A stretch of DNA of 49,497 bases from contig JAIORV010000208.1 of NCBI GenBank assembly GCA_021107945.1, forward strand, positions 1 to 49,497. The letters run 5' to 3'. Source of the stretch: Vulcanimicrobiota bacterium. Its GTDB lineage: Bacteria > Vulcanimicrobiota > JAJTBE01. Under the pieces are notes generated by a model. That model made no database searches. It saw nothing but the letters and a program-made list of their open reading frames with translations, and was not told the DNA's origin. The position numbers and the translations under genes are program-made. Positions 1-49,497 of the stretch are shown here, one piece after another. Position 1 is the first letter of the stretch, and each line of letters begins with the position of its first letter.

Positions 1-120
1 CGGCATTTAAAGGAATATTTTTTAGGAAAAGCTTGACTTGTCCATAACATGACAACATTCTTGTGCCATTTCTGCGTAAGTCCTGCAGATCTATAGTGCA
101 AGATAAACGGATAATCATGG

Positions 121-2721
121 CTAAATATCTACAGCCTCTACACTCTTGAAGTTGAATTTGAAGGAGTTGATGGAGCCTGCGGGGAGTTCCAGTGAGGGGG
201 AGATGAAGACGGGGATTTCCTTTCTCCTCTTTATCCGATAGTCGCTATGATCTTTGAAATGCTCCAGGAAGAAACTTCCGACATCGAAGCTATCTGCGTT
301 CCTTACCCAAATCTCGTCATAATCAAAGGGTTTCCCGAATTTAAACCAGTTGACAAGGATCCTGGAATCCTGAATCTGATGGATCTCTTCCATGTCCTTA
401 TCCATAACCGCTATTATTTTACCTATGTTTTCAATAGCGGAGTCTCCCCAGCATTCATTGCAGGCGATGTAAGAGCGGTTGATCTTCATTAACATAAATA
501 TTTTAAATTTTGTGAACCGGCAGTAGCAGTCAGGGCAGATAAGACCGTCCTCCCGGGGGATTGAGTTCTTGTTCTTTTCTATAATATTTTTAATGATTTC
601 TATTGCTTTCTTTTTTGGATTGAAATATCCTTGAAATTTATCCCAGCTTTTTTTGGGGAGATCCTTATAAGCCCATTTGAGAGGTTCAATTGCACTTGTC
701 CCTATTTTTATCAGAGCTTCGGCGACAGCCTTTCTAACATCAGAATCATCATCTTTCAAAGCAGTAATAAGACCTTCCACTGCTCTTGGGTCACCAATCT
801 TACCCAGAGCTTCGGCGGCACTACTTCTAACAAAATATTCATCATCTTTCAAAGCAGTAATAAGAGGTTCCACTGCTCTTGGATCACCAATATTGCCCAG
901 AGCATAGGCGGCAGCCTTTCTAACATCATATTTATCATCTTTCAAAGCAGCAATAAGAGGTTCCACTGCTCTTGGGTCACCAATATTGCCCAGAGCTTCG
1001 GCGGCAGCCTTTCTAACATCCGAATCATCATCTTTCAAAGCAGTAATAAGAGGTTCCACTGCTGGAGCACCTATATTAACAAGCTTTGACCATTCTTTCT
1101 TGGCAATTAAAAAAGATATTTGAATATTCAAATCATTGGGAAGACCTATTTTCTCAATAGCTTCGGCGGCAGCATATCTAACATCGGAATCTCTGTCTTT
1201 CAGAGTGGATATAAGAGGTTCCACTGCTGGAGCACCAATCTTGACCAGAGCTTCGGCAGCAGCCTTTCTAACATACTCTCTATCATCTTTCAAAGCAGTA
1301 ATAAGGGGTTCCACTGCTCTTTTATCACCAATATCACCCAGAGCTTCGGCGGCAGCCTTGCGAACACCCCATTCATAATCTTTCAAAGCGGTAATAAGAG
1401 GTTCCACTGCTCTTGGGTCACCAATCTTGCCCAAAGCTTCGGCGGCAGCATTTCTAATATCGGAATTTCTGTCTTTCAGAGTGGATATAAGAGGTTCCAC
1501 TGCTCTTGGGTCACCAATCTTGCCCAGAGCTTCGGCGGCAGCTTTTCTAACCCAATCTTCTTTGTCTTTCAAAGCAGTAATAAGAGGTTCCACTGCTTTT
1601 GGGTCACCAATATTACCCAGAGATTCGGCGGCATCATAGCGAACACTCCGTTTATCATCTTTCAAAGCAGTAATAAGAGGTTCCACTGCTTTTGGGTCAC
1701 CAATCTTGCCCAGAGCATAGGCGGCAGCCTCTCTAAAGTGGGAATTTCTGTCTTTTAGGATGGATATAAGAGGTTCTACTGCTGGATCCCCTATATTAAC
1801 AAGCTTTGACCATTCTTTCTTGGCAATTAAAAAAGATATTTGAATATTCAAATCATTGGGAAGACCTATTCTCTCAATAGCTTCATTGGCAGTATTTCTA
1901 ACATCAAAATCATCATCTTTCAAAGCAGTAATAAGAGGTTCCACTGCTCTTGGGTCACCAATCTTGCCCAGAGCTTTGGCGGCAGCCCATCCAAAACCCG
2001 ATTTCAAAGCAGTAATAAGACCTTCCACTGCTCTTGGGCCACCAATCTTGCCCAGAGCCTCGGCGGCAGCATGACCAACCGTCCAATCTCCGTCTTTCAA
2101 AGCAGTGGTAAGAGGTTCCACTGCTCTTGGGTCACCAATCTTGCCCAGAGCTTCGGCGGCAAACTTTCTATCGCCGGGATATTCGTCTTTCAGAGCGGAT
2201 ATAAGAGGATACACTGCTCTTGGGTCACCAATCTTGCCCAGAGCTTCGGCAGCAGCCCATCCAAAACCCGATTTCAAATCAGTAATAAGAGGTTCCACTG
2301 CTCTTTTGTCACCAATATTACCCAATGCTTCGGCGGCATATATACTAACCAACTTTTCTTTGTCTTTCAAAGCAATAATAAGAGGTTCCACTGCTCTTGG
2401 GTCACCAATCTTGCCAAGAGCCTCGGCGACATATTTTATAGCCCACTCTTCTTTGTCTCTCAAAGCAGTAATAAGAGGTTCCACTGCTGAAACACCAATC
2501 TTGCCAAGAGCCTCGACGGCATATTCACTAACCACCTCTTCATTGTCTTTCAAAGCAGTAATAAGAGGTTCCACTGCTGAAACACCAATCTTGCCAAGAG
2601 CTTCGGCGACATCTATTCTAAGAGTCCAATCAAAATCTTTCAAATCTTTCAAAGCTGAAATCAATCCATCAACATCTTTTCTGTTCTTCATATGTTCAAC
2701 ATCTCTGTATGTGAAACCCAT
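121..2721 (-). CDS. HEAT-repeat protein with C-terminal zinc-containing domain
   Basis: The 866-residue product is almost entirely about 31-residue HEAT (PBS-lyase-like) units with the core A-V-E-P-L-I-x-A-L-K-D and [10 protein letters not shown]. There are more than 20 units, interrupted twice by the linker '[16 protein letters not shown]'. HEAT solenoids are protein-binding scaffolds, so a recognition or assembly role is likely. The last ~150 residues form a different domain with CPDC...CNEC, a probable zinc site. The same domain ends the HEAT protein at 42446-43870, so both probably serve one system. I chose the ATG at 2721 over the upstream start at 2781 because AAAGGAG lies 9 nt before it and the N-terminus (MGF...) then matches the paralogue. 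The gene points away from the rest of the cluster. Several repeat units are nearly identical in DNA, which suggests recent expansion by recombination. Confidence 0.9.
1072..1870. repeat. Two near-identical ~80-bp linker copies within the HEAT gene
   Basis: A block of about 80 bp at about 1072-1150 recurs almost unchanged at about 1792-1870. It encodes the inter-HEAT linker '[16 protein letters not shown]' with its flanks. Between and around the copies the coding sequence is a ~93-bp tandem repeat array. This is coding repetition and not a CRISPR array, because the 'spacers' continue the same reading frame and are themselves similar. Confidence 0.8.
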
Positions 2722-2855
2722 TCCCTTTGACTCCTTTCTCGGAAAAATAATACAATGACCACTCCAATATATTCTTAACATGAGTTACGCATTATGTCAT
2801 TCCTTCGCGGAGCCTGCCCTGGAGCTCTGCGAAGGATTCAGGACAGGCTCTGAGC

Positions 2856-2986
2856 GAAAAACCAATGGCTTCGCTTGTCATAGCATACTCCTGAGCGGAA
2901 AACCGATAACATTGCTTTTACACAAAAACCTTTCTCGAGAGCGGGATTTCCATACCTCCAATAACATAAATCGGCGAAGGATCTCT
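2856..2986. repeat. Dispersed intergenic repeat, copy 1 (~130 bp)
   Basis: This stretch runs from 'AAACCAATGGCTTCGCTTG' to 'GGCGAAGGATCTCT' and is matched with few differences at 3366-3490. It contains no reading frame of interest. It belongs to the GCGAAGGATCT / GATGACA style of dispersed intergenic repeat. Confidence 0.75.
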
Positions 2987-3365
2987 ACTCACTATATACA
3001 GCATCTCCAAAATACCAGGGAGATTCTTCGCTGTGTTATTCTTTGGGCATTAACATACTCCCATCCCTGAGAAAGTCATCGGAGTAAATAAACTCTCTCG
3101 TGATTCGCTCAGAATGACAGTCCTCACTTCTCATTTTGCGTAAGTCTTATTCTTAAATATCATTTTGTATTCTTTTATATTCAATCCTAAAAGTATGACG
3201 ATGAAAATTTTTTATTTCTTGCATGAATTTTTCAATGGGTCGGGAATGATCTCCTGTGGAATTGAAGACAGGAGATGGTAGAAATTGAAAAACATAAAGA
3301 AGGACTTCAGTATATCCGACGAGGAGGTTGATTTTCTTGAGGGCAAGCTGAGAAGCCTGCAGGGA

Positions 3366-3490
3366 GCGGAAAACCAATGGCTTCGCTTGTCATCCTGAAC
3401 GGAAAACCGATAATATTGCTTTTACACATAAACCTTTCTCAAGAGCGGGATTTCCATACCTCCAATAACATAAATCAGCGAAGGATCTCT
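3366..3490. repeat. Dispersed intergenic repeat, copy 2 (~125 bp)
   Basis: This is a near-copy of 2856-2986 with a short internal deletion and a few substitutions. It is followed directly by a copy of the ATCCTTCGCTG...GCTCAG repeat at 3507-3600. Confidence 0.75.
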
Positions 3491-3506
3491 TGAATAATTG
3501 CCTGCA

Positions 3507-3600
3507 GGAGATCCTTCGCTGTGTAATACATCGGAGATATGCAAAATATGTTCTTGCCAGGATTTATTTAGTAAAGTGAAAGATCGTATTCCGCTCAGAG
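3507..3600. repeat. ATCCTTCGCTG...GCTCAG repeat, copy a
   Basis: This is a diverged member of a ~100-bp intergenic family that has three further copies at 8661-8760, 8997-9096 and 9117-9216. Shared blocks are GGAGATCCTTCGCTGTG near the start, TGTTCTTGCC in the middle and CGCTCAG near the end. Confidence 0.7.
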
Positions 3601-4126
3601 CCTGTCATGGGCCCTTCGCAGAGCTCCAGGGCAGGCTCCGCGAAGAAATGACATGGTGGTGGGGGCTGAACAGTAACAAGTATAATATCCATGTGCGAAA
3701 GGTGACGACTTGTCAATGCTTCGCAAAGATATATCAATAAAAATACAAAAATATTATAAATGACAAGCGTTCAAATACGCATTATTTATCATTGAAGAAA
3801 GTTCACCATAAAAGACAAAAGGATTAAATCCGAAATCAGTGAATATCTGTGTGATTATTTATTCTATAAAGGAATCCGGGATGGCCGGGTAGGTTAGTCC
3901 CGATATTGAAGCAAGATACAAACAAATGAAGCTTCATAGTCCTATAAAATATAATGAGCCAAAAAGGACAGATAGTATGTAGGGAGGAGCCAATCCCTTA
4001 TCAACATTCGGCAACTTCCGACAATATTTAGAATCGTCGGGAATGAGTTTTTTATTGCAGGCCCTCTGATTTAGCTCGCTATTGCGGGGAACCGTCCATC
4101 AGCAAAGATTAGAAGGTTCCGTCAAT

Positions 4127-4348
4127 ATGAATACTTTGAATTTGGATGGTAGTACCGGGAAAAAGCTGTTGAGACAGATTCAAAGACAAGTTGGCAAAAG
4201 AGAGTATTATAAATGGGTCAATAATCCGGGTAAAGACGGGATGATTAATTCATTCACAGCAAAAAAACCGTTATCGAGTGCATTCTGCGGTGTCTTTGTC
4301 CCGGAAGGATATGAATTGGAAACGCACAAGAGCGGTGATTTCAAATGA
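4127..4348 (+). CDS. Small protein with the MRASD-type N-terminal domain
   Basis: This is a 73-residue protein of unknown function. Residues ~5-42 (LDGSTGKKLLRQIQRQVGK..., then YYKWVNNPGKDGMI) align by eye with the N-terminal ~45 residues of the proteins at 4537 and 5449 (MDENTKRAILNKVRDEVGS..., YSEMVDKIGEDGLI). It therefore looks like a stand-alone or truncated member of that domain family without the membrane tail. The ATG at 4127 follows AGAAGG at 10 nt; an upstream TTG at 4082 is also in frame but has no better ribosome site. It is the first + strand gene of the cluster. Whether it is functional or a remnant is open. Confidence 0.55.
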   Translation: MNTLNLDGSTGKKLLRQIQRQVGKREYYKWVNNPGKDGMINSFTAKKPLSSAFCGVFVPEGYELETHKSGDFK

Positions 4349-4442
4349 TATCAGGAGAACTCTTATGCCGGGAGACAAATTGGATAATAAAAAATGATGG
4401 GGAGATTATTGATAAAATAGCAAATGTTCAGTCCCCCCCTTG

Positions 4443-4490
4443 CAGGAGTGGCATCTTGCCAAGAAAATCGAGCCTGGAAGGCTCTCCTAC
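4443..4490. repeat. Paired-hairpin intergenic repeat, copy 1
   Basis: The element combines two small palindromes, GGCATCTTGCC and GAGCCTGGAAGGCTC. A reverse-complement copy lies at 11288-11334 and a diverged one at 33137-33201. All three lie between genes. Confidence 0.7.
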
Positions 4491-4536
4491 AGTGAGAGGT
4501 CTGAATAGTATCATAAAATAAGGCGGTGAAATCTTG

Positions 4537-4869
4537 ATGAGAGCGTCAGACATGGATGAAAATACTAAAAGAGCGATATTAAATAAGGTTCGGGACGAAG
4601 TCGGCTCGTACAAGTATTCGGAAATGGTTGATAAGATTGGAGAAGATGGACTGATTGATTTACTCTTAATGAGCGCGGAGAGGGAGAAAAGCGGTAGCTC
4701 AAGTTCCAGCTCGGGTTCAAGTTCCAGTTCAAGTGATAGTTCGGGCTGTTTCGAGGGCGCCGTGGGAGTTGTCGGCGGCATAGCTCTAATCTATGGAATC
4801 TTTAGACTCGTTGTCTGGCTGTATGGCGGTGTTGCGCAATGGTGGAGCTGGTTATGGGGGCATTTTTGA
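4537..4869 (+). CDS. Small membrane protein: MRASD domain, Ser/Gly linker, Trp-rich tail
   Basis: This 110-residue protein has three parts. Residues 1-48 are a charged helical domain (MRASDMDENTKRAILNKV...) shared with 4127 and 5449. Residues ~49-70 are an almost pure Ser/Gly linker. Residues ~74-110 form one hydrophobic segment ending in LVVWLYGGVAQWWSWLWGHF. The same tail ends five neighbouring small proteins, so it is a conserved module, perhaps a membrane-interface anchor or assembly surface. I recognise no known family. The ATG at 4537 is preceded by AAGGCGGTG; a TTG directly before it is the alternative. It starts the first unit of a tandem duplication. Confidence 0.75.
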   Translation: MRASDMDENTKRAILNKVRDEVGSYKYSEMVDKIGEDGLIDLLLMSAEREKSGSSSSSSGSSSSSSDSSGCFEGAVGVVGGIALIYGIFRLVVWLYGGVAQWWSWLWGHF

Positions 4870-4946
4870 TAATCTGAAAAACATTCGGATAATTGGCCTC
4901 GGAAAAAACAGGAGTTTATAGATAGAAGAAAGGAGGCGTATATAAA

Positions 4947-5120
4947 ATGAGCTCGGGTAACTCCGAATGGGAAGACATAAAGGAAGAATTTATAACAGGA
5001 ATAGGAGGAAATATACTTCTTGGGTTGTTTATTCTTGCAATCTGGCTGATCTGTAAGCTCGTCGCCTGGCTGTATGGCGGTGTAGCGCAATGGTGGGACT
5101 GGCTATCGGGGCATTTTTGA
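4947..5120 (+). CDS. 57-residue single-pass membrane protein with Trp-rich tail
   Basis: The product begins MSSGNSEWEDIKEE, crosses the membrane once (ILLGLFILAIWLICKLV) and ends in AWLYGGVAQWWDWLSGHF. The start is well supported by AAAGGAGG about 10 nt upstream. The gene and its ~75-bp leader are duplicated at 6053-6205. The size and tail suggest a membrane partner of the larger proteins at 4537 and 5449. No known family is recognised. Confidence 0.75.
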   Translation: MSSGNSEWEDIKEEFITGIGGNILLGLFILAIWLICKLVAWLYGGVAQWWDWLSGHF

Positions 5121-5198
5121 TAGGAATAAGATTCATCATAAGTTTATCCCGAAAAAATGGAAATTAAAAATCAACTGGAATGAAGGGATTGAATTGAA

Positions 5199-5375
5199 AT
5201 GGATGATGATACCGTCGGCGGTTGCGGCTGGGTTTTATTGTTTTTAATAGTCTATGGGCTCTAGAAACTCGTTGTCTGGCTGTATGCCGATGTACTGGCC
5301 TATGTACAGCATGCAGTTGTCTGGTGGTATGGCGCTGTGTCGCAATGGTGGGGCTGGTTATGGGGGCATTTCTAG
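5199..5375 (+). pseudogene. Small Trp-tail membrane gene interrupted by an in-frame TAG
   Basis: The reading frame begins MDDDTVGGCGW and matches the intact gene at 6284-6415, including ~90 bp of upstream sequence. At 5262-5264 it has TAG where the intact copy has TGG (Trp). The frame then continues open for 36 codons through KLVVWLYADV..., including a partial internal repeat of the tail motif, and ends QWWGWLWGHF-stop at 5375. The simplest explanation is a single G-to-A nonsense mutation. Readthrough or TAG recoding is a less likely alternative, although the downstream part remains uncorrupted. Confidence 0.65.
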
Positions 5376-5448
5376 GGGTATGGAAGTCTATCGGGTTTTG
5401 CTTTTTAAAACGGGAAATCATTAATTGACACATTGGGGAGGAGTCAAG

Positions 5449-5979
5449 ATGAGAGCTTCCGATATGGATAAAAACCTTAAAAGAGTGATATTAAATAAGA
5501 TTCGAGACGATGTCGGCTCATACAAATATTCAGAAATGGTTGATCCGATTGGAGAAGATGGGCTGATCGATTTACTTTTATTAAAGGCGGAGAAAGAGCG
5601 AAGCGGAGGCTCAGGTTACAGTTCCGGATCATACAGCACAACCGGAACCAGGCGGGAAAGTGTGTGGGAAAAGGCATTAGAAACGACATTTACTGTTATA
5701 GGTAGTGGGATTTGGATATGGATTTCTTTCATTTTATCAGGGGGGTGGATGGGTTTTGCCTTAGTTATCGGTATATTTCTTCTGGTATTCCTTGGCACTG
5801 CGCTTTTCCACTCTATTGGAATGCTTAAGGCAGTGAGTACCGCGCTGATGTGGATTGCTTCTACTGCTGTGATCATCGTTGCCATATGGGGAATCGGTTA
5901 CGTTATATGGAAAGGAGGACCATGGGTTGTTCAGGGCGTGAAGCAGTGGTGGGCCTGGTTGGGAGGACATTTTCAATAA
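5449..5979 (+). CDS. Multi-pass small membrane protein: MRASD domain plus Trp-rich tail
   Basis: This 176-residue protein is the second-unit counterpart of 4537. The N-terminal ~46 residues are nearly the same domain (MRASDMDKNLKRVILNKI...). A Gly/Ser/Tyr-rich linker follows at ~50-65. The rest holds about three or four membrane segments (e.g. WMGFALVIGIFLLVFLG, STALMWIASTAVIIVAIWGI) and the familiar ending WVVQGVKQWWAWLGGHFQ. The ATG at 5449 follows GGGGAGGAG closely, and this start matches the paralogue. The extra membrane segments are new relative to 4537, so the duplicate has diverged in architecture. Function unknown. Confidence 0.8.
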   Translation: MRASDMDKNLKRVILNKIRDDVGSYKYSEMVDPIGEDGLIDLLLLKAEKERSGGSGYSSGSYSTTGTRRESVWEKALETTFTVIGSGIWIWISFILSGGWMGFALVIGIFLLVFLGTALFHSIGMLKAVSTALMWIASTAVIIVAIWGIGYVIWKGGPWVVQGVKQWWAWLGGHFQ

Positions 5980-6052
5980 CCTGAAAAACATTCGGATAAT
6001 TGGCCTCTGGAAACAGGAGTTTATAGAGAGAAGAAAGGAGGCGCATATTAAA

Positions 6053-6205
6053 ATGAGCTCAAATAACCCCGGATGCAAAGACAGTATATTACAATATTTA
6101 TTTAATTGTTTGTTTTTTCTTGCGATCTGGCTGATCTGGAAACTCGTTGTCTGGCTATATGGCGGTGTAGCGCAATGGTGGGACTGGTTGTCGGGGCATT
6201 TTTAG
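6053..6205 (+). CDS. 50-residue single-pass membrane protein with Trp-rich tail
   Basis: This is the duplicate of 4947-5120. It begins MSSNNPGCKDSILQ, has one hydrophobic segment (FNCLFFLAIWLIWKL) and ends VWLYGGVAQWWDWLSGHF. AAAGGAGG precedes the ATG at about 10 nt. The leader from about 5980 is the same as that before 4947. Function unknown. Confidence 0.75.
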   Translation: MSSNNPGCKDSILQYLFNCLFFLAIWLIWKLVVWLYGGVAQWWDWLSGHF

Positions 6206-6283
6206 TAGGAATAAGATTCATCATAAGTTTATCCCGAAAAAATGGGAATTAAAAATCAACTGGAATGAAGGGATTGAATTGAA

Positions 6284-6415
6284 ATGGATGATGATATCGT
6301 CGAAGGTTGCGGATCTTGGTTAGGTCTCTTAATAATCTATGGGCTCTGGAAACTCGTTGTCTGGCTGTATGGCGGTGTTCAGCTATGGTGGGTATGGCTT
6401 GTGGAGCATTTTTGA
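6284..6415 (+). CDS. 43-residue single-pass membrane protein with Trp-rich tail
   Basis: The product MDDDIVEGCGSWLGLLIIYG continues into LWKLVVWLYGGVQLWW and ends WLVEHF. It is the intact homologue of the TAG-interrupted frame at 5199-5375 and shares its upstream ~90 bp. No strong Shine-Dalgarno is visible (GAAGGGATTGAATTGAA precedes the ATG). The gene closes the second unit of the tandem duplication. Function unknown. Confidence 0.65.
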   Translation: MDDDIVEGCGSWLGLLIIYGLWKLVVWLYGGVQLWWVWLVEHF

Positions 6416-6460
6416 TTCTCAATCATTCATGTCAATTAAAATTATTCAACGTGGTGTGCA

Positions 6461-6568
6461 AATTGTCATTTTGAGCGGATCGCGAGAAACTTGTTTTAAT
6501 CCGACGACTCTCTCAAAGATGGGATTGTGTTGATGTTCGAGGATTTACATAACGAAGAATCTGAACCC
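6461..6568. repeat. TCATT(T/C)TGAGCGGATC repeat, copy 1
   Basis: About 108 bp match 8798-8906 with scattered substitutions. It starts AATTGTCATTTTGAGCGGAT and ends ACGAAGAATCT. It fills much of the 336-bp gap before the first membrane GTPase, and no gene is seen there. Confidence 0.7.
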
Positions 6569-6659
6569 AAACGATGTAGAGGGGCAGGTATCGAGAATAA
6601 GGAGGACTATTTTAAATTGGAATTTTAATAAAACCGCAAATCTGCAAAGAACGCAAATA

Positions 6660-6732
6660 AAATTATTTTTGACCTTTGTGGTCTTTGTGGTCTTTGCGGT
6701 GAAAAAAATGTCATCAATAACTGAAAATAGCT
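6660..6732. repeat. GACCTTTGTGGTCTTTG repeat, copy 1
   Basis: The segment contains a GGTCTTTGTGGTCTTTG slippage-like run, then GTGAAAAAAATGTCATCAAT. It recurs at 12970-13033. Both copies sit immediately upstream of a gene start, so they may lie in 5' untranslated regions. Confidence 0.7.
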
Positions 6733-6751
6733 GATAGGGGGAAGTATAAAT

Positions 6752-8299
6752 ATGGCCGGAAAAAACGAGAAAAAAAAGGAAACCTTCATCGCAAGTGCAT
6801 TTGGGGAATTCAGGAAAAACATCGGGCATGGCTTCAAGCGTTCCACAAAGATATGGCGAAGCGCAAGCGACTTTGTAAATAATCTCACGAGTGGAATTAA
6901 TGAATTCCTGAGCGAAAATACATGGCCCGTGATCATCACTCTTGCCATAATTATATTTGTGGGACTCCTGGTGTTCTTCATCTCTGACTGGGCTCGGGGC
7001 AAGGTGCAGGGAAATGCCTTTCAGACGGGTGTGGGGGGCTTAATCGGCGGGGCCCTGATGGGAATAATCATCGCCCCGATAATTGCCGGGATAATATACA
7101 TTTCAGCTTTTTTACTAAATAAGCTTTTCATGGTTATCTCCCCGGTTATCCTGTTCCTACCGGTTATCCTGTGGACGCCCATATATGCCCTTGCACAGAT
7201 GATAATTGTCCTTGCAAAGTTATTGCTTTTAATCCCCCTGTTCTTTCTCTTTCTTATCAGTCGCGGCATTCAATTATACAGGAGGATTTTCTATACATGC
7301 CCGTATCGGGAATGCTATTACCGCGGTCTGCCCAATTATGAATGTGATAGTGATAAATGTGGCGAAAGTAATCCGAAATTATGGCCGAATTTCTACGGAC
7401 TTCTATGGCACGATTGTGTAAATTGCGGAAAATCGCTCCCGACACTTGATATCCTGGGAAGAAACAAGTTGAAAATGAGATGCGGTGGTGACGATTGTGA
7501 TAGGCCTCTTGAAGGAAAACATGGGGGTAGGGCGCCTGAAAAACTTGTCGCCATCGCCGGCGGCCCCGGAAGCGGAAAAACATGCTATCTGTATATGGCG
7601 ATAGACGAGATTATTAATGGAAATGGTAAGAGCGGGAAACAAATCCGGGGAGAAATTGACATAAAAGCTCAGAGAGAAGAATTTGGCGATGGGTGGGAAG
7701 GGCTTGAATGTGGAATTGAGTTGGCAAAAACAACTGAAGTAAAAAAAGCTTTCCTGTTATATGCCGGAGTGGGGCGAAAGAAATTTCAGTTATACTTGTA
7801 TGACGCTCCGGGGGAAGAATTTGAATCCATCAGTGGAATGACAGAGAAGCAATACTTTCCCATGCTGGAGGGATTTATTCTCATGGTGGATCCCCTGAGT
7901 TTTGAAGATGTGAGAAAAAGATCGGGTGAATTGGACTATCAACCCGTGCCCCTTCAGGAAGTTGTAAGCTCAATTCTTGCATCTTTTTCTGGAGAGCGTA
8001 CCGGAGAAAATAAGTTTAAAATGCGTGTTGCGGTTGTTATTTCAAAAGCGGATATGGATTGTGTAAAGGAGCAAATCGGTGAAAATATGTCAGGGGACGC
8101 CTGCCGTGATGCGATTGAAAGCTGGGGAGGCGGAAATGCCGTTCGCATTATTGAACACAACTTTGAGACTGTAAAATATTTCGCCTGCTCACCCCTTGGG
8201 AGGGCATATGATCTAAAAAACAAGAAGCCCTTCAGGGGATATGGGATACTGGAGCCGCTGGATTGGGTGCTGTCAGATGGAAAAAGGAAGGAGGATTGA
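6752..8299 (+). CDS. Membrane-anchored zinc-ribbon P-loop GTPase (DO-GTPase2-like), paralogue 1
   Basis: This 515-residue protein has an N-terminal cytosolic segment (KKKETFIASAFGEFRKN). Several membrane segments follow at ~57-78, ~93-120 and ~125-170. A cysteine-rich zinc-ribbon region lies at ~183-250 (CPYREC, CVNCGKSLP, MRCGGDDC). The C-terminal GTPase-like domain has P-loop GGPGSGKT at 270-277, a G3-like DAPG at 351-354 and SKAD at 431-434, and ends in FRGYGILEPLDWVL. The layout resembles the double-GTPase families found with GAP1 proteins in predicted conflict systems; that assignment is from memory of the family. It probably acts as a membrane switch. The ATG follows AGGGGGAAG. It is closely related to 9377 and 11412 and more distantly to 38254. 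Confidence 0.85.
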   Translation: MAGKNEKKKETFIASAFGEFRKNIGHGFKRSTKIWRSASDFVNNLTSGINEFLSENTWPVIITLAIIIFVGLLVFFISDWARGKVQGNAFQTGVGGLIGGALMGIIIAPIIAGIIYISAFLLNKLFMVISPVILFLPVILWTPIYALAQMIIVLAKLLLLIPLFFLFLISRGIQLYRRIFYTCPYRECYYRGLPNYECDSDKCGESNPKLWPNFYGLLWHDCVNCGKSLPTLDILGRNKLKMRCGGDDCDRPLEGKHGGRAPEKLVAIAGGPGSGKTCYLYMAIDEIINGNGKSGKQIRGEIDIKAQREEFGDGWEGLECGIELAKTTEVKKAFLLYAGVGRKKFQLYLYDAPGEEFESISGMTEKQYFPMLEGFILMVDPLSFEDVRKRSGELDYQPVPLQEVVSSILASFSGERTGENKFKMRVAVVISKADMDCVKEQIGENMSGDACRDAIESWGGGNAVRIIEHNFETVKYFACSPLGRAYDLKNKKPFRGYGILEPLDWVLSDGKRKED

Positions 8300-8329
8300 T
8301 CCTATAGTGGATCGGTCCAGTGAGTATTT

Positions 8330-8638
8330 ATGAATATGAAAGAATACTTCGTGTATATTATGACCAATAAGTCAAGGACACTTTATACCGGGGTGACAAA
8401 TGACCTTGAACACCGCGTATTTGAGCATAAACATAAGCCTAATTCTGGTTCCACAAGCAAATATAATATCAAAAAGCTTATATATTTTGAGCAATTCTGT
8501 GACATTAATGAGGCAATTTACCGTGAGAAGCAGATTAAAGGATGGTTGCGCACAAAAAAGATTGCGTTGATTGAATCGTTTAATCCTGAATGGCGCGATT
8601 TGAGTGAGGATTGGCTTGAAAGTGATCCTTCGTTGTGA
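8330..8638 (+). CDS. GIY-YIG nuclease family protein
   Basis: This 102-residue protein has the compact GIY-YIG layout: YFVYIM near residue 6, LYTGVTNDLEHRVFEHK at ~18-34, YFEQFCD, and EAIYREKQIKGW before a basic KK and the FNPEWRDL ending. Small proteins of this type are single-domain predicted endonucleases, common as orphans in environmental genomes; their role is usually unknown. It lies between two paralogous GTPase genes and is followed at once by four blocks of dispersed repeats, so it may have arrived independently. The start could be 8330 or the second Met at 8336. It is probably not part of the GTPase system. Confidence 0.85.
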   Translation: MNMKEYFVYIMTNKSRTLYTGVTNDLEHRVFEHKHKPNSGSTSKYNIKKLIYFEQFCDINEAIYREKQIKGWLRTKKIALIESFNPEWRDLSEDWLESDPSL

Positions 8639-8660
8639 TCATTGTTATGATCATTATTGA

Positions 8661-8760
8661 GGAGATCCTTCGCTGTGGAAGACATCGGAGGAATGGTATG
8701 CTTGTTCTTGCCGGGGTTGATCGGGTAAAGTAAGGTGATCGTGTTTCGCTCAGTATGACA
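8661..8760. repeat. ATCCTTCGCTG...GCTCAG repeat, copy b
   Basis: This 100-bp copy is almost identical to 9117-9216; I count two differing bases. It begins GGAGATCCTTCGCTGTGG and ends TTTCGCTCAGTATGACA. Confidence 0.85.
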
Positions 8761-8797
8761 GCCTGTATGCGATTACTTATTAAAGACAGCCCCTGCA

Positions 8798-8906
8798 AAT
8801 TGTCATTCTGAGCGGATCACGAAAGACTTGCTTTATTCCGGGGACTTTCTCAAAGACGGGATTATATTGATGTTCGAGGATTAACAAAGCGAAGAATCTC
8901 GACCCC
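8798..8906. repeat. TCATT(T/C)TGAGCGGATC repeat, copy 2
   Basis: This is the counterpart of 6461-6568. The ends are AATTGTCATTCTGAGCGG and GCGAAGAATCTCGACC. Confidence 0.75.
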
Positions 8907-8996
8907 CGTTAGTATGGAGGAAGCAAATCTTGGCAATGGTGGAAGAAGCAAATCTCGATAAAAATGAGGATTGCTTTAAGAGAGAACCCGGGAGAA

Positions 8997-9096
8997 GAGA
9001 TCCTTCGCTGATTTTTTCATCGGAGGTAAGGAAGGCTCTCTCCTGCCGTGGTTGATCCAGTAAGGTAAGTTGATCGTATTCCACTCAGGATGACAG
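8997..9096. repeat. ATCCTTCGCTG...GCTCAG repeat, copy c (diverged)
   Basis: It shares GAGATCCTTCGCTG, CATCGGAGG, CTGCCGTGGTTGATCC and CTCAGGATGACAG with copies b and d but carries more substitutions. Confidence 0.7.
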
Positions 9097-9116
9097 CCCA
9101 TGGGGATCGTCTTTGA

Positions 9117-9216
9117 GGAGATCCTTCGCTGTGGAAGACATCGGAGGAATGGTATGCTTGTTCTTGCCGGGGTTGATCGGGTAAAGTAAGGTGATTGTGT
9201 TTCGCTCAGGATGACA
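9117..9216. repeat. ATCCTTCGCTG...GCTCAG repeat, copy d
   Basis: This is a near-identical partner of 8661-8760 in the same orientation, about 450 bp away. Homologous recombination between the two would delete copy c and the intervening repeat. Confidence 0.85.
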
Positions 9217-9329
9217 ATTTAACATATTTCTTTCCTGGAAATGGGCGAATCCTGATTGAGGTTTTTTGAAATAAGTATGGTGATTTTATGCATCTTATAA
9301 AGGAAGTTGTCTGAATAATACAAAGTTAC

Positions 9330-9379
9330 TATTGCAATATCCAGGGTAAAATTGAGAATTATTGGAGTTTATTCTAATG
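9330..9379 (+). promoter_or_regulatory. Conserved leader with TATTGCAATA palindrome upstream of GTPase 2
   Basis: The ~50 bp before the ATG are conserved with those before the gene at 11412 (see 11364-11414). They include the perfect palindrome TATTGCAATA at 9330-9339, a GGTAAAATTGAG block and the ribosome site GGAG 9 nt before the start. The palindrome could be an operator. It could equally be a relic of the gene duplication. Confidence 0.4.
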
Positions 9380-11248
9380 GCCGGAAGGACTCGAAATAAA
9401 AAAGAGACATTCATCGATAAGGCGTTCAGGGAATTCAAGGAGAATGTCGTCAGGGGATTTACACTGGCGAATAAGGTAGGGGGAAATGTCTTTAGTTTTT
9501 TCTTCGAAAGACTTCTTGGTTCTTCGCTGTTTACTATGGGTAGCATTTTAGATTGGGAAGTCTTTTTATCAAGTTTAAAAGAACCTGATATTCCAAAAAA
9601 ACAAATATTGGATCTTTTGGATGAAAAAACCAAGAGAATAATTGACTCCTGGAATCCAGGTGAAGACATCAACAGAGAATTAAAAGAGTTGATTGTAAGT
9701 GGATTAAACCAGGTTTTAGAAAAAGAAGAGTTTTATAATGGGAATACATTTTCAAGCTTAGAACTTAATAAGGAAGGAAAAGAACTTTTACAAAGAGGAC
9801 TTAAGGATCTGAAAAGTTGGGAGATAATTAGATTTAATCGTTTCGTATTTGAGTCCATTTACCCGCGCCTAATAGCGAAGAGAAGCCAAAATCGTCTGAA
9901 TATAGTATTATATGTAATTTTGGCTATTAGTGTGATTGGTGGAATCCGTGGCGGAATACTTGGAATCGTAAGAGAATTAGAGAGAGGTACTAATTGTTTC
10001 CTGGCAGTTTTTTCGTGTATCCTCCTACTTCTGATCTTAATACCCATTGGAATACTTCTTCTCATAATAGGGACAGCGATTATCATAATAGGTGCAGCGA
10101 TTATTTCGTGGTTGGTAGTATTCCTATTATCTCTGATCTACTCTCTTATACGGTTAGTAATACAAATAATAATTGCGCCATTAAAGTTGCTTCCCCTAAT
10201 CCCCCTCTCCATCTTCGTCCTCTTCACCCACCTTATACACACCCAAAAGAAAATTTATCATACATGTCCTTATTGCTCTTACCGGGGTTTGCCTTCATAT
10301 GAATGCCCCGAATGCGGTGAATTCAATAAAAATATCCAGCCGAACATATACTACGGCCTCCTTCATCATGACTGCACAGGTTGTGGAAAGTCTCTTCCAA
10401 CTCTAAATGTCCTGGGCAGAAATAAGATGAAACAGAGATGCGCCAAATGTGGAAAACTCATTCTGGAAAAGCACGGGGTTCCTTTGCCGGAGAGGTATGT
10501 GGCGATTGTGGGTGGGCATAGAAGCGGGAAAACTTCTTATCTCATTATGGCTGTTGATGAGATCACAAATGTAAATAAAGAAGAAAAAATGAAGATTAAA
10601 GGCGAAATTGAAATAGAAACACAGAAGGATAAGCTCGGGCAAAAATTGAAGAAACTATCCAGGGGCATTCCTTTAGATAAAGATGAAGAAATAACTGAAC
10701 CCTTTTTGTTATATGCAGAAGTAAATGCAAGGAAGTGCCTGATATATTTATACGATACACCGGGGGGGAAATTTGAAACATTCAGTTCAATGAGTGAGAA
10801 ACATTATTTTACTCTCCTGGGAGGACTTATCCTCCTGGTGGATCCATTGAGCTTTAAATCTGTAAGAGCAGGTTTCAACGGGTTGGATTATCAGCCCACG
10901 CCTCTTCAGGATGTGGTAAACTCTATTCTGCATGCGGCATCTTCAGGAATTCCTCTTAAAAAAAGCGGGAAGTTCAAAATGCATGTTGCAGTTGTTATTT
11001 CAAAGGCGGATATGGAATGCGTCAGTGAGATAATCGGGGATAAGTTAACAGAGACCGCCTGCCGTGAAGCGATTATGGAATGGGGAGGCGAGAGTGCCAT
11101 CCGGTCGATTGAGTTGAGGTTTGAAAATGTTGAGTATTTTGCATGCTCACCCCTGGGAAGGGAGCATGATCCACAAAACCACGAGCCATTCAGGGGATAC
11201 GGGATAATTGAGCCGCTGGATTGGGTGTTGTCGGATGGAAAGAAATGA
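9377..11248 (+). CDS. Membrane-anchored zinc-ribbon P-loop GTPase, paralogue 2, with N-terminal insertion
   Basis: The 623-residue protein opens with the conserved MAGRTRNKKETFIDKAFREF. It then carries a ~120-residue helical, charged insertion (~45-165) absent from paralogues 1 and 3. Membrane segments lie at ~175-195 and ~208-285. The zinc ribbons are CPYCSYRGLPSYECPECGEF at ~297-315 and further CxxC pairs to ~360. GTPase motifs are GGHRSGKT at 379-386, DTPG at 460-463 and SKAD at 542-545. From about residue 270 onward it is very similar to the protein at 11412, so the two come from a recent duplication. I chose the ATG at 9377 because GGAG lies 9 nt upstream and the N-terminus then aligns with the paralogues; 9362 is the longer alternative. 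Confidence 0.87.
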   Translation: MAGRTRNKKETFIDKAFREFKENVVRGFTLANKVGGNVFSFFFERLLGSSLFTMGSILDWEVFLSSLKEPDIPKKQILDLLDEKTKRIIDSWNPGEDINRELKELIVSGLNQVLEKEEFYNGNTFSSLELNKEGKELLQRGLKDLKSWEIIRFNRFVFESIYPRLIAKRSQNRLNIVLYVILAISVIGGIRGGILGIVRELERGTNCFLAVFSCILLLLILIPIGILLLIIGTAIIIIGAAIISWLVVFLLSLIYSLIRLVIQIIIAPLKLLPLIPLSIFVLFTHLIHTQKKIYHTCPYCSYRGLPSYECPECGEFNKNIQPNIYYGLLHHDCTGCGKSLPTLNVLGRNKMKQRCAKCGKLILEKHGVPLPERYVAIVGGHRSGKTSYLIMAVDEITNVNKEEKMKIKGEIEIETQKDKLGQKLKKLSRGIPLDKDEEITEPFLLYAEVNARKCLIYLYDTPGGKFETFSSMSEKHYFTLLGGLILLVDPLSFKSVRAGFNGLDYQPTPLQDVVNSILHAASSGIPLKKSGKFKMHVAVVISKADMECVSEIIGDKLTETACREAIMEWGGESAIRSIELRFENVEYFACSPLGREHDPQNHEPFRGYGIIEPLDWVLSDGKK

Positions 11249-11287
11249 TTATGAGAAAAATAAATATTACTGTTCAGACCCCTCGCT

Positions 11288-11334
11288 GTAGGAGAGGCTT
11301 CCAGCCTCGATCTTCGTGGCAAGATGCCACTCCT
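11288..11334. repeat. Paired-hairpin intergenic repeat, copy 2 (inverted)
   Basis: This is the reverse complement of the element at 4443-4490, with palindromes GAGGCTTCCAGCCTC and GGCAAGATGCC. It separates the duplicated GTPase genes at 9377 and 11412. Confidence 0.75.
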
Positions 11335-11363
11335 CCAAAGGGAGACCGAATATTTACAAATAA

Positions 11364-11414
11364 ATATTGCAATATCCGGGGTAAAATTGAGGATTATGGG
11401 AGCTTATTCTAATG
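11364..11414 (+). promoter_or_regulatory. Conserved leader with ATATTGCAATAT palindrome upstream of GTPase 3
   Basis: This leader matches 9330-9379. Here the palindrome extends to 12 bp (11364-11375). GGGAG precedes the ATG by 9 nt. Its role is unproven. Confidence 0.4.
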
Positions 11415-12935
11415 GACGGAAGAACTCGAAAGAAAAAAGAAACATTCGTTGCTAAGGCGTTCAGGGAATTCAGGGAGAATGTTGTCGGGGGATTTACCCG
11501 GGCGAATGAAATGCGGCTCAATGCCAATCGTTTTATAAATGGGGTAGCGAGCAGAATCGAAGAATATGGTTTCGAATTGCCGGTATGTATTGCATCAGTT
11601 ATTGTTGGATTCATATCTGCTTTTATTCCCATCAAGATACAAGGTCATTTGTTTCACAACGTCAATGTATTTGTCATTATATTTATGTTTATTGTAAGTT
11701 TTATTATTTGTACTCTTATTGCTGGGACAATTATTATTTCTCTTGCATACTTTTTATTTCAAGCTGAAGCACGCAACTATCTCTTCATCATATTGACAAC
11801 AATCATCCAGTTTATTGTGATTATTTTTTTAATCACAATCTATACAATGATGATGATATTATTTGTGCTGTTAAAATTTCTGATATTAATCCCCCTGTTC
11901 TTCCTTGTCCTCTTCACCCGCCTTATACACACCCAAAAGAAGATTTATCACACATGTCCCTATTGCTCTTACCGCGGTTTGCCATTATATGTATGCCCCG
12001 ATTGCGGGGAATTCAATGAAAAGCTCTGGCCGAATTTATACGGACTCCTTCATCATGACTGCGCAGGTTGTGGAAAATCCCTTCCAACCCTGGATGTCCA
12101 TGGACGAAATAAGATGGAACAGCGATGTGACCATTGCGAGAAGCCCATATTGAGTCAGAATACAGCTCCTGTGCCGGAGAAGCTTGTGGCAATTGTGGGC
12201 GGACATAGAAGCGGGAAAACATCTTATCTCATTATGGCCGTTGATGAGATTACAAATGGAAACAATGAAGATGAAATGAGGATAAAAGGCGAAATTGAAA
12301 TACAATCACAGAAGGAAAAGCTCGGGCAAGAATTGAAGAAATTATCCGGGGGCATTCCTTTAGATAAAGATGAAGAAATATCTGAACCATTTTTATTATA
12401 TGCAGAAGTGAACAAAAAGAAGTGCCTGATATATTTATATGATACACCGGGGGGGAAATTTGAAACATTCAGTACAATGAGTGAGAAACATTATTTTACT
12501 CTCCTGGAGGGGCTTGTCCTCCTGGTGGATCCATTAAGCTTTAAATCTGTAAGAGCCGGTTTCAACGGATTGGATTATCAGCCTACACCCCTCAAGGATG
12601 TTGTTGATTCTGTTCTGAATGCCGCATCTTCAGGAATTCCCCTTGAAAAAAGCGGGAAGTTTAAAATGCATGTTGCAGTTGTTGTTTCAAAGGCGGATAT
12701 GGAATGCGTCAGGGATAAAATCGGGGATAAGTTAACAGAGACCGCCTGCCGTGAAACGATTCTGGAATGGGGTGGTGAGAGTGCCATCCGGTCGATTGAG
12801 TTGAGGTTTGAAAATGTGGAGTATTTCGCATGCTCACCCCTGGGGAGGGATGGAGATCCTGATAATCAAGATCCTTTCAGAGGATACGGGATAATGGAGC
12901 CGCTGGATTGGGTGTTGTCGGATAGAGATAATTGA
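11412..12935 (+). CDS. Membrane-anchored zinc-ribbon P-loop GTPase, paralogue 3
   Basis: This 507-residue protein has the same plan as 6752 and 9377. The N-terminus is MDGRTRKKKETFVAKAFREF. Membrane segments lie at ~56-72, ~85-116 and ~122-170. The zinc-ribbon block is at ~182-243 (CPYC, CPDC, CAGC, CDHC). GTPase motifs are GGHRSGKT at 263-270, DTPG at 344-347 and SKAD at 426-429. The C-terminal half is very close to paralogue 2, while the membrane part is unrelated in detail, so the membrane regions evolve faster or were exchanged. The likely role is a membrane-bound nucleotide switch working with the GAP1-like protein at 35118; that partnership is inferred from the family. Confidence 0.87.
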   Translation: MDGRTRKKKETFVAKAFREFRENVVGGFTRANEMRLNANRFINGVASRIEEYGFELPVCIASVIVGFISAFIPIKIQGHLFHNVNVFVIIFMFIVSFIICTLIAGTIIISLAYFLFQAEARNYLFIILTTIIQFIVIIFLITIYTMMMILFVLLKFLILIPLFFLVLFTRLIHTQKKIYHTCPYCSYRGLPLYVCPDCGEFNEKLWPNLYGLLHHDCAGCGKSLPTLDVHGRNKMEQRCDHCEKPILSQNTAPVPEKLVAIVGGHRSGKTSYLIMAVDEITNGNNEDEMRIKGEIEIQSQKEKLGQELKKLSGGIPLDKDEEISEPFLLYAEVNKKKCLIYLYDTPGGKFETFSTMSEKHYFTLLEGLVLLVDPLSFKSVRAGFNGLDYQPTPLKDVVDSVLNAASSGIPLEKSGKFKMHVAVVVSKADMECVRDKIGDKLTETACRETILEWGGESAIRSIELRFENVEYFACSPLGRDGDPDNQDPFRGYGIMEPLDWVLSDRDN

Positions 12936-12969
12936 TTTGAGTAACTATTCACCACAGAGAACGCAGAGG

Positions 12970-13033
12970 AAATTATTTTTGACCTTTTTGGTCTTTGTGG
13001 TGAAAAAAATGTCATCAATAACTGGAAATAGCT
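12970..13033. repeat. GACCTTTTTGGTCTTTG repeat, copy 2
   Basis: This is the counterpart of 6660-6732, ending GTCATCAATAACTGG. It lies just before the gene at 13059. Confidence 0.7.
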
Positions 13034-13058
13034 TTATCCCGGACGGAGATATATAAAT

Positions 13059-15359
13059 ATGAAAGAAATTGACCCGGAAAAACAGGAAGTTCAAGGGGCG
13101 GAAATAGATATGTCTTCCTCGATATCAGATTCGATTGATACTGATAATCTATCCCTGCTTATGGAGTCTCTCAGGGAGTATGATCGCTCCCGGACTTCCA
13201 GCCATGGGGACGAGGAGAAAGAATGCAGTGACAAAATCCTGCAGGCAACCTGTCTCACTTTGATTGCCGCCTCCCCTGAATTAGGTGTTGATTTTCAGGC
13301 CTCTCCCCTGCTTGATATGATTCGCTCAGGCTTACAGGATATTGATCCGGGAGATTTTCCCGAAGCTCATATTTGTCATCTCTGGATTTCCTGTGTTGAG
13401 GGAAAGGAAAATCCTGACATCGTTGACCGATTTTCTTCGCCTGCAAAAGAACCCCTGTGGCATCCGATACAATCCCTTTTATATCGCGCCCTGGCATACT
13501 TCGGAAAAAGAGATGTGCTGGCGGAGATACTGCCGGAAGAAGGAGCTTTGTCTCTCGCTCAGGGAGACGCATGGCTTGAGGCGGCTCATATCGGCGATAT
13601 TGACGAGCGCTGGATTGATAGAGTTACCGTGGGAGAGAACAGTGTTCTGCAGTCCAATCTTTGTGATCGATGGATCTCGTTATTGAAAGCGGAAACCGCC
13701 GTTGCCCGCGGGGATATTTCGAAAGAGACAGAGGATGAGTTGGCGAAGTTGACTTCATTGGACAGCACAAACCCTCCCCGGACGTATGAGGAGGCGGAAA
13801 CAAGACGAATCTCTGCACGGGCATCTTCTGCGATAAATCGCATACGCATAGCAAGGTGGCATGACAACGAGGATATAATTAACAGTCCGGCCGGGATGTT
13901 AATTCCCACATGGGAACGGGAGTACCTGCAGGGCCTCTCACGATGGCAGTTTGATGATTATGAGACGGCGACATCTCTTTTAAGATCCGCCCTTGAACTT
14001 AATCCCCATCAGACTCCTGTGAGACTGGCTCTGGGCGCGCTGATGGCCCCCGACTCCCCCGATGAAGCTTTGAAGATACTTGAATGTGAATCTCCCACAT
14101 ATGAGATAACAATCTCCCGGGCCGGATTACTGGCAAGAACAGGAAGATTCGATGAAGCAGAAAAAGCACTTGCCCGTTGTAATGCGAAACCGCCTCCCGG
14201 TAACGAGCCGGCGCGTCATTCCTGGATCCGGGGTCGAAAACAATACAGGAAGCGTGAATATATCCTGCGCACCGCCCTGTCGGAGTATCGGGGCGAATGG
14301 GAAAATGCCGATAAAAACTGGCGGTCGGCCTGTGACAGGGATATATATCCCGCCCTGCAAAAAGCCCGGCAGTTCTTTGCCGATCGTCGTCGGATGAAAT
14401 CGCTTCCTCAAGGTAGGTCCTGGAATCGCAGTCAATTGAAACACAGGTTGAGACGAATCCGGCATGAGATCGGCGATATTCCTCTTACAGGGGATGCACT
14501 GTTTTTCCGCGGAGCCGCTATGATGGATGTTGATTCCCGGCGAACCGTCAAGGATTTCCGGGCATTGTTACGGCGTCGCTCCAAGGTGAGAAGAGAATTG
14601 AAGGCGGGTGGGAGGCGAATCATCTTCATTGGAGATGCATTCCTGAAACTTGGAATGGTTAATGATGCAATTCAAGCTTATAAACTTCTTGAATCGGATT
14701 TACCGGGGGAGGCGCGGGAGAGAATAGCTGTGGCGTCGGTTCTCGCGGCAATTCAAAGCAACTCCGGTCCCGATACTATCCGGGTTGCGGCGAAAAAAGC
14801 AGGAGAGGTTATACCCTCAGACCCTCTGCCACAATTGTTGGCAATACTGGGTCTCCTTATTGCAGGTGATGTAGATTCAGCAAAATCGCTGATGGAAGCT
14901 ATGGAAGAATCTGAAAAGGAGAAGGAGACCTGTGATTGTTTGCGATTTATATGTAATGCGATGTCCGGTGAGAGGAGCGCTCCTTTCGATGGCATGGCAG
15001 GTCTTCAAATTCCCGAAGATGTGCGACGCATTATTCAATTCCTCCGGGGGGTGGGGACCGACAGGCACAGGATCAGGGCTTTTATACGGGAACAAGGCAG
15101 GGAATGGGTTGCGCTATGCCCCACCGATCCATATATGACGGCGCGAAAACTGATGACCTCTCTGTGTGACGAGTGCGAGTGGGATGAAGTAAAGGAATTG
15201 ACTGATCAACTTGTCGGGTTGGAGGAGAAATGGAGTATGGAGTTGGTGGTTTTTGTAAGGATACTTTATGCACTGAGCTTCACATTTCAAAGAGAGCTGA
15301 GGGAAGCGGAGCGGGAACTGGTCAAACTGGAGAACCTGCTACGGTCTTACGAGGAGTAA
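13059..15359 (+). CDS. Large TPR-like alpha-solenoid protein
   Basis: The 766-residue product is helical throughout, with TPR-like units such as ARTGRFDEAEKALARC (~360), YETATSLLRSALELNPHQTP (~300) and LKLGMVNDAIQAYKLLE (~530). The N-terminal ~60 residues are acidic and Ser-rich, probably disordered. No catalytic motif or membrane segment is seen. TPR scaffolds commonly bind chaperones and peptides. The position at the head of a tight operon with an AAA+ ATPase, a kinase and Hsp70/GrpE proteins suggests an adaptor. The ATG follows GGACGGAG. The next gene starts 25 nt after its stop. I recognise no specific family. Confidence 0.8.
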   Translation: MKEIDPEKQEVQGAEIDMSSSISDSIDTDNLSLLMESLREYDRSRTSSHGDEEKECSDKILQATCLTLIAASPELGVDFQASPLLDMIRSGLQDIDPGDFPEAHICHLWISCVEGKENPDIVDRFSSPAKEPLWHPIQSLLYRALAYFGKRDVLAEILPEEGALSLAQGDAWLEAAHIGDIDERWIDRVTVGENSVLQSNLCDRWISLLKAETAVARGDISKETEDELAKLTSLDSTNPPRTYEEAETRRISARASSAINRIRIARWHDNEDIINSPAGMLIPTWEREYLQGLSRWQFDDYETATSLLRSALELNPHQTPVRLALGALMAPDSPDEALKILECESPTYEITISRAGLLARTGRFDEAEKALARCNAKPPPGNEPARHSWIRGRKQYRKREYILRTALSEYRGEWENADKNWRSACDRDIYPALQKARQFFADRRRMKSLPQGRSWNRSQLKHRLRRIRHEIGDIPLTGDALFFRGAAMMDVDSRRTVKDFRALLRRRSKVRRELKAGGRRIIFIGDAFLKLGMVNDAIQAYKLLESDLPGEARERIAVASVLAAIQSNSGPDTIRVAAKKAGEVIPSDPLPQLLAILGLLIAGDVDSAKSLMEAMEESEKEKETCDCLRFICNAMSGERSAPFDGMAGLQIPEDVRRIIQFLRGVGTDRHRIRAFIREQGREWVALCPTDPYMTARKLMTSLCDECEWDEVKELTDQLVGLEEKWSMELVVFVRILYALSFTFQRELREAERELVKLENLLRSYEE

Positions 15360-15384
15360 TATCAACCGGGAAAGGAAGGATAAA

Positions 15385-17400
15385 ATGGAACTATTTGTTG
15401 ATGGAATACTTGATCCCCGGGCCTTTGATGTGAAAATTTGCCAGGGCACCGATAACCTGGATGAGATCCTGATGTCAGCTATTCATACTCAAAGCGGCAA
15501 GGTGGAAAGCACACATTTTCTGATCGCACTTGCAAAAATCCCGGGAGGATTCACAAGGGGGGAATTGTCCCGGATGGGATTGACCGTGAGTATCTGGGAG
15601 AGCGGACTTTCCAGTAGTGCAATTAAGAATCCCGGAAGTCCTCCCCTTCTGGATCTTGCCTGTGGAAATTTTCATAAAAGCGCACTTGCGCTATTGAATA
15701 CAGCGAAAGAAATTTACGAGAAAAAAGCTATCCCCCGTATAACCGAACACATTTTATTATACAGCGCCTTAGAGCATATTACCGACAAAACTGCTTGCAT
15801 ATGTAAGGATGCACATATTGATCTGGAAAACTGGCGTAAGAAGATAAAAGAGGAATATATCGAACCCCGGGAGGTTGTTGTAATAGAAGTGTTTGAGAAG
15901 GAGTCCCCTCATCGCGTTATATTGGATTCATTCTCCCCGGGAGGCAAAAAGGTGCTTCGCCTGATGAAAAGTGAAGCGGAGTCGCTGGGATACGGCAAAT
16001 TTGATCCCCGCCACCTGCTCCTTGCATTGCTGGAATACAAAGGTGGCGCCACACAGCAAGGTATCTTCCGGCAGGGATTACTCCCAAAAAAAGTACAGGA
16101 AGTTGTTATGCTCGGTCTTCAAAACAGAGCAAAGAGGACCCGCAGTGAAATTCCCCTGGATAACGATGAGAAACATATGCAACCTCTCCTGGGGTACTTT
16201 CTGGTTAAATCGGGGAAATTGGCAGGAAAAGATCGTGTGGAAAAAGTAACGGAGGCTCATATCCTGCGTTCTTTCCTCTCTGAAGGAAGCATGGCTCGAG
16301 AAATTCTTGAGGATGAAGGAGTGAATATTGAAAGCCTGCTCAAACTTGCAAAGGAGTTTGAGGAGGAAGATGAAGAAGAAGATGAGGTTCTTGCAAACAA
16401 CATCGACAAGGTACGTCAGCACATGAAAGAGTATCTTGTGGGACAGGATATGGTGATCGAGCGAATCTTGCCTTACATACAGCGTATGCGCTTCGGATTC
16501 ACAACCCCGGGAAGGCCTGTGGGCGTGTTTCTTTTCTGTGGTCAATCGGGCAGTGGAAAGACCGAAATGGCGAAACAATTGGCCCACGCCGTCTATGGCT
16601 CCGAGGAGAACCTGATTTTTCTTGAAATGGGTCAGTTCAAAAAACCTGAAAGTATGAATATTTTCGTCGGCGCACCGCCGGGATATGTCGGGTATGGAGA
16701 GGGAAAACTCACAAACGGACTGAGAGATAAGCCACAGGCTGTGGTGTTGTTTGATGAAGTGGAAAAAGCCTGCGAGCAGGTACTGGATACACTCCTGAGA
16801 TTCCTGGATGAGGGGATGATTGACGATCCTGCCGGCCCGGTTCGCGACGGCACACAATGCATTGTGATTTTATCCAGCAATGTGGGGGCGGATAAATTAA
16901 GTGAAATCTGGGAGCAAGTAAAGAATAATCCGCACTGGCGGATTGATGTCAGGAAAAAATTGCGGGAATTATTCAAAAAAGAGAAGTTCCGTGTTGAATT
17001 CCTGAACAGGGTCGATGAATTGATGCTCTTCCGCACGCTTGAAGTGAAAGACTACATCGAGATAGCCAAGAGAATGTTAAAGAAAGACCTTGAGCGACTG
17101 AAAAAAGAGCGACAGGTTGATGTTATTCTTCACGATGAAGTTTGTGAAAGTATCGGTCTTTATTGCAACGAACTTGCCGAAGGAGCCAGGGCGGTTCGAA
17201 GACTCACCCAGCAAGTTGTGATTACACCGGTGATTGATTTTGTGATTCGTAATCCTATTAGCCCCCCTCTGCGGTTAAAAGTCGGAGTACAACATACTGC
17301 GGAAGATTCCGGATTATCTCCCGATTCCGGATCCGGGATGAAATCGGCAGGGATACTGGATTCACGCCTGGAACCTGTCAGTGTGGTGGAATTCGCATGA
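15385..17400 (+). CDS. Clp_N-repeat AAA+ ATPase (ClpB/ClpA D2-type single ring)
   Basis: This 671-residue protein has Clp N-domain-like helical repeats at ~20-150 and ~180-320 (STHFLIALAKIPGG, DPRHLLLALLEYKGG, TEAHILRSFLSEG). An acidic linker follows at ~325-335. A single Clp-type AAA+ module completes it: Walker A GQSGSGKT 386-393, pore-loop-like GYVGYGEG at ~433, Walker B VVLFDEVE 453-460, SSN sensor-1 at 497-499, Arg-finger region FLNRVDEL (R542) and sensor-2 GAR 600-602. Canonical ClpA/B have two AAA rings; this protein has only the second type. No ClpP-binding loop was identified. It probably remodels or unfolds a partner protein. The Clp_N repeats also occur in the CHAT-TIR protein at 43968, a likely physical link. 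A strong AAGGAAGGA precedes the ATG. Confidence 0.9.
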   Translation: MELFVDGILDPRAFDVKICQGTDNLDEILMSAIHTQSGKVESTHFLIALAKIPGGFTRGELSRMGLTVSIWESGLSSSAIKNPGSPPLLDLACGNFHKSALALLNTAKEIYEKKAIPRITEHILLYSALEHITDKTACICKDAHIDLENWRKKIKEEYIEPREVVVIEVFEKESPHRVILDSFSPGGKKVLRLMKSEAESLGYGKFDPRHLLLALLEYKGGATQQGIFRQGLLPKKVQEVVMLGLQNRAKRTRSEIPLDNDEKHMQPLLGYFLVKSGKLAGKDRVEKVTEAHILRSFLSEGSMAREILEDEGVNIESLLKLAKEFEEEDEEEDEVLANNIDKVRQHMKEYLVGQDMVIERILPYIQRMRFGFTTPGRPVGVFLFCGQSGSGKTEMAKQLAHAVYGSEENLIFLEMGQFKKPESMNIFVGAPPGYVGYGEGKLTNGLRDKPQAVVLFDEVEKACEQVLDTLLRFLDEGMIDDPAGPVRDGTQCIVILSSNVGADKLSEIWEQVKNNPHWRIDVRKKLRELFKKEKFRVEFLNRVDELMLFRTLEVKDYIEIAKRMLKKDLERLKKERQVDVILHDEVCESIGLYCNELAEGARAVRRLTQQVVITPVIDFVIRNPISPPLRLKVGVQHTAEDSGLSPDSGSGMKSAGILDSRLEPVSVVEFA

Positions 17401-17440
17401 AAGAAAATTTCAATCTATATGAGAGTTAATCAGGAGTGAA

Positions 17441-18787
17441 ATGGATATGCAATCAGAGGATAAGCAGATTGATATGAAAAGTCTCAAAGGAAAGACAATA
17501 GCGGGGCATTATCGGCTGGATAACTTTCTTGATGAAGGCGCATTCGGCGCGGTCTATAGAGCTTCCCACATTGCTTATGGCGTGGAATTGAGAGAGGTTG
17601 CCGTTAAATTATCGAAACGCCCGCTGAAGGATGACTCTAAGGCGCGTGAAGTATTCAGGGACGCGCCGACTATGGCAAGCATAGCTGAAAGCACTCCGGA
17701 TCTTGAAATGAAAAGCCACTTTGTTACCGTGTATGATGCAGGTCGTTGTCCCGAGGGCGAACCGCTTGCAGGGCATCCTTATATCGTAATGGAGTTTATA
17801 CCCACGGGAAGCCTGAAGCGTTGCATCAAGGCCGGGCGGTTTCCCCTTACCCGGACGATGAGATACTTTGATCAAATATTAAGAGCGGTGGCATTTATGC
17901 ACACAGAAGTGACAGGGGGAAAGCCAAGGGATTGTATCATTCACCGTGATTTGAAGCCGGACAATATCCTGGTCGCCAGGGAAGAAAACTCCCCTGACAT
18001 AGTCAAACTCACAGATTTCGGCATAGCAATCGAGACCGGGACGCTCCTCGGTTGGGTCGAGAGCGGCGGGGACCTGGCATACCTTGCGCCGGAATCATTT
18101 TCCCATAACATCTGCTCGCCTCAGAGCGATGTCTATGCAATGGGACTTATTTTTTATGAAATGTTGACAGGTAGAAATCCCTTTTCAGAAGTGGGAAGTC
18201 ATTTGAAGGGGACGAATGAGGAGAAACGTAAAGAATTGCGTCGTATTCATTTAGAAGCAAGGCGCATGGAGAAGTTCAGACTTCTGGAAGATCACGAGGA
18301 GATTTCCAGACATCCGGAAATCGGGAAAATTATCCGAACCACCCTACAGGTGGATATGATTGCCCGGAAATACAGGAATGCATGTGAATTGTTGGAGGCC
18401 TGGGAAAGAGCCCGGAAAGGCGAAATCAGGATTGACGATGAAAAACCCTGGGAGACTGTCCTCCGCCTCACGGGAGAGGCGGAGCAGTGTCTTGCGTTGG
18501 GAGAATATAAGCAGGCTACCAGACTATTGGAACAAGCAATGGAAATAAACCGGAACAGCACACAGGTTCCAGATCCGATGGTTGTAGGCAAATGCTATCT
18601 CATGACGGTCACCCGTTTACTTGAAATCGGGAAAAATGAGGAAGCGGGTAAGCTTGCCTTCGAGGGATATCACCGACGAAAGTGTCCATCAACATGCAAG
18701 GCGATGGAAGGATTCTACAGGTCGCAGAAATCGAAATTGGCTTCCCGTTTTCAACGGGAAAGCCAGGAATGTGAAGACAGGGAGTAG
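17441..18787 (+). CDS. Hanks-type Ser/Thr protein kinase with C-terminal TPR-like region
   Basis: This is a complete eukaryotic-like kinase domain at ~23-300: glycine loop DEGAFGAVYRA (~31), VAVK with Lys56, HRDLKPDNIL with HRD at 168-170, DFG at 192-194 and APE at 216-218. All the key catalytic residues are present, so it is probably active. Residues ~330-430 contain TPR-like helices (ALGEYKQATRLLEQAMEINR). There is no transmembrane segment, unlike PknB-type receptors, so it should be cytosolic. It lies 40 nt after the AAA+ gene and 6 nt before the next. Likely substrates are neighbouring chaperone or GTPase components; this is inference. The start ATG follows CAGGAGTG. Confidence 0.93.
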   Translation: MDMQSEDKQIDMKSLKGKTIAGHYRLDNFLDEGAFGAVYRASHIAYGVELREVAVKLSKRPLKDDSKAREVFRDAPTMASIAESTPDLEMKSHFVTVYDAGRCPEGEPLAGHPYIVMEFIPTGSLKRCIKAGRFPLTRTMRYFDQILRAVAFMHTEVTGGKPRDCIIHRDLKPDNILVAREENSPDIVKLTDFGIAIETGTLLGWVESGGDLAYLAPESFSHNICSPQSDVYAMGLIFYEMLTGRNPFSEVGSHLKGTNEEKRKELRRIHLEARRMEKFRLLEDHEEISRHPEIGKIIRTTLQVDMIARKYRNACELLEAWERARKGEIRIDDEKPWETVLRLTGEAEQCLALGEYKQATRLLEQAMEINRNSTQVPDPMVVGKCYLMTVTRLLEIGKNEEAGKLAFEGYHRRKCPSTCKAMEGFYRSQKSKLASRFQRESQECEDRE

Positions 18788-18793
18788 TCTATC

Positions 18794-20149
18794 TTGGGAA
18801 TAAGTAAATCAGAATTAATGGAAATGGTTGAGGAAGCACTCATTATCGTACGTGAGGCGATTGAATACTCTCATCCTGCAAATGCCTGGAAACTGCTCCA
18901 GGAATATGATAATGACGGCAACGCCCAAGGGCCGCTACCATATACGGATGAAGCGATTATTGAATTCACAAGGGCATATAATTACTATCCCGGGGATTCG
19001 GGGGTCGTACATCATCTTGCCATAGCACATCACGCCCGTGCCTGGGATTTCGAGATTCAAAGAGATTCACGGGCATCGGAGGAATGGAAAAGAGCGCTGG
19101 GATTCTGGCGAACTTTGGTCAATTCCGGAGAATTCTGGACATGCATGAAAAATAAACTGAGTGCATGCGATCCAGATATAGATCCCTCGATGATTGACCA
19201 AGCACGAATGAATCTACTTGAAAACCTGCTGGATATTCATGTTGATTTTATATGCCATTATTGTGAGTGTGAGGAGCAGGAAAGGGCGGTCGATCACAAG
19301 GAAATAATTATGAGAGCCCGCATACCTCCGGCTGTCAGAAAGAAGCTTATCAAGAGAGTTTTCCAGGTAATGACGGAGCCGGTCCCACAGGCAAAGGCTT
19401 CTCGTGAATACATCTCAGCCCTGACAATTGTGGAGCGATTCCTGGAATTGTTTCCGGACTATCTGTCCGCCCTGAGGATGCACGCCGATATCTGCATTGA
19501 CTGGGTTCGTGAGATGTCATACCAGGATAACTGGGATGATATTTTAAAGCTGGGTGAGCGTGCCTTGCCTTATGTGACAAGCCTGGAAGCACATTCCGAG
19601 CTTGAAGACGATCCCATGGCAAGGTTGGCGCTGGTGGAATTGATAAAAGAGTTTGTTGAACGAAGTCGGGATCGGGGAGCAAGGCATATGTGTATGGGTG
19701 AGTCCGGGGAAATTAGTGTTCCAGAGCGGGATAGAGCGCGCTCGTCGTTTAAATTCGGCATAAAATGGGGGCGAATGGGCTACCGCCATACTTCGTGCGG
19801 GTCGGATCTGCGAAGTTACCTGTCTGATTGTCTTCAGTTTCATATTATGTGTCTTCAACTGGAAGCCCGTGATGTGAATGAAGCAAATAAGGAATTAAGA
19901 TTGATGTTGACAACAATTCAACTGGAAGCCCGTGATGTGAGTGAAGCAAATAAGGAATATAGATTAATGTTGACTACAATTCAGCAACTTCATCAAAGTT
20001 CTTTCGAGGATATCGAGGAAGCGATGGAAGTATCACCTACGGATAATTCATTAAAAGAGACTCACAAGAAAATTCGTAATGACCTGGATGATATTGAATC
20101 CGCTATTACCAATCTGAGCCTGTTTGGTGATCGGGGGTGGATTTCATGA
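18794..20149 (+). CDS. TPR-like helical protein
   Basis: This 451-residue helical protein has no catalytic motif that I recognise. The region VHHLAIAHHARAWDFE...EEWKRALGFWRTLVNSGEFW (~70-115) resembles the TPR-like segments found in bacterial proteins linked to Hsp70 genes. The start is TTG, supported by GGGAG 9 nt upstream, just after the kinase stop; ATG at 18818 is the alternative. A 63-bp tandem duplication near the end repeats 'LEARDVxEANKEx' in frame. The stop overlaps the next gene's start by four bases (ATGA), which implies translational coupling. The likely role is an adaptor in the kinase/chaperone operon. Confidence 0.75.
   Translation: MGISKSELMEMVEEALIIVREAIEYSHPANAWKLLQEYDNDGNAQGPLPYTDEAIIEFTRAYNYYPGDSGVVHHLAIAHHARAWDFEIQRDSRASEEWKRALGFWRTLVNSGEFWTCMKNKLSACDPDIDPSMIDQARMNLLENLLDIHVDFICHYCECEEQERAVDHKEIIMRARIPPAVRKKLIKRVFQVMTEPVPQAKASREYISALTIVERFLELFPDYLSALRMHADICIDWVREMSYQDNWDDILKLGERALPYVTSLEAHSELEDDPMARLALVELIKEFVERSRDRGARHMCMGESGEISVPERDRARSSFKFGIKWGRMGYRHTSCGSDLRSYLSDCLQFHIMCLQLEARDVNEANKELRLMLTTIQLEARDVSEANKEYRLMLTTIQQLHQSSFEDIEEAMEVSPTDNSLKETHKKIRNDLDDIESAITNLSLFGDRGWIS
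19856..19981 (+). repeat. 63-bp in-frame tandem duplication
   Basis: The unit at 19856-19918 is repeated at 19919-19981 with a few changes. Each copy encodes QLEARDVNEANKE... or QLEARDVSEANKE... The duplication adds 21 residues of helix without breaking the frame. Confidence 0.9.
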
Positions 20150-20631
20150 ATATCTGGCGTCGGGGAATACTTATGCGGAATCCCTATATTCGAACCGCAT
20201 TCCGTGTGGCGCGTGTACCCCGGGAGGCCCTGCGACGAACAACAATTATTCAGCTCATCTCCGAGACCCGGCGAATTATCCAGGCCAGTCCGGAAGCTCA
20301 TACCATTATGGGGGAACCGGTAACCGGGGCGGAAAACAATCAGGCGGAAAAAATCCTCCTGGATCCACGAAAGCGCATCCTCGAGGAACTATTGCATCAT
20401 GCCGGGGAGGCGGTTCCCCTGGAACAGGTGCGGAAACTTGCCGGGAGAATCGTAAGTGAGATGACAGTGGAAGAGGCAGAAGAATTGCCGGTCACAAACC
20501 TCAGGGGACTTGAAAGCTGGGCGCGGAAAATAGTGGAGAAGTTCCTGGAAGATAACCCGGGGCCGGATCCCTCGTTTGGATCGCTGGAAACGGGGATTAT
20601 ACCGCCTTTTGGGACAAGGGAGGATGAATAG
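20146..20631 (+). CDS. Small helical protein of unknown function
   Basis: This 161-residue protein has a basic N-terminus (MNIWRRGILMRNPYIRTAFR) followed by helices with acidic and basic patches. No known domain, cysteine cluster or membrane segment is seen. I chose the ATG at 20146 because it overlaps the previous stop as ATGA and follows a GGGGGTGG ribosome-like site; GTG at 20137 is also possible. It is co-transcribed between a TPR-like gene and a GrpE-like gene, so it is probably a subunit or cofactor of the same chaperone complex. Confidence 0.7.
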   Translation: MNIWRRGILMRNPYIRTAFRVARVPREALRRTTIIQLISETRRIIQASPEAHTIMGEPVTGAENNQAEKILLDPRKRILEELLHHAGEAVPLEQVRKLAGRIVSEMTVEEAEELPVTNLRGLESWARKIVEKFLEDNPGPDPSFGSLETGIIPPFGTREDE

Positions 20632-20632
20632 T

Positions 20633-21136
20633 ATGAATTCAGGATTGCAGATAAATAATAAACCCCGGGAAGATGTACCGGACAACCTTGCGGATCTTCC
20701 GCTTGTTACAATCGCCTGGAGAGCGATGAAGCAGGATTACCGTCAGAGACTTGAGGAGCGCAAACATTATCGGGATGAACATGAGCGTTTGCAGGATGTG
20801 CTTGTTGCCCTGGCGGAAGAGATATACAAAGTGCGTCTTTCGTCGGAAATCATATTGCCGGGAGCGGAGCAAACGGGGGGAAGCCTCCTGTTAAAAGAAC
20901 TTACCGCCATTGCCGGTAGAATGGAGGAAGCTCTTACCTCCGCGGGTATCGAGATTATTGCGCCCGCAGGTGCCACATTCACCACGGAATTAATGGAGAT
21001 GTTCGATAATGTCGCTCAGCTTCCAAATCCGGTTTTAACAGTACCTCGTATCGCCCAGATATTATCGCCGGCGATAATCTGCCGGGATGCGGTGTTGAGA
21101 ATGGGAAAAGCGGTAATTGAAGTGCCGACCTCATAA
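20633..21136 (+). CDS. GrpE-like nucleotide exchange factor, copy 1
   Basis: In this 167-residue protein, residues ~30-75 form a charged coiled-coil-like helix (AMKQDYRQRLEERKHYRDEH). The C-terminal part (~110-165, GIEIIAPAGATFTTELMEMF..., then ILSPAIICRDAVLRMGKAVIEV) follows the beta-domain pattern of GrpE (G-V-x-x-I-x-x-x-G-x-x-F-D ... R-x-A-x-V). GrpE proteins speed ADP release from Hsp70, and an Hsp70 gene starts 122 nt downstream. The ATG at 20633 follows GGGAGG at 9 nt. The assignment is by pattern only: the sequence is divergent. Confidence 0.65.
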   Translation: MNSGLQINNKPREDVPDNLADLPLVTIAWRAMKQDYRQRLEERKHYRDEHERLQDVLVALAEEIYKVRLSSEIILPGAEQTGGSLLLKELTAIAGRMEEALTSAGIEIIAPAGATFTTELMEMFDNVAQLPNPVLTVPRIAQILSPAIICRDAVLRMGKAVIEVPTS

Positions 21137-21258
21137 ACAAAAATTATAAACAAGAAATATGCACGAAAAACAACATGAAATTACATCTAAAGATTATGGG
21201 CGATAATGTGTCAGTGAGATAATGAATTTAAAATATAATTTTCAAGGAGGTAAATTTT

Positions 21259-23808
21259 ATGAGTTATATAGTCGGAATTGACCTGGGGACAACTTACAGT
21301 GGGGTGGCGATACCTGAGGAGCGATCCGATGACGGTTTCTTTACTCTCAGGGAGTGTCCCGGTTGTTCAATAATTATGGATAAGCACAAAAATCGGATTA
21401 CCCCTTCAGTTGTTGCGGAAAATAACCGGGGTGAAATTGTGGTTGGTCAGTCCGCAAAGGGGCGTGCCGGTCTGACTCCCGAGCCTATCATGTTTGCAAA
21501 GAGGCATATGGGAAAGGACAAGACATATAAGCTTGCAAAACAGGGGACCCTGAGTCCGGTGGATGTTTCCATGCATATTCTGAAGTATTTAAAAAAGATG
21601 GCTGAGGAGAGGCTGGGAGAGCCTGTGAATGAAGCTGTGATAACGGTTCCTGCCTATTTTCCCCTTAAAGCGAAACAGATGACCGAGGAAGCGGGCAAGA
21701 GAGCAGGTCTGAAAGTGGCGCAGATTGCCCCGGAGCCTGTCGCCGCCGCCCTGATGTATTTTACCGGGGATACCCGGGATCCGCTCCGCATAATGACTTA
21801 TGACCTGGGGGGCGGTACATTCGATGTTGCAATCCTGGAAAAGAAAGGTGGGATTTTAGGAAGCGACTCGATACTTGTTTTTGACGGCGATCCAAACCTC
21901 GGGGGTTACATCTTTGACAAACTCCTTGCTAACTGGATTATAGACAGGCTAAATGAGGGAAACTATGATCTGAAACTGGATCATAATGATCCTAATGACA
22001 AGGCGATTTTCACCAAATTCATGGTTATAGCGGAACGGGTCAAGATCAAACTTTCAGAAAAAGAGGGCTGTTTTATACAGGAATATAACACGGGTATTAC
22101 AGACCACTCCGATGAGCCGATCTCTATTGACCTGGAGATTACCCGTGACGAATTTGAAGAGATGATCAAAGATGAGATCGAATATACCATCAAGATCTGT
22201 CGCCGGGCAATGGAGGAAAAGGCCGATATCCCGATTGATCCCGCAAAAATCGACGAGTTTATAATGGTGGGAGGATCCTCGGAAATTCCGCTGGTGGCGC
22301 GGCGACTGGAGGAAGAATTCGGTAAGAAGCCAAAGCTTATTGAGCCTAACCTCTGTGTGGCGCTGGGAGCCGCCATATTTGCCAGCACCGAGGGGAAAAC
22401 TTATGGTTGCCTGAAGCTTGACCCGGTTCCCGCTGAGACCGAGTTACAACAGATTTCAGTGACCGGGCGGATCGTTCCGGGAAGTGACCTGTCTGAGGTG
22501 GAAGGCTGTAATGTCAAGCTCCGGGCAAAGGACGGCTCATACGGAAAAGCCATAAAGGTCAAAGCAGGCGGTGGATTTGTCTTTCAGAACATCCCCCTGG
22601 CTTTAAAAAGTACAACAGACTTTATCATCTCGGCATCCACCGGGGCAGGCGTGGAAGTTACATCTCACCGGTTTTCCGTTACGCAAACTGATGAGCCGGC
22701 GACTACCGGACTGATTGCAAAGATTCCGAAGTTGCTTTCCAAGCCTATAGGGATAAGGTTCAGAGAAGGATTTTATCTTGTTGCCCCCGCCCGTACCCCC
22801 CTGAGTTTCGAGACGGTTGTTCAAGCTGAAACCGCTGATACAAGCGGCAAGGTTCGGATCTCCATAATTGAAGAGAATTACCCGCTAGGGGAGGTTGTAG
22901 TGGAGAATGTGCCAACCACCCTGCCCGTTGGAAGCAAAGTGGAAATCACTCTGGCAATTCATGAGAACTACAGCATTACAGGAAAAGCATATATACCTTC
23001 ATTAGCTTTGAAATCGGATAATGTGGTGATTAACATTCCCATTCCCCCACAAAAGAGCAGAGAAGAATTACGACGGGATTATGAGATGCTCTTGATGAAG
23101 GCGCAGAACGCCTTACAGGGAGCAAGTACCGTGCGGTTGTTTGATGAAGCCCGGGGTACCAGGTTGAAAGACCGACTGGAAGATTGTAAGAAAATGTTCG
23201 AAGCAAGGGATCCGGATCTCGCCAGGATACAGGACTGCCTTGACGAGATCGAGACACTTATACGGGAAATAACCGCCGGGTGGAAGCCAAATCCGCCCAG
23301 GTCCGTATTTGATCAAAAGGCGCAAGAAGCCCGGGAACTCCTCGCAAGGGCAATAAAACAGAAGCCCAAGATACTTGAGGACGGGTATGACGATCAACTG
23401 GAGGCTATACAAGAAAGGGCGAATAATGCATATAAAGAGCAGAACGCCGCAATGTGGAAAGACTCATTCAAGAAACTGGGAAGGTTATGCGATGAGCTAT
23501 ATGGAATCACCAGGCCTGCGGACGCGGGGCAGGCTCCTCCGGATCCCGCTCAAATCTTGCTCTCCCTTGCAAGAGAGCTTGAAAATTTCAAGAAACAGGT
23601 CAAGAATGATGATAAGGAACGTTATTTCAAATTTGAGCAGGATTTCAAAAATCTGTCCGATGATTTGAAAAAGATTGACCCCAAATCTCCGGATGCGATG
23701 ATTCAAATTCGGGATTGGTATGTAAACAAGTTTGGGAAATTGAAGGAAGAAGTCGAAAAATCCGTTCAAGAGGATAAGGACATAGGTGTTCCCAGGAAGT
23801 CTTCTTAG
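21259..23808 (+). CDS. Hsp70 (DnaK-like) with long C-terminal extension
   Basis: This 849-residue protein is longer than canonical DnaK (about 640). The ATPase domain is at ~1-380: IVGIDLGTTYSGVAIP, DLGGGTFDVAIL at ~182-193 and FIMVGGSSEIPLV at ~334. It carries an unusual insertion near residue 25-45 (FTLRECPGCSIIMDKHKN). Residues ~400-505 hold an extra beta-rich segment with a carboxypeptidase-regulatory-like flavour (VEGCNVKLRAKDGSYGKAIK), then a substrate-binding-like beta region to ~600. A long, charged helical tail runs to the end. The gene has a consensus ribosome site (AAGGAGG) and a 122-bp gap before it. It presumably pairs with the GrpE-like protein at 20633. This is not the housekeeping dnaK context. 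Confidence 0.92.
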   Translation: MSYIVGIDLGTTYSGVAIPEERSDDGFFTLRECPGCSIIMDKHKNRITPSVVAENNRGEIVVGQSAKGRAGLTPEPIMFAKRHMGKDKTYKLAKQGTLSPVDVSMHILKYLKKMAEERLGEPVNEAVITVPAYFPLKAKQMTEEAGKRAGLKVAQIAPEPVAAALMYFTGDTRDPLRIMTYDLGGGTFDVAILEKKGGILGSDSILVFDGDPNLGGYIFDKLLANWIIDRLNEGNYDLKLDHNDPNDKAIFTKFMVIAERVKIKLSEKEGCFIQEYNTGITDHSDEPISIDLEITRDEFEEMIKDEIEYTIKICRRAMEEKADIPIDPAKIDEFIMVGGSSEIPLVARRLEEEFGKKPKLIEPNLCVALGAAIFASTEGKTYGCLKLDPVPAETELQQISVTGRIVPGSDLSEVEGCNVKLRAKDGSYGKAIKVKAGGGFVFQNIPLALKSTTDFIISASTGAGVEVTSHRFSVTQTDEPATTGLIAKIPKLLSKPIGIRFREGFYLVAPARTPLSFETVVQAETADTSGKVRISIIEENYPLGEVVVENVPTTLPVGSKVEITLAIHENYSITGKAYIPSLALKSDNVVINIPIPPQKSREELRRDYEMLLMKAQNALQGASTVRLFDEARGTRLKDRLEDCKKMFEARDPDLARIQDCLDEIETLIREITAGWKPNPPRSVFDQKAQEARELLARAIKQKPKILEDGYDDQLEAIQERANNAYKEQNAAMWKDSFKKLGRLCDELYGITRPADAGQAPPDPAQILLSLARELENFKKQVKNDDKERYFKFEQDFKNLSDDLKKIDPKSPDAMIQIRDWYVNKFGKLKEEVEKSVQEDKDIGVPRKSS

Positions 23809-23840
23809 ACATGATAAATTCAGTCGGGGAAGTGATAAAT

Positions 23841-24296
23841 ATGTATAGCTGTCCGGCTTGCGGCAAGGAAGATGTCACGGGTCAGATCACATGTATCAGG
23901 TGCGGCACTGATCTGTCTCTTTTAAAGACTCTGGATTCCGTTGCCGACGCATGGTTCAACCGTGCGTTGAAGGAGATTGACGACGGCAATTCCGGCAGGG
24001 CGATACAATGGCTCTCTGCCTGTTGCGCCGCCCGTCCCATGGATGCGGAAGCTTTACGAATCAGGGCAAAGGTCTGGGGTATGCTGGGGCATTGGAAAGA
24101 AGCTCGGTACTCCCTGGAGGAAGCGCGGGAAATTGATCCCGATGCCCTGGAATTAAAAGAGATTGAAAGTGCGTTGCAGGTTATGGAAAAGCAACATGAA
24201 GAAAAACTACAGGAAGAAAGGTTAATGGGAAAGGTCTCACTTAAAACGGTACGTCGATCTACACGCAGGAAGAAGAATAAGAAAAAACGGAAGTGA
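23841..24296 (+). CDS. Zinc-ribbon / TPR protein
   Basis: This 151-residue protein starts with a zinc ribbon (MYSCPACGKEDVTGQITCIRCG). A TPR-like helical segment follows (~30-100, including DSVADAWFNRALKEIDDG and GHWKEARYSLEEAREIDP), and the C-terminal tail is highly basic (RRSTRRKKNKKKRK). The ATG at 23841 follows GGGGAAG; 23811 is a longer option. It sits between two Hsp70 genes, so it is likely a cochaperone-type adaptor. The basic tail could contact nucleic acid or acidic lipids. Confidence 0.75.
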   Translation: MYSCPACGKEDVTGQITCIRCGTDLSLLKTLDSVADAWFNRALKEIDDGNSGRAIQWLSACCAARPMDAEALRIRAKVWGMLGHWKEARYSLEEAREIDPDALELKEIESALQVMEKQHEEKLQEERLMGKVSLKTVRRSTRRKKNKKKRK

Positions 24297-24338
24297 CAGT
24301 GCCGATAAGAAATAATTTGATAGAAAGGAGAGACTGTA

Positions 24339-26429
24339 TTGGATAAAATTGTTGTTGGAATAGATCTCGGGACGACATTCTCATCTGTTGCTTATGTGGA
24401 CAAAGAGGGCATGCCGACGGTCATTCCCAATGCCGATAATAAAAACTCCACACCGTCGGTGGTGTTGATTGAGAACGGTCAGATTACCGTCGGCGAGATT
24501 GCCCTCAATCAGTGGGTAACCAATGAAGAGCATGTTGTTCGCTGGATCAAGCGCTCCATGGGATCCCCCGATTACCGGTTTCAGGGCATGTCGGCCGTTG
24601 AGATATCCGCGGAGACGCTGAAGTCTCTGAAGACCGATGCGGAATTGTTTCTGGGTATGCCCCTGGATGAAACTGTAATCACCTGTCCTGCCTATTTTAA
24701 TACTATAGAGATTGAGAATACAAAGATTGCAGGTGAAATGGCGGGCTTCAAGGTGCGGGAGATTGTAAAGGAGCCTACCGCCGCGGCGGTTTATTACGGA
24801 ATCGAGGAAATGAATGACGGCGAAACCATTCTGGTCTGCGACCTGGGGGGAGGTACTTTTGATGCGACAATATTGAAGCTGGAAAATGGTGTATTCAAAC
24901 CCCTTGCATCCATGGGAGATCGTGAGCTTGGCGGTCACGACTGGACAATGAGCCTTGTCGATATGATTGCCGGGCGTTTTTGGGAAAAATTTAACGAGGA
25001 TCCGAGGGATGATCTCGTGGCAGGTCAGATGTTATATGAAGCGTGTGAGAAGGGCAAGCGTGACTTCTCCAAACTTGCATCGGTGATGATTCCCTGTATG
25101 CATGAGGGCAAGATGGAGCAGTTCATGGTCAGCCGGGATGATTTCGAGAAAAACACCGAATGGCGAATCCAGGAATTGGTGATGTGGTCCGAGTTGGCGC
25201 TGGAGAAAGTGGGAATCACCTGGAAGGATATAGACCACATCTTACTTGTCGGCGGATCCAGTCGGCTCAGGAGGATGGCGCTTGCGCTGGAAAAAGTATC
25301 AGGAAAGAAGCCCAGGCCTGGCAGGGAACCTGATTTTATGGTAGTGAAGGGAGCGGCGATTCTCGCCCATGGAAGGGCACGTCCACGCAGACCGAGAGGT
25401 GGATTGGTGGAAGCTCCCGGTGCAGGTATCACGGAAATAATCTATGAGCGGATTATCACACGCAACTTCGGTACCCGGGCTATTGTGTTTGACGAGGACA
25501 AACCCAGGATAACGAATTCATTGATTATTCCCCACGGCACGGAATCGCCGGTTTCCCGATCAAGGGAAGACCTGGAAGTATCATCCGATAGTCAGGAGTT
25601 CTTTGACTTACCTATGGTTGAATTTGAATCCGACGAGGATTATGAGATAATCAATAATTATCGATTCAAATGCCTTCCCGGTGCAAGGCGTGGCGATCAT
25701 GTGAAGGTAACATTCCACTATGATATCAGTGGAATCCTGAGCGCAGACGCAATTGATCTTAATAGTGGGAAGTCCCTAAAAATGGAGCGTCTGCCATATG
25801 AGGAGCCTGACCTGGATAAGATTATCAGTATCAGGGTAAAACCGCGCTGGGTAGTCTTTGCAGTTGATGCATCTTACAGCATGGATGGTAGTAAAATGGA
25901 CAATGCCAAACAGGTTCTGAAGAGCAAGGCGCATGAACTCCTTAATATGGGAGGGGGAAATTACAAGGTCGGCATTGTCAGCTTCGCCTCCGATGCGGAA
26001 ATTGTATGTGATCCCACATCCGATCTTGACCGGATTGAGCAAAGTGTGGATAATATTTACACTTCCGGTTCGACAGCCATGGATGACGGGATCAGCAAGG
26101 CAATGGAAATGGTCTTGTCCTCGCCCGCAGGAATAGACCGGGATATTGTGATGTTGACCGATGGAATGCCCGATTCCGGCCGAAAGCAAAACACGGTGAA
26201 AGTTGCACAGGATGTAAAATCCAGGGGGATTACACTTTCCACCCTGGGAATCGGTAAGGATGATGTGGACCTTGATTTTCTTATGAGTCTGACTGAACTT
26301 TCGCTGGTGATTGATGCAGTGGATGGAATGGGAGATGCCGTGACCACATTACTGACACAGTCGGCAGAGCGCAGGGGCGGATTGATTGAAGCTCCAACCG
26401 GTGGATTATATGAAAAAAGGGGGGTATAG
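24339..26429 (+). CDS. Hsp70-vWA fusion protein
   Basis: This 696-residue protein has a complete Hsp70 ATPase domain at ~1-355 (VVGIDLGTTFSSVAYV, VCDLGGGTFDATIL at 167-180, ILLVGGSSRLRRM at 301-313). A reduced beta-rich substrate-binding-like part covers ~365-490. A von Willebrand A domain covers ~502-675 with an intact MIDAS: DASYS at 510-514, SGST at 576-579 and TDG at 607-609. The usual Hsp70 lid is absent and replaced by vWA. vWA domains bind partners through a metal ion; chaperone-vWA couples such as MoxR-vWA are known in conflict systems. The start is TTG with AAAGGAG at 8-9 nt. The next gene begins one base after its stop. Confidence 0.92.
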   Translation: MDKIVVGIDLGTTFSSVAYVDKEGMPTVIPNADNKNSTPSVVLIENGQITVGEIALNQWVTNEEHVVRWIKRSMGSPDYRFQGMSAVEISAETLKSLKTDAELFLGMPLDETVITCPAYFNTIEIENTKIAGEMAGFKVREIVKEPTAAAVYYGIEEMNDGETILVCDLGGGTFDATILKLENGVFKPLASMGDRELGGHDWTMSLVDMIAGRFWEKFNEDPRDDLVAGQMLYEACEKGKRDFSKLASVMIPCMHEGKMEQFMVSRDDFEKNTEWRIQELVMWSELALEKVGITWKDIDHILLVGGSSRLRRMALALEKVSGKKPRPGREPDFMVVKGAAILAHGRARPRRPRGGLVEAPGAGITEIIYERIITRNFGTRAIVFDEDKPRITNSLIIPHGTESPVSRSREDLEVSSDSQEFFDLPMVEFESDEDYEIINNYRFKCLPGARRGDHVKVTFHYDISGILSADAIDLNSGKSLKMERLPYEEPDLDKIISIRVKPRWVVFAVDASYSMDGSKMDNAKQVLKSKAHELLNMGGGNYKVGIVSFASDAEIVCDPTSDLDRIEQSVDNIYTSGSTAMDDGISKAMEMVLSSPAGIDRDIVMLTDGMPDSGRKQNTVKVAQDVKSRGITLSTLGIGKDDVDLDFLMSLTELSLVIDAVDGMGDAVTTLLTQSAERRGGLIEAPTGGLYEKRGV

Positions 26430-26430
26430 A

Positions 26431-27450
26431 ATGGATAAGACAGTTGATTCCGACGGAAAGAGTAAATTACTACTGCTGACCAATTCCGCAGGTGAACAAC
26501 AACCGGATTCAGGGATAATGAATCAGCAACAGGAAATGGGGGGATCTCCCATTCAACCTATAAATGAGGATCCCACTGAAGTTCAGGGGAAAAGTTATAA
26601 GGAATCCACAGATGAGTTAATGACAACTGTGGGAGATATCGCAGAGGATAAACCGATAACAAAACCTGACTTACCCGATACCACTGTTCCCGATATCCCG
26701 TTTCCTGATTTGGTTTCAACCACATTAATGAAAATCGAGATGGACATAAAAGAGGTTCAAGAGTCGTTCGGCAAAATGGGAAACCGTATTTCAAACCTGG
26801 AGTCCCTGGCGGAGAAAACCGCCAATCAGGTAAGCTACCTGCCTCCAAACGTTCGCATGCTGGGTAAAAAGATTGACGGCCTGACCACCTCGATCAGCGA
26901 AACACGTTACCGGGGATTACTATTGGATCTTCTTGGAATATTCGACCTTATCGATCAATTGCTTCTCTCGTCCCGGGACACAGAGCATTACAGCAGTGAA
27001 GATCATCGTCGTAATTATGAAATTTTACGCACACAAATTCGTCAGATTCTTGATGTCAACGAACTCTCGGAGATTTCCACCGACGGTTTCTTCGACCCGA
27101 AAATACACAGGGCAAAGGGAAGTATCCCTTGCGATGATCCCGGGAAGGTTAACCGCATATTGAAGGTATATCGCCCCGGTTTTCGCACAGAGGAATCAAT
27201 ACTGCGATTTGCCGAGGTTGCCATCGGGAAGCTTGAAACGGTGAAGATGGTAAGAAGCGACGATGTGATTCTTACAGGAAGACCAGCGGAAGTAAAATCC
27301 GAAAACAGAGTAAAACCGGATAAGACAAAAAAGCCTGGAGATGACAGTCCGGTCGCTGACAGAGATACCATAATGGAACCTGTTATCACCATGAAAGATT
27401 TTTTAGGGAAATCCGATTATATTCCCCCTGATTATGATATCCCTGATTAA
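26431..27450 (+). CDS. GrpE-like nucleotide exchange factor, copy 2
   Basis: This 339-residue protein has a low-complexity acidic and proline-rich N-terminal third, probably disordered. A long helix follows (~110-185, MGNRISNLESLAEKTANQVS and onward), with the GrpE core LLLDLLGIFDLIDQLLLSS. The typical beta domain is FFDPKIHRAKGSIP followed by VNRILKVYRPGFRTEESILR. This is a clearer GrpE match than the protein at 20633. GrpE dimers exchange nucleotide on Hsp70; the Hsp70-vWA stop is one base away, so the pair is probably translated together. The ATG at 26431 follows AAGGGGGG. Confidence 0.88.
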   Translation: MDKTVDSDGKSKLLLLTNSAGEQQPDSGIMNQQQEMGGSPIQPINEDPTEVQGKSYKESTDELMTTVGDIAEDKPITKPDLPDTTVPDIPFPDLVSTTLMKIEMDIKEVQESFGKMGNRISNLESLAEKTANQVSYLPPNVRMLGKKIDGLTTSISETRYRGLLLDLLGIFDLIDQLLLSSRDTEHYSSEDHRRNYEILRTQIRQILDVNELSEISTDGFFDPKIHRAKGSIPCDDPGKVNRILKVYRPGFRTEESILRFAEVAIGKLETVKMVRSDDVILTGRPAEVKSENRVKPDKTKKPGDDSPVADRDTIMEPVITMKDFLGKSDYIPPDYDIPD

Positions 27451-27562
27451 AAATGACATTATTCAGGTAGCCGGCAGGCGATTGCCCCCGGGGATCTTAG
27501 AAGTTTTATTTGTGTTCTTTGTGAAGAATAGATACTGTAAAATATGAAAGGAGATGAGATCG

Positions 27563-29122
27563 ATGACTGTTAGGTGTGGAATTGATCTTGGAACTACATA
27601 CTCGGCAATCTCATGGTATGATGACTTCAACAACCGACTGGAAAATATTGAATTACCATATATATCGGACGGTCAGAAAATGGTAAGCTCGGTGGTCTAT
27701 TACCCCGGCGAGGGGCAGGAGCCTGTTGTCGGCGATACAGCCTGGAATTCCGCCAGGCAGTTCCCTGAAAGGGTAATTGTGGGTATAAAACGCTCAATGG
27801 GACTCGATTATAAGACTCCGCCCATAGACGGAAAGGAATACACTCCCCAGGAAGTCTCCTCGGTTATCCTTAAAGCTCTGGCGGAGGATGCGGGAAAAAT
27901 ACTTGCCGAGGAGGTCAAGGATGTCATAATTACCGTTCCCGCCCATTTCGGGGACAATGAACGTGCCGCCACGGAAGAAGCGGGAAAAATGGCGGGACTG
28001 AATGTGGTAGGCATCCTATCAGAACCACATGCGGCGGCGCTTGCCTATTCGGTACATAAGGTTATGGATATTGTTGACAAATATTTACTGGTGTATGATC
28101 TGGGAGGCGGAACATTCGACGTCACCCTCATACATGCCACAACGGAAGAGGGCGCGGGTAATGCACTCAGTCTGAAGATCGAAACTCTATGTAAGGACGG
28201 CAACCGCGGACTGGGAGGATTGGACTGGGATAGGGTTCTTGCCGCAATTGTCGGGGAGAAAGTCATGCAGGAACATGGAGTTGATGTGAGAGATGATCCG
28301 AGGAGTGAGGCGATTCTGTTGGACAACTGCGAAAAGGGAAAACGATACCTGAGCCGGACTCGTAATGTTTCCATCGCCACCGGGGAAGGACACCAGGTTG
28401 ATGTTTCACGCTCCGATTTCGAAGATCGCACAAGGGATCTGGTACTTCAGACACGGTTGTTGCTGGAGCAGGTGGTAGATGATGCCGAAGAACAGCACGG
28501 TATCGAAAAGGACAAAATCGATGTGGTGCTTGCCGGGGGATCCACGAGAATGCCCATGATTCGCGAGATGATTGAAGATGTAATGGGTAAGCCTCCCATT
28601 GAACATCGGAACCCGGACCTGCTTGTAACAGATGGAGCGGCATACTGGGCGCATCTGTTGAAAGAAGGTGGAACTGTAAAAGCCATCGAGCGTAAACCGG
28701 ATGGTGGTATCGAGGAAAAAATTATAAGTGTTCCCACAGATGAAATGATCGATCTTTCCATGTATGCAATCGGCATCGAGGTTGTAAAATCCGACGGAAA
28801 AGGTGGATGGACAAACTTCAACAAGGTAATCTTGCCTGTTGGAACCAGATATGATGGCAAGATGATAAAAAAGGAGTTTTACACCGCCGAGGACGGTATG
28901 CAGGAGATCCACATCAGGCTTTACAAGGGTGATGTGGAATCTCTTGACGAATGTCAACGAATAATGACATTTATCATTACCGATTTACCGTCTGATCTCC
29001 CCAGAGGAACAAGGGTAAACGTGGAGTTAGGTTATGATAATAATGGTATCATCCGCGGCACGGCCCTTGTCGAGACTGGTCAGAAAGTTGATATTATTGT
29101 CGAAAGAGACAAGATAGTATAG
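27563..29122 (+). CDS. Hsp70, third paralogue
   Basis: This 519-residue protein has an ATPase domain at ~1-365 (CGIDLGTTYSAISWYD, VYDLGGGTFDVTLI, VVLAGGSTRMPMIREM) and a shortened substrate-binding beta domain at ~395-515. There is no helical lid. The absence of a lid suggests permanent or non-canonical client binding. The ATG at 27563 is chosen over 27554 because GGAG lies 9 nt before it. The next gene, whose product may carry a J-like N-terminus, starts 21 nt downstream. It is the third distinct Hsp70 within 8 kb, and the three are too diverged to be recent copies. Confidence 0.93.
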   Translation: MTVRCGIDLGTTYSAISWYDDFNNRLENIELPYISDGQKMVSSVVYYPGEGQEPVVGDTAWNSARQFPERVIVGIKRSMGLDYKTPPIDGKEYTPQEVSSVILKALAEDAGKILAEEVKDVIITVPAHFGDNERAATEEAGKMAGLNVVGILSEPHAAALAYSVHKVMDIVDKYLLVYDLGGGTFDVTLIHATTEEGAGNALSLKIETLCKDGNRGLGGLDWDRVLAAIVGEKVMQEHGVDVRDDPRSEAILLDNCEKGKRYLSRTRNVSIATGEGHQVDVSRSDFEDRTRDLVLQTRLLLEQVVDDAEEQHGIEKDKIDVVLAGGSTRMPMIREMIEDVMGKPPIEHRNPDLLVTDGAAYWAHLLKEGGTVKAIERKPDGGIEEKIISVPTDEMIDLSMYAIGIEVVKSDGKGGWTNFNKVILPVGTRYDGKMIKKEFYTAEDGMQEIHIRLYKGDVESLDECQRIMTFIITDLPSDLPRGTRVNVELGYDNNGIIRGTALVETGQKVDIIVERDKIV

Positions 29123-29143
29123 AAGTTTGCAGGGGGTTCTATC

Positions 29144-32100
29144 ATGACTGTACAAAAAGCAAAATCGAACAAGAAAGCGGCGTCTTCAGGAATGACGGCT
29201 CAGGAAGTAATTGATATGTTTGCAGAATTGGGTCTCCCGGTTTGCGATGACGGCGACGCTGTAGAAAAGGCTGTAAAAAAACAAAGAAGACGACGTTTGA
29301 GAGAAAAGCATAGTCCTGATCCCCATATTAGCCACCTTGCCGGTATATGGTTCAAGAACTTGGAGAAAATGAAGAACGATCGCCCGGAGTTGATCCCGAT
29401 TGTCTATGAAAGATTTTGCGGTCTTGCAAGTGTCGCTCTCGAAGGTGCGACGATAAACAAGATGACCCCGGAGCTTGCAAAGAGACTTCTTAATTTTGCG
29501 TACCAGGAATGCCGTGTTGATGATAAACTGGCAAGCCGGTTTCTCGATGACTATATGAGGGAAAAGGGAATAAAGAGAGGCAAACCCCTTGTACACCCCG
29601 CCCCTGTTACTGAATTTACCGCAAACAGTGGAAAAGGTGAAATTTCCCTGAGTTGGAAACTACCCGGCAAGAAATGTGACGAGATTGAGATAGAGCGTGA
29701 AGAGGTCTTCCCGGAGGCTGGAAAGCATGCAGGCGGGAAGTCTTCCCTGTCAAAAATCGATGTTACCACATTGGGGCAATTACACAGGATAAAGGTTTAT
29801 AATGGGCGGCGAACTTCCTGGCTTGATAAAGATGTAAATTCCGGAACCCAATACAGGTATCGGATACATTCAATCTTTTCGGGTTGTAAGGGTGTCGATA
29901 CTGTTGATAATGCGGTATGCATAGGCGAAGTGGAAAACCGGAACGCAAGGTGGAAGGAAGGAAGTATATGCCTTGATTGGAAATTGCCATCGGATGATGT
30001 ATCGGTACTAATATTCAGGCGGAAAGGCTCGTCCCCTTCCATCGGGACCGGGGCTGAAGGATTGGAGCCTACTGATGGATCTACACAAAATGTATATTGG
30101 GGAGTAAGTGACTCCTGGAAAGACTCGTCGGAGTTGACCGAGGGCGCAACATATTATTATAAAATTGTGCAGGATTTCGGAAAGGGAGTTTATTCCAACG
30201 GCGTAACCGTCTCGGTAGGAGTCCCCAAGCCTCCTCCTCCCGTTCCTTATGTTACCGCATCGTATAGTCCAGGTAAGAATAAGGATCAGGTATCATTAAA
30301 GTGGGGTCCCGCCCCCGGAAATGTGAATGTGGAGTATGTGGTGGTACGGCGCGACGGAAGCGATCCGCCGGGACGGGTAGAGGAAGGCATTAAAATCCTT
30401 AAAACACCGCAGACAGATCACCTTGACGAAAATGTCGTATCAGGCCAACGATATACTTACGCCGTGTTTACCAGGTCCGGTGAAATATATAGCCGGAGAG
30501 GAACGGCGTCATCACAGGTTGACATCCTCACCGAGGTGAGAGACCTGGAAGCGGAAGGTGGCGATGGAACCGTCGAATTACACTGGGAGATACCGGAAAA
30601 TGTTACGCGTATGAATATCCAGCGAAGCCTGGGACCGCCAAAAGATCACATGGACGGCCACCTTGTGACGACAACCGGCAAGGGTTATGCAAAGGACGAG
30701 GGACTCGCCAACAGCAGGCGTTACCATTACCTTGTATCCTGCGTATATCGTCCCGACGGAACAACCGATGTCTTCTCACCGGGTTCCCGGACTCAGGCGA
30801 TACCGGATCAGCCCCCGGACATGGCTGGGGATTTCACAGTTCAGGCTCACGGACAGGAGGTTCTTTGTAAATGGTCCCCCCCGGGTCATGGTAAGGCTGT
30901 GGTGATACGATCAGCGAACCCCCATGGACACCCGCCGGGATACCACCTGAAAAAAGAAGAACTGGACCTTCTCGGTGAACGGATTATCACTGAAAATGAT
31001 CAGGCATTGGACACTCATCCAGATAGGGAGAAACCATATTATAGTATTTTCACCGTAGCGGGGTCGAACGCCGTGGCGGGAGGTAAAGGCTGTTGTATTG
31101 TCTGTCCCGACGTTACAGGTCTTAAATTGACTGCCACAAGTGAAGGAGTGTCACTTCGCTGGACCTGGCCCGATGTATGCACATCGGTCGTAATTGCACG
31201 ACGCTTGAATACTTGGCCCGAGGGACCCAATGACCCGCAGGCAACCCGATTTGTCTGTGCCATTACCGAATACAAGACGGCAGGCGACAAGTTCCTCGAC
31301 GCAATTCAGCAGGAACGGGGAATGTACCACTATATTGTATATGCGAAGTGCTCCGGGCTTTCCGGCGGATTTTTCTCTCCGGGACAGGAAATGGGCTGTC
31401 GTAAAGCTGTTCAATGGGGTCCCTGGATGATCATACAATACAAGTTATCATCACCCCGGGAGAGATCTCATCGGGATAAGGATGTACTTCTCAACTGGAA
31501 TGTGGAAAAGCCTTTCCCTGATTTCTCAGGATTCGCTCTTGTTGCAAATGATCAAAGGATACCGTCATCTATAACCGACGGCATTGAAATATTTCGCTGG
31601 AAACCGGGGGAAGGTGAGGTTGCCGGAGAGCATGAGGATTGGATCAATATCGAGCCGATTCAAAAAGAACGCTGGGCAAGATTTTTCGCCAAGCTAATTG
31701 TCATCGACCCGATACAGGCTGATGCGACCCTGATCATCCACCCCAATATATGCGAGACAATTTCAGATAAGGGCGTGCTACAAACCTTCGTCGAGTATAA
31801 GATTGAGCGGGGAATGTGGCATAAATTTATCGGTTTATTCAAAAAGAAAATAAAGGGACGATATTGCTCCGGTGTACCAGATACAATTATCTGCCCCACC
31901 TGTTTCAGGGAGTTTCCAATATGCGAGATGAAATTCACCTCTTATGGCAGTGGAGAAGACCCCATTCCCGGAAAGCATACATTGATACATAAGATTTTGC
32001 GTAAACCTCCGGAGCCTCCCGTCATAAACGGAAAAAAACGCACCAAAAAATTATGTCCGGAAAGTGCTGATCATGTGTTACCGATTACCGCTGGGACACA

Positions 32101-32977
32101 TGGGAGCCTGATAATAGGATTGATCGGCGCAAAATTCAGCGGCAAGACCCATTATATAGCATCCCTTGTGAATCGCCTTGAGGGACAGGTTGGAAGGGAT
32201 CTTGAAGCGGCTCTCAATTCTGTAACTGAAATAACACAGGATCGATATAGAGATGATTTCAAACCATTATTTGAGACACTTTTACCACGCGGTGTCACAA
32301 TTGGTACACCGCCCCCCCTCATTTATGATCTAACAATAGACGGGAAACTATGGGGTGAGAATAGCGTAAGATCCGTAACCCTTGCACTTTATGAAACTGC
32401 GGGTGAAAATTTTAATGATCCCAAAGCGGTGCGACAGATGATTGAATATCTTAAGGTAGCTTCAGGAGTTATGTTCCTGATTGATCCATTGCAGTCAAAA
32501 GAAGTACGCAACCGGATAACGGATCAAACTTCAAGTCCTGAATTTTATGAGGAAGCTTCTCCAAATGAGGTAATCAGTCGCGTGCTTACAGAGCTTCAGA
32601 ATGGCGGAATTATTTCTCACGGAGGTAAGCTTTCGATCCCAATTGCATGTGTTTTTACAAAGTGTGATGTATTACGCGATTCCGGATTGATTGAGCCAAA
32701 TCGCCTCTGGAGCACCGACACAAGGCACATTGGTTATTTCAACATAGAAGCCCATAACGATATGGCGGGAATGATGGGTGAATATATACAACGATTGATC
32801 CCGGCGGCTTATAACACTGTAAGGCAGAGGTTCTCCCGTCATGCTTTCTTTGGTGTTTCAGCGACGGGATGCGCGCCGAACAAGAAAACCGGCCGATTTG
32901 ATTTTATCTCACCCTGGAGAGTCGAGGATCCGCTTTTGTGGTTGCTATACGAGTTGGGTGTGATACAGGGTCGGTAA
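29144..32977 (+). CDS. Giant FnIII-like / GTPase protein with possible divergent J-domain
   Basis: In this 1277-residue protein, residues ~17-95 are helical with a basic helix and a REKHSPDP turn, then LAGIWFKNLEKMKND. This resembles a J-domain whose HPD has been altered. Residues ~155-780 contain about six fibronectin-III-like beta modules (e.g. ISLSWKLPG, VELHWEIPEN, VLCKWSPPG, VSLRWTWPD). A beta domain at ~790-900 is shared with 33260. CPTC at 917-920 starts a zinc-like knuckle. The C-terminal GTPase has GAKFSGKT at 995-1002, a G3-like ETAG, and TKCD. It resembles the DO-GTPase1 family. It is probably a scaffold joining Hsp70 to a nucleotide switch. No signal peptide or membrane segment is seen. 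Confidence 0.85.
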   Translation: MTVQKAKSNKKAASSGMTAQEVIDMFAELGLPVCDDGDAVEKAVKKQRRRRLREKHSPDPHISHLAGIWFKNLEKMKNDRPELIPIVYERFCGLASVALEGATINKMTPELAKRLLNFAYQECRVDDKLASRFLDDYMREKGIKRGKPLVHPAPVTEFTANSGKGEISLSWKLPGKKCDEIEIEREEVFPEAGKHAGGKSSLSKIDVTTLGQLHRIKVYNGRRTSWLDKDVNSGTQYRYRIHSIFSGCKGVDTVDNAVCIGEVENRNARWKEGSICLDWKLPSDDVSVLIFRRKGSSPSIGTGAEGLEPTDGSTQNVYWGVSDSWKDSSELTEGATYYYKIVQDFGKGVYSNGVTVSVGVPKPPPPVPYVTASYSPGKNKDQVSLKWGPAPGNVNVEYVVVRRDGSDPPGRVEEGIKILKTPQTDHLDENVVSGQRYTYAVFTRSGEIYSRRGTASSQVDILTEVRDLEAEGGDGTVELHWEIPENVTRMNIQRSLGPPKDHMDGHLVTTTGKGYAKDEGLANSRRYHYLVSCVYRPDGTTDVFSPGSRTQAIPDQPPDMAGDFTVQAHGQEVLCKWSPPGHGKAVVIRSANPHGHPPGYHLKKEELDLLGERIITENDQALDTHPDREKPYYSIFTVAGSNAVAGGKGCCIVCPDVTGLKLTATSEGVSLRWTWPDVCTSVVIARRLNTWPEGPNDPQATRFVCAITEYKTAGDKFLDAIQQERGMYHYIVYAKCSGLSGGFFSPGQEMGCRKAVQWGPWMIIQYKLSSPRERSHRDKDVLLNWNVEKPFPDFSGFALVANDQRIPSSITDGIEIFRWKPGEGEVAGEHEDWINIEPIQKERWARFFAKLIVIDPIQADATLIIHPNICETISDKGVLQTFVEYKIERGMWHKFIGLFKKKIKGRYCSGVPDTIICPTCFREFPICEMKFTSYGSGEDPIPGKHTLIHKILRKPPEPPVINGKKRTKKLCPESADHVLPITAGTHGSLIIGLIGAKFSGKTHYIASLVNRLEGQVGRDLEAALNSVTEITQDRYRDDFKPLFETLLPRGVTIGTPPPLIYDLTIDGKLWGENSVRSVTLALYETAGENFNDPKAVRQMIEYLKVASGVMFLIDPLQSKEVRNRITDQTSSPEFYEEASPNEVISRVLTELQNGGIISHGGKLSIPIACVFTKCDVLRDSGLIEPNRLWSTDTRHIGYFNIEAHNDMAGMMGEYIQRLIPAAYNTVRQRFSRHAFFGVSATGCAPNKKTGRFDFISPWRVEDPLLWLLYELGVIQGR

Positions 32978-33259
32978 AACTTAATTATAGTAGTGAATAA
33001 CTTTAATCCTTTAATGCAAGGGAAAGCTAAAACTTTCCGCTAACAGTAAATGAGGATAATGTAATATTGCTAAAATTCAGTTTATCAATAATTTGGGTAG
33101 TTGCCGGTTATTATTCAGACCACCCCCCGATTTGGGTAGAGGCTGGTCTCCTGACCAGGCTTAAAATGGCATAAAATTGAGGTTGGGAAACCTCTCCTAC
33201 AGGATAGGACTGAATAAATAGAGTTGCCGGTCGGAGACCGACAACCGGAGAATAGTAAA
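32978..33259. other. Intergenic gap with palindromic repeats
   Basis: These 282 bp hold a diverged paired-hairpin repeat and, just before the next gene, GCCGGTCGGAGACCGAC, which can fold on itself. No gene is seen. Confidence 0.6.
33137..33201. repeat. Paired-hairpin intergenic repeat, copy 3 (diverged)
   Basis: It carries the stem GAGGTTGGGAAACCTC and the ending TCTCCTAC, as at 4443-4490. The first hairpin is replaced by a different palindrome (CTGGTCTCCTGACCAG). Confidence 0.55.
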
Positions 33260-34978
33260 ATGACGAAACAAGATAAAATAGAAAACTCAGGAGAAAGTGT
33301 TGTCCATACGGACTCCCGGATGATATTGCGCTACCGGTTATCTTCATCGAATAGGAATTCATTTCACAGGGGTAAGGATATTCGTCTTACATGGAGTGTT
33401 GAAAATCCTATCCCTGATTTCTCAGGATTCGCTCTTGTTGCAAATGGTCAAAGGATACCGTTATCCATATCAGACGGCATTGAAATATTTCGCTGGACAC
33501 CTGAGAAGGATGAGGTAATGGGAGTCCATAGAGTACGGATAAGTCTTGAGCCGATTCAAAGTCGTCGTTGGGCTCACTTTTGTTGCAAGGCTATGTTGAT
33601 GGATCATTCACAGAGTGATTCCATTCTAATTATCCATCCGAATACATGCATTCCCATTTCGGATAGGGGCGAAATACTAAGAATCGGGACTAATGGAAAA
33701 AGGAAATACAGGGGAGGCGTGCCGGATACAATAACATGCCCGACTTGCTTTAAGGAGTTTCCTATTAATGTGATGTTATTTACCTCAAACGATCCCAAAG
33801 AAAAGCCGATACCTGGAAAATATACTTTAATTGACAGGCTTTTAGGCAGGCCGGTACAACCGCCTAAAAATGAGAAAGGAAAGATACTCACCATAAAAAC
33901 ATGCCCAGAAAGTAAATATCATATATTGCCTGCCACCGCCGGAACACGTGAAATTCTGATAATTGGATTTGTTGCATCCAAATACAGCGGAAAGACGACC
34001 TACTTAACATCACTTATGGAATGGTTAACAAACAGGGCAAGCAATGATTTTGAGATAAGTATTACGCCTGCAACTGAAGAGACGAAGGAAATTTTCGAAA
34101 GAGAACTTTATTATTACCTTTTTGAGCATAGATTACAACTTGGTGTGACAGTTGGAACGCCTCCCCCCCTTATTTATGATCTGACAATTGACGGAAAACT
34201 TTGGGGAGGGAAGAAAATTGCTCTGGGGAAAGGATTGAACATAGACGGCAAATTCAAGATTCCATTGGATGGGAGACTATTTGGAGTGAAACAGGGACAA
34301 CCTGTCACGCTTGCATTCCACCACACTGCAGGTCAAATGCCCATGTTCGCTGTTTTAAAGAATCAAAAACGATCTGTGACACTTGTATTTTATCACACTG
34401 CGGGGGAAAATTTTGATGAACCCGAAGTGGTGCGGAAGATGGTAAGGTACCTTAAAGTAGCTTCGGGACTCATCTTCGTGATTGATCCCTTAAAATTTGA
34501 AGCAGTATGCAACCAGTTGCCTGATTCAGCCCCAAAACACCAGTTTGGTGGAGAACTTTCCCCAAAAGAGATAATCGACCGTTGTATGATGGAAATGGAG
34601 AACGAAGTAGTTGTGGCTCAAGCAGGTAAGTTTTCGATCCCAATTGCTTGCGTTTTTACAATGTGCGATGTATTGAGAGACTACGGTCTGATTGATCCCA
34701 ATCGCTTATGGTGCAGTGATAGAGTGCATAAAGGCCATTTCAACATAGAAGCCCACAATGATATGACGGGAATGATGGGTGAATATATGCAAAGATGGTG
34801 TCCGGCGGCATATAATACTATAAGGCAGAAATTTTCCCGCCATGCTTTCTTTGGAGTTTCTGCTACGGGATGCGCGCCGGCCAAGAAAACCGGCATCTAT
34901 GATTTCATCTCGCCCTGGAGAGTTGAAGATCCGCTCTTATGGTTGCTATACGAATTGGGTGTGATACCGGGGAGGTAA
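33260..34978 (+). CDS. GTPase-domain paralogue (DO-GTPase1-like) with duplicated G3 region
   Basis: This 572-residue protein corresponds to the C-terminal part of 29144: the same beta domain (ILRYRLSSSNRNSFHRGKD, DFSGFALVANGQRIP), CPTCFKEFP, then the GTPase. The P-loop is ASKYSGKT at 239-246. The G3-like motif occurs twice, HTAGQ at ~355-359 and HTAGEN at ~379-384, within a duplicated segment absent from the long paralogue. The G4 position is TMCD at 467-470 where 29144 has TKCD, losing the usual lysine, so nucleotide specificity or binding may be altered. The ATG at 33260 follows GGAG at 10 nt. It is followed by the GAP1-like gene, the usual partner of such GTPases. Confidence 0.85.
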   Translation: MTKQDKIENSGESVVHTDSRMILRYRLSSSNRNSFHRGKDIRLTWSVENPIPDFSGFALVANGQRIPLSISDGIEIFRWTPEKDEVMGVHRVRISLEPIQSRRWAHFCCKAMLMDHSQSDSILIIHPNTCIPISDRGEILRIGTNGKRKYRGGVPDTITCPTCFKEFPINVMLFTSNDPKEKPIPGKYTLIDRLLGRPVQPPKNEKGKILTIKTCPESKYHILPATAGTREILIIGFVASKYSGKTTYLTSLMEWLTNRASNDFEISITPATEETKEIFERELYYYLFEHRLQLGVTVGTPPPLIYDLTIDGKLWGGKKIALGKGLNIDGKFKIPLDGRLFGVKQGQPVTLAFHHTAGQMPMFAVLKNQKRSVTLVFYHTAGENFDEPEVVRKMVRYLKVASGLIFVIDPLKFEAVCNQLPDSAPKHQFGGELSPKEIIDRCMMEMENEVVVAQAGKFSIPIACVFTMCDVLRDYGLIDPNRLWCSDRVHKGHFNIEAHNDMTGMMGEYMQRWCPAAYNTIRQKFSRHAFFGVSATGCAPAKKTGIYDFISPWRVEDPLLWLLYELGVIPGR

Positions 34979-35035
34979 ATTTATTCGATGACATTAAATA
35001 AAAATCTATGGTTTAGCACTTTCTGCAAGGAACAT

Positions 35036-35070
35036 TGAGATTGCTTCGTCGCAGGCTCCTCGCAATGACA
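35036..35070. repeat. Short intergenic repeat of the GATTGCTTCGTCGC...CTCGCAATGACA type
   Basis: This 35-bp motif contains TTGCTTCGTCGC and CCTCGCAATGACA, arranged as an imperfect inverted repeat (ATTGC...GCAAT). Only one copy is visible in the window. Similar motifs are common in gaps of environmental bacterial genomes. Confidence 0.5.
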
Positions 35071-35117
35071 AAGTGCGAAAGTCCTGACAAAAAAATTAGA
35101 ACGGAGGTATAACAATT

Positions 35118-38100
35118 ATGCCGATGGAACAGTTGATTTATACGGATAGACCCCGGGGGAAGGGGATAGATTCATCTTCCGTGGGATACCAGATAAAGGC
35201 TTGCTCCGGGGGCTTGGATGGGGAGAGCAGGGAAATGCTGGGGCATATTTGCATGCATTATGGGGGAGTTGTTTATCAGAATTCGCCGCGAGCCATGAAA
35301 GACCGGGAGACGGACTGGCGAATGAAGACCGACACTCTCGACGCAGTGCCGAATGAGATCCTGGACGATTTCCCAATAATATGGAGTTATGACCGATTGA
35401 AGGAGAATCTGTTCGCCCTCACCCGGATTGGCTATATAGGACTGACTCACGACAGGCGAACCGGCAACTTCTTCGCCCATTCGTTGATATTTCCGCCCGG
35501 GAGCCTGAAGGACTGTGAATATAATCCACCGGCTCTTACCGGCTCCAGCCTGTTCAAGTCAAAGGATCCCGGCGATAATACCTCCTTGCCGGTCATACCG
35601 AATCCGGGGAATGTGGAAGGTCATAACATTCCCTACGACATTCTGCTTGAGGATCCTTATAAACAGCATATAGCCAGGATGTTGTCGGCAATTGGGGACG
35701 CAAGTTTATCATTCCGGCCTGTTATTCTGTGCATATCGGATTGGCAGAAGGCGGTTCCTCTTGTGGAGTCGCTCATCGGTCTCCTGCCTCCCACCGCCCG
35801 TTCCCGCACGACATTTTGCACATATGAGGGCGACAGGACATGGACGATACCCCCCCAAGCCGGAGAAACAAGGAGGCAAGCTCCACATGATATCCTGGTA
35901 CTCTGTGATGTTAATAAAAAACAATCTTTCGATCTGAGACCCGACGAGTACAGGTCGATTTATTCGATCTTCAATTTTGTCCAGAATAAGTTTAGCGAAA
36001 TGGATGAGCCCCGTCGTTCCGCAAAGTTTGCCGCCAAATGCGTCGCCGACGGGAAAACGGATCTTCTCGGGAGATATAATGAATATGTTGAGAGGTTTGG
36101 GTTCGGAGCGGATCTCGATGCCAGGGACAAGATGATTGTTGTGACAGATCTGATTGATGACAGCAGGAGTAGTCCAGGAGTGATGGCGAAAGCTGTGCAA
36201 TCACTTTCCGACCTGTCCACGAAACCACATCAATTCAGGATCATATTGACGTTGTCCTTGCATCATATTCGCTCGTTGGCGAATATGGATAATCCGGAAG
36301 GGCTGGGCATACTGACGTCCGCGGTATCGGATACGGCAAATAAATTGCAGGGGGAAGCGGAGCAGGATCAGACCGATGGATTTATACCTGCGATGAAAAA
36401 TCTCGCCAGGAAGAAGTTCGCGAACGACAAGATACGCGCCACAACGGCTTTGCTCAGGGCTTGTGGTAATCGGCGAGAGCAAATACATCTCGAATTGATA
36501 AAAGAATTCCTCAACAACAAGAAAGCTCTAAAAAGCCCCGCCACTTCACCTGAACGTGAAGAATTGGTTGAATTATTGATTCACGGACTTCGCCTTCTGG
36601 AAAAAACCTCTTCCGATAGGATTTTCATCGATCAATTGCTGATTGCTATATTCCGTTCAACCCGCGATATAGGCAATGTTCCTAAATACTGGAATCAAAT
36701 CGGTGTAGTTGTAAAGGGGCGTCTGAAAGCAAATTGGAGACAAGATGAAGAGAAATTGGCGGACTCCCTCATAAAATACATAACCGCTGACAACTGCCCG
36801 GAAGGGAATCTATGGCTCAATATGAGACGGTTGGAAGAGAAAAAACCGCGGGGTGAAAAGCTTATTGACCTGCTGGTAGAAATCAGCCGGGCCGGTTCCC
36901 GATGCGCCAATGCGGGAAAAATTACTGAAGATATCCTCAAGAAAGTGAAAGAGCATGTTACCGATCCTTCCGAGAAAGCTGTCGTGCTGGGGCGCATTGC
37001 AGATTCTGCTCATACCACGCACTCGGGGCAAGGGTTGTATAAGGCCTACCGTGATGCAAGTAAAAAGCTTGATAAAAATCAAAATGAAAAGATTATACAG
37101 AAGTTGGCTGACCGGGGAGCCGCACATGTATTATGCCGACATCTTCTTGATGAAGTATCACCCTGGAATAAAGAAAACAGCCCGGATGTTTTCAAGCTCT
37201 GGAAGAAGCAAGTGCTGAATTCTCACAAAGAAGTTATGGATTGTCTGTGTCAAGAGGTTACTAATAGGCTTAGAATCCCCGGTCAGTCGCAGGCGGTATT
37301 GCCCCTGGCCGAGAAGCTTATCCCGGTTCGTTCCAACAAGCAAAAACAACAATCCAAACCCTCTCGCAATCTGGTTAATCTCTTTTCAGCTTCGATTATG
37401 GCTCTGCCAATGACTCCCATATCAGACATATCGGAAATATGGAGAAATATATTGTCTTCTCCACCTGACGGACTTATGCCGGAAGCGGGAGAACGCCTGA
37501 GAGTGATGAAATTTATGAGTGAGATAAATAGTCGCTCAGGTAAACCCGGGTGGTCAGATAATGACTGCAACGATTCCGCATGGAAGCAAGATGCCCGCTC
37601 CCTGAGACAACCCGATAAGGAACAGGTATTAGAGTGGTTTGCAGGCACATTTAAAACTACGGGTATAACCACACGACGGGAAGCTGTAGCTTTCGTAAAA
37701 TTGCTCAAAGCTGTGGGAGAGGGAAGACCTGATGATATAGCCGATGTTGTCGGCAGACTTCTCAGGGGGAGGGATGTTGTGACACGCGTAATGGTTATTA
37801 TGTCTTTTGTACAACATTCGCTGGAAGATCAACAACCGGACCCAATCTGGGGGAGGATAGTGGAGGCAATTTTGAAACGAGAGGGCAGAAAAACACGACA
37901 GCCGCTTGAGGATCACCTGTCGCACCGTTTCAGTAAGCAGGACGAAAAATATAAAAAGCGCCTTCGTCAACTTTGTCAGGATGCCAGATTGAATGTATCA
38001 AAATTTGTCTTACCTCCAGTTGGAATGCCAATGGGAGTCAAAACACCCAAAACAGGGAGTTTTACAGGGAAAAAAATTACAGATGATATGAAATCGACGT

Positions 38101-38237
38101 CAGCCACCGGGCATGAGGATATGACAGACAGCTTGTTTAAAAAAGCCGGCCAATTATTTGACGGTCTCAAGGGACTCTGGGGCGGTTCAAAGGATGATCC
38201 GCCTCCGTCCGATAAGTCAAAACCAAGAAGAAAGTGA
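35118..38237 (+). CDS. GAP1-like GTPase-associated protein
   Basis: The N-terminus of this 1039-residue protein (MEQLIYTDRPRGKGIDSSSV, then GYQIKACSGGL) matches the opening I associate with GTPase-associated protein 1 (GAP1) N-terminal domains. About 330 residues of alpha/beta sequence follow, including YIGLTHDRRTGNFFAHSLIF. The remaining ~700 residues are helical repeats without recognised catalytic motifs, and the tail is basic and Pro/Ser-rich. GAP1 proteins occur beside DO-GTPases in predicted conflict systems and are thought to be their regulators or effectors; no biochemical activity can be read here. Downstream, the fourth membrane GTPase starts 16 nt after its stop. The ATG follows CGGAGG at 10 nt. 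Confidence 0.8.
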   Translation: MPMEQLIYTDRPRGKGIDSSSVGYQIKACSGGLDGESREMLGHICMHYGGVVYQNSPRAMKDRETDWRMKTDTLDAVPNEILDDFPIIWSYDRLKENLFALTRIGYIGLTHDRRTGNFFAHSLIFPPGSLKDCEYNPPALTGSSLFKSKDPGDNTSLPVIPNPGNVEGHNIPYDILLEDPYKQHIARMLSAIGDASLSFRPVILCISDWQKAVPLVESLIGLLPPTARSRTTFCTYEGDRTWTIPPQAGETRRQAPHDILVLCDVNKKQSFDLRPDEYRSIYSIFNFVQNKFSEMDEPRRSAKFAAKCVADGKTDLLGRYNEYVERFGFGADLDARDKMIVVTDLIDDSRSSPGVMAKAVQSLSDLSTKPHQFRIILTLSLHHIRSLANMDNPEGLGILTSAVSDTANKLQGEAEQDQTDGFIPAMKNLARKKFANDKIRATTALLRACGNRREQIHLELIKEFLNNKKALKSPATSPEREELVELLIHGLRLLEKTSSDRIFIDQLLIAIFRSTRDIGNVPKYWNQIGVVVKGRLKANWRQDEEKLADSLIKYITADNCPEGNLWLNMRRLEEKKPRGEKLIDLLVEISRAGSRCANAGKITEDILKKVKEHVTDPSEKAVVLGRIADSAHTTHSGQGLYKAYRDASKKLDKNQNEKIIQKLADRGAAHVLCRHLLDEVSPWNKENSPDVFKLWKKQVLNSHKEVMDCLCQEVTNRLRIPGQSQAVLPLAEKLIPVRSNKQKQQSKPSRNLVNLFSASIMALPMTPISDISEIWRNILSSPPDGLMPEAGERLRVMKFMSEINSRSGKPGWSDNDCNDSAWKQDARSLRQPDKEQVLEWFAGTFKTTGITTRREAVAFVKLLKAVGEGRPDDIADVVGRLLRGRDVVTRVMVIMSFVQHSLEDQQPDPIWGRIVEAILKREGRKTRQPLEDHLSHRFSKQDEKYKKRLRQLCQDARLNVSKFVLPPVGMPMGVKTPKTGSFTGKKITDDMKSTSATGHEDMTDSLFKKAGQLFDGLKGLWGGSKDDPPPSDKSKPRRK

Positions 38238-38253
38238 GAGGGGGTGACCCAAC

Positions 38254-39804
38254 TTGGCTCGACAACGTATGTACTTATTAGAGCGTGCATACGTGGATTA
38301 CTGGGAGCGTATCCGTAACTTTGTCAGGAGGTTGCTGGAAATTTGCGGTGACGTCTGGTCCTGGTTCTGGGACGGAAGAGGCTCCGATATAATTGAAGTA
38401 ATCCTGCGTATTTGTGTTGTATTGTCGGGTATTGTCTCCGGTGTTGCATATGTACTCTATGAGAGAAGTCATGGTCGCGGCTTTTCATTCGGGATGTTAT
38501 TTGTGTTTATAATCATAGCGGTTTATGTATGGGTATTGATGTCCGCATGGAAAGCTCCCATACACTTTATTGCCCGGTTGGTTTCAGGCATATCCGCCGC
38601 CGCTGTGGTTCTGTTACTCAGCATAGCGGCAATTGCTATCGCCCTTGTAGTGTTCTCCGTTTATCTGTTTGTGCTTTTTGTTTTGACCGTCCTTTCATTT
38701 CTCGTGTTTATTCCCATGCGAGTGGGACAGGAGATCTGGCTTCTCAGTCGCCACATCACATATGAGTGCCCTCATGACGACTGCCAGGAATGCGGACTGC
38801 CAATTCATGTTTGCTCTTGCGGTCAACAGTATGATGATCTTCTGCCAAGTTTCTATGGCATATTCCATCATATTTGTCGGCATAGTGATGGTGATGTGAA
38901 GTTGCCGACCATGGATTTTCTTGGACGTAACAAGCTAATACGTCGCTGTCGCAATTGTAAGCGGGAATTAATCCATTCCTCACTCGGAGATCTTCCGCCA
39001 TGGTCAATTGTTGTTATCGGAGGAACCAGCACCGGAAAGACGGTTTATCTCCGCCAGACAGTGCGTCAAATGCTCAAAAGGCCTGGACCGTTGCGAGGCG
39101 GCAAAGTGTGTATTGATTCAAACAAGCAGAAAAGTGAAATTGAAAATGATCTTGAGAAATTGGATAAAGGACAGGTTGTGGAGAAAACCGCAGGAGGTGT
39201 AAGAGAAGCGCTTGGCGTTGCAGTCAGGCTCCCAAAAAAGGGGTACTTGCTTCAACTATATGACGAGCCCGGTGAATTTTATGCAAAAATGGAACAATTT
39301 GGACGGATGCAGGCCCTTCAGAAAGTGAAAGGCATCATTCTTATCATTGATCCATTCTCACTTTCCATGCTTTCCAGGCATGCCGACCAACTGGGGCCGA
39401 GACTGAAACCCTCGCAAGATTTATTATCTGACATCATAAGTAATACTATTAATAATATCAGGATAATGTGCGGAACGGGAGGAGACGGTAAATTTGGCAT
39501 TCCAATCGCAGTTGTGCTAAATAAAGCCGATGCATTTCCAACGCAGGACTTTCCATTTCTTGCCAAGTTGTACAGGGTCAACGGAAGTCCGGGGGGCAAA
39601 GAGTTGAGTGAGAATTGTCGGAGCGCGTTGAATAACCTCGGCGAGGGAAACAGTATTCGCTCCCTGGAACAGAATTTCTCCAAAATACGATACTTCGCAT
39701 GTACATCCCTGGGGCGCATACCCGACCTGCGAAAGACTGAGCCGTTCAAAGCCGCGGGAGTGGTTGAGCCTCTTTTATGGCTAATGGGACTTGATTATAA
39801 ATAA
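38254..39804 (+). CDS. Membrane-anchored zinc-ribbon P-loop GTPase, paralogue 4
   Basis: This 516-residue protein has membrane segments at ~48-68, ~78-97 and ~108-153. The Cys-rich block is at ~172-236 (CPHDDCQEC, CSCG, CRNC). GTPase motifs are GGTSTGKT at 256-263, DEPG at 337-340 and NKAD at 423-426. It has the same plan as 6752, 9377 and 11412 but is clearly more diverged and lacks their KKKETF N-terminus. The start is TTG with GGGG 9 nt upstream; ATG at 38269 is the alternative. Translation is probably coupled to the GAP1 gene, so this may be the core GTPase of the system and the other three its expanded relatives. Confidence 0.85.
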   Translation: MARQRMYLLERAYVDYWERIRNFVRRLLEICGDVWSWFWDGRGSDIIEVILRICVVLSGIVSGVAYVLYERSHGRGFSFGMLFVFIIIAVYVWVLMSAWKAPIHFIARLVSGISAAAVVLLLSIAAIAIALVVFSVYLFVLFVLTVLSFLVFIPMRVGQEIWLLSRHITYECPHDDCQECGLPIHVCSCGQQYDDLLPSFYGIFHHICRHSDGDVKLPTMDFLGRNKLIRRCRNCKRELIHSSLGDLPPWSIVVIGGTSTGKTVYLRQTVRQMLKRPGPLRGGKVCIDSNKQKSEIENDLEKLDKGQVVEKTAGGVREALGVAVRLPKKGYLLQLYDEPGEFYAKMEQFGRMQALQKVKGIILIIDPFSLSMLSRHADQLGPRLKPSQDLLSDIISNTINNIRIMCGTGGDGKFGIPIAVVLNKADAFPTQDFPFLAKLYRVNGSPGGKELSENCRSALNNLGEGNSIRSLEQNFSKIRYFACTSLGRIPDLRKTEPFKAAGVVEPLLWLMGLDYK

Positions 39805-39817
39805 GGAGATGGGTATA

Positions 39818-40990
39818 ATGCGGTATTTGAAGATGGGAACCCTTCTACTGATAGCTTTGTGTATAGCGATCTCAACATGCTGGGCTCAGGATAAGGCCTC
39901 AAAACTCACCCCGGAAGACAAAAAATCTCAACAACAGGAAGCGGTACCCCTCTCCGAGGTAACTGCCGGGTTGAATAAAATCCAGGGATTATCAAAAGAG
40001 GAAGCGGAGGAGAAAGCTTTCGCTTTACAAAAACAGGAAGAAAAGGCATCCTGGGAAAGAAAGCGTATCATCCGATTGCTAAGAGCCGCCGCCCTGGAGA
40101 AGGCGGGGGAAAGAGACAAGGCAATCGCCACATATAAGAATATAGTAAAAGTGGCAAAAGATACACCATACGCCGTCACTGCAAATTTCCGACTCCATGT
40201 TATCGAAAATCCGGATCGAACTTCCAAAGAAATGAAGGCTGTTTATAAGATAATTGCCGGGGAAACTGAGGCAAAGGGATGGTTCCTCCTTTCGGGTAAA
40301 TGGGTCTGGAGCACGACTCACAACGCCGCTCTACAATCACTTATAGACATGCAATCGAGCCGCCTTTCATTTCGTTTCTTCCAGTACCTGCGGTCGAAGT
40401 CTCCCTTTCCAAAGGATTATGCCTACATGTTTGTCCTCCTGGTGCTCACCATCGGCACAAGGCTCATAGCTTTGCCGTTGTATTTCAATGCGGCAAAGGC
40501 ATCTAACAAGATCAGCCACCTTCAACCGGAACTCGAGATGATTCAGGATATGTATGGTGACGATCCGGGATTGGCCCAACAGGAAACCATGAAGCTTTAT
40601 GATGAAAACGGAATTAAGGTCTGGAGTGGATGCCTCACCACCCTGATAGACCTGATCTTCGTCGTCTGGGCAATGATAAGCCTGGGTAATTATTCACCAC
40701 AGATGATTCTCGACGGTTCCAGGTTCTTCTGGATATCTGATGTAACACAGTTTAATTTATTGATAATTGTCGCCTGGATATTCCTGTCAATTATCCAGAC
40801 AGGACTCAATCCCGTGAGAATGTCCTGTGCCCAAATCACCTGTAGCTCGTTGTTCTTTGGAGCAATAATAGCAGGCATCGCGTGGTGGTGGAAATGGCCG
40901 GCATATGTGTTTATTTTCTGGATATCGATGATAGTGGTTGGCACATTGACCATGGGCATTCTCAGAATAATCTGTTCTGCTACGGATTAG
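39818..40990 (+). CDS. YidC/Oxa1-like membrane protein with N-terminal extracytoplasmic region
   Basis: This 390-residue protein has a hydrophobic signal or anchor at ~6-20. A Lys/Glu-rich helical, TPR-like extracytoplasmic segment covers ~25-150. A YidC/Oxa1-like core follows: GTRLIALPLYFNAAKASNKI around 213, HLQPELEMIQDMYGDD, QQETMKLYDENGI, then GCLTTLIDLIFVVWAM and further membrane segments to 390. YidC proteins insert membrane proteins; the core Arg (R215) equivalent is retained. The housekeeping YidC context (rpmH-rnpA) is absent, so this is an accessory copy, maybe dedicated to the small membrane proteins or GTPases here. The ATG at 39818 follows AAGGAG; 39791 is less likely. The ISTC at 18-21 is a weak lipobox. 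Confidence 0.85.
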   Translation: MRYLKMGTLLLIALCIAISTCWAQDKASKLTPEDKKSQQQEAVPLSEVTAGLNKIQGLSKEEAEEKAFALQKQEEKASWERKRIIRLLRAAALEKAGERDKAIATYKNIVKVAKDTPYAVTANFRLHVIENPDRTSKEMKAVYKIIAGETEAKGWFLLSGKWVWSTTHNAALQSLIDMQSSRLSFRFFQYLRSKSPFPKDYAYMFVLLVLTIGTRLIALPLYFNAAKASNKISHLQPELEMIQDMYGDDPGLAQQETMKLYDENGIKVWSGCLTTLIDLIFVVWAMISLGNYSPQMILDGSRFFWISDVTQFNLLIIVAWIFLSIIQTGLNPVRMSCAQITCSSLFFGAIIAGIAWWWKWPAYVFIFWISMIVVGTLTMGILRIICSATD

Positions 40991-41339
40991 ATGGTTGAAC
41001 GTAAAAATGAAGATTGTAACTATTCAACCCCCTGGAATACTTGTCATTCTATTAGGAGGAATTTAAAATAAACCGCAAAGAAGCAAAGAAGAATATAAAT
41101 GAGTTATCATATAACATCATACAGATTTAGTGCCCGAACTTCTCGAATTTGCCTATGAACGATGTCTTTACTGGGAAATGGGAAGTGAGTGGGAAGTGGG
41201 AAGTAGAAAATGAGAGGAATCAAATACGAACGACAAAAGACCTTGGATGCAGAGTATAAGGGTATCAAAAGAATTGTCTATAATTTCTAAACTCGGTGGT
41301 ATTTGCGGTGAATAGATACAAAAGAAGGAGTTGGGTATA
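40991..41339. other. Intergenic gap between YidC-like paralogues
   Basis: These ~350 bp have no credible gene. They include a purine-rich GGGAAGTGAGTGGGAAGTGG stretch near 41180. The first ~30 bp (ATGGTTGAACGTAAAAATGA) match the start of the gap after the second copy, at 42402, so the duplication extended into the 3' flank. Confidence 0.6.
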
Positions 41340-42401
41340 TTGCGGTATATAAAGATAGGAGCCCTTCTGCTGATAGCTTTGTGTATAGTGATGTCAACAT
41401 GCCATGCCCGGGATAAGTCTTCAAAACTCACCCCTGAAGAAAAAAAATCTCAACAACAGAAAGCGATACTCCTCTCCGAGGTAACTGTCAGGTTGAATAA
41501 AATCCAGGGATTATCAAAAGAGGAAGCGGAAATGAAAGTTTTAGCTTTACAAAAACAGGAAGAAGAGGCATCCTGGGAAAAAAAGCGAATCATCATCCGG
41601 TTGCTTAAAGCCGCCTCCCTTGAGAAGGCAGGAAAAAGAGGCGAGGCAATCGCCACATATAAAAATATTTTAAAAGTGACAAAAGATACACTATACGCCA
41701 ATACCGCAAATTTCCGACTCCATGTCATCGAAAATCCGGATCGAACCTTAAAAGAAATGAAAACAATTGCGGCTCTGCCTGAGGCAATGGGGTGGTTCCT
41801 GCTATCCGGTAAATGGATCTTGAGTACGACTCGTCACGCCGCTTTACAATCACTTATAGACATGCAATCGAGCCGCCTTTCATTTCGTTTCTTCCAGTAT
41901 CTGCGGTCGAAGTCTCCCTTTCCCCCGGATTATGCTTACCTGTTTGTCTTGCTGGTGCTGACCGTCGGTACCAGACTTCTTGCCCTGCCATTGTATTTCA
42001 ATGTAGCAAAAGCATCTACACCGCAAAAAGTCTGGAGTGTCACTACTTTAATAGACCTGATCTTCGTCATCTGGGCAATGATAAGTCTGGGCAATTATTC
42101 ACCACAGATGATTCTCGACGGTTCCAGGTTCCTCTGGATATCTGATGTAACACAGTTTAATTTATTGATTATTATCGCCTGGATAGTTGTTACTACTATT
42201 TATATTCTGGCATGGCTCAATCCCGAGGGAGTGTCCTGGGGGGAAATCAACTGTAGCTCATTATTCTTTGGAGCAATAATAATAGGCATTGCCTGGCGGT
42301 GGAAATGGCCTGCATATGTGTTTATTTTCTGGATTTTGCTGACAATGGTTGGAAAGTTGACCATGGATATTCTTAGAATGATCTATGCGGCAACGGATTA
42401 G
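41340..42401 (+). CDS. YidC/Oxa1-like paralogue lacking the cytoplasmic C1 loop
   Basis: This 353-residue paralogue of the preceding gene is very similar through the signal, coiled region and membrane segments. It lacks ~36 residues. The sequence goes from LYFNVAKAS directly to TPQKVWSVTTLIDLIF, deleting the HLQPELEMIQDMY...ENGI hairpin that marks the cytoplasmic loop of YidC. A second small difference lies at the KEMK...GWFLLSG junction. Since that loop matters for insertase function in known YidC proteins, this copy probably has another role, such as partner or decoy. The TTG start at 41340 is preceded by GAAGGAG at 9 nt, mirroring the paralogue. Confidence 0.82.
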   Translation: MRYIKIGALLLIALCIVMSTCHARDKSSKLTPEEKKSQQQKAILLSEVTVRLNKIQGLSKEEAEMKVLALQKQEEEASWEKKRIIIRLLKAASLEKAGKRGEAIATYKNILKVTKDTLYANTANFRLHVIENPDRTLKEMKTIAALPEAMGWFLLSGKWILSTTRHAALQSLIDMQSSRLSFRFFQYLRSKSPFPPDYAYLFVLLVLTVGTRLLALPLYFNVAKASTPQKVWSVTTLIDLIFVIWAMISLGNYSPQMILDGSRFLWISDVTQFNLLIIIAWIVVTTIYILAWLNPEGVSWGEINCSSLFFGAIIIGIAWRWKWPAYVFIFWILLTMVGKLTMDILRMIYAATD

Positions 42402-42445
42402 ATGGTTAAATGTAAATATGAAGATTTGTCAAGGAGTTATTCTGT

Positions 42446-43870
42446 ATGGGTTTCTATGATTATATTGAGAAAATACGTAAAATGGAAGCTATAAGGGATC
42501 TTTCGGGATTGATATCTTCTCTTAAATACGGAGATCCGAATACCCGCAGAGCCGCCGCCGATGCGCTGGGAAAACTTGGAGATAAGAGTGCTATATCTCC
42601 ACTCTTATCCTCTCTCAGAGATGAAAAATTGGGTGTGCGTGAGTCTGTAGTGGAGGCAATTGAGAAGATAGGAATTCCTCCCGACCCTGTGGACAGGGCG
42701 CGTTATCTGGTGGCAAAAAAAGATTGGCAGGGAGCGGTAGAATTAGGGGAACCCTCAATTGAGCCACTCATCCTTGCTATGAAGGATAAGAACTCAAATA
42801 TTTGCATATTAGCATTCAAGTCATTAATATGTTTTGGAAAAACCGCAGTTGAACCACTTTTACATGCGCTTGGAGATAATTCTTCTCAGGTCCGTAATTA
42901 TGCCGCCCTGGCCCTTGGAGGAATTGGGGATGTAAGAGCGGTAGAGCCCCTGATATCCTCTCTTGAAGACTTCAATAGCGATGTATGCTGGGCTTCAGCC
43001 AGAGCGCTTGAAAATATTGGGGAGCCGGCGTTGAAGTCTCTTATAAAAGCTTTGAAAAAGGATAATTGGCGTGTTCGCAAGCTTGTCGCTGAGATACTGG
43101 GGAAAATTGGAAGTAGCAAAGCGATGGAACCTCTCATATTAGCTATGGAAGATGAAAAACCTTATGTCCGTGATTGTGCCGTGGAAGCTCTCGGGAATAT
43201 CAGAGACAAAAGAGCGGTGGAGCCAATTATGTTTGCACTTAAAAATTTAAAAAATCCGTGGTCTTCTTTCAGTATCGCCGCAGTGAGAGCCCTTGGAAGG
43301 ATTGGAGATACAAGAGTGCTTGAACCACTTACACGAATTCTTAATGAAGGTACTCCCTATTTTCAGGAAACTACAAAAATGGCTGTAAATGATATTGTGA
43401 AGAGAAACAAAGAATTGTTCAATAAGATGCCGGTTCCGGTTTGCCCCGATTGTTTCTGCAGATTCAAGGAATTCAAAGTGTCAGTGTCGCTGGCCTTCTC
43501 ATACAGCTATATCGCATGTAGCAACTGCAGGGGAAATTCCATCCTGGAAAATATTGGTCCAATTATTGCCGTTTTTGACCGGGATATGGACAAAAAGGTC
43601 AGAATAAATGACTCAACCTTATTTGTTAACTGGTTTGAATTTATGAAACCGTTTGATTTTGACAGGATCCTTATTATGAAAGCTGACAGTTTTGATATTG
43701 ACAGTCTTATCCTGGAACTTCATAAGGATTCTGACCCGGATCGTTCCAACAGGCTGGGTGAAATTCCGGTTTACATATCATCAAGGTTGGAACTTCCACC
43801 GGGTAAAATTAATCTGCTCAAAATGAGATTTAAAAGTCTTGAAGTTATTGATGTCGAAGATTCATCTTAA
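42446..43870 (+). CDS. HEAT-repeat protein with C-terminal zinc-containing domain, second copy
   Basis: This 474-residue protein has about nine HEAT units at ~20-325, including the linker RYLVAKKDWQGAVELGEPSI. It then has the same C-terminal domain as the minus-strand protein at 121-2721: CPDCFCRFKEF, CSNCRGNS, ENIGPIIAVFDRDM, FVNWFEFMKPFDFD and EIPVYISSRLELPPGKI. The four cysteines probably bind zinc. The domain is not one I can name. The repeats here are diverged, unlike the near-identical ones in the left copy. The ATG follows AAGGAG at 9 nt. It lies 97 nt before the CHAT-TIR gene and may act as its scaffold or sensor. Confidence 0.88.
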   Translation: MGFYDYIEKIRKMEAIRDLSGLISSLKYGDPNTRRAAADALGKLGDKSAISPLLSSLRDEKLGVRESVVEAIEKIGIPPDPVDRARYLVAKKDWQGAVELGEPSIEPLILAMKDKNSNICILAFKSLICFGKTAVEPLLHALGDNSSQVRNYAALALGGIGDVRAVEPLISSLEDFNSDVCWASARALENIGEPALKSLIKALKKDNWRVRKLVAEILGKIGSSKAMEPLILAMEDEKPYVRDCAVEALGNIRDKRAVEPIMFALKNLKNPWSSFSIAAVRALGRIGDTRVLEPLTRILNEGTPYFQETTKMAVNDIVKRNKELFNKMPVPVCPDCFCRFKEFKVSVSLAFSYSYIACSNCRGNSILENIGPIIAVFDRDMDKKVRINDSTLFVNWFEFMKPFDFDRILIMKADSFDIDSLILELHKDSDPDRSNRLGEIPVYISSRLELPPGKINLLKMRFKSLEVIDVEDSS

Positions 43871-43967
43871 AGTCGGATCGGGGAGGTTTTTCCCGAAGAT
43901 GACATTTGATGATTAGGTCTTCAAATATCCGGGTATCCGGTAATTCATTATGAAATGGGTGAGAAAT

Positions 43968-46900
43968 ATGAGTAAGAAAAAATCAGGTTTACATCTTGCC
44001 GCCTGCCTTGTGAAAATTAATATAATCCCTCATTCACCGGTACAGGCCGACGAGGAAGAAAGAATTAATATTCTGAAGAAAATTGTTAACGGAGTCATGG
44101 GGAGAGATTGGATCTCATCGGATCCAGACAACAGGATAATCAAGGATACGGTTGACGGCATGATTATTGCATACTGTAATAACCGCGAGTTTGAAGACTC
44201 CCTGAATCATGCCGTGGAGATCCGGAAAAGGATCGAGGCATCAAACGGGGAGAAGACAGATGCCGATAAAAAAGTCAATATAAGAATCGGACTTTATCAT
44301 GGTCCGGTTCATTTAAGAGTGGAGGCAGATAAACATTATTATCTTGCAGGCAATAGTGAAAATAATGTGGTACGGGTTGCTGACTGCGGGGAAGCGGGGC
44401 ACATTCTTTCGTCCTCAAGTTATCGAAAGTTATTCCCCCACAGAAAAATATTTCATTATTGTGGGAAGTATAAGGATCAAAGTGGTGACATCCTTGAAAT
44501 ATATAACATATATAAGAAAGATCAATTCGGCAATAGAAAAACTCCCATGAAAAACAGGATTCCCGATATTCCTAACACCCAAAAGTTGACAATACAGAGA
44601 GTTAAAGGCAAGCCTGATCATCTTGAATTCCAGAGTGGCGGTGAATATGCGGCGATTCAGAAAATACAGTACCAGGTTGACGAGGCTACCATGAATATTA
44701 TTAATTCCAGACTTGATGATATAGCCTGCAATCTATCCAATATGGAGGTTGTTTATTCTAAATTTGAGACTCTTGGTGGGTTAATGTTCAGGATATTATT
44801 ACCTGGCAACATCCAGAATTTCATAACAGGATTAAACAGTCCCATTACCATATTGACAGACGACCCGAAGAATCCCTGGGAACTGCTACATGACGGAAAC
44901 GGGTTCCTCTGTATGAGGGTTCCCATTGGAAGAAAGCTGATCTCCCAATTTGCAAGGACACAGGTGATTTCCACTCCAAGAGAGAAGCCTTCCGTCCTTA
45001 TTATTGCAAGTGAGATAAGGGGGCTGAAAAATGTAACACAGGAAGCTGAAGAAATCAGAAAACTTCTGGTGGACCAGGACACCTGTGATGTCAGAATGAT
45101 GGTGGGGGATAATTTAAAGTGGGATGATGTCCTGGGAACGCTTATGCAAAACAAATTCGATATCATTCATTATGCCGGGCATGCCACCCTGGATAAAGAA
45201 AGCCAGGAAGGAAAACTACTCTTATCTGACAACCCTCTCACGGCAAATCAGTTGATGAGGTGTATTAACGGTTCTCCCCTTTTCTTCCTGAACGCATGCC
45301 TTACATCAAGAGATGACAACAATAATCTCAATGCAGATGCTGAAGAAATATTTGTCAATTCACCCAGGATAAATCTCAATTTCGGTACGGCCCTTCTTAT
45401 CGGGAATACAGGAGGAGTGGCAAAAGCATTCATCGGATCCCAGTGGAAAATTGATGATGAAAGCGCAAGGGATTTCGCCCTCTCATTTTACAGGTATCTC
45501 AGGGCGGGAAATGAGATAGGCGAGGCATTAAGACTTGCCCGGGGAGATTCAATGAAAGATTATAGAAACATGCCCACATGGGCGGCATACGTTCTTTATG
45601 GGAATCCACGATACAGGGTATTTGAAGTGGAGGAGATGGAAGAAGAAGAAGAAAACGGAAATGTTATTGATATACAGGAACCCCGGGGAGAAGAGACTGG
45701 TCAGCCTGTAACGGAGCCTGTTCAAGAGGAAACGGGACTGGTTATTGATAAATTGGACGATTCCGCCAACACGGTCTTGTTCCAGGGAATACAGGAAATG
45801 CAAAAGGCGAGATCAGCCAGTCTCACAACACCTTTCCTTATGACCGGGCTTCTCAAAATTGAAGATGGATATGCCCGGAAATTCATAAAGTCAAACAACC
45901 TGGAACCTGACGATATGATTAAAATCCTGTCGGAATTGATGGCCGGAGACGACGATGTAAAAACTGAGGAGATTGGTATATCGGAGCGGGTGATGAAGAT
46001 TTTTGAGCTTGCCGGGGAATACTCCAACCTGGATTCCGGTGAGAATTTCGTTCGTGAAAAACACATCCTGCAGGGATTCTTTGAAAACGGCGGAGGCTTC
46101 ACCGGGGGTATTCTGAGAGAATATGAAATTGATTTTCCGGAAACAAGAGAAGAGATCTTTTTAATGCCACTATTTGCCCCTTCCAGAGGAGCTATAAGAC
46201 AGAATAGAGAGAGGGAATCTCCCATATTCCGGGGGGGTGAGCCTACAGGAGAAGAAGAGATCGGGGATGATCGGCAACCAAGAGTGGAATCTATAGGGGA
46301 GTCTTTCGACAACCTTCGATTCAGCTCATTCTATCCCAAGGAGATAAAACATGATGAATTCGGTAAAATCATTGCATACGCTCATATTGAAAGTCTGGCG
46401 GCGGTAGTGGCGCGGGAAGCGAAAACTTTATTAAATCTTCCTCAAAATGCACAAATACAGGCAAATATTAAAAAACCGTCAAGGCAGATTCCAAAATTCA
46501 GTAAAGTCATGGTAACAGCGGATATTCCCGGACTTCTATTTGATTCAACAGAAGCGATCATGCCGATATGGGAGGATAAGCAATCGGTTACTTTTCGCTT
46601 CAGGATTGATCCTTCTTTTAAAGGAAACGTTTGCCGGGGGTGGCTCCACTTCTGGCTTGAGGGAATGATTCTTGCCGATTTGCGCATAAACATTTTCATC
46701 ACACGCGAGGATATTCCGGAAATTTTCAAAGAAGAATTGTCTCAGATAAATACAAGCCCCTATCCTTCAGTTTTCCCGTCCTATTCTCACAGGGATGCCG
46801 CAGTTGTCAAAAATTTCAAAATATGCGTGGAGGCACTCGGGGGTGAGTACCTTCAGGATATAAGCACATTGCGCACAGGACAGGACTGGAATAAGGAGCT

Positions 46901-48107
46901 TATGAATTTAATTAAAAAAGCTGATGTATTCCAGCTTTTCTGGTCAGAGAACTCAGCTTCTTCATGTTTTGTTGAGCAGGAATGGCGTTTTGCCCTCGAG
47001 GAAAGAAAAAGGCGTCCTGATCCCCTTTTCATTCGCCCGGTTTATTGGTCACCGGAGCCTGTCACCTTTCCGAAAGAACTTGATCCTATACACTTTGCAC
47101 CGTTTCCTGCGTCACAATTCGCTGATCCATCCGGCATGATGGACAGCCTGTTATTAAGAAAGCTCAGGGAGATGAAACTGGATCCAAATCAGGTTTCGCA
47201 GCATGTGAGAAATGACCTGATAAACTCTATGGAAATTGTAAAAATGAGGGGAAATAGCATTCTTACCACATCCGATCTTTTCATGAGATTCGCGGATAAC
47301 AAGTCCGGGGAAACATGGCGACTTCTACGCTTTTTTGAGGAAGCCATCCTTCATATGAATGATATTCATCAAGATGTCAAAACCGCAGTGAATGAAATAA
47401 AAATCCCCTGGAGCGCGGATATAGTCATATCGTCCCGATTGAAAACAGTTTTCAAGAACGCTTTGAAAATCGCCGATTCATCTGCCGATTCCCCCGGGAT
47501 TATCAGGGAAAGACATGTTTTACACTCAATGATTCAGGATGCAATTGTTTCAGGGGGAAGAAGCCTATTATTCCTTATCTTAAAAAAATATGGATTTGAT
47601 CTCGAAATGGCCGCGAGACAATTAAATATTGATACCGGGTCCATTTCAATTGAATCTCCCATCATGGATCCCAACATAATTGGATTGATGAGCGAAGATG
47701 CACGAAAAGCCGTCAAATTTGCCCGGGAATCGGCATTGTCAAGACCCAACAGGTATCTGACAACATCGGATCTCCTCATCGGTCTTATGGAATTGAGAGG
47801 CCTGACACAAAGAGTATTTCGCCGTTTCGAAATAGACCTGGAAAAAATGAAAAAAGTTCTGTTACCTTCCCTGTTAACTATTGCACCGCCTCCGGGCAAG
47901 GGCTTGAAGCTATCACGCAGGTTAATGGCAAATGTTCTCAATCCGGCGCTTCAAGTAGCAAAAGAAAGTCAAAAACCCGTTGATGAGAAAGCTTTACTCA
48001 AGACTGTGATAAATGAAATGATACGAGACCGAAATTGTCTAACATCAAAAATGCTATCAATATTGGAATTTGATCCGATAAAAGCCCTCCAGTATGTGGA
48101 CGAATAG
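43968..48107 (+). CDS. Cyclase-like / CHAT protease / TIR / Clp_N multidomain protein
   Basis: In this 1379-residue protein, residues ~8-165 look like a class III nucleotide-cyclase fold (VDGMIIAY, NIRIGLYHGPV, GEAGHILSSSS), but the first metal-binding Asp is not evident, so it is probably inactive. A CHAT caspase-like protease covers ~300-550, with HYAGHA (His405) and LNACLTS (Cys444), the expected His-Cys pair. A Clp_N-like pair of repeats covers ~605-730, and a beta-rich region ~780-920. A TIR domain at ~928-1050 (PSVFPSYSHRDAAVVKNF) has a Glu in FVEQEWRFALE (E1003/E1005) where the NADase Glu usually lies. Four more Clp_N-like repeats end it. It is the likely effector. The start at 43968 has GGGTGAG upstream; 43950 is also possible. 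Confidence 0.88.
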   Translation: MSKKKSGLHLAACLVKINIIPHSPVQADEEERINILKKIVNGVMGRDWISSDPDNRIIKDTVDGMIIAYCNNREFEDSLNHAVEIRKRIEASNGEKTDADKKVNIRIGLYHGPVHLRVEADKHYYLAGNSENNVVRVADCGEAGHILSSSSYRKLFPHRKIFHYCGKYKDQSGDILEIYNIYKKDQFGNRKTPMKNRIPDIPNTQKLTIQRVKGKPDHLEFQSGGEYAAIQKIQYQVDEATMNIINSRLDDIACNLSNMEVVYSKFETLGGLMFRILLPGNIQNFITGLNSPITILTDDPKNPWELLHDGNGFLCMRVPIGRKLISQFARTQVISTPREKPSVLIIASEIRGLKNVTQEAEEIRKLLVDQDTCDVRMMVGDNLKWDDVLGTLMQNKFDIIHYAGHATLDKESQEGKLLLSDNPLTANQLMRCINGSPLFFLNACLTSRDDNNNLNADAEEIFVNSPRINLNFGTALLIGNTGGVAKAFIGSQWKIDDESARDFALSFYRYLRAGNEIGEALRLARGDSMKDYRNMPTWAAYVLYGNPRYRVFEVEEMEEEEENGNVIDIQEPRGEETGQPVTEPVQEETGLVIDKLDDSANTVLFQGIQEMQKARSASLTTPFLMTGLLKIEDGYARKFIKSNNLEPDDMIKILSELMAGDDDVKTEEIGISERVMKIFELAGEYSNLDSGENFVREKHILQGFFENGGGFTGGILREYEIDFPETREEIFLMPLFAPSRGAIRQNRERESPIFRGGEPTGEEEIGDDRQPRVESIGESFDNLRFSSFYPKEIKHDEFGKIIAYAHIESLAAVVAREAKTLLNLPQNAQIQANIKKPSRQIPKFSKVMVTADIPGLLFDSTEAIMPIWEDKQSVTFRFRIDPSFKGNVCRGWLHFWLEGMILADLRINIFITREDIPEIFKEELSQINTSPYPSVFPSYSHRDAAVVKNFKICVEALGGEYLQDISTLRTGQDWNKELMNLIKKADVFQLFWSENSASSCFVEQEWRFALEERKRRPDPLFIRPVYWSPEPVTFPKELDPIHFAPFPASQFADPSGMMDSLLLRKLREMKLDPNQVSQHVRNDLINSMEIVKMRGNSILTTSDLFMRFADNKSGETWRLLRFFEEAILHMNDIHQDVKTAVNEIKIPWSADIVISSRLKTVFKNALKIADSSADSPGIIRERHVLHSMIQDAIVSGGRSLLFLILKKYGFDLEMAARQLNIDTGSISIESPIMDPNIIGLMSEDARKAVKFARESALSRPNRYLTTSDLLIGLMELRGLTQRVFRRFEIDLEKMKKVLLPSLLTIAPPPGKGLKLSRRLMANVLNPALQVAKESQKPVDEKALLKTVINEMIRDRNCLTSKMLSILEFDPIKALQYVDE

Positions 48108-48781
48108 GCGTGGCCATTCATTTAGTTAGCCATTTCTAATAGGTTTTGTCCTATTCTCCCCCCCCCATGTCCCCCTTCTCGGAAAGGAGATTAAGAGGGG
48201 GGCAAAAGGATGACAATATTTCCTGAGTATAGCTCATATGTATTCCTTTCACTTCCTGGAATCCCGGATAGGTTGCAATGAAGTTGGCCGAAAACTCGGC
48301 GCGCCCTAATTCTTGCTGTCGAGACTGGAAACGATTGGGGTGCACATGCTTAACACCATTTTCCCATGTGATTATCTTATTGTTCAGAAAAAAGCAAATA
48401 GCATTCTATAAATCCCTATTAACAGATAATCTTTCCCTGTTGCCCCAAAAAAATTCCCTGTTATCTTTTTAGGGAAATTGGAATTTTACCAGATTCTTTG
48501 ATCGGGAAAGCCCCTGTTTTGCTATGTTTGTTCCATCACGATTTTCCCCTTATTCCAATGAACCTACCCGAAAAGTTAATATTTCCCTGTAAATACCCTG
48601 TTTTTTGATGTTTTCAGGTGAGATTCTAGTATGGTTGAGTGCGGGAAATTTTAGTTCACCAGCATTTGCCCCATGTAGCCGGACGAGATTTTTACATATT
48701 TTGCGGTGTAACTATTTAACTTTATTGTTTATCTCCTCCGGGTCTTATTAATCCTTATCTGTTAATTGGGGTCAAGGGATA
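48108..48781. other. Intergenic region with TTCCCTGT motifs
   Basis: I find no gene in 670 bp between convergent genes. There is a 9-C run near 48158 and an AATAGG/CCTATT hairpin at 48138-48155 without a T-tract, only a weak terminator candidate. At 48400-48610 TTCCCTGT or close variants recur at 48433, 48454 and 48583, with TACCCTGT at about 48594. The part around 48454-48478 can pair as AATTCCCT...AGGGAAATT. The meaning is unknown. Confidence 0.55.
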
Positions 48782-49456
48782 CTATGAGGATGTTGGACGG
48801 ATGTTTTTTCGTTGCCGAGCTTGGTCATTATTATCTCTTGTTTTATTCTTAAGCTTGTTAATTCTCATCTCAACTTGCTCAAGAAGCTTCGGGGCAATAT
48901 AGACATACTCGAGAATTGCCCTGCAAATATCTTCCAAAATTGGTATTTCACCTTGTGTTAGTCCCCCCAAATCTGCATGAGCACCTATATTTCTTAAATC
49001 TCGTAACCCATGAGCCAATTTCATTAAGCGCTCAGGAATCTTGCCTTCTTCTGATAAATTCTTTAAACGCTCATAAAGACTCTTCCCTTCTGCCTTTTGG
49101 TCAATGCAAATAATGTCGAGAACTCTGCCAAGAAGAACAGCAAACGCATTGCAGTCAATGTTTCTTATATTCAGAGCCTCCTTGTATGCCTTATTAACCT
49201 TATCCGGAAGTCCTTCGAGAGGTTTGGCAACAAAGGGATAAAGAATCTCATATTTCCATTCATCAGGATCAAAGTAATTACACCACAGAATTTTTTGAAA
49301 GAGAATACCTGAGCATGCAGGACATTTAACAAGATTCCAGTCCGTGTAATCACTATGCCCCTCAAAAAGAGGGTCGTTTTCAAATTCAAAGGGATTTGTT
49401 ATTATTGAATATGATGCTACGATTTCCATTGGAGATTCATTTGGGTGTATATACAT
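48782..49456 (-). CDS. DUF4145-like protein
   Basis: This 224-residue protein has a CPAC (residues 45-48) near the start, with a further Cys at 59. The segment LYPFVAKPLEGLPDKVNKAY...EALNIRNIDCNAFAVLLGRV is followed by LYERLKNLSEEGKIPERLMKLAHGLRDLRNIGAHAD, the pattern of DUF4145 proteins. These are often found near restriction or defence genes, but their biochemical role is not established. An in-frame TGA lies a few codons upstream of the ATG at 49456, so the gene is complete; 49432 is an alternative start. It faces the large cluster on the opposite strand and may mark its right boundary. Confidence 0.82.
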   Translation of the reverse strand: MYIHPNESPMEIVASYSIITNPFEFENDPLFEGHSDYTDWNLVKCPACSGILFQKILWCNYFDPDEWKYEILYPFVAKPLEGLPDKVNKAYKEALNIRNIDCNAFAVLLGRVLDIICIDQKAEGKSLYERLKNLSEEGKIPERLMKLAHGLRDLRNIGAHADLGGLTQGEIPILEDICRAILEYVYIAPKLLEQVEMRINKLKNKTRDNNDQARQRKNIRPTSS

Positions 49457-49497
49457 TCTGTCAAAAAATCATGCCGCCTTGAGATCAGTTATTCCCG

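Follow-up and report, generated by a model that had tools for sequence, protein, structure and literature searches.

GTPase-centric systems built around the GAP1-N2 domain have been described by genome comparison and are predicted to act in conflict with invaders (Kaur, Burroughs, Iyer, Aravind, eLife 2020, PMC7159879). Their DO-GTPases are often paired and have a zinc ribbon and membrane segments. HSP70 and GrpE are a theme of these systems, present in ~14% of the GAP1-N2 neighbourhoods, and in this theme the FNIII protein is reported to carry a fused J domain; a kinase, a phosphatase and vWA occur in another 10% (PMC7159879). The HSP70/GrpE-bearing class is therefore already known, as a prediction (Kaur et al. 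2020), and its anti-invader role is a prediction as well; our literature search found no experimental work on any GAP1-N2 system. For Hsp70s in general, the DnaK-DnaJ complex shows how the chaperone is contacted by its J partner: D35 of the HPD motif bonds R167 and Q378 of DnaK, and R167 also takes part in the interdomain clamp (reviewed in PMC8215388).

We analysed a contig of 49,497 nucleotides from a Vulcanimicrobiota bacterium (the window, which is the whole of contig JAIORV010000208.1 in a draft assembly of 215 contigs with 3.6% contamination, a single genome in which local misassembly is possible). Domains, gene order and trees, all read from sequence, identify its Hsp70/GrpE block as the chaperone module of a GTPase-centric conflict system of the GAP1-N2 type. 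New here are three Hsp70s in one locus, one of them an Hsp70-vWA fusion unseen elsewhere in limited searches that were weak outside the phylum, and a loss of J-contact residues with catalytic residues retained, which the three window proteins share with 10/10 actinobacterial counterparts.

All genes named below lie on the forward strand. The Hsp70 and GrpE genes form a co-directional run, with intergenic gaps of −13 to 122 bases between 13059 and 29144, and starts at 20633, 21259, 24339 (TTG), 26431 and 27563 are favoured by sequences resembling ribosome-binding sites. A TPR-repeat protein of 766 aa (13059-15359; Pfam TPR_19 E=3e-8) is the first gene of a 13-32 kb block with 46-50% GC, compared with 39-43% on much of both flanks. 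This GC step and the restriction of GAP1-N2 to 3/149 genomes of the phylum fit lateral spread of the block, short of proof. The TPR gene is followed by an AAA+ ATPase of the Clp/Cdc48 type with N-terminal Clp_N repeats (15385-17400; AAA_2 E=1.9e-36, Clp_N 5e-13; Walker A GQSGSGKT, Walker B VVLFDE), a Ser/Thr protein kinase whose catalytic motifs are intact (17441-18787; Pkinase E=4e-36; VAVK, HRDLKPDN, DFG), an uncharacterised protein in which domain searches found nothing (18794-20149) and an uncharacterised ORF of 164 aa overlapping its upstream neighbour (20137-20631). Promoter and terminator scans gave results close to shuffled expectation.

The sequence-only reading had distinguished three Hsp70s by their C-termini, a helical tail, a vWA domain and a lidless end, and both Pfam and alignment agree with this description; all three proteins pass the curated Pfam HSP70 cut-off. 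Hsp70-1 (21259-23808, 849 aa; E=1.8e-67) consists of the ATPase domain, a beta-rich insert of ~100 aa, SBD-beta and a long helical tail. It is followed by a 161-aa zinc ribbon and TPR protein (23811-24296; TPR_2 7e-8, Zn_ribbon_3 9e-5). The Hsp70-vWA fusion (24339-26429, 696 aa; HSP70 5.1e-82, VWA 2e-19), whose TTG start is preceded by AAAGGAGA, carries in the alignment a vWA domain behind the ATPase domain and SBD-beta, where the alpha lid normally sits, and the MIDAS of this domain is complete (DASYS from residue 510, T579, D608). Hsp70-short (HSP70 E=4.6e-79) ends at 29122 and comprises 522 aa if read from its first ATG (27554), or 519 aa if it starts at 27563, an ATG which follows AAAGGAG; it consists of the ATPase domain and SBD-beta, without a lid. 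No other Hsp70-vWA fusion was detected in phylum genomes, plasmids or viral contigs, nor when GTDB was scanned for patterns from the vWA half, a search that relied on exact peptides and had low sensitivity. Two candidate relatives were rejected: matches on an Acaryochloris plasmid, covering 82% of the Hsp70-vWA query, belong to an Hsp70 without vWA, and a Rhizobium vWA protein matched by the vWA half contains no Hsp70 domain.

Downstream of the chaperone genes lies the GTPase apparatus, which the sequence-only reading overlooked; the adjoining GAP1-N2, DO-GTPases and FNIII protein, in a gene order conserved in another phylum, are the decisive context. An FNIII-repeat protein with an N-terminal helical domain is fused to a soluble DO-GTPase (29144-32977; DO-GTPase1 2e-4). 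BLASTP aligns it at 99 bits with the FNIII protein of another genome (G012). It also matches GAP1-adjacent FNIII proteins from other genomes, 3/9 of which match Pfam fn3, and its GTPase part scores 80-137 bits with GAP1-adjacent DO-GTPases; Pfam found no fn3, DnaJ or TPR in the protein. The C-terminal half of this protein recurs as a 54% identical copy, another DO-GTPase (33224-34978). Then come GAP1 itself, a GAP1-N2 domain with a weak GAP1-M (35118-38237; PF20013 E=1.1e-14, 55.1 bits versus a cut-off of 24; GAP1-M E=0.004), and a membrane DO-GTPase with hydrophobic N-terminal segments in hydropathy analysis (38254-39804; DO-GTPase2 1e-3, below cut-off). The latter is 25-33% identical to two paralogues upstream of the run, at 6752-8299 (PF19993 E=1e-9, above cut-off) and 11412-12935 (E=4e-6, at cut-off), which both pass the PF19993 cut-off; a third membrane paralogue (9362-11248) is 78% identical to the one at 11412. 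PF19993 matches are sub-threshold in the proteins starting at 9362, 29144, 33224 and 38254, and P-loops together with hydrophobic segments support the DO-GTPase set. Further downstream we found a YidC/Oxa1-like membrane protein (39791-40990; 60KD_IMP E=3e-22) with a second, 70% identical copy at 41331-42401, and a candidate effector of 1385 aa combining CHAT, Clp_N and TIR domains (43950-48107; CHAT 2e-24, TIR_2 2e-12, Clp_N 1e-9). The CHAT domain of this protein has its His and Cys motifs (HYAGHA, FLNAC), and its position and direction suggest that it may belong to the GAP1 system.

The window holds the GAP1-N2 domain, DO-GTPases and FNIII protein that mark the GAP1-N2 systems, and the HSP70 with GrpE of their theme 2; the fusion of FNIII to DnaJ or TPR, which is typical of this theme but not defining, was not recognised by Pfam in the protein at 29144. 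A GTDB scan with GAP1 yielded 31 loci. In 10 Actinomycetota loci, GrpE lies directly upstream of a lidless Hsp70 of ~530-580 aa, followed by FNIII, DO-GTPase and GAP1, and by a membrane DO-GTPase after GAP1 wherever the contig continues. The order in the window, GrpE2, Hsp70-short, FNIII/DO-GTPase, its copy, GAP1 and membrane DO-GTPase, is the Actinomycetota order with extra copies, and by synteny and tree Hsp70-short is the positional counterpart of the single Hsp70 in those loci. In Streptomyces loci from the same scan, the DO-GTPase is preceded by an AAA+ of the Clp type and by a diverged Hsp70-like protein, and the Streptomyces AAA+ upstream of GAP1 is related to that at 15385 (112-122 bits). 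On plasmids, no GAP1 was found.

The Hsp70s of these systems share a pattern of conservation at the surface where DnaJ binds DnaK, as judged by contact residues from the published complex (reviewed in PMC8215388) and columns read off a MAFFT alignment. The catalytic residues D8, T11, K70, E171, D194, T199 and D201 are invariant across all tabulated Hsp70s, the window three included. Among housekeeping DnaKs from the phylum, 25/25 have R167, N170 and Q378, as do DnaK, HscA and HscC of E. coli; these residues are replaced in 13/13 system Hsp70s (the three of the window and 10/10 actinobacterial ones). The actinobacterial proteins have D or N for R167 and F or Y for Q378, and the corresponding pairs in the window are Q/F in Hsp70-1, E/L in Hsp70-vWA and G/W in Hsp70-short. 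The system Hsp70s also differ at K414 and in the linker, the linker columns being alignment-dependent. Given the role of R167 in the interdomain clamp, its loss could also mean altered allostery instead of J-independence.

Could the locus be an auxiliary protein-quality-control island, in which the Clp AAA+, Hsp70s, GrpEs and YidC-like proteins form a stress machine for disaggregation and membrane insertion, and in which the GTPases and GAP1 regulate proteostasis, not conflict? The Clp_N-AAA+, Hsp70 and GrpE proteins resemble a disaggregase set, the YidC-like pair is nearby, and the action against invaders is itself predicted. We nevertheless regard this explanation as unlikely, in view of a J interface lost in all three Hsp70s, a cluster in which no J domain was found, a lid absent in two of the three, and the presence of a CHAT-TIR candidate effector together with GAP1 and DO-GTPases; the rarity of GAP1-N2 in the phylum is also unlike a core stress island.

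A J partner might still exist in altered form, if a degenerate J-like domain, in the N-terminus of the protein at 29144 or in another small protein, had evolved together with the altered R167/Q378 surface. In Pfam scans, the large ORFs of the window showed neither a DnaJ domain nor the HrcA family, and a search for CIRCE-like elements allowing up to 3 mismatches gave 0 matches, which bears out the earlier statement that classical dnaJ, hrcA and CIRCE are missing; the genome's four clear DnaJ genes all lie on other contigs. The N-terminal domain of the protein at 29144 is helical, and its AlphaFold model shows a helix-loop-helix with 'KHSPDP' between the predicted helices, which, together with the J-FNIII fusions reported by Kaur et al. 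(PMC7159879), speaks for such a partner. Neither Pfam nor a PDB sequence search recognised a J domain in it, however, and Foldseek with the model, a weak one (pLDDT 61), returned none, at a best E of 1.4. Our contrast cases with a J protein are two only. In a Rhodococcus plasmid module, a J domain is present (PF00226 E=1.3e-8; HPN stands in place of HPD) and the accompanying Hsp70 retains R167, N170 and Q378, which speaks for J-uncoupling in the GAP1 systems; an Acaryochloris plasmid encodes a J protein with HPQ for HPD beside an Hsp70 with R167Q, which speaks for co-evolution of the two surfaces. Overall, we consider coupling to a hidden J protein to be quite improbable.

The exchange factors are of unequal standing. 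GrpE2 (26386 or 26431 to 27450), with a long N-terminal extension, is securely assigned by its profile match (PF01025 E=4.3e-14, 53 bits versus a cut-off of 25.8) and beta-domain motif (FDPKIH...VYRPGF...ILRFAEV). GrpE1 (20633-21136), whose ATG has AGGGAGG upstream and whose gene precedes an Hsp70 gene, is probably a divergent GrpE-like protein by its sequence, and its PF01025 match stays below the cut-off (E=7e-4, 19.7 bits). When an independent GrpE profile, built from 38 relatives and zero window sequences, was run against 113 window ORFs, GrpE2 ranked first (E=5e-17) and GrpE1 second (E=3.6e-4), and GrpE1 narrowly beat 2000 shuffles of itself (13.2 versus 12.1 bits for the best shuffle). 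An alignment of GrpE1 to the GrpE alignment by hhalign gave a probability of 1%, a PDB search did not support GrpE identity, and an AlphaFold model from the unaligned sequence (no MSA) was uninformative at pLDDT 44, lending no support either. Look-alikes of GrpE1 in the phylum share a common 'RKH..DRGR..DSI..ERE' stretch, which we take to be RapZ-like, and have zero GrpE matches; we treated them as chance. The profile check proposed by the sequence-only reading thus upholds one of its two exchange factors and leaves the other as probable.

With three unlike tails and a pair of GrpE-like proteins in a single run, the locus had also suggested a chaperone relay, in which substrates are handed serially from Hsp70 to Hsp70, each with its own cochaperone. 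GrpE-like proteins are indeed present, but there are two of them for three Hsp70s, the J-contact residues are missing, and the counterpart loci with their single GrpE-Hsp70 pair indicate that the system needs no three-step relay. We find the relay unsupported and very unlikely.

The proposed phylogeny of the ATPase domains supports the view that these are specialised proteins. A maximum-likelihood tree built from 53 ATPase domains puts Hsp70-vWA and Hsp70-short away from housekeeping DnaK, with the Hsp70s of Actinomycetota GAP1 loci and the Rhodococcus plasmid Hsp70 (UFBoot 100, SH-aLRT 99), and Hsp70-1 forms a separate deep line, also outside housekeeping DnaK. The window Hsp70s are long branches, which calls for caution on their placement; the grouping was unchanged when long branches were removed and the window proteins entered one at a time (SH-aLRT 98 and 98; 86 for Hsp70-1), and it reached SH-aLRT 96-98 when Hsp70-1 and further long rows were excluded jointly or singly. 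AU tests rejected a forced position in the housekeeping clade for Hsp70-short (p-AU 0.003) and Hsp70-vWA (0.018), and allowed a single clade of the three window Hsp70s (p-AU 0.107). With the NCBIfam equivalog model for DnaK (NF001413, cut-off 648), Hsp70-1, Hsp70-vWA and Hsp70-short score 257, 287 and 270 bits. Because contig 23 of the genome carries GrpE together with a full-length DnaK and contig 103 a second pair, and because the scores are far below the cut-off and the tree places all three proteins elsewhere, as AU tests do for Hsp70-short and Hsp70-vWA, duplication of housekeeping dnaK and grpE genes, with which they share the broad families, has next to no credibility.

We propose, with a probability of roughly 60%, that the Hsp70s and GrpEs form a GAP1-N2 module and act as J-uncoupled nucleotide switches ahead of the GTPases, GAP1 and the candidate effector. 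The Hsp70s would be nucleotide-dependent conformational switches instead of general foldases: their ATPase site is complete, and GrpE from the cluster would free ADP. Cycling would be slow and paced by intrinsic hydrolysis and GrpE, without clients delivered by DnaJ, because the residues that answer the HPD trigger and the normal linker are replaced. In one nucleotide state, the Hsp70s might hold back either the FNIII/DO-GTPase/GAP1 assembly or the CHAT-TIR candidate effector, leaving it inactive or only partly assembled, and the vWA of the fusion may dock a dedicated ligand via its MIDAS, in place of client clamping by the lid. Disturbance by an invader, be it client overload, phosphorylation by the kinase or the state of the GTPases, could shift Hsp70 occupancy, upon which the membrane GTPase/GAP1 machinery would fire the candidate effector at 43950. 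The Hsp70s would thereby set a threshold or timer for the FNIII/DO-GTPase/GAP1 apparatus. Phage sensing by bNACHT25 has been linked experimentally to DnaJ/DnaK (PMC12169576); by analogy, this case demonstrates that immune sensing can draw on Hsp70 machinery, yet by a J-dependent route.

A broader form of this proposal is tentative: the Hsp70s of GAP1 systems might constitute a distinct class of J-uncoupled, GrpE-paced switches, and the fusion a new kind of Hsp70 whose MIDAS domain replaces the lid, so that chaperone cycling would be the direct gate of an immune GTPase apparatus. For GAP1/DO-GTPase systems, a defence role is predicted and a mechanism has so far been lacking; the loss of the J surface, with catalysis and GrpE kept, suggests in specific terms, open to experiment, what an Hsp70 might do in them. 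If true, it would depart from the rule that J partners drive working Hsp70s, and the Hsp70-vWA fusion would point to a candidate substitute for client clamping.

Among known systems, the module shares with the housekeeping DnaK-GrpE pairs of its own genome the ATPase fold, the catalytic residues and a GrpE adjoining Hsp70; those pairs retain the lid and intact J-contact residues and form a separate clade. The MoxR-vWA (VMAP) ternary systems likewise unite AAA+ and vWA within one conflict-type locus; the window AAA+ is of the Clp type (AAA_2/Clp_N), its vWA sits on an Hsp70, and Pfam scans of the window found no VMAP family. The Rhodococcus plasmid module (NZ_CP070617, L060), with the order Hsp70, J/TPR, GrpE and FtsK, resembles the window in its short Hsp70 with GrpE and its position outside housekeeping DnaK, but differs in its recognisable J domain, its retained R167, N170 and Q378, and the fact that no GAP1 was seen there. 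The cassettes of Actinomadura, Pseudofrankia and relatives (L069, L075, L079-L082, L084, L088-L090) agree in gene order and in the losses at R167, N170 and Q378; they have one Hsp70 and one GrpE, encode FNIII and DO-GTPase as separate genes, and showed no Hsp70-vWA. The HSP70/GrpE theme of Kaur et al. agrees in its GAP1-N2, its DO-GTPases with N-terminal hydrophobic segments, its FNIII and its HSP70 with GrpE, sometimes with a second HSP70, and kinase and vWA occur in another theme of the class. Relative to those systems, the window has three Hsp70s, a vWA fused to one of them, and a Clp_N AAA+ and a kinase within the run; its shorter Hsp70s keep SBD-beta despite the loss of the lid, and its FNIII protein carries no recognisable DnaJ. 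Features of themes 2 and 3, described by Kaur et al. as non-overlapping, are combined in this one locus.

The gene run of the cluster includes a tandem pair of YidC/Oxa1-like membrane proteins (39791-42401), which are 70% identical to each other. HEAT-repeat proteins with a mutual identity of about 40% lie on either side of the cluster, one at 121-2781 on the minus strand and the other at 42446-43870.

Two of the three membrane DO-GTPases encoded in tandem at 6752-12935 share 78% identity across their GTPase part, which indicates a recent duplication. The C-terminal half of the FNIII/DO-GTPase gene is present twice (29144-34978). The second copy, 33224, has the P-loop ASKYSGKT and lacks the TKCD motif, features which suggest that it may act as a non-catalytic partner.

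According to its domain matches, the 1385 aa protein encoded at 43950-48107 combines CHAT, Clp_N and TIR, with a further, weak cyclase-like match. Both the His and the Cys motifs of the CHAT domain are present, and we regard this protein as a candidate effector. Its Clp_N is shared with the AAA+ ATPase at 15385.

On contig 103 of the genome that holds the window (L057:4963-7959), a GrpE domain ends a 998 aa protein that adjoins a second DnaK. In two phylum relatives (L048:3229-6071; L050), alaS adjoins an Hsp70 of 810-830 aa carrying R167E, at the DnaK position that contacts the J-domain HPD. The L048 Hsp70 is followed by a 116 aa ORF, which by eye is J-domain-like without HPD and gave no match in Pfam. 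A Rhodococcus plasmid carries an Hsp70 - J/TPR - GrpE module (L060:11589-15195), whose J domain has HPN in place of HPD.
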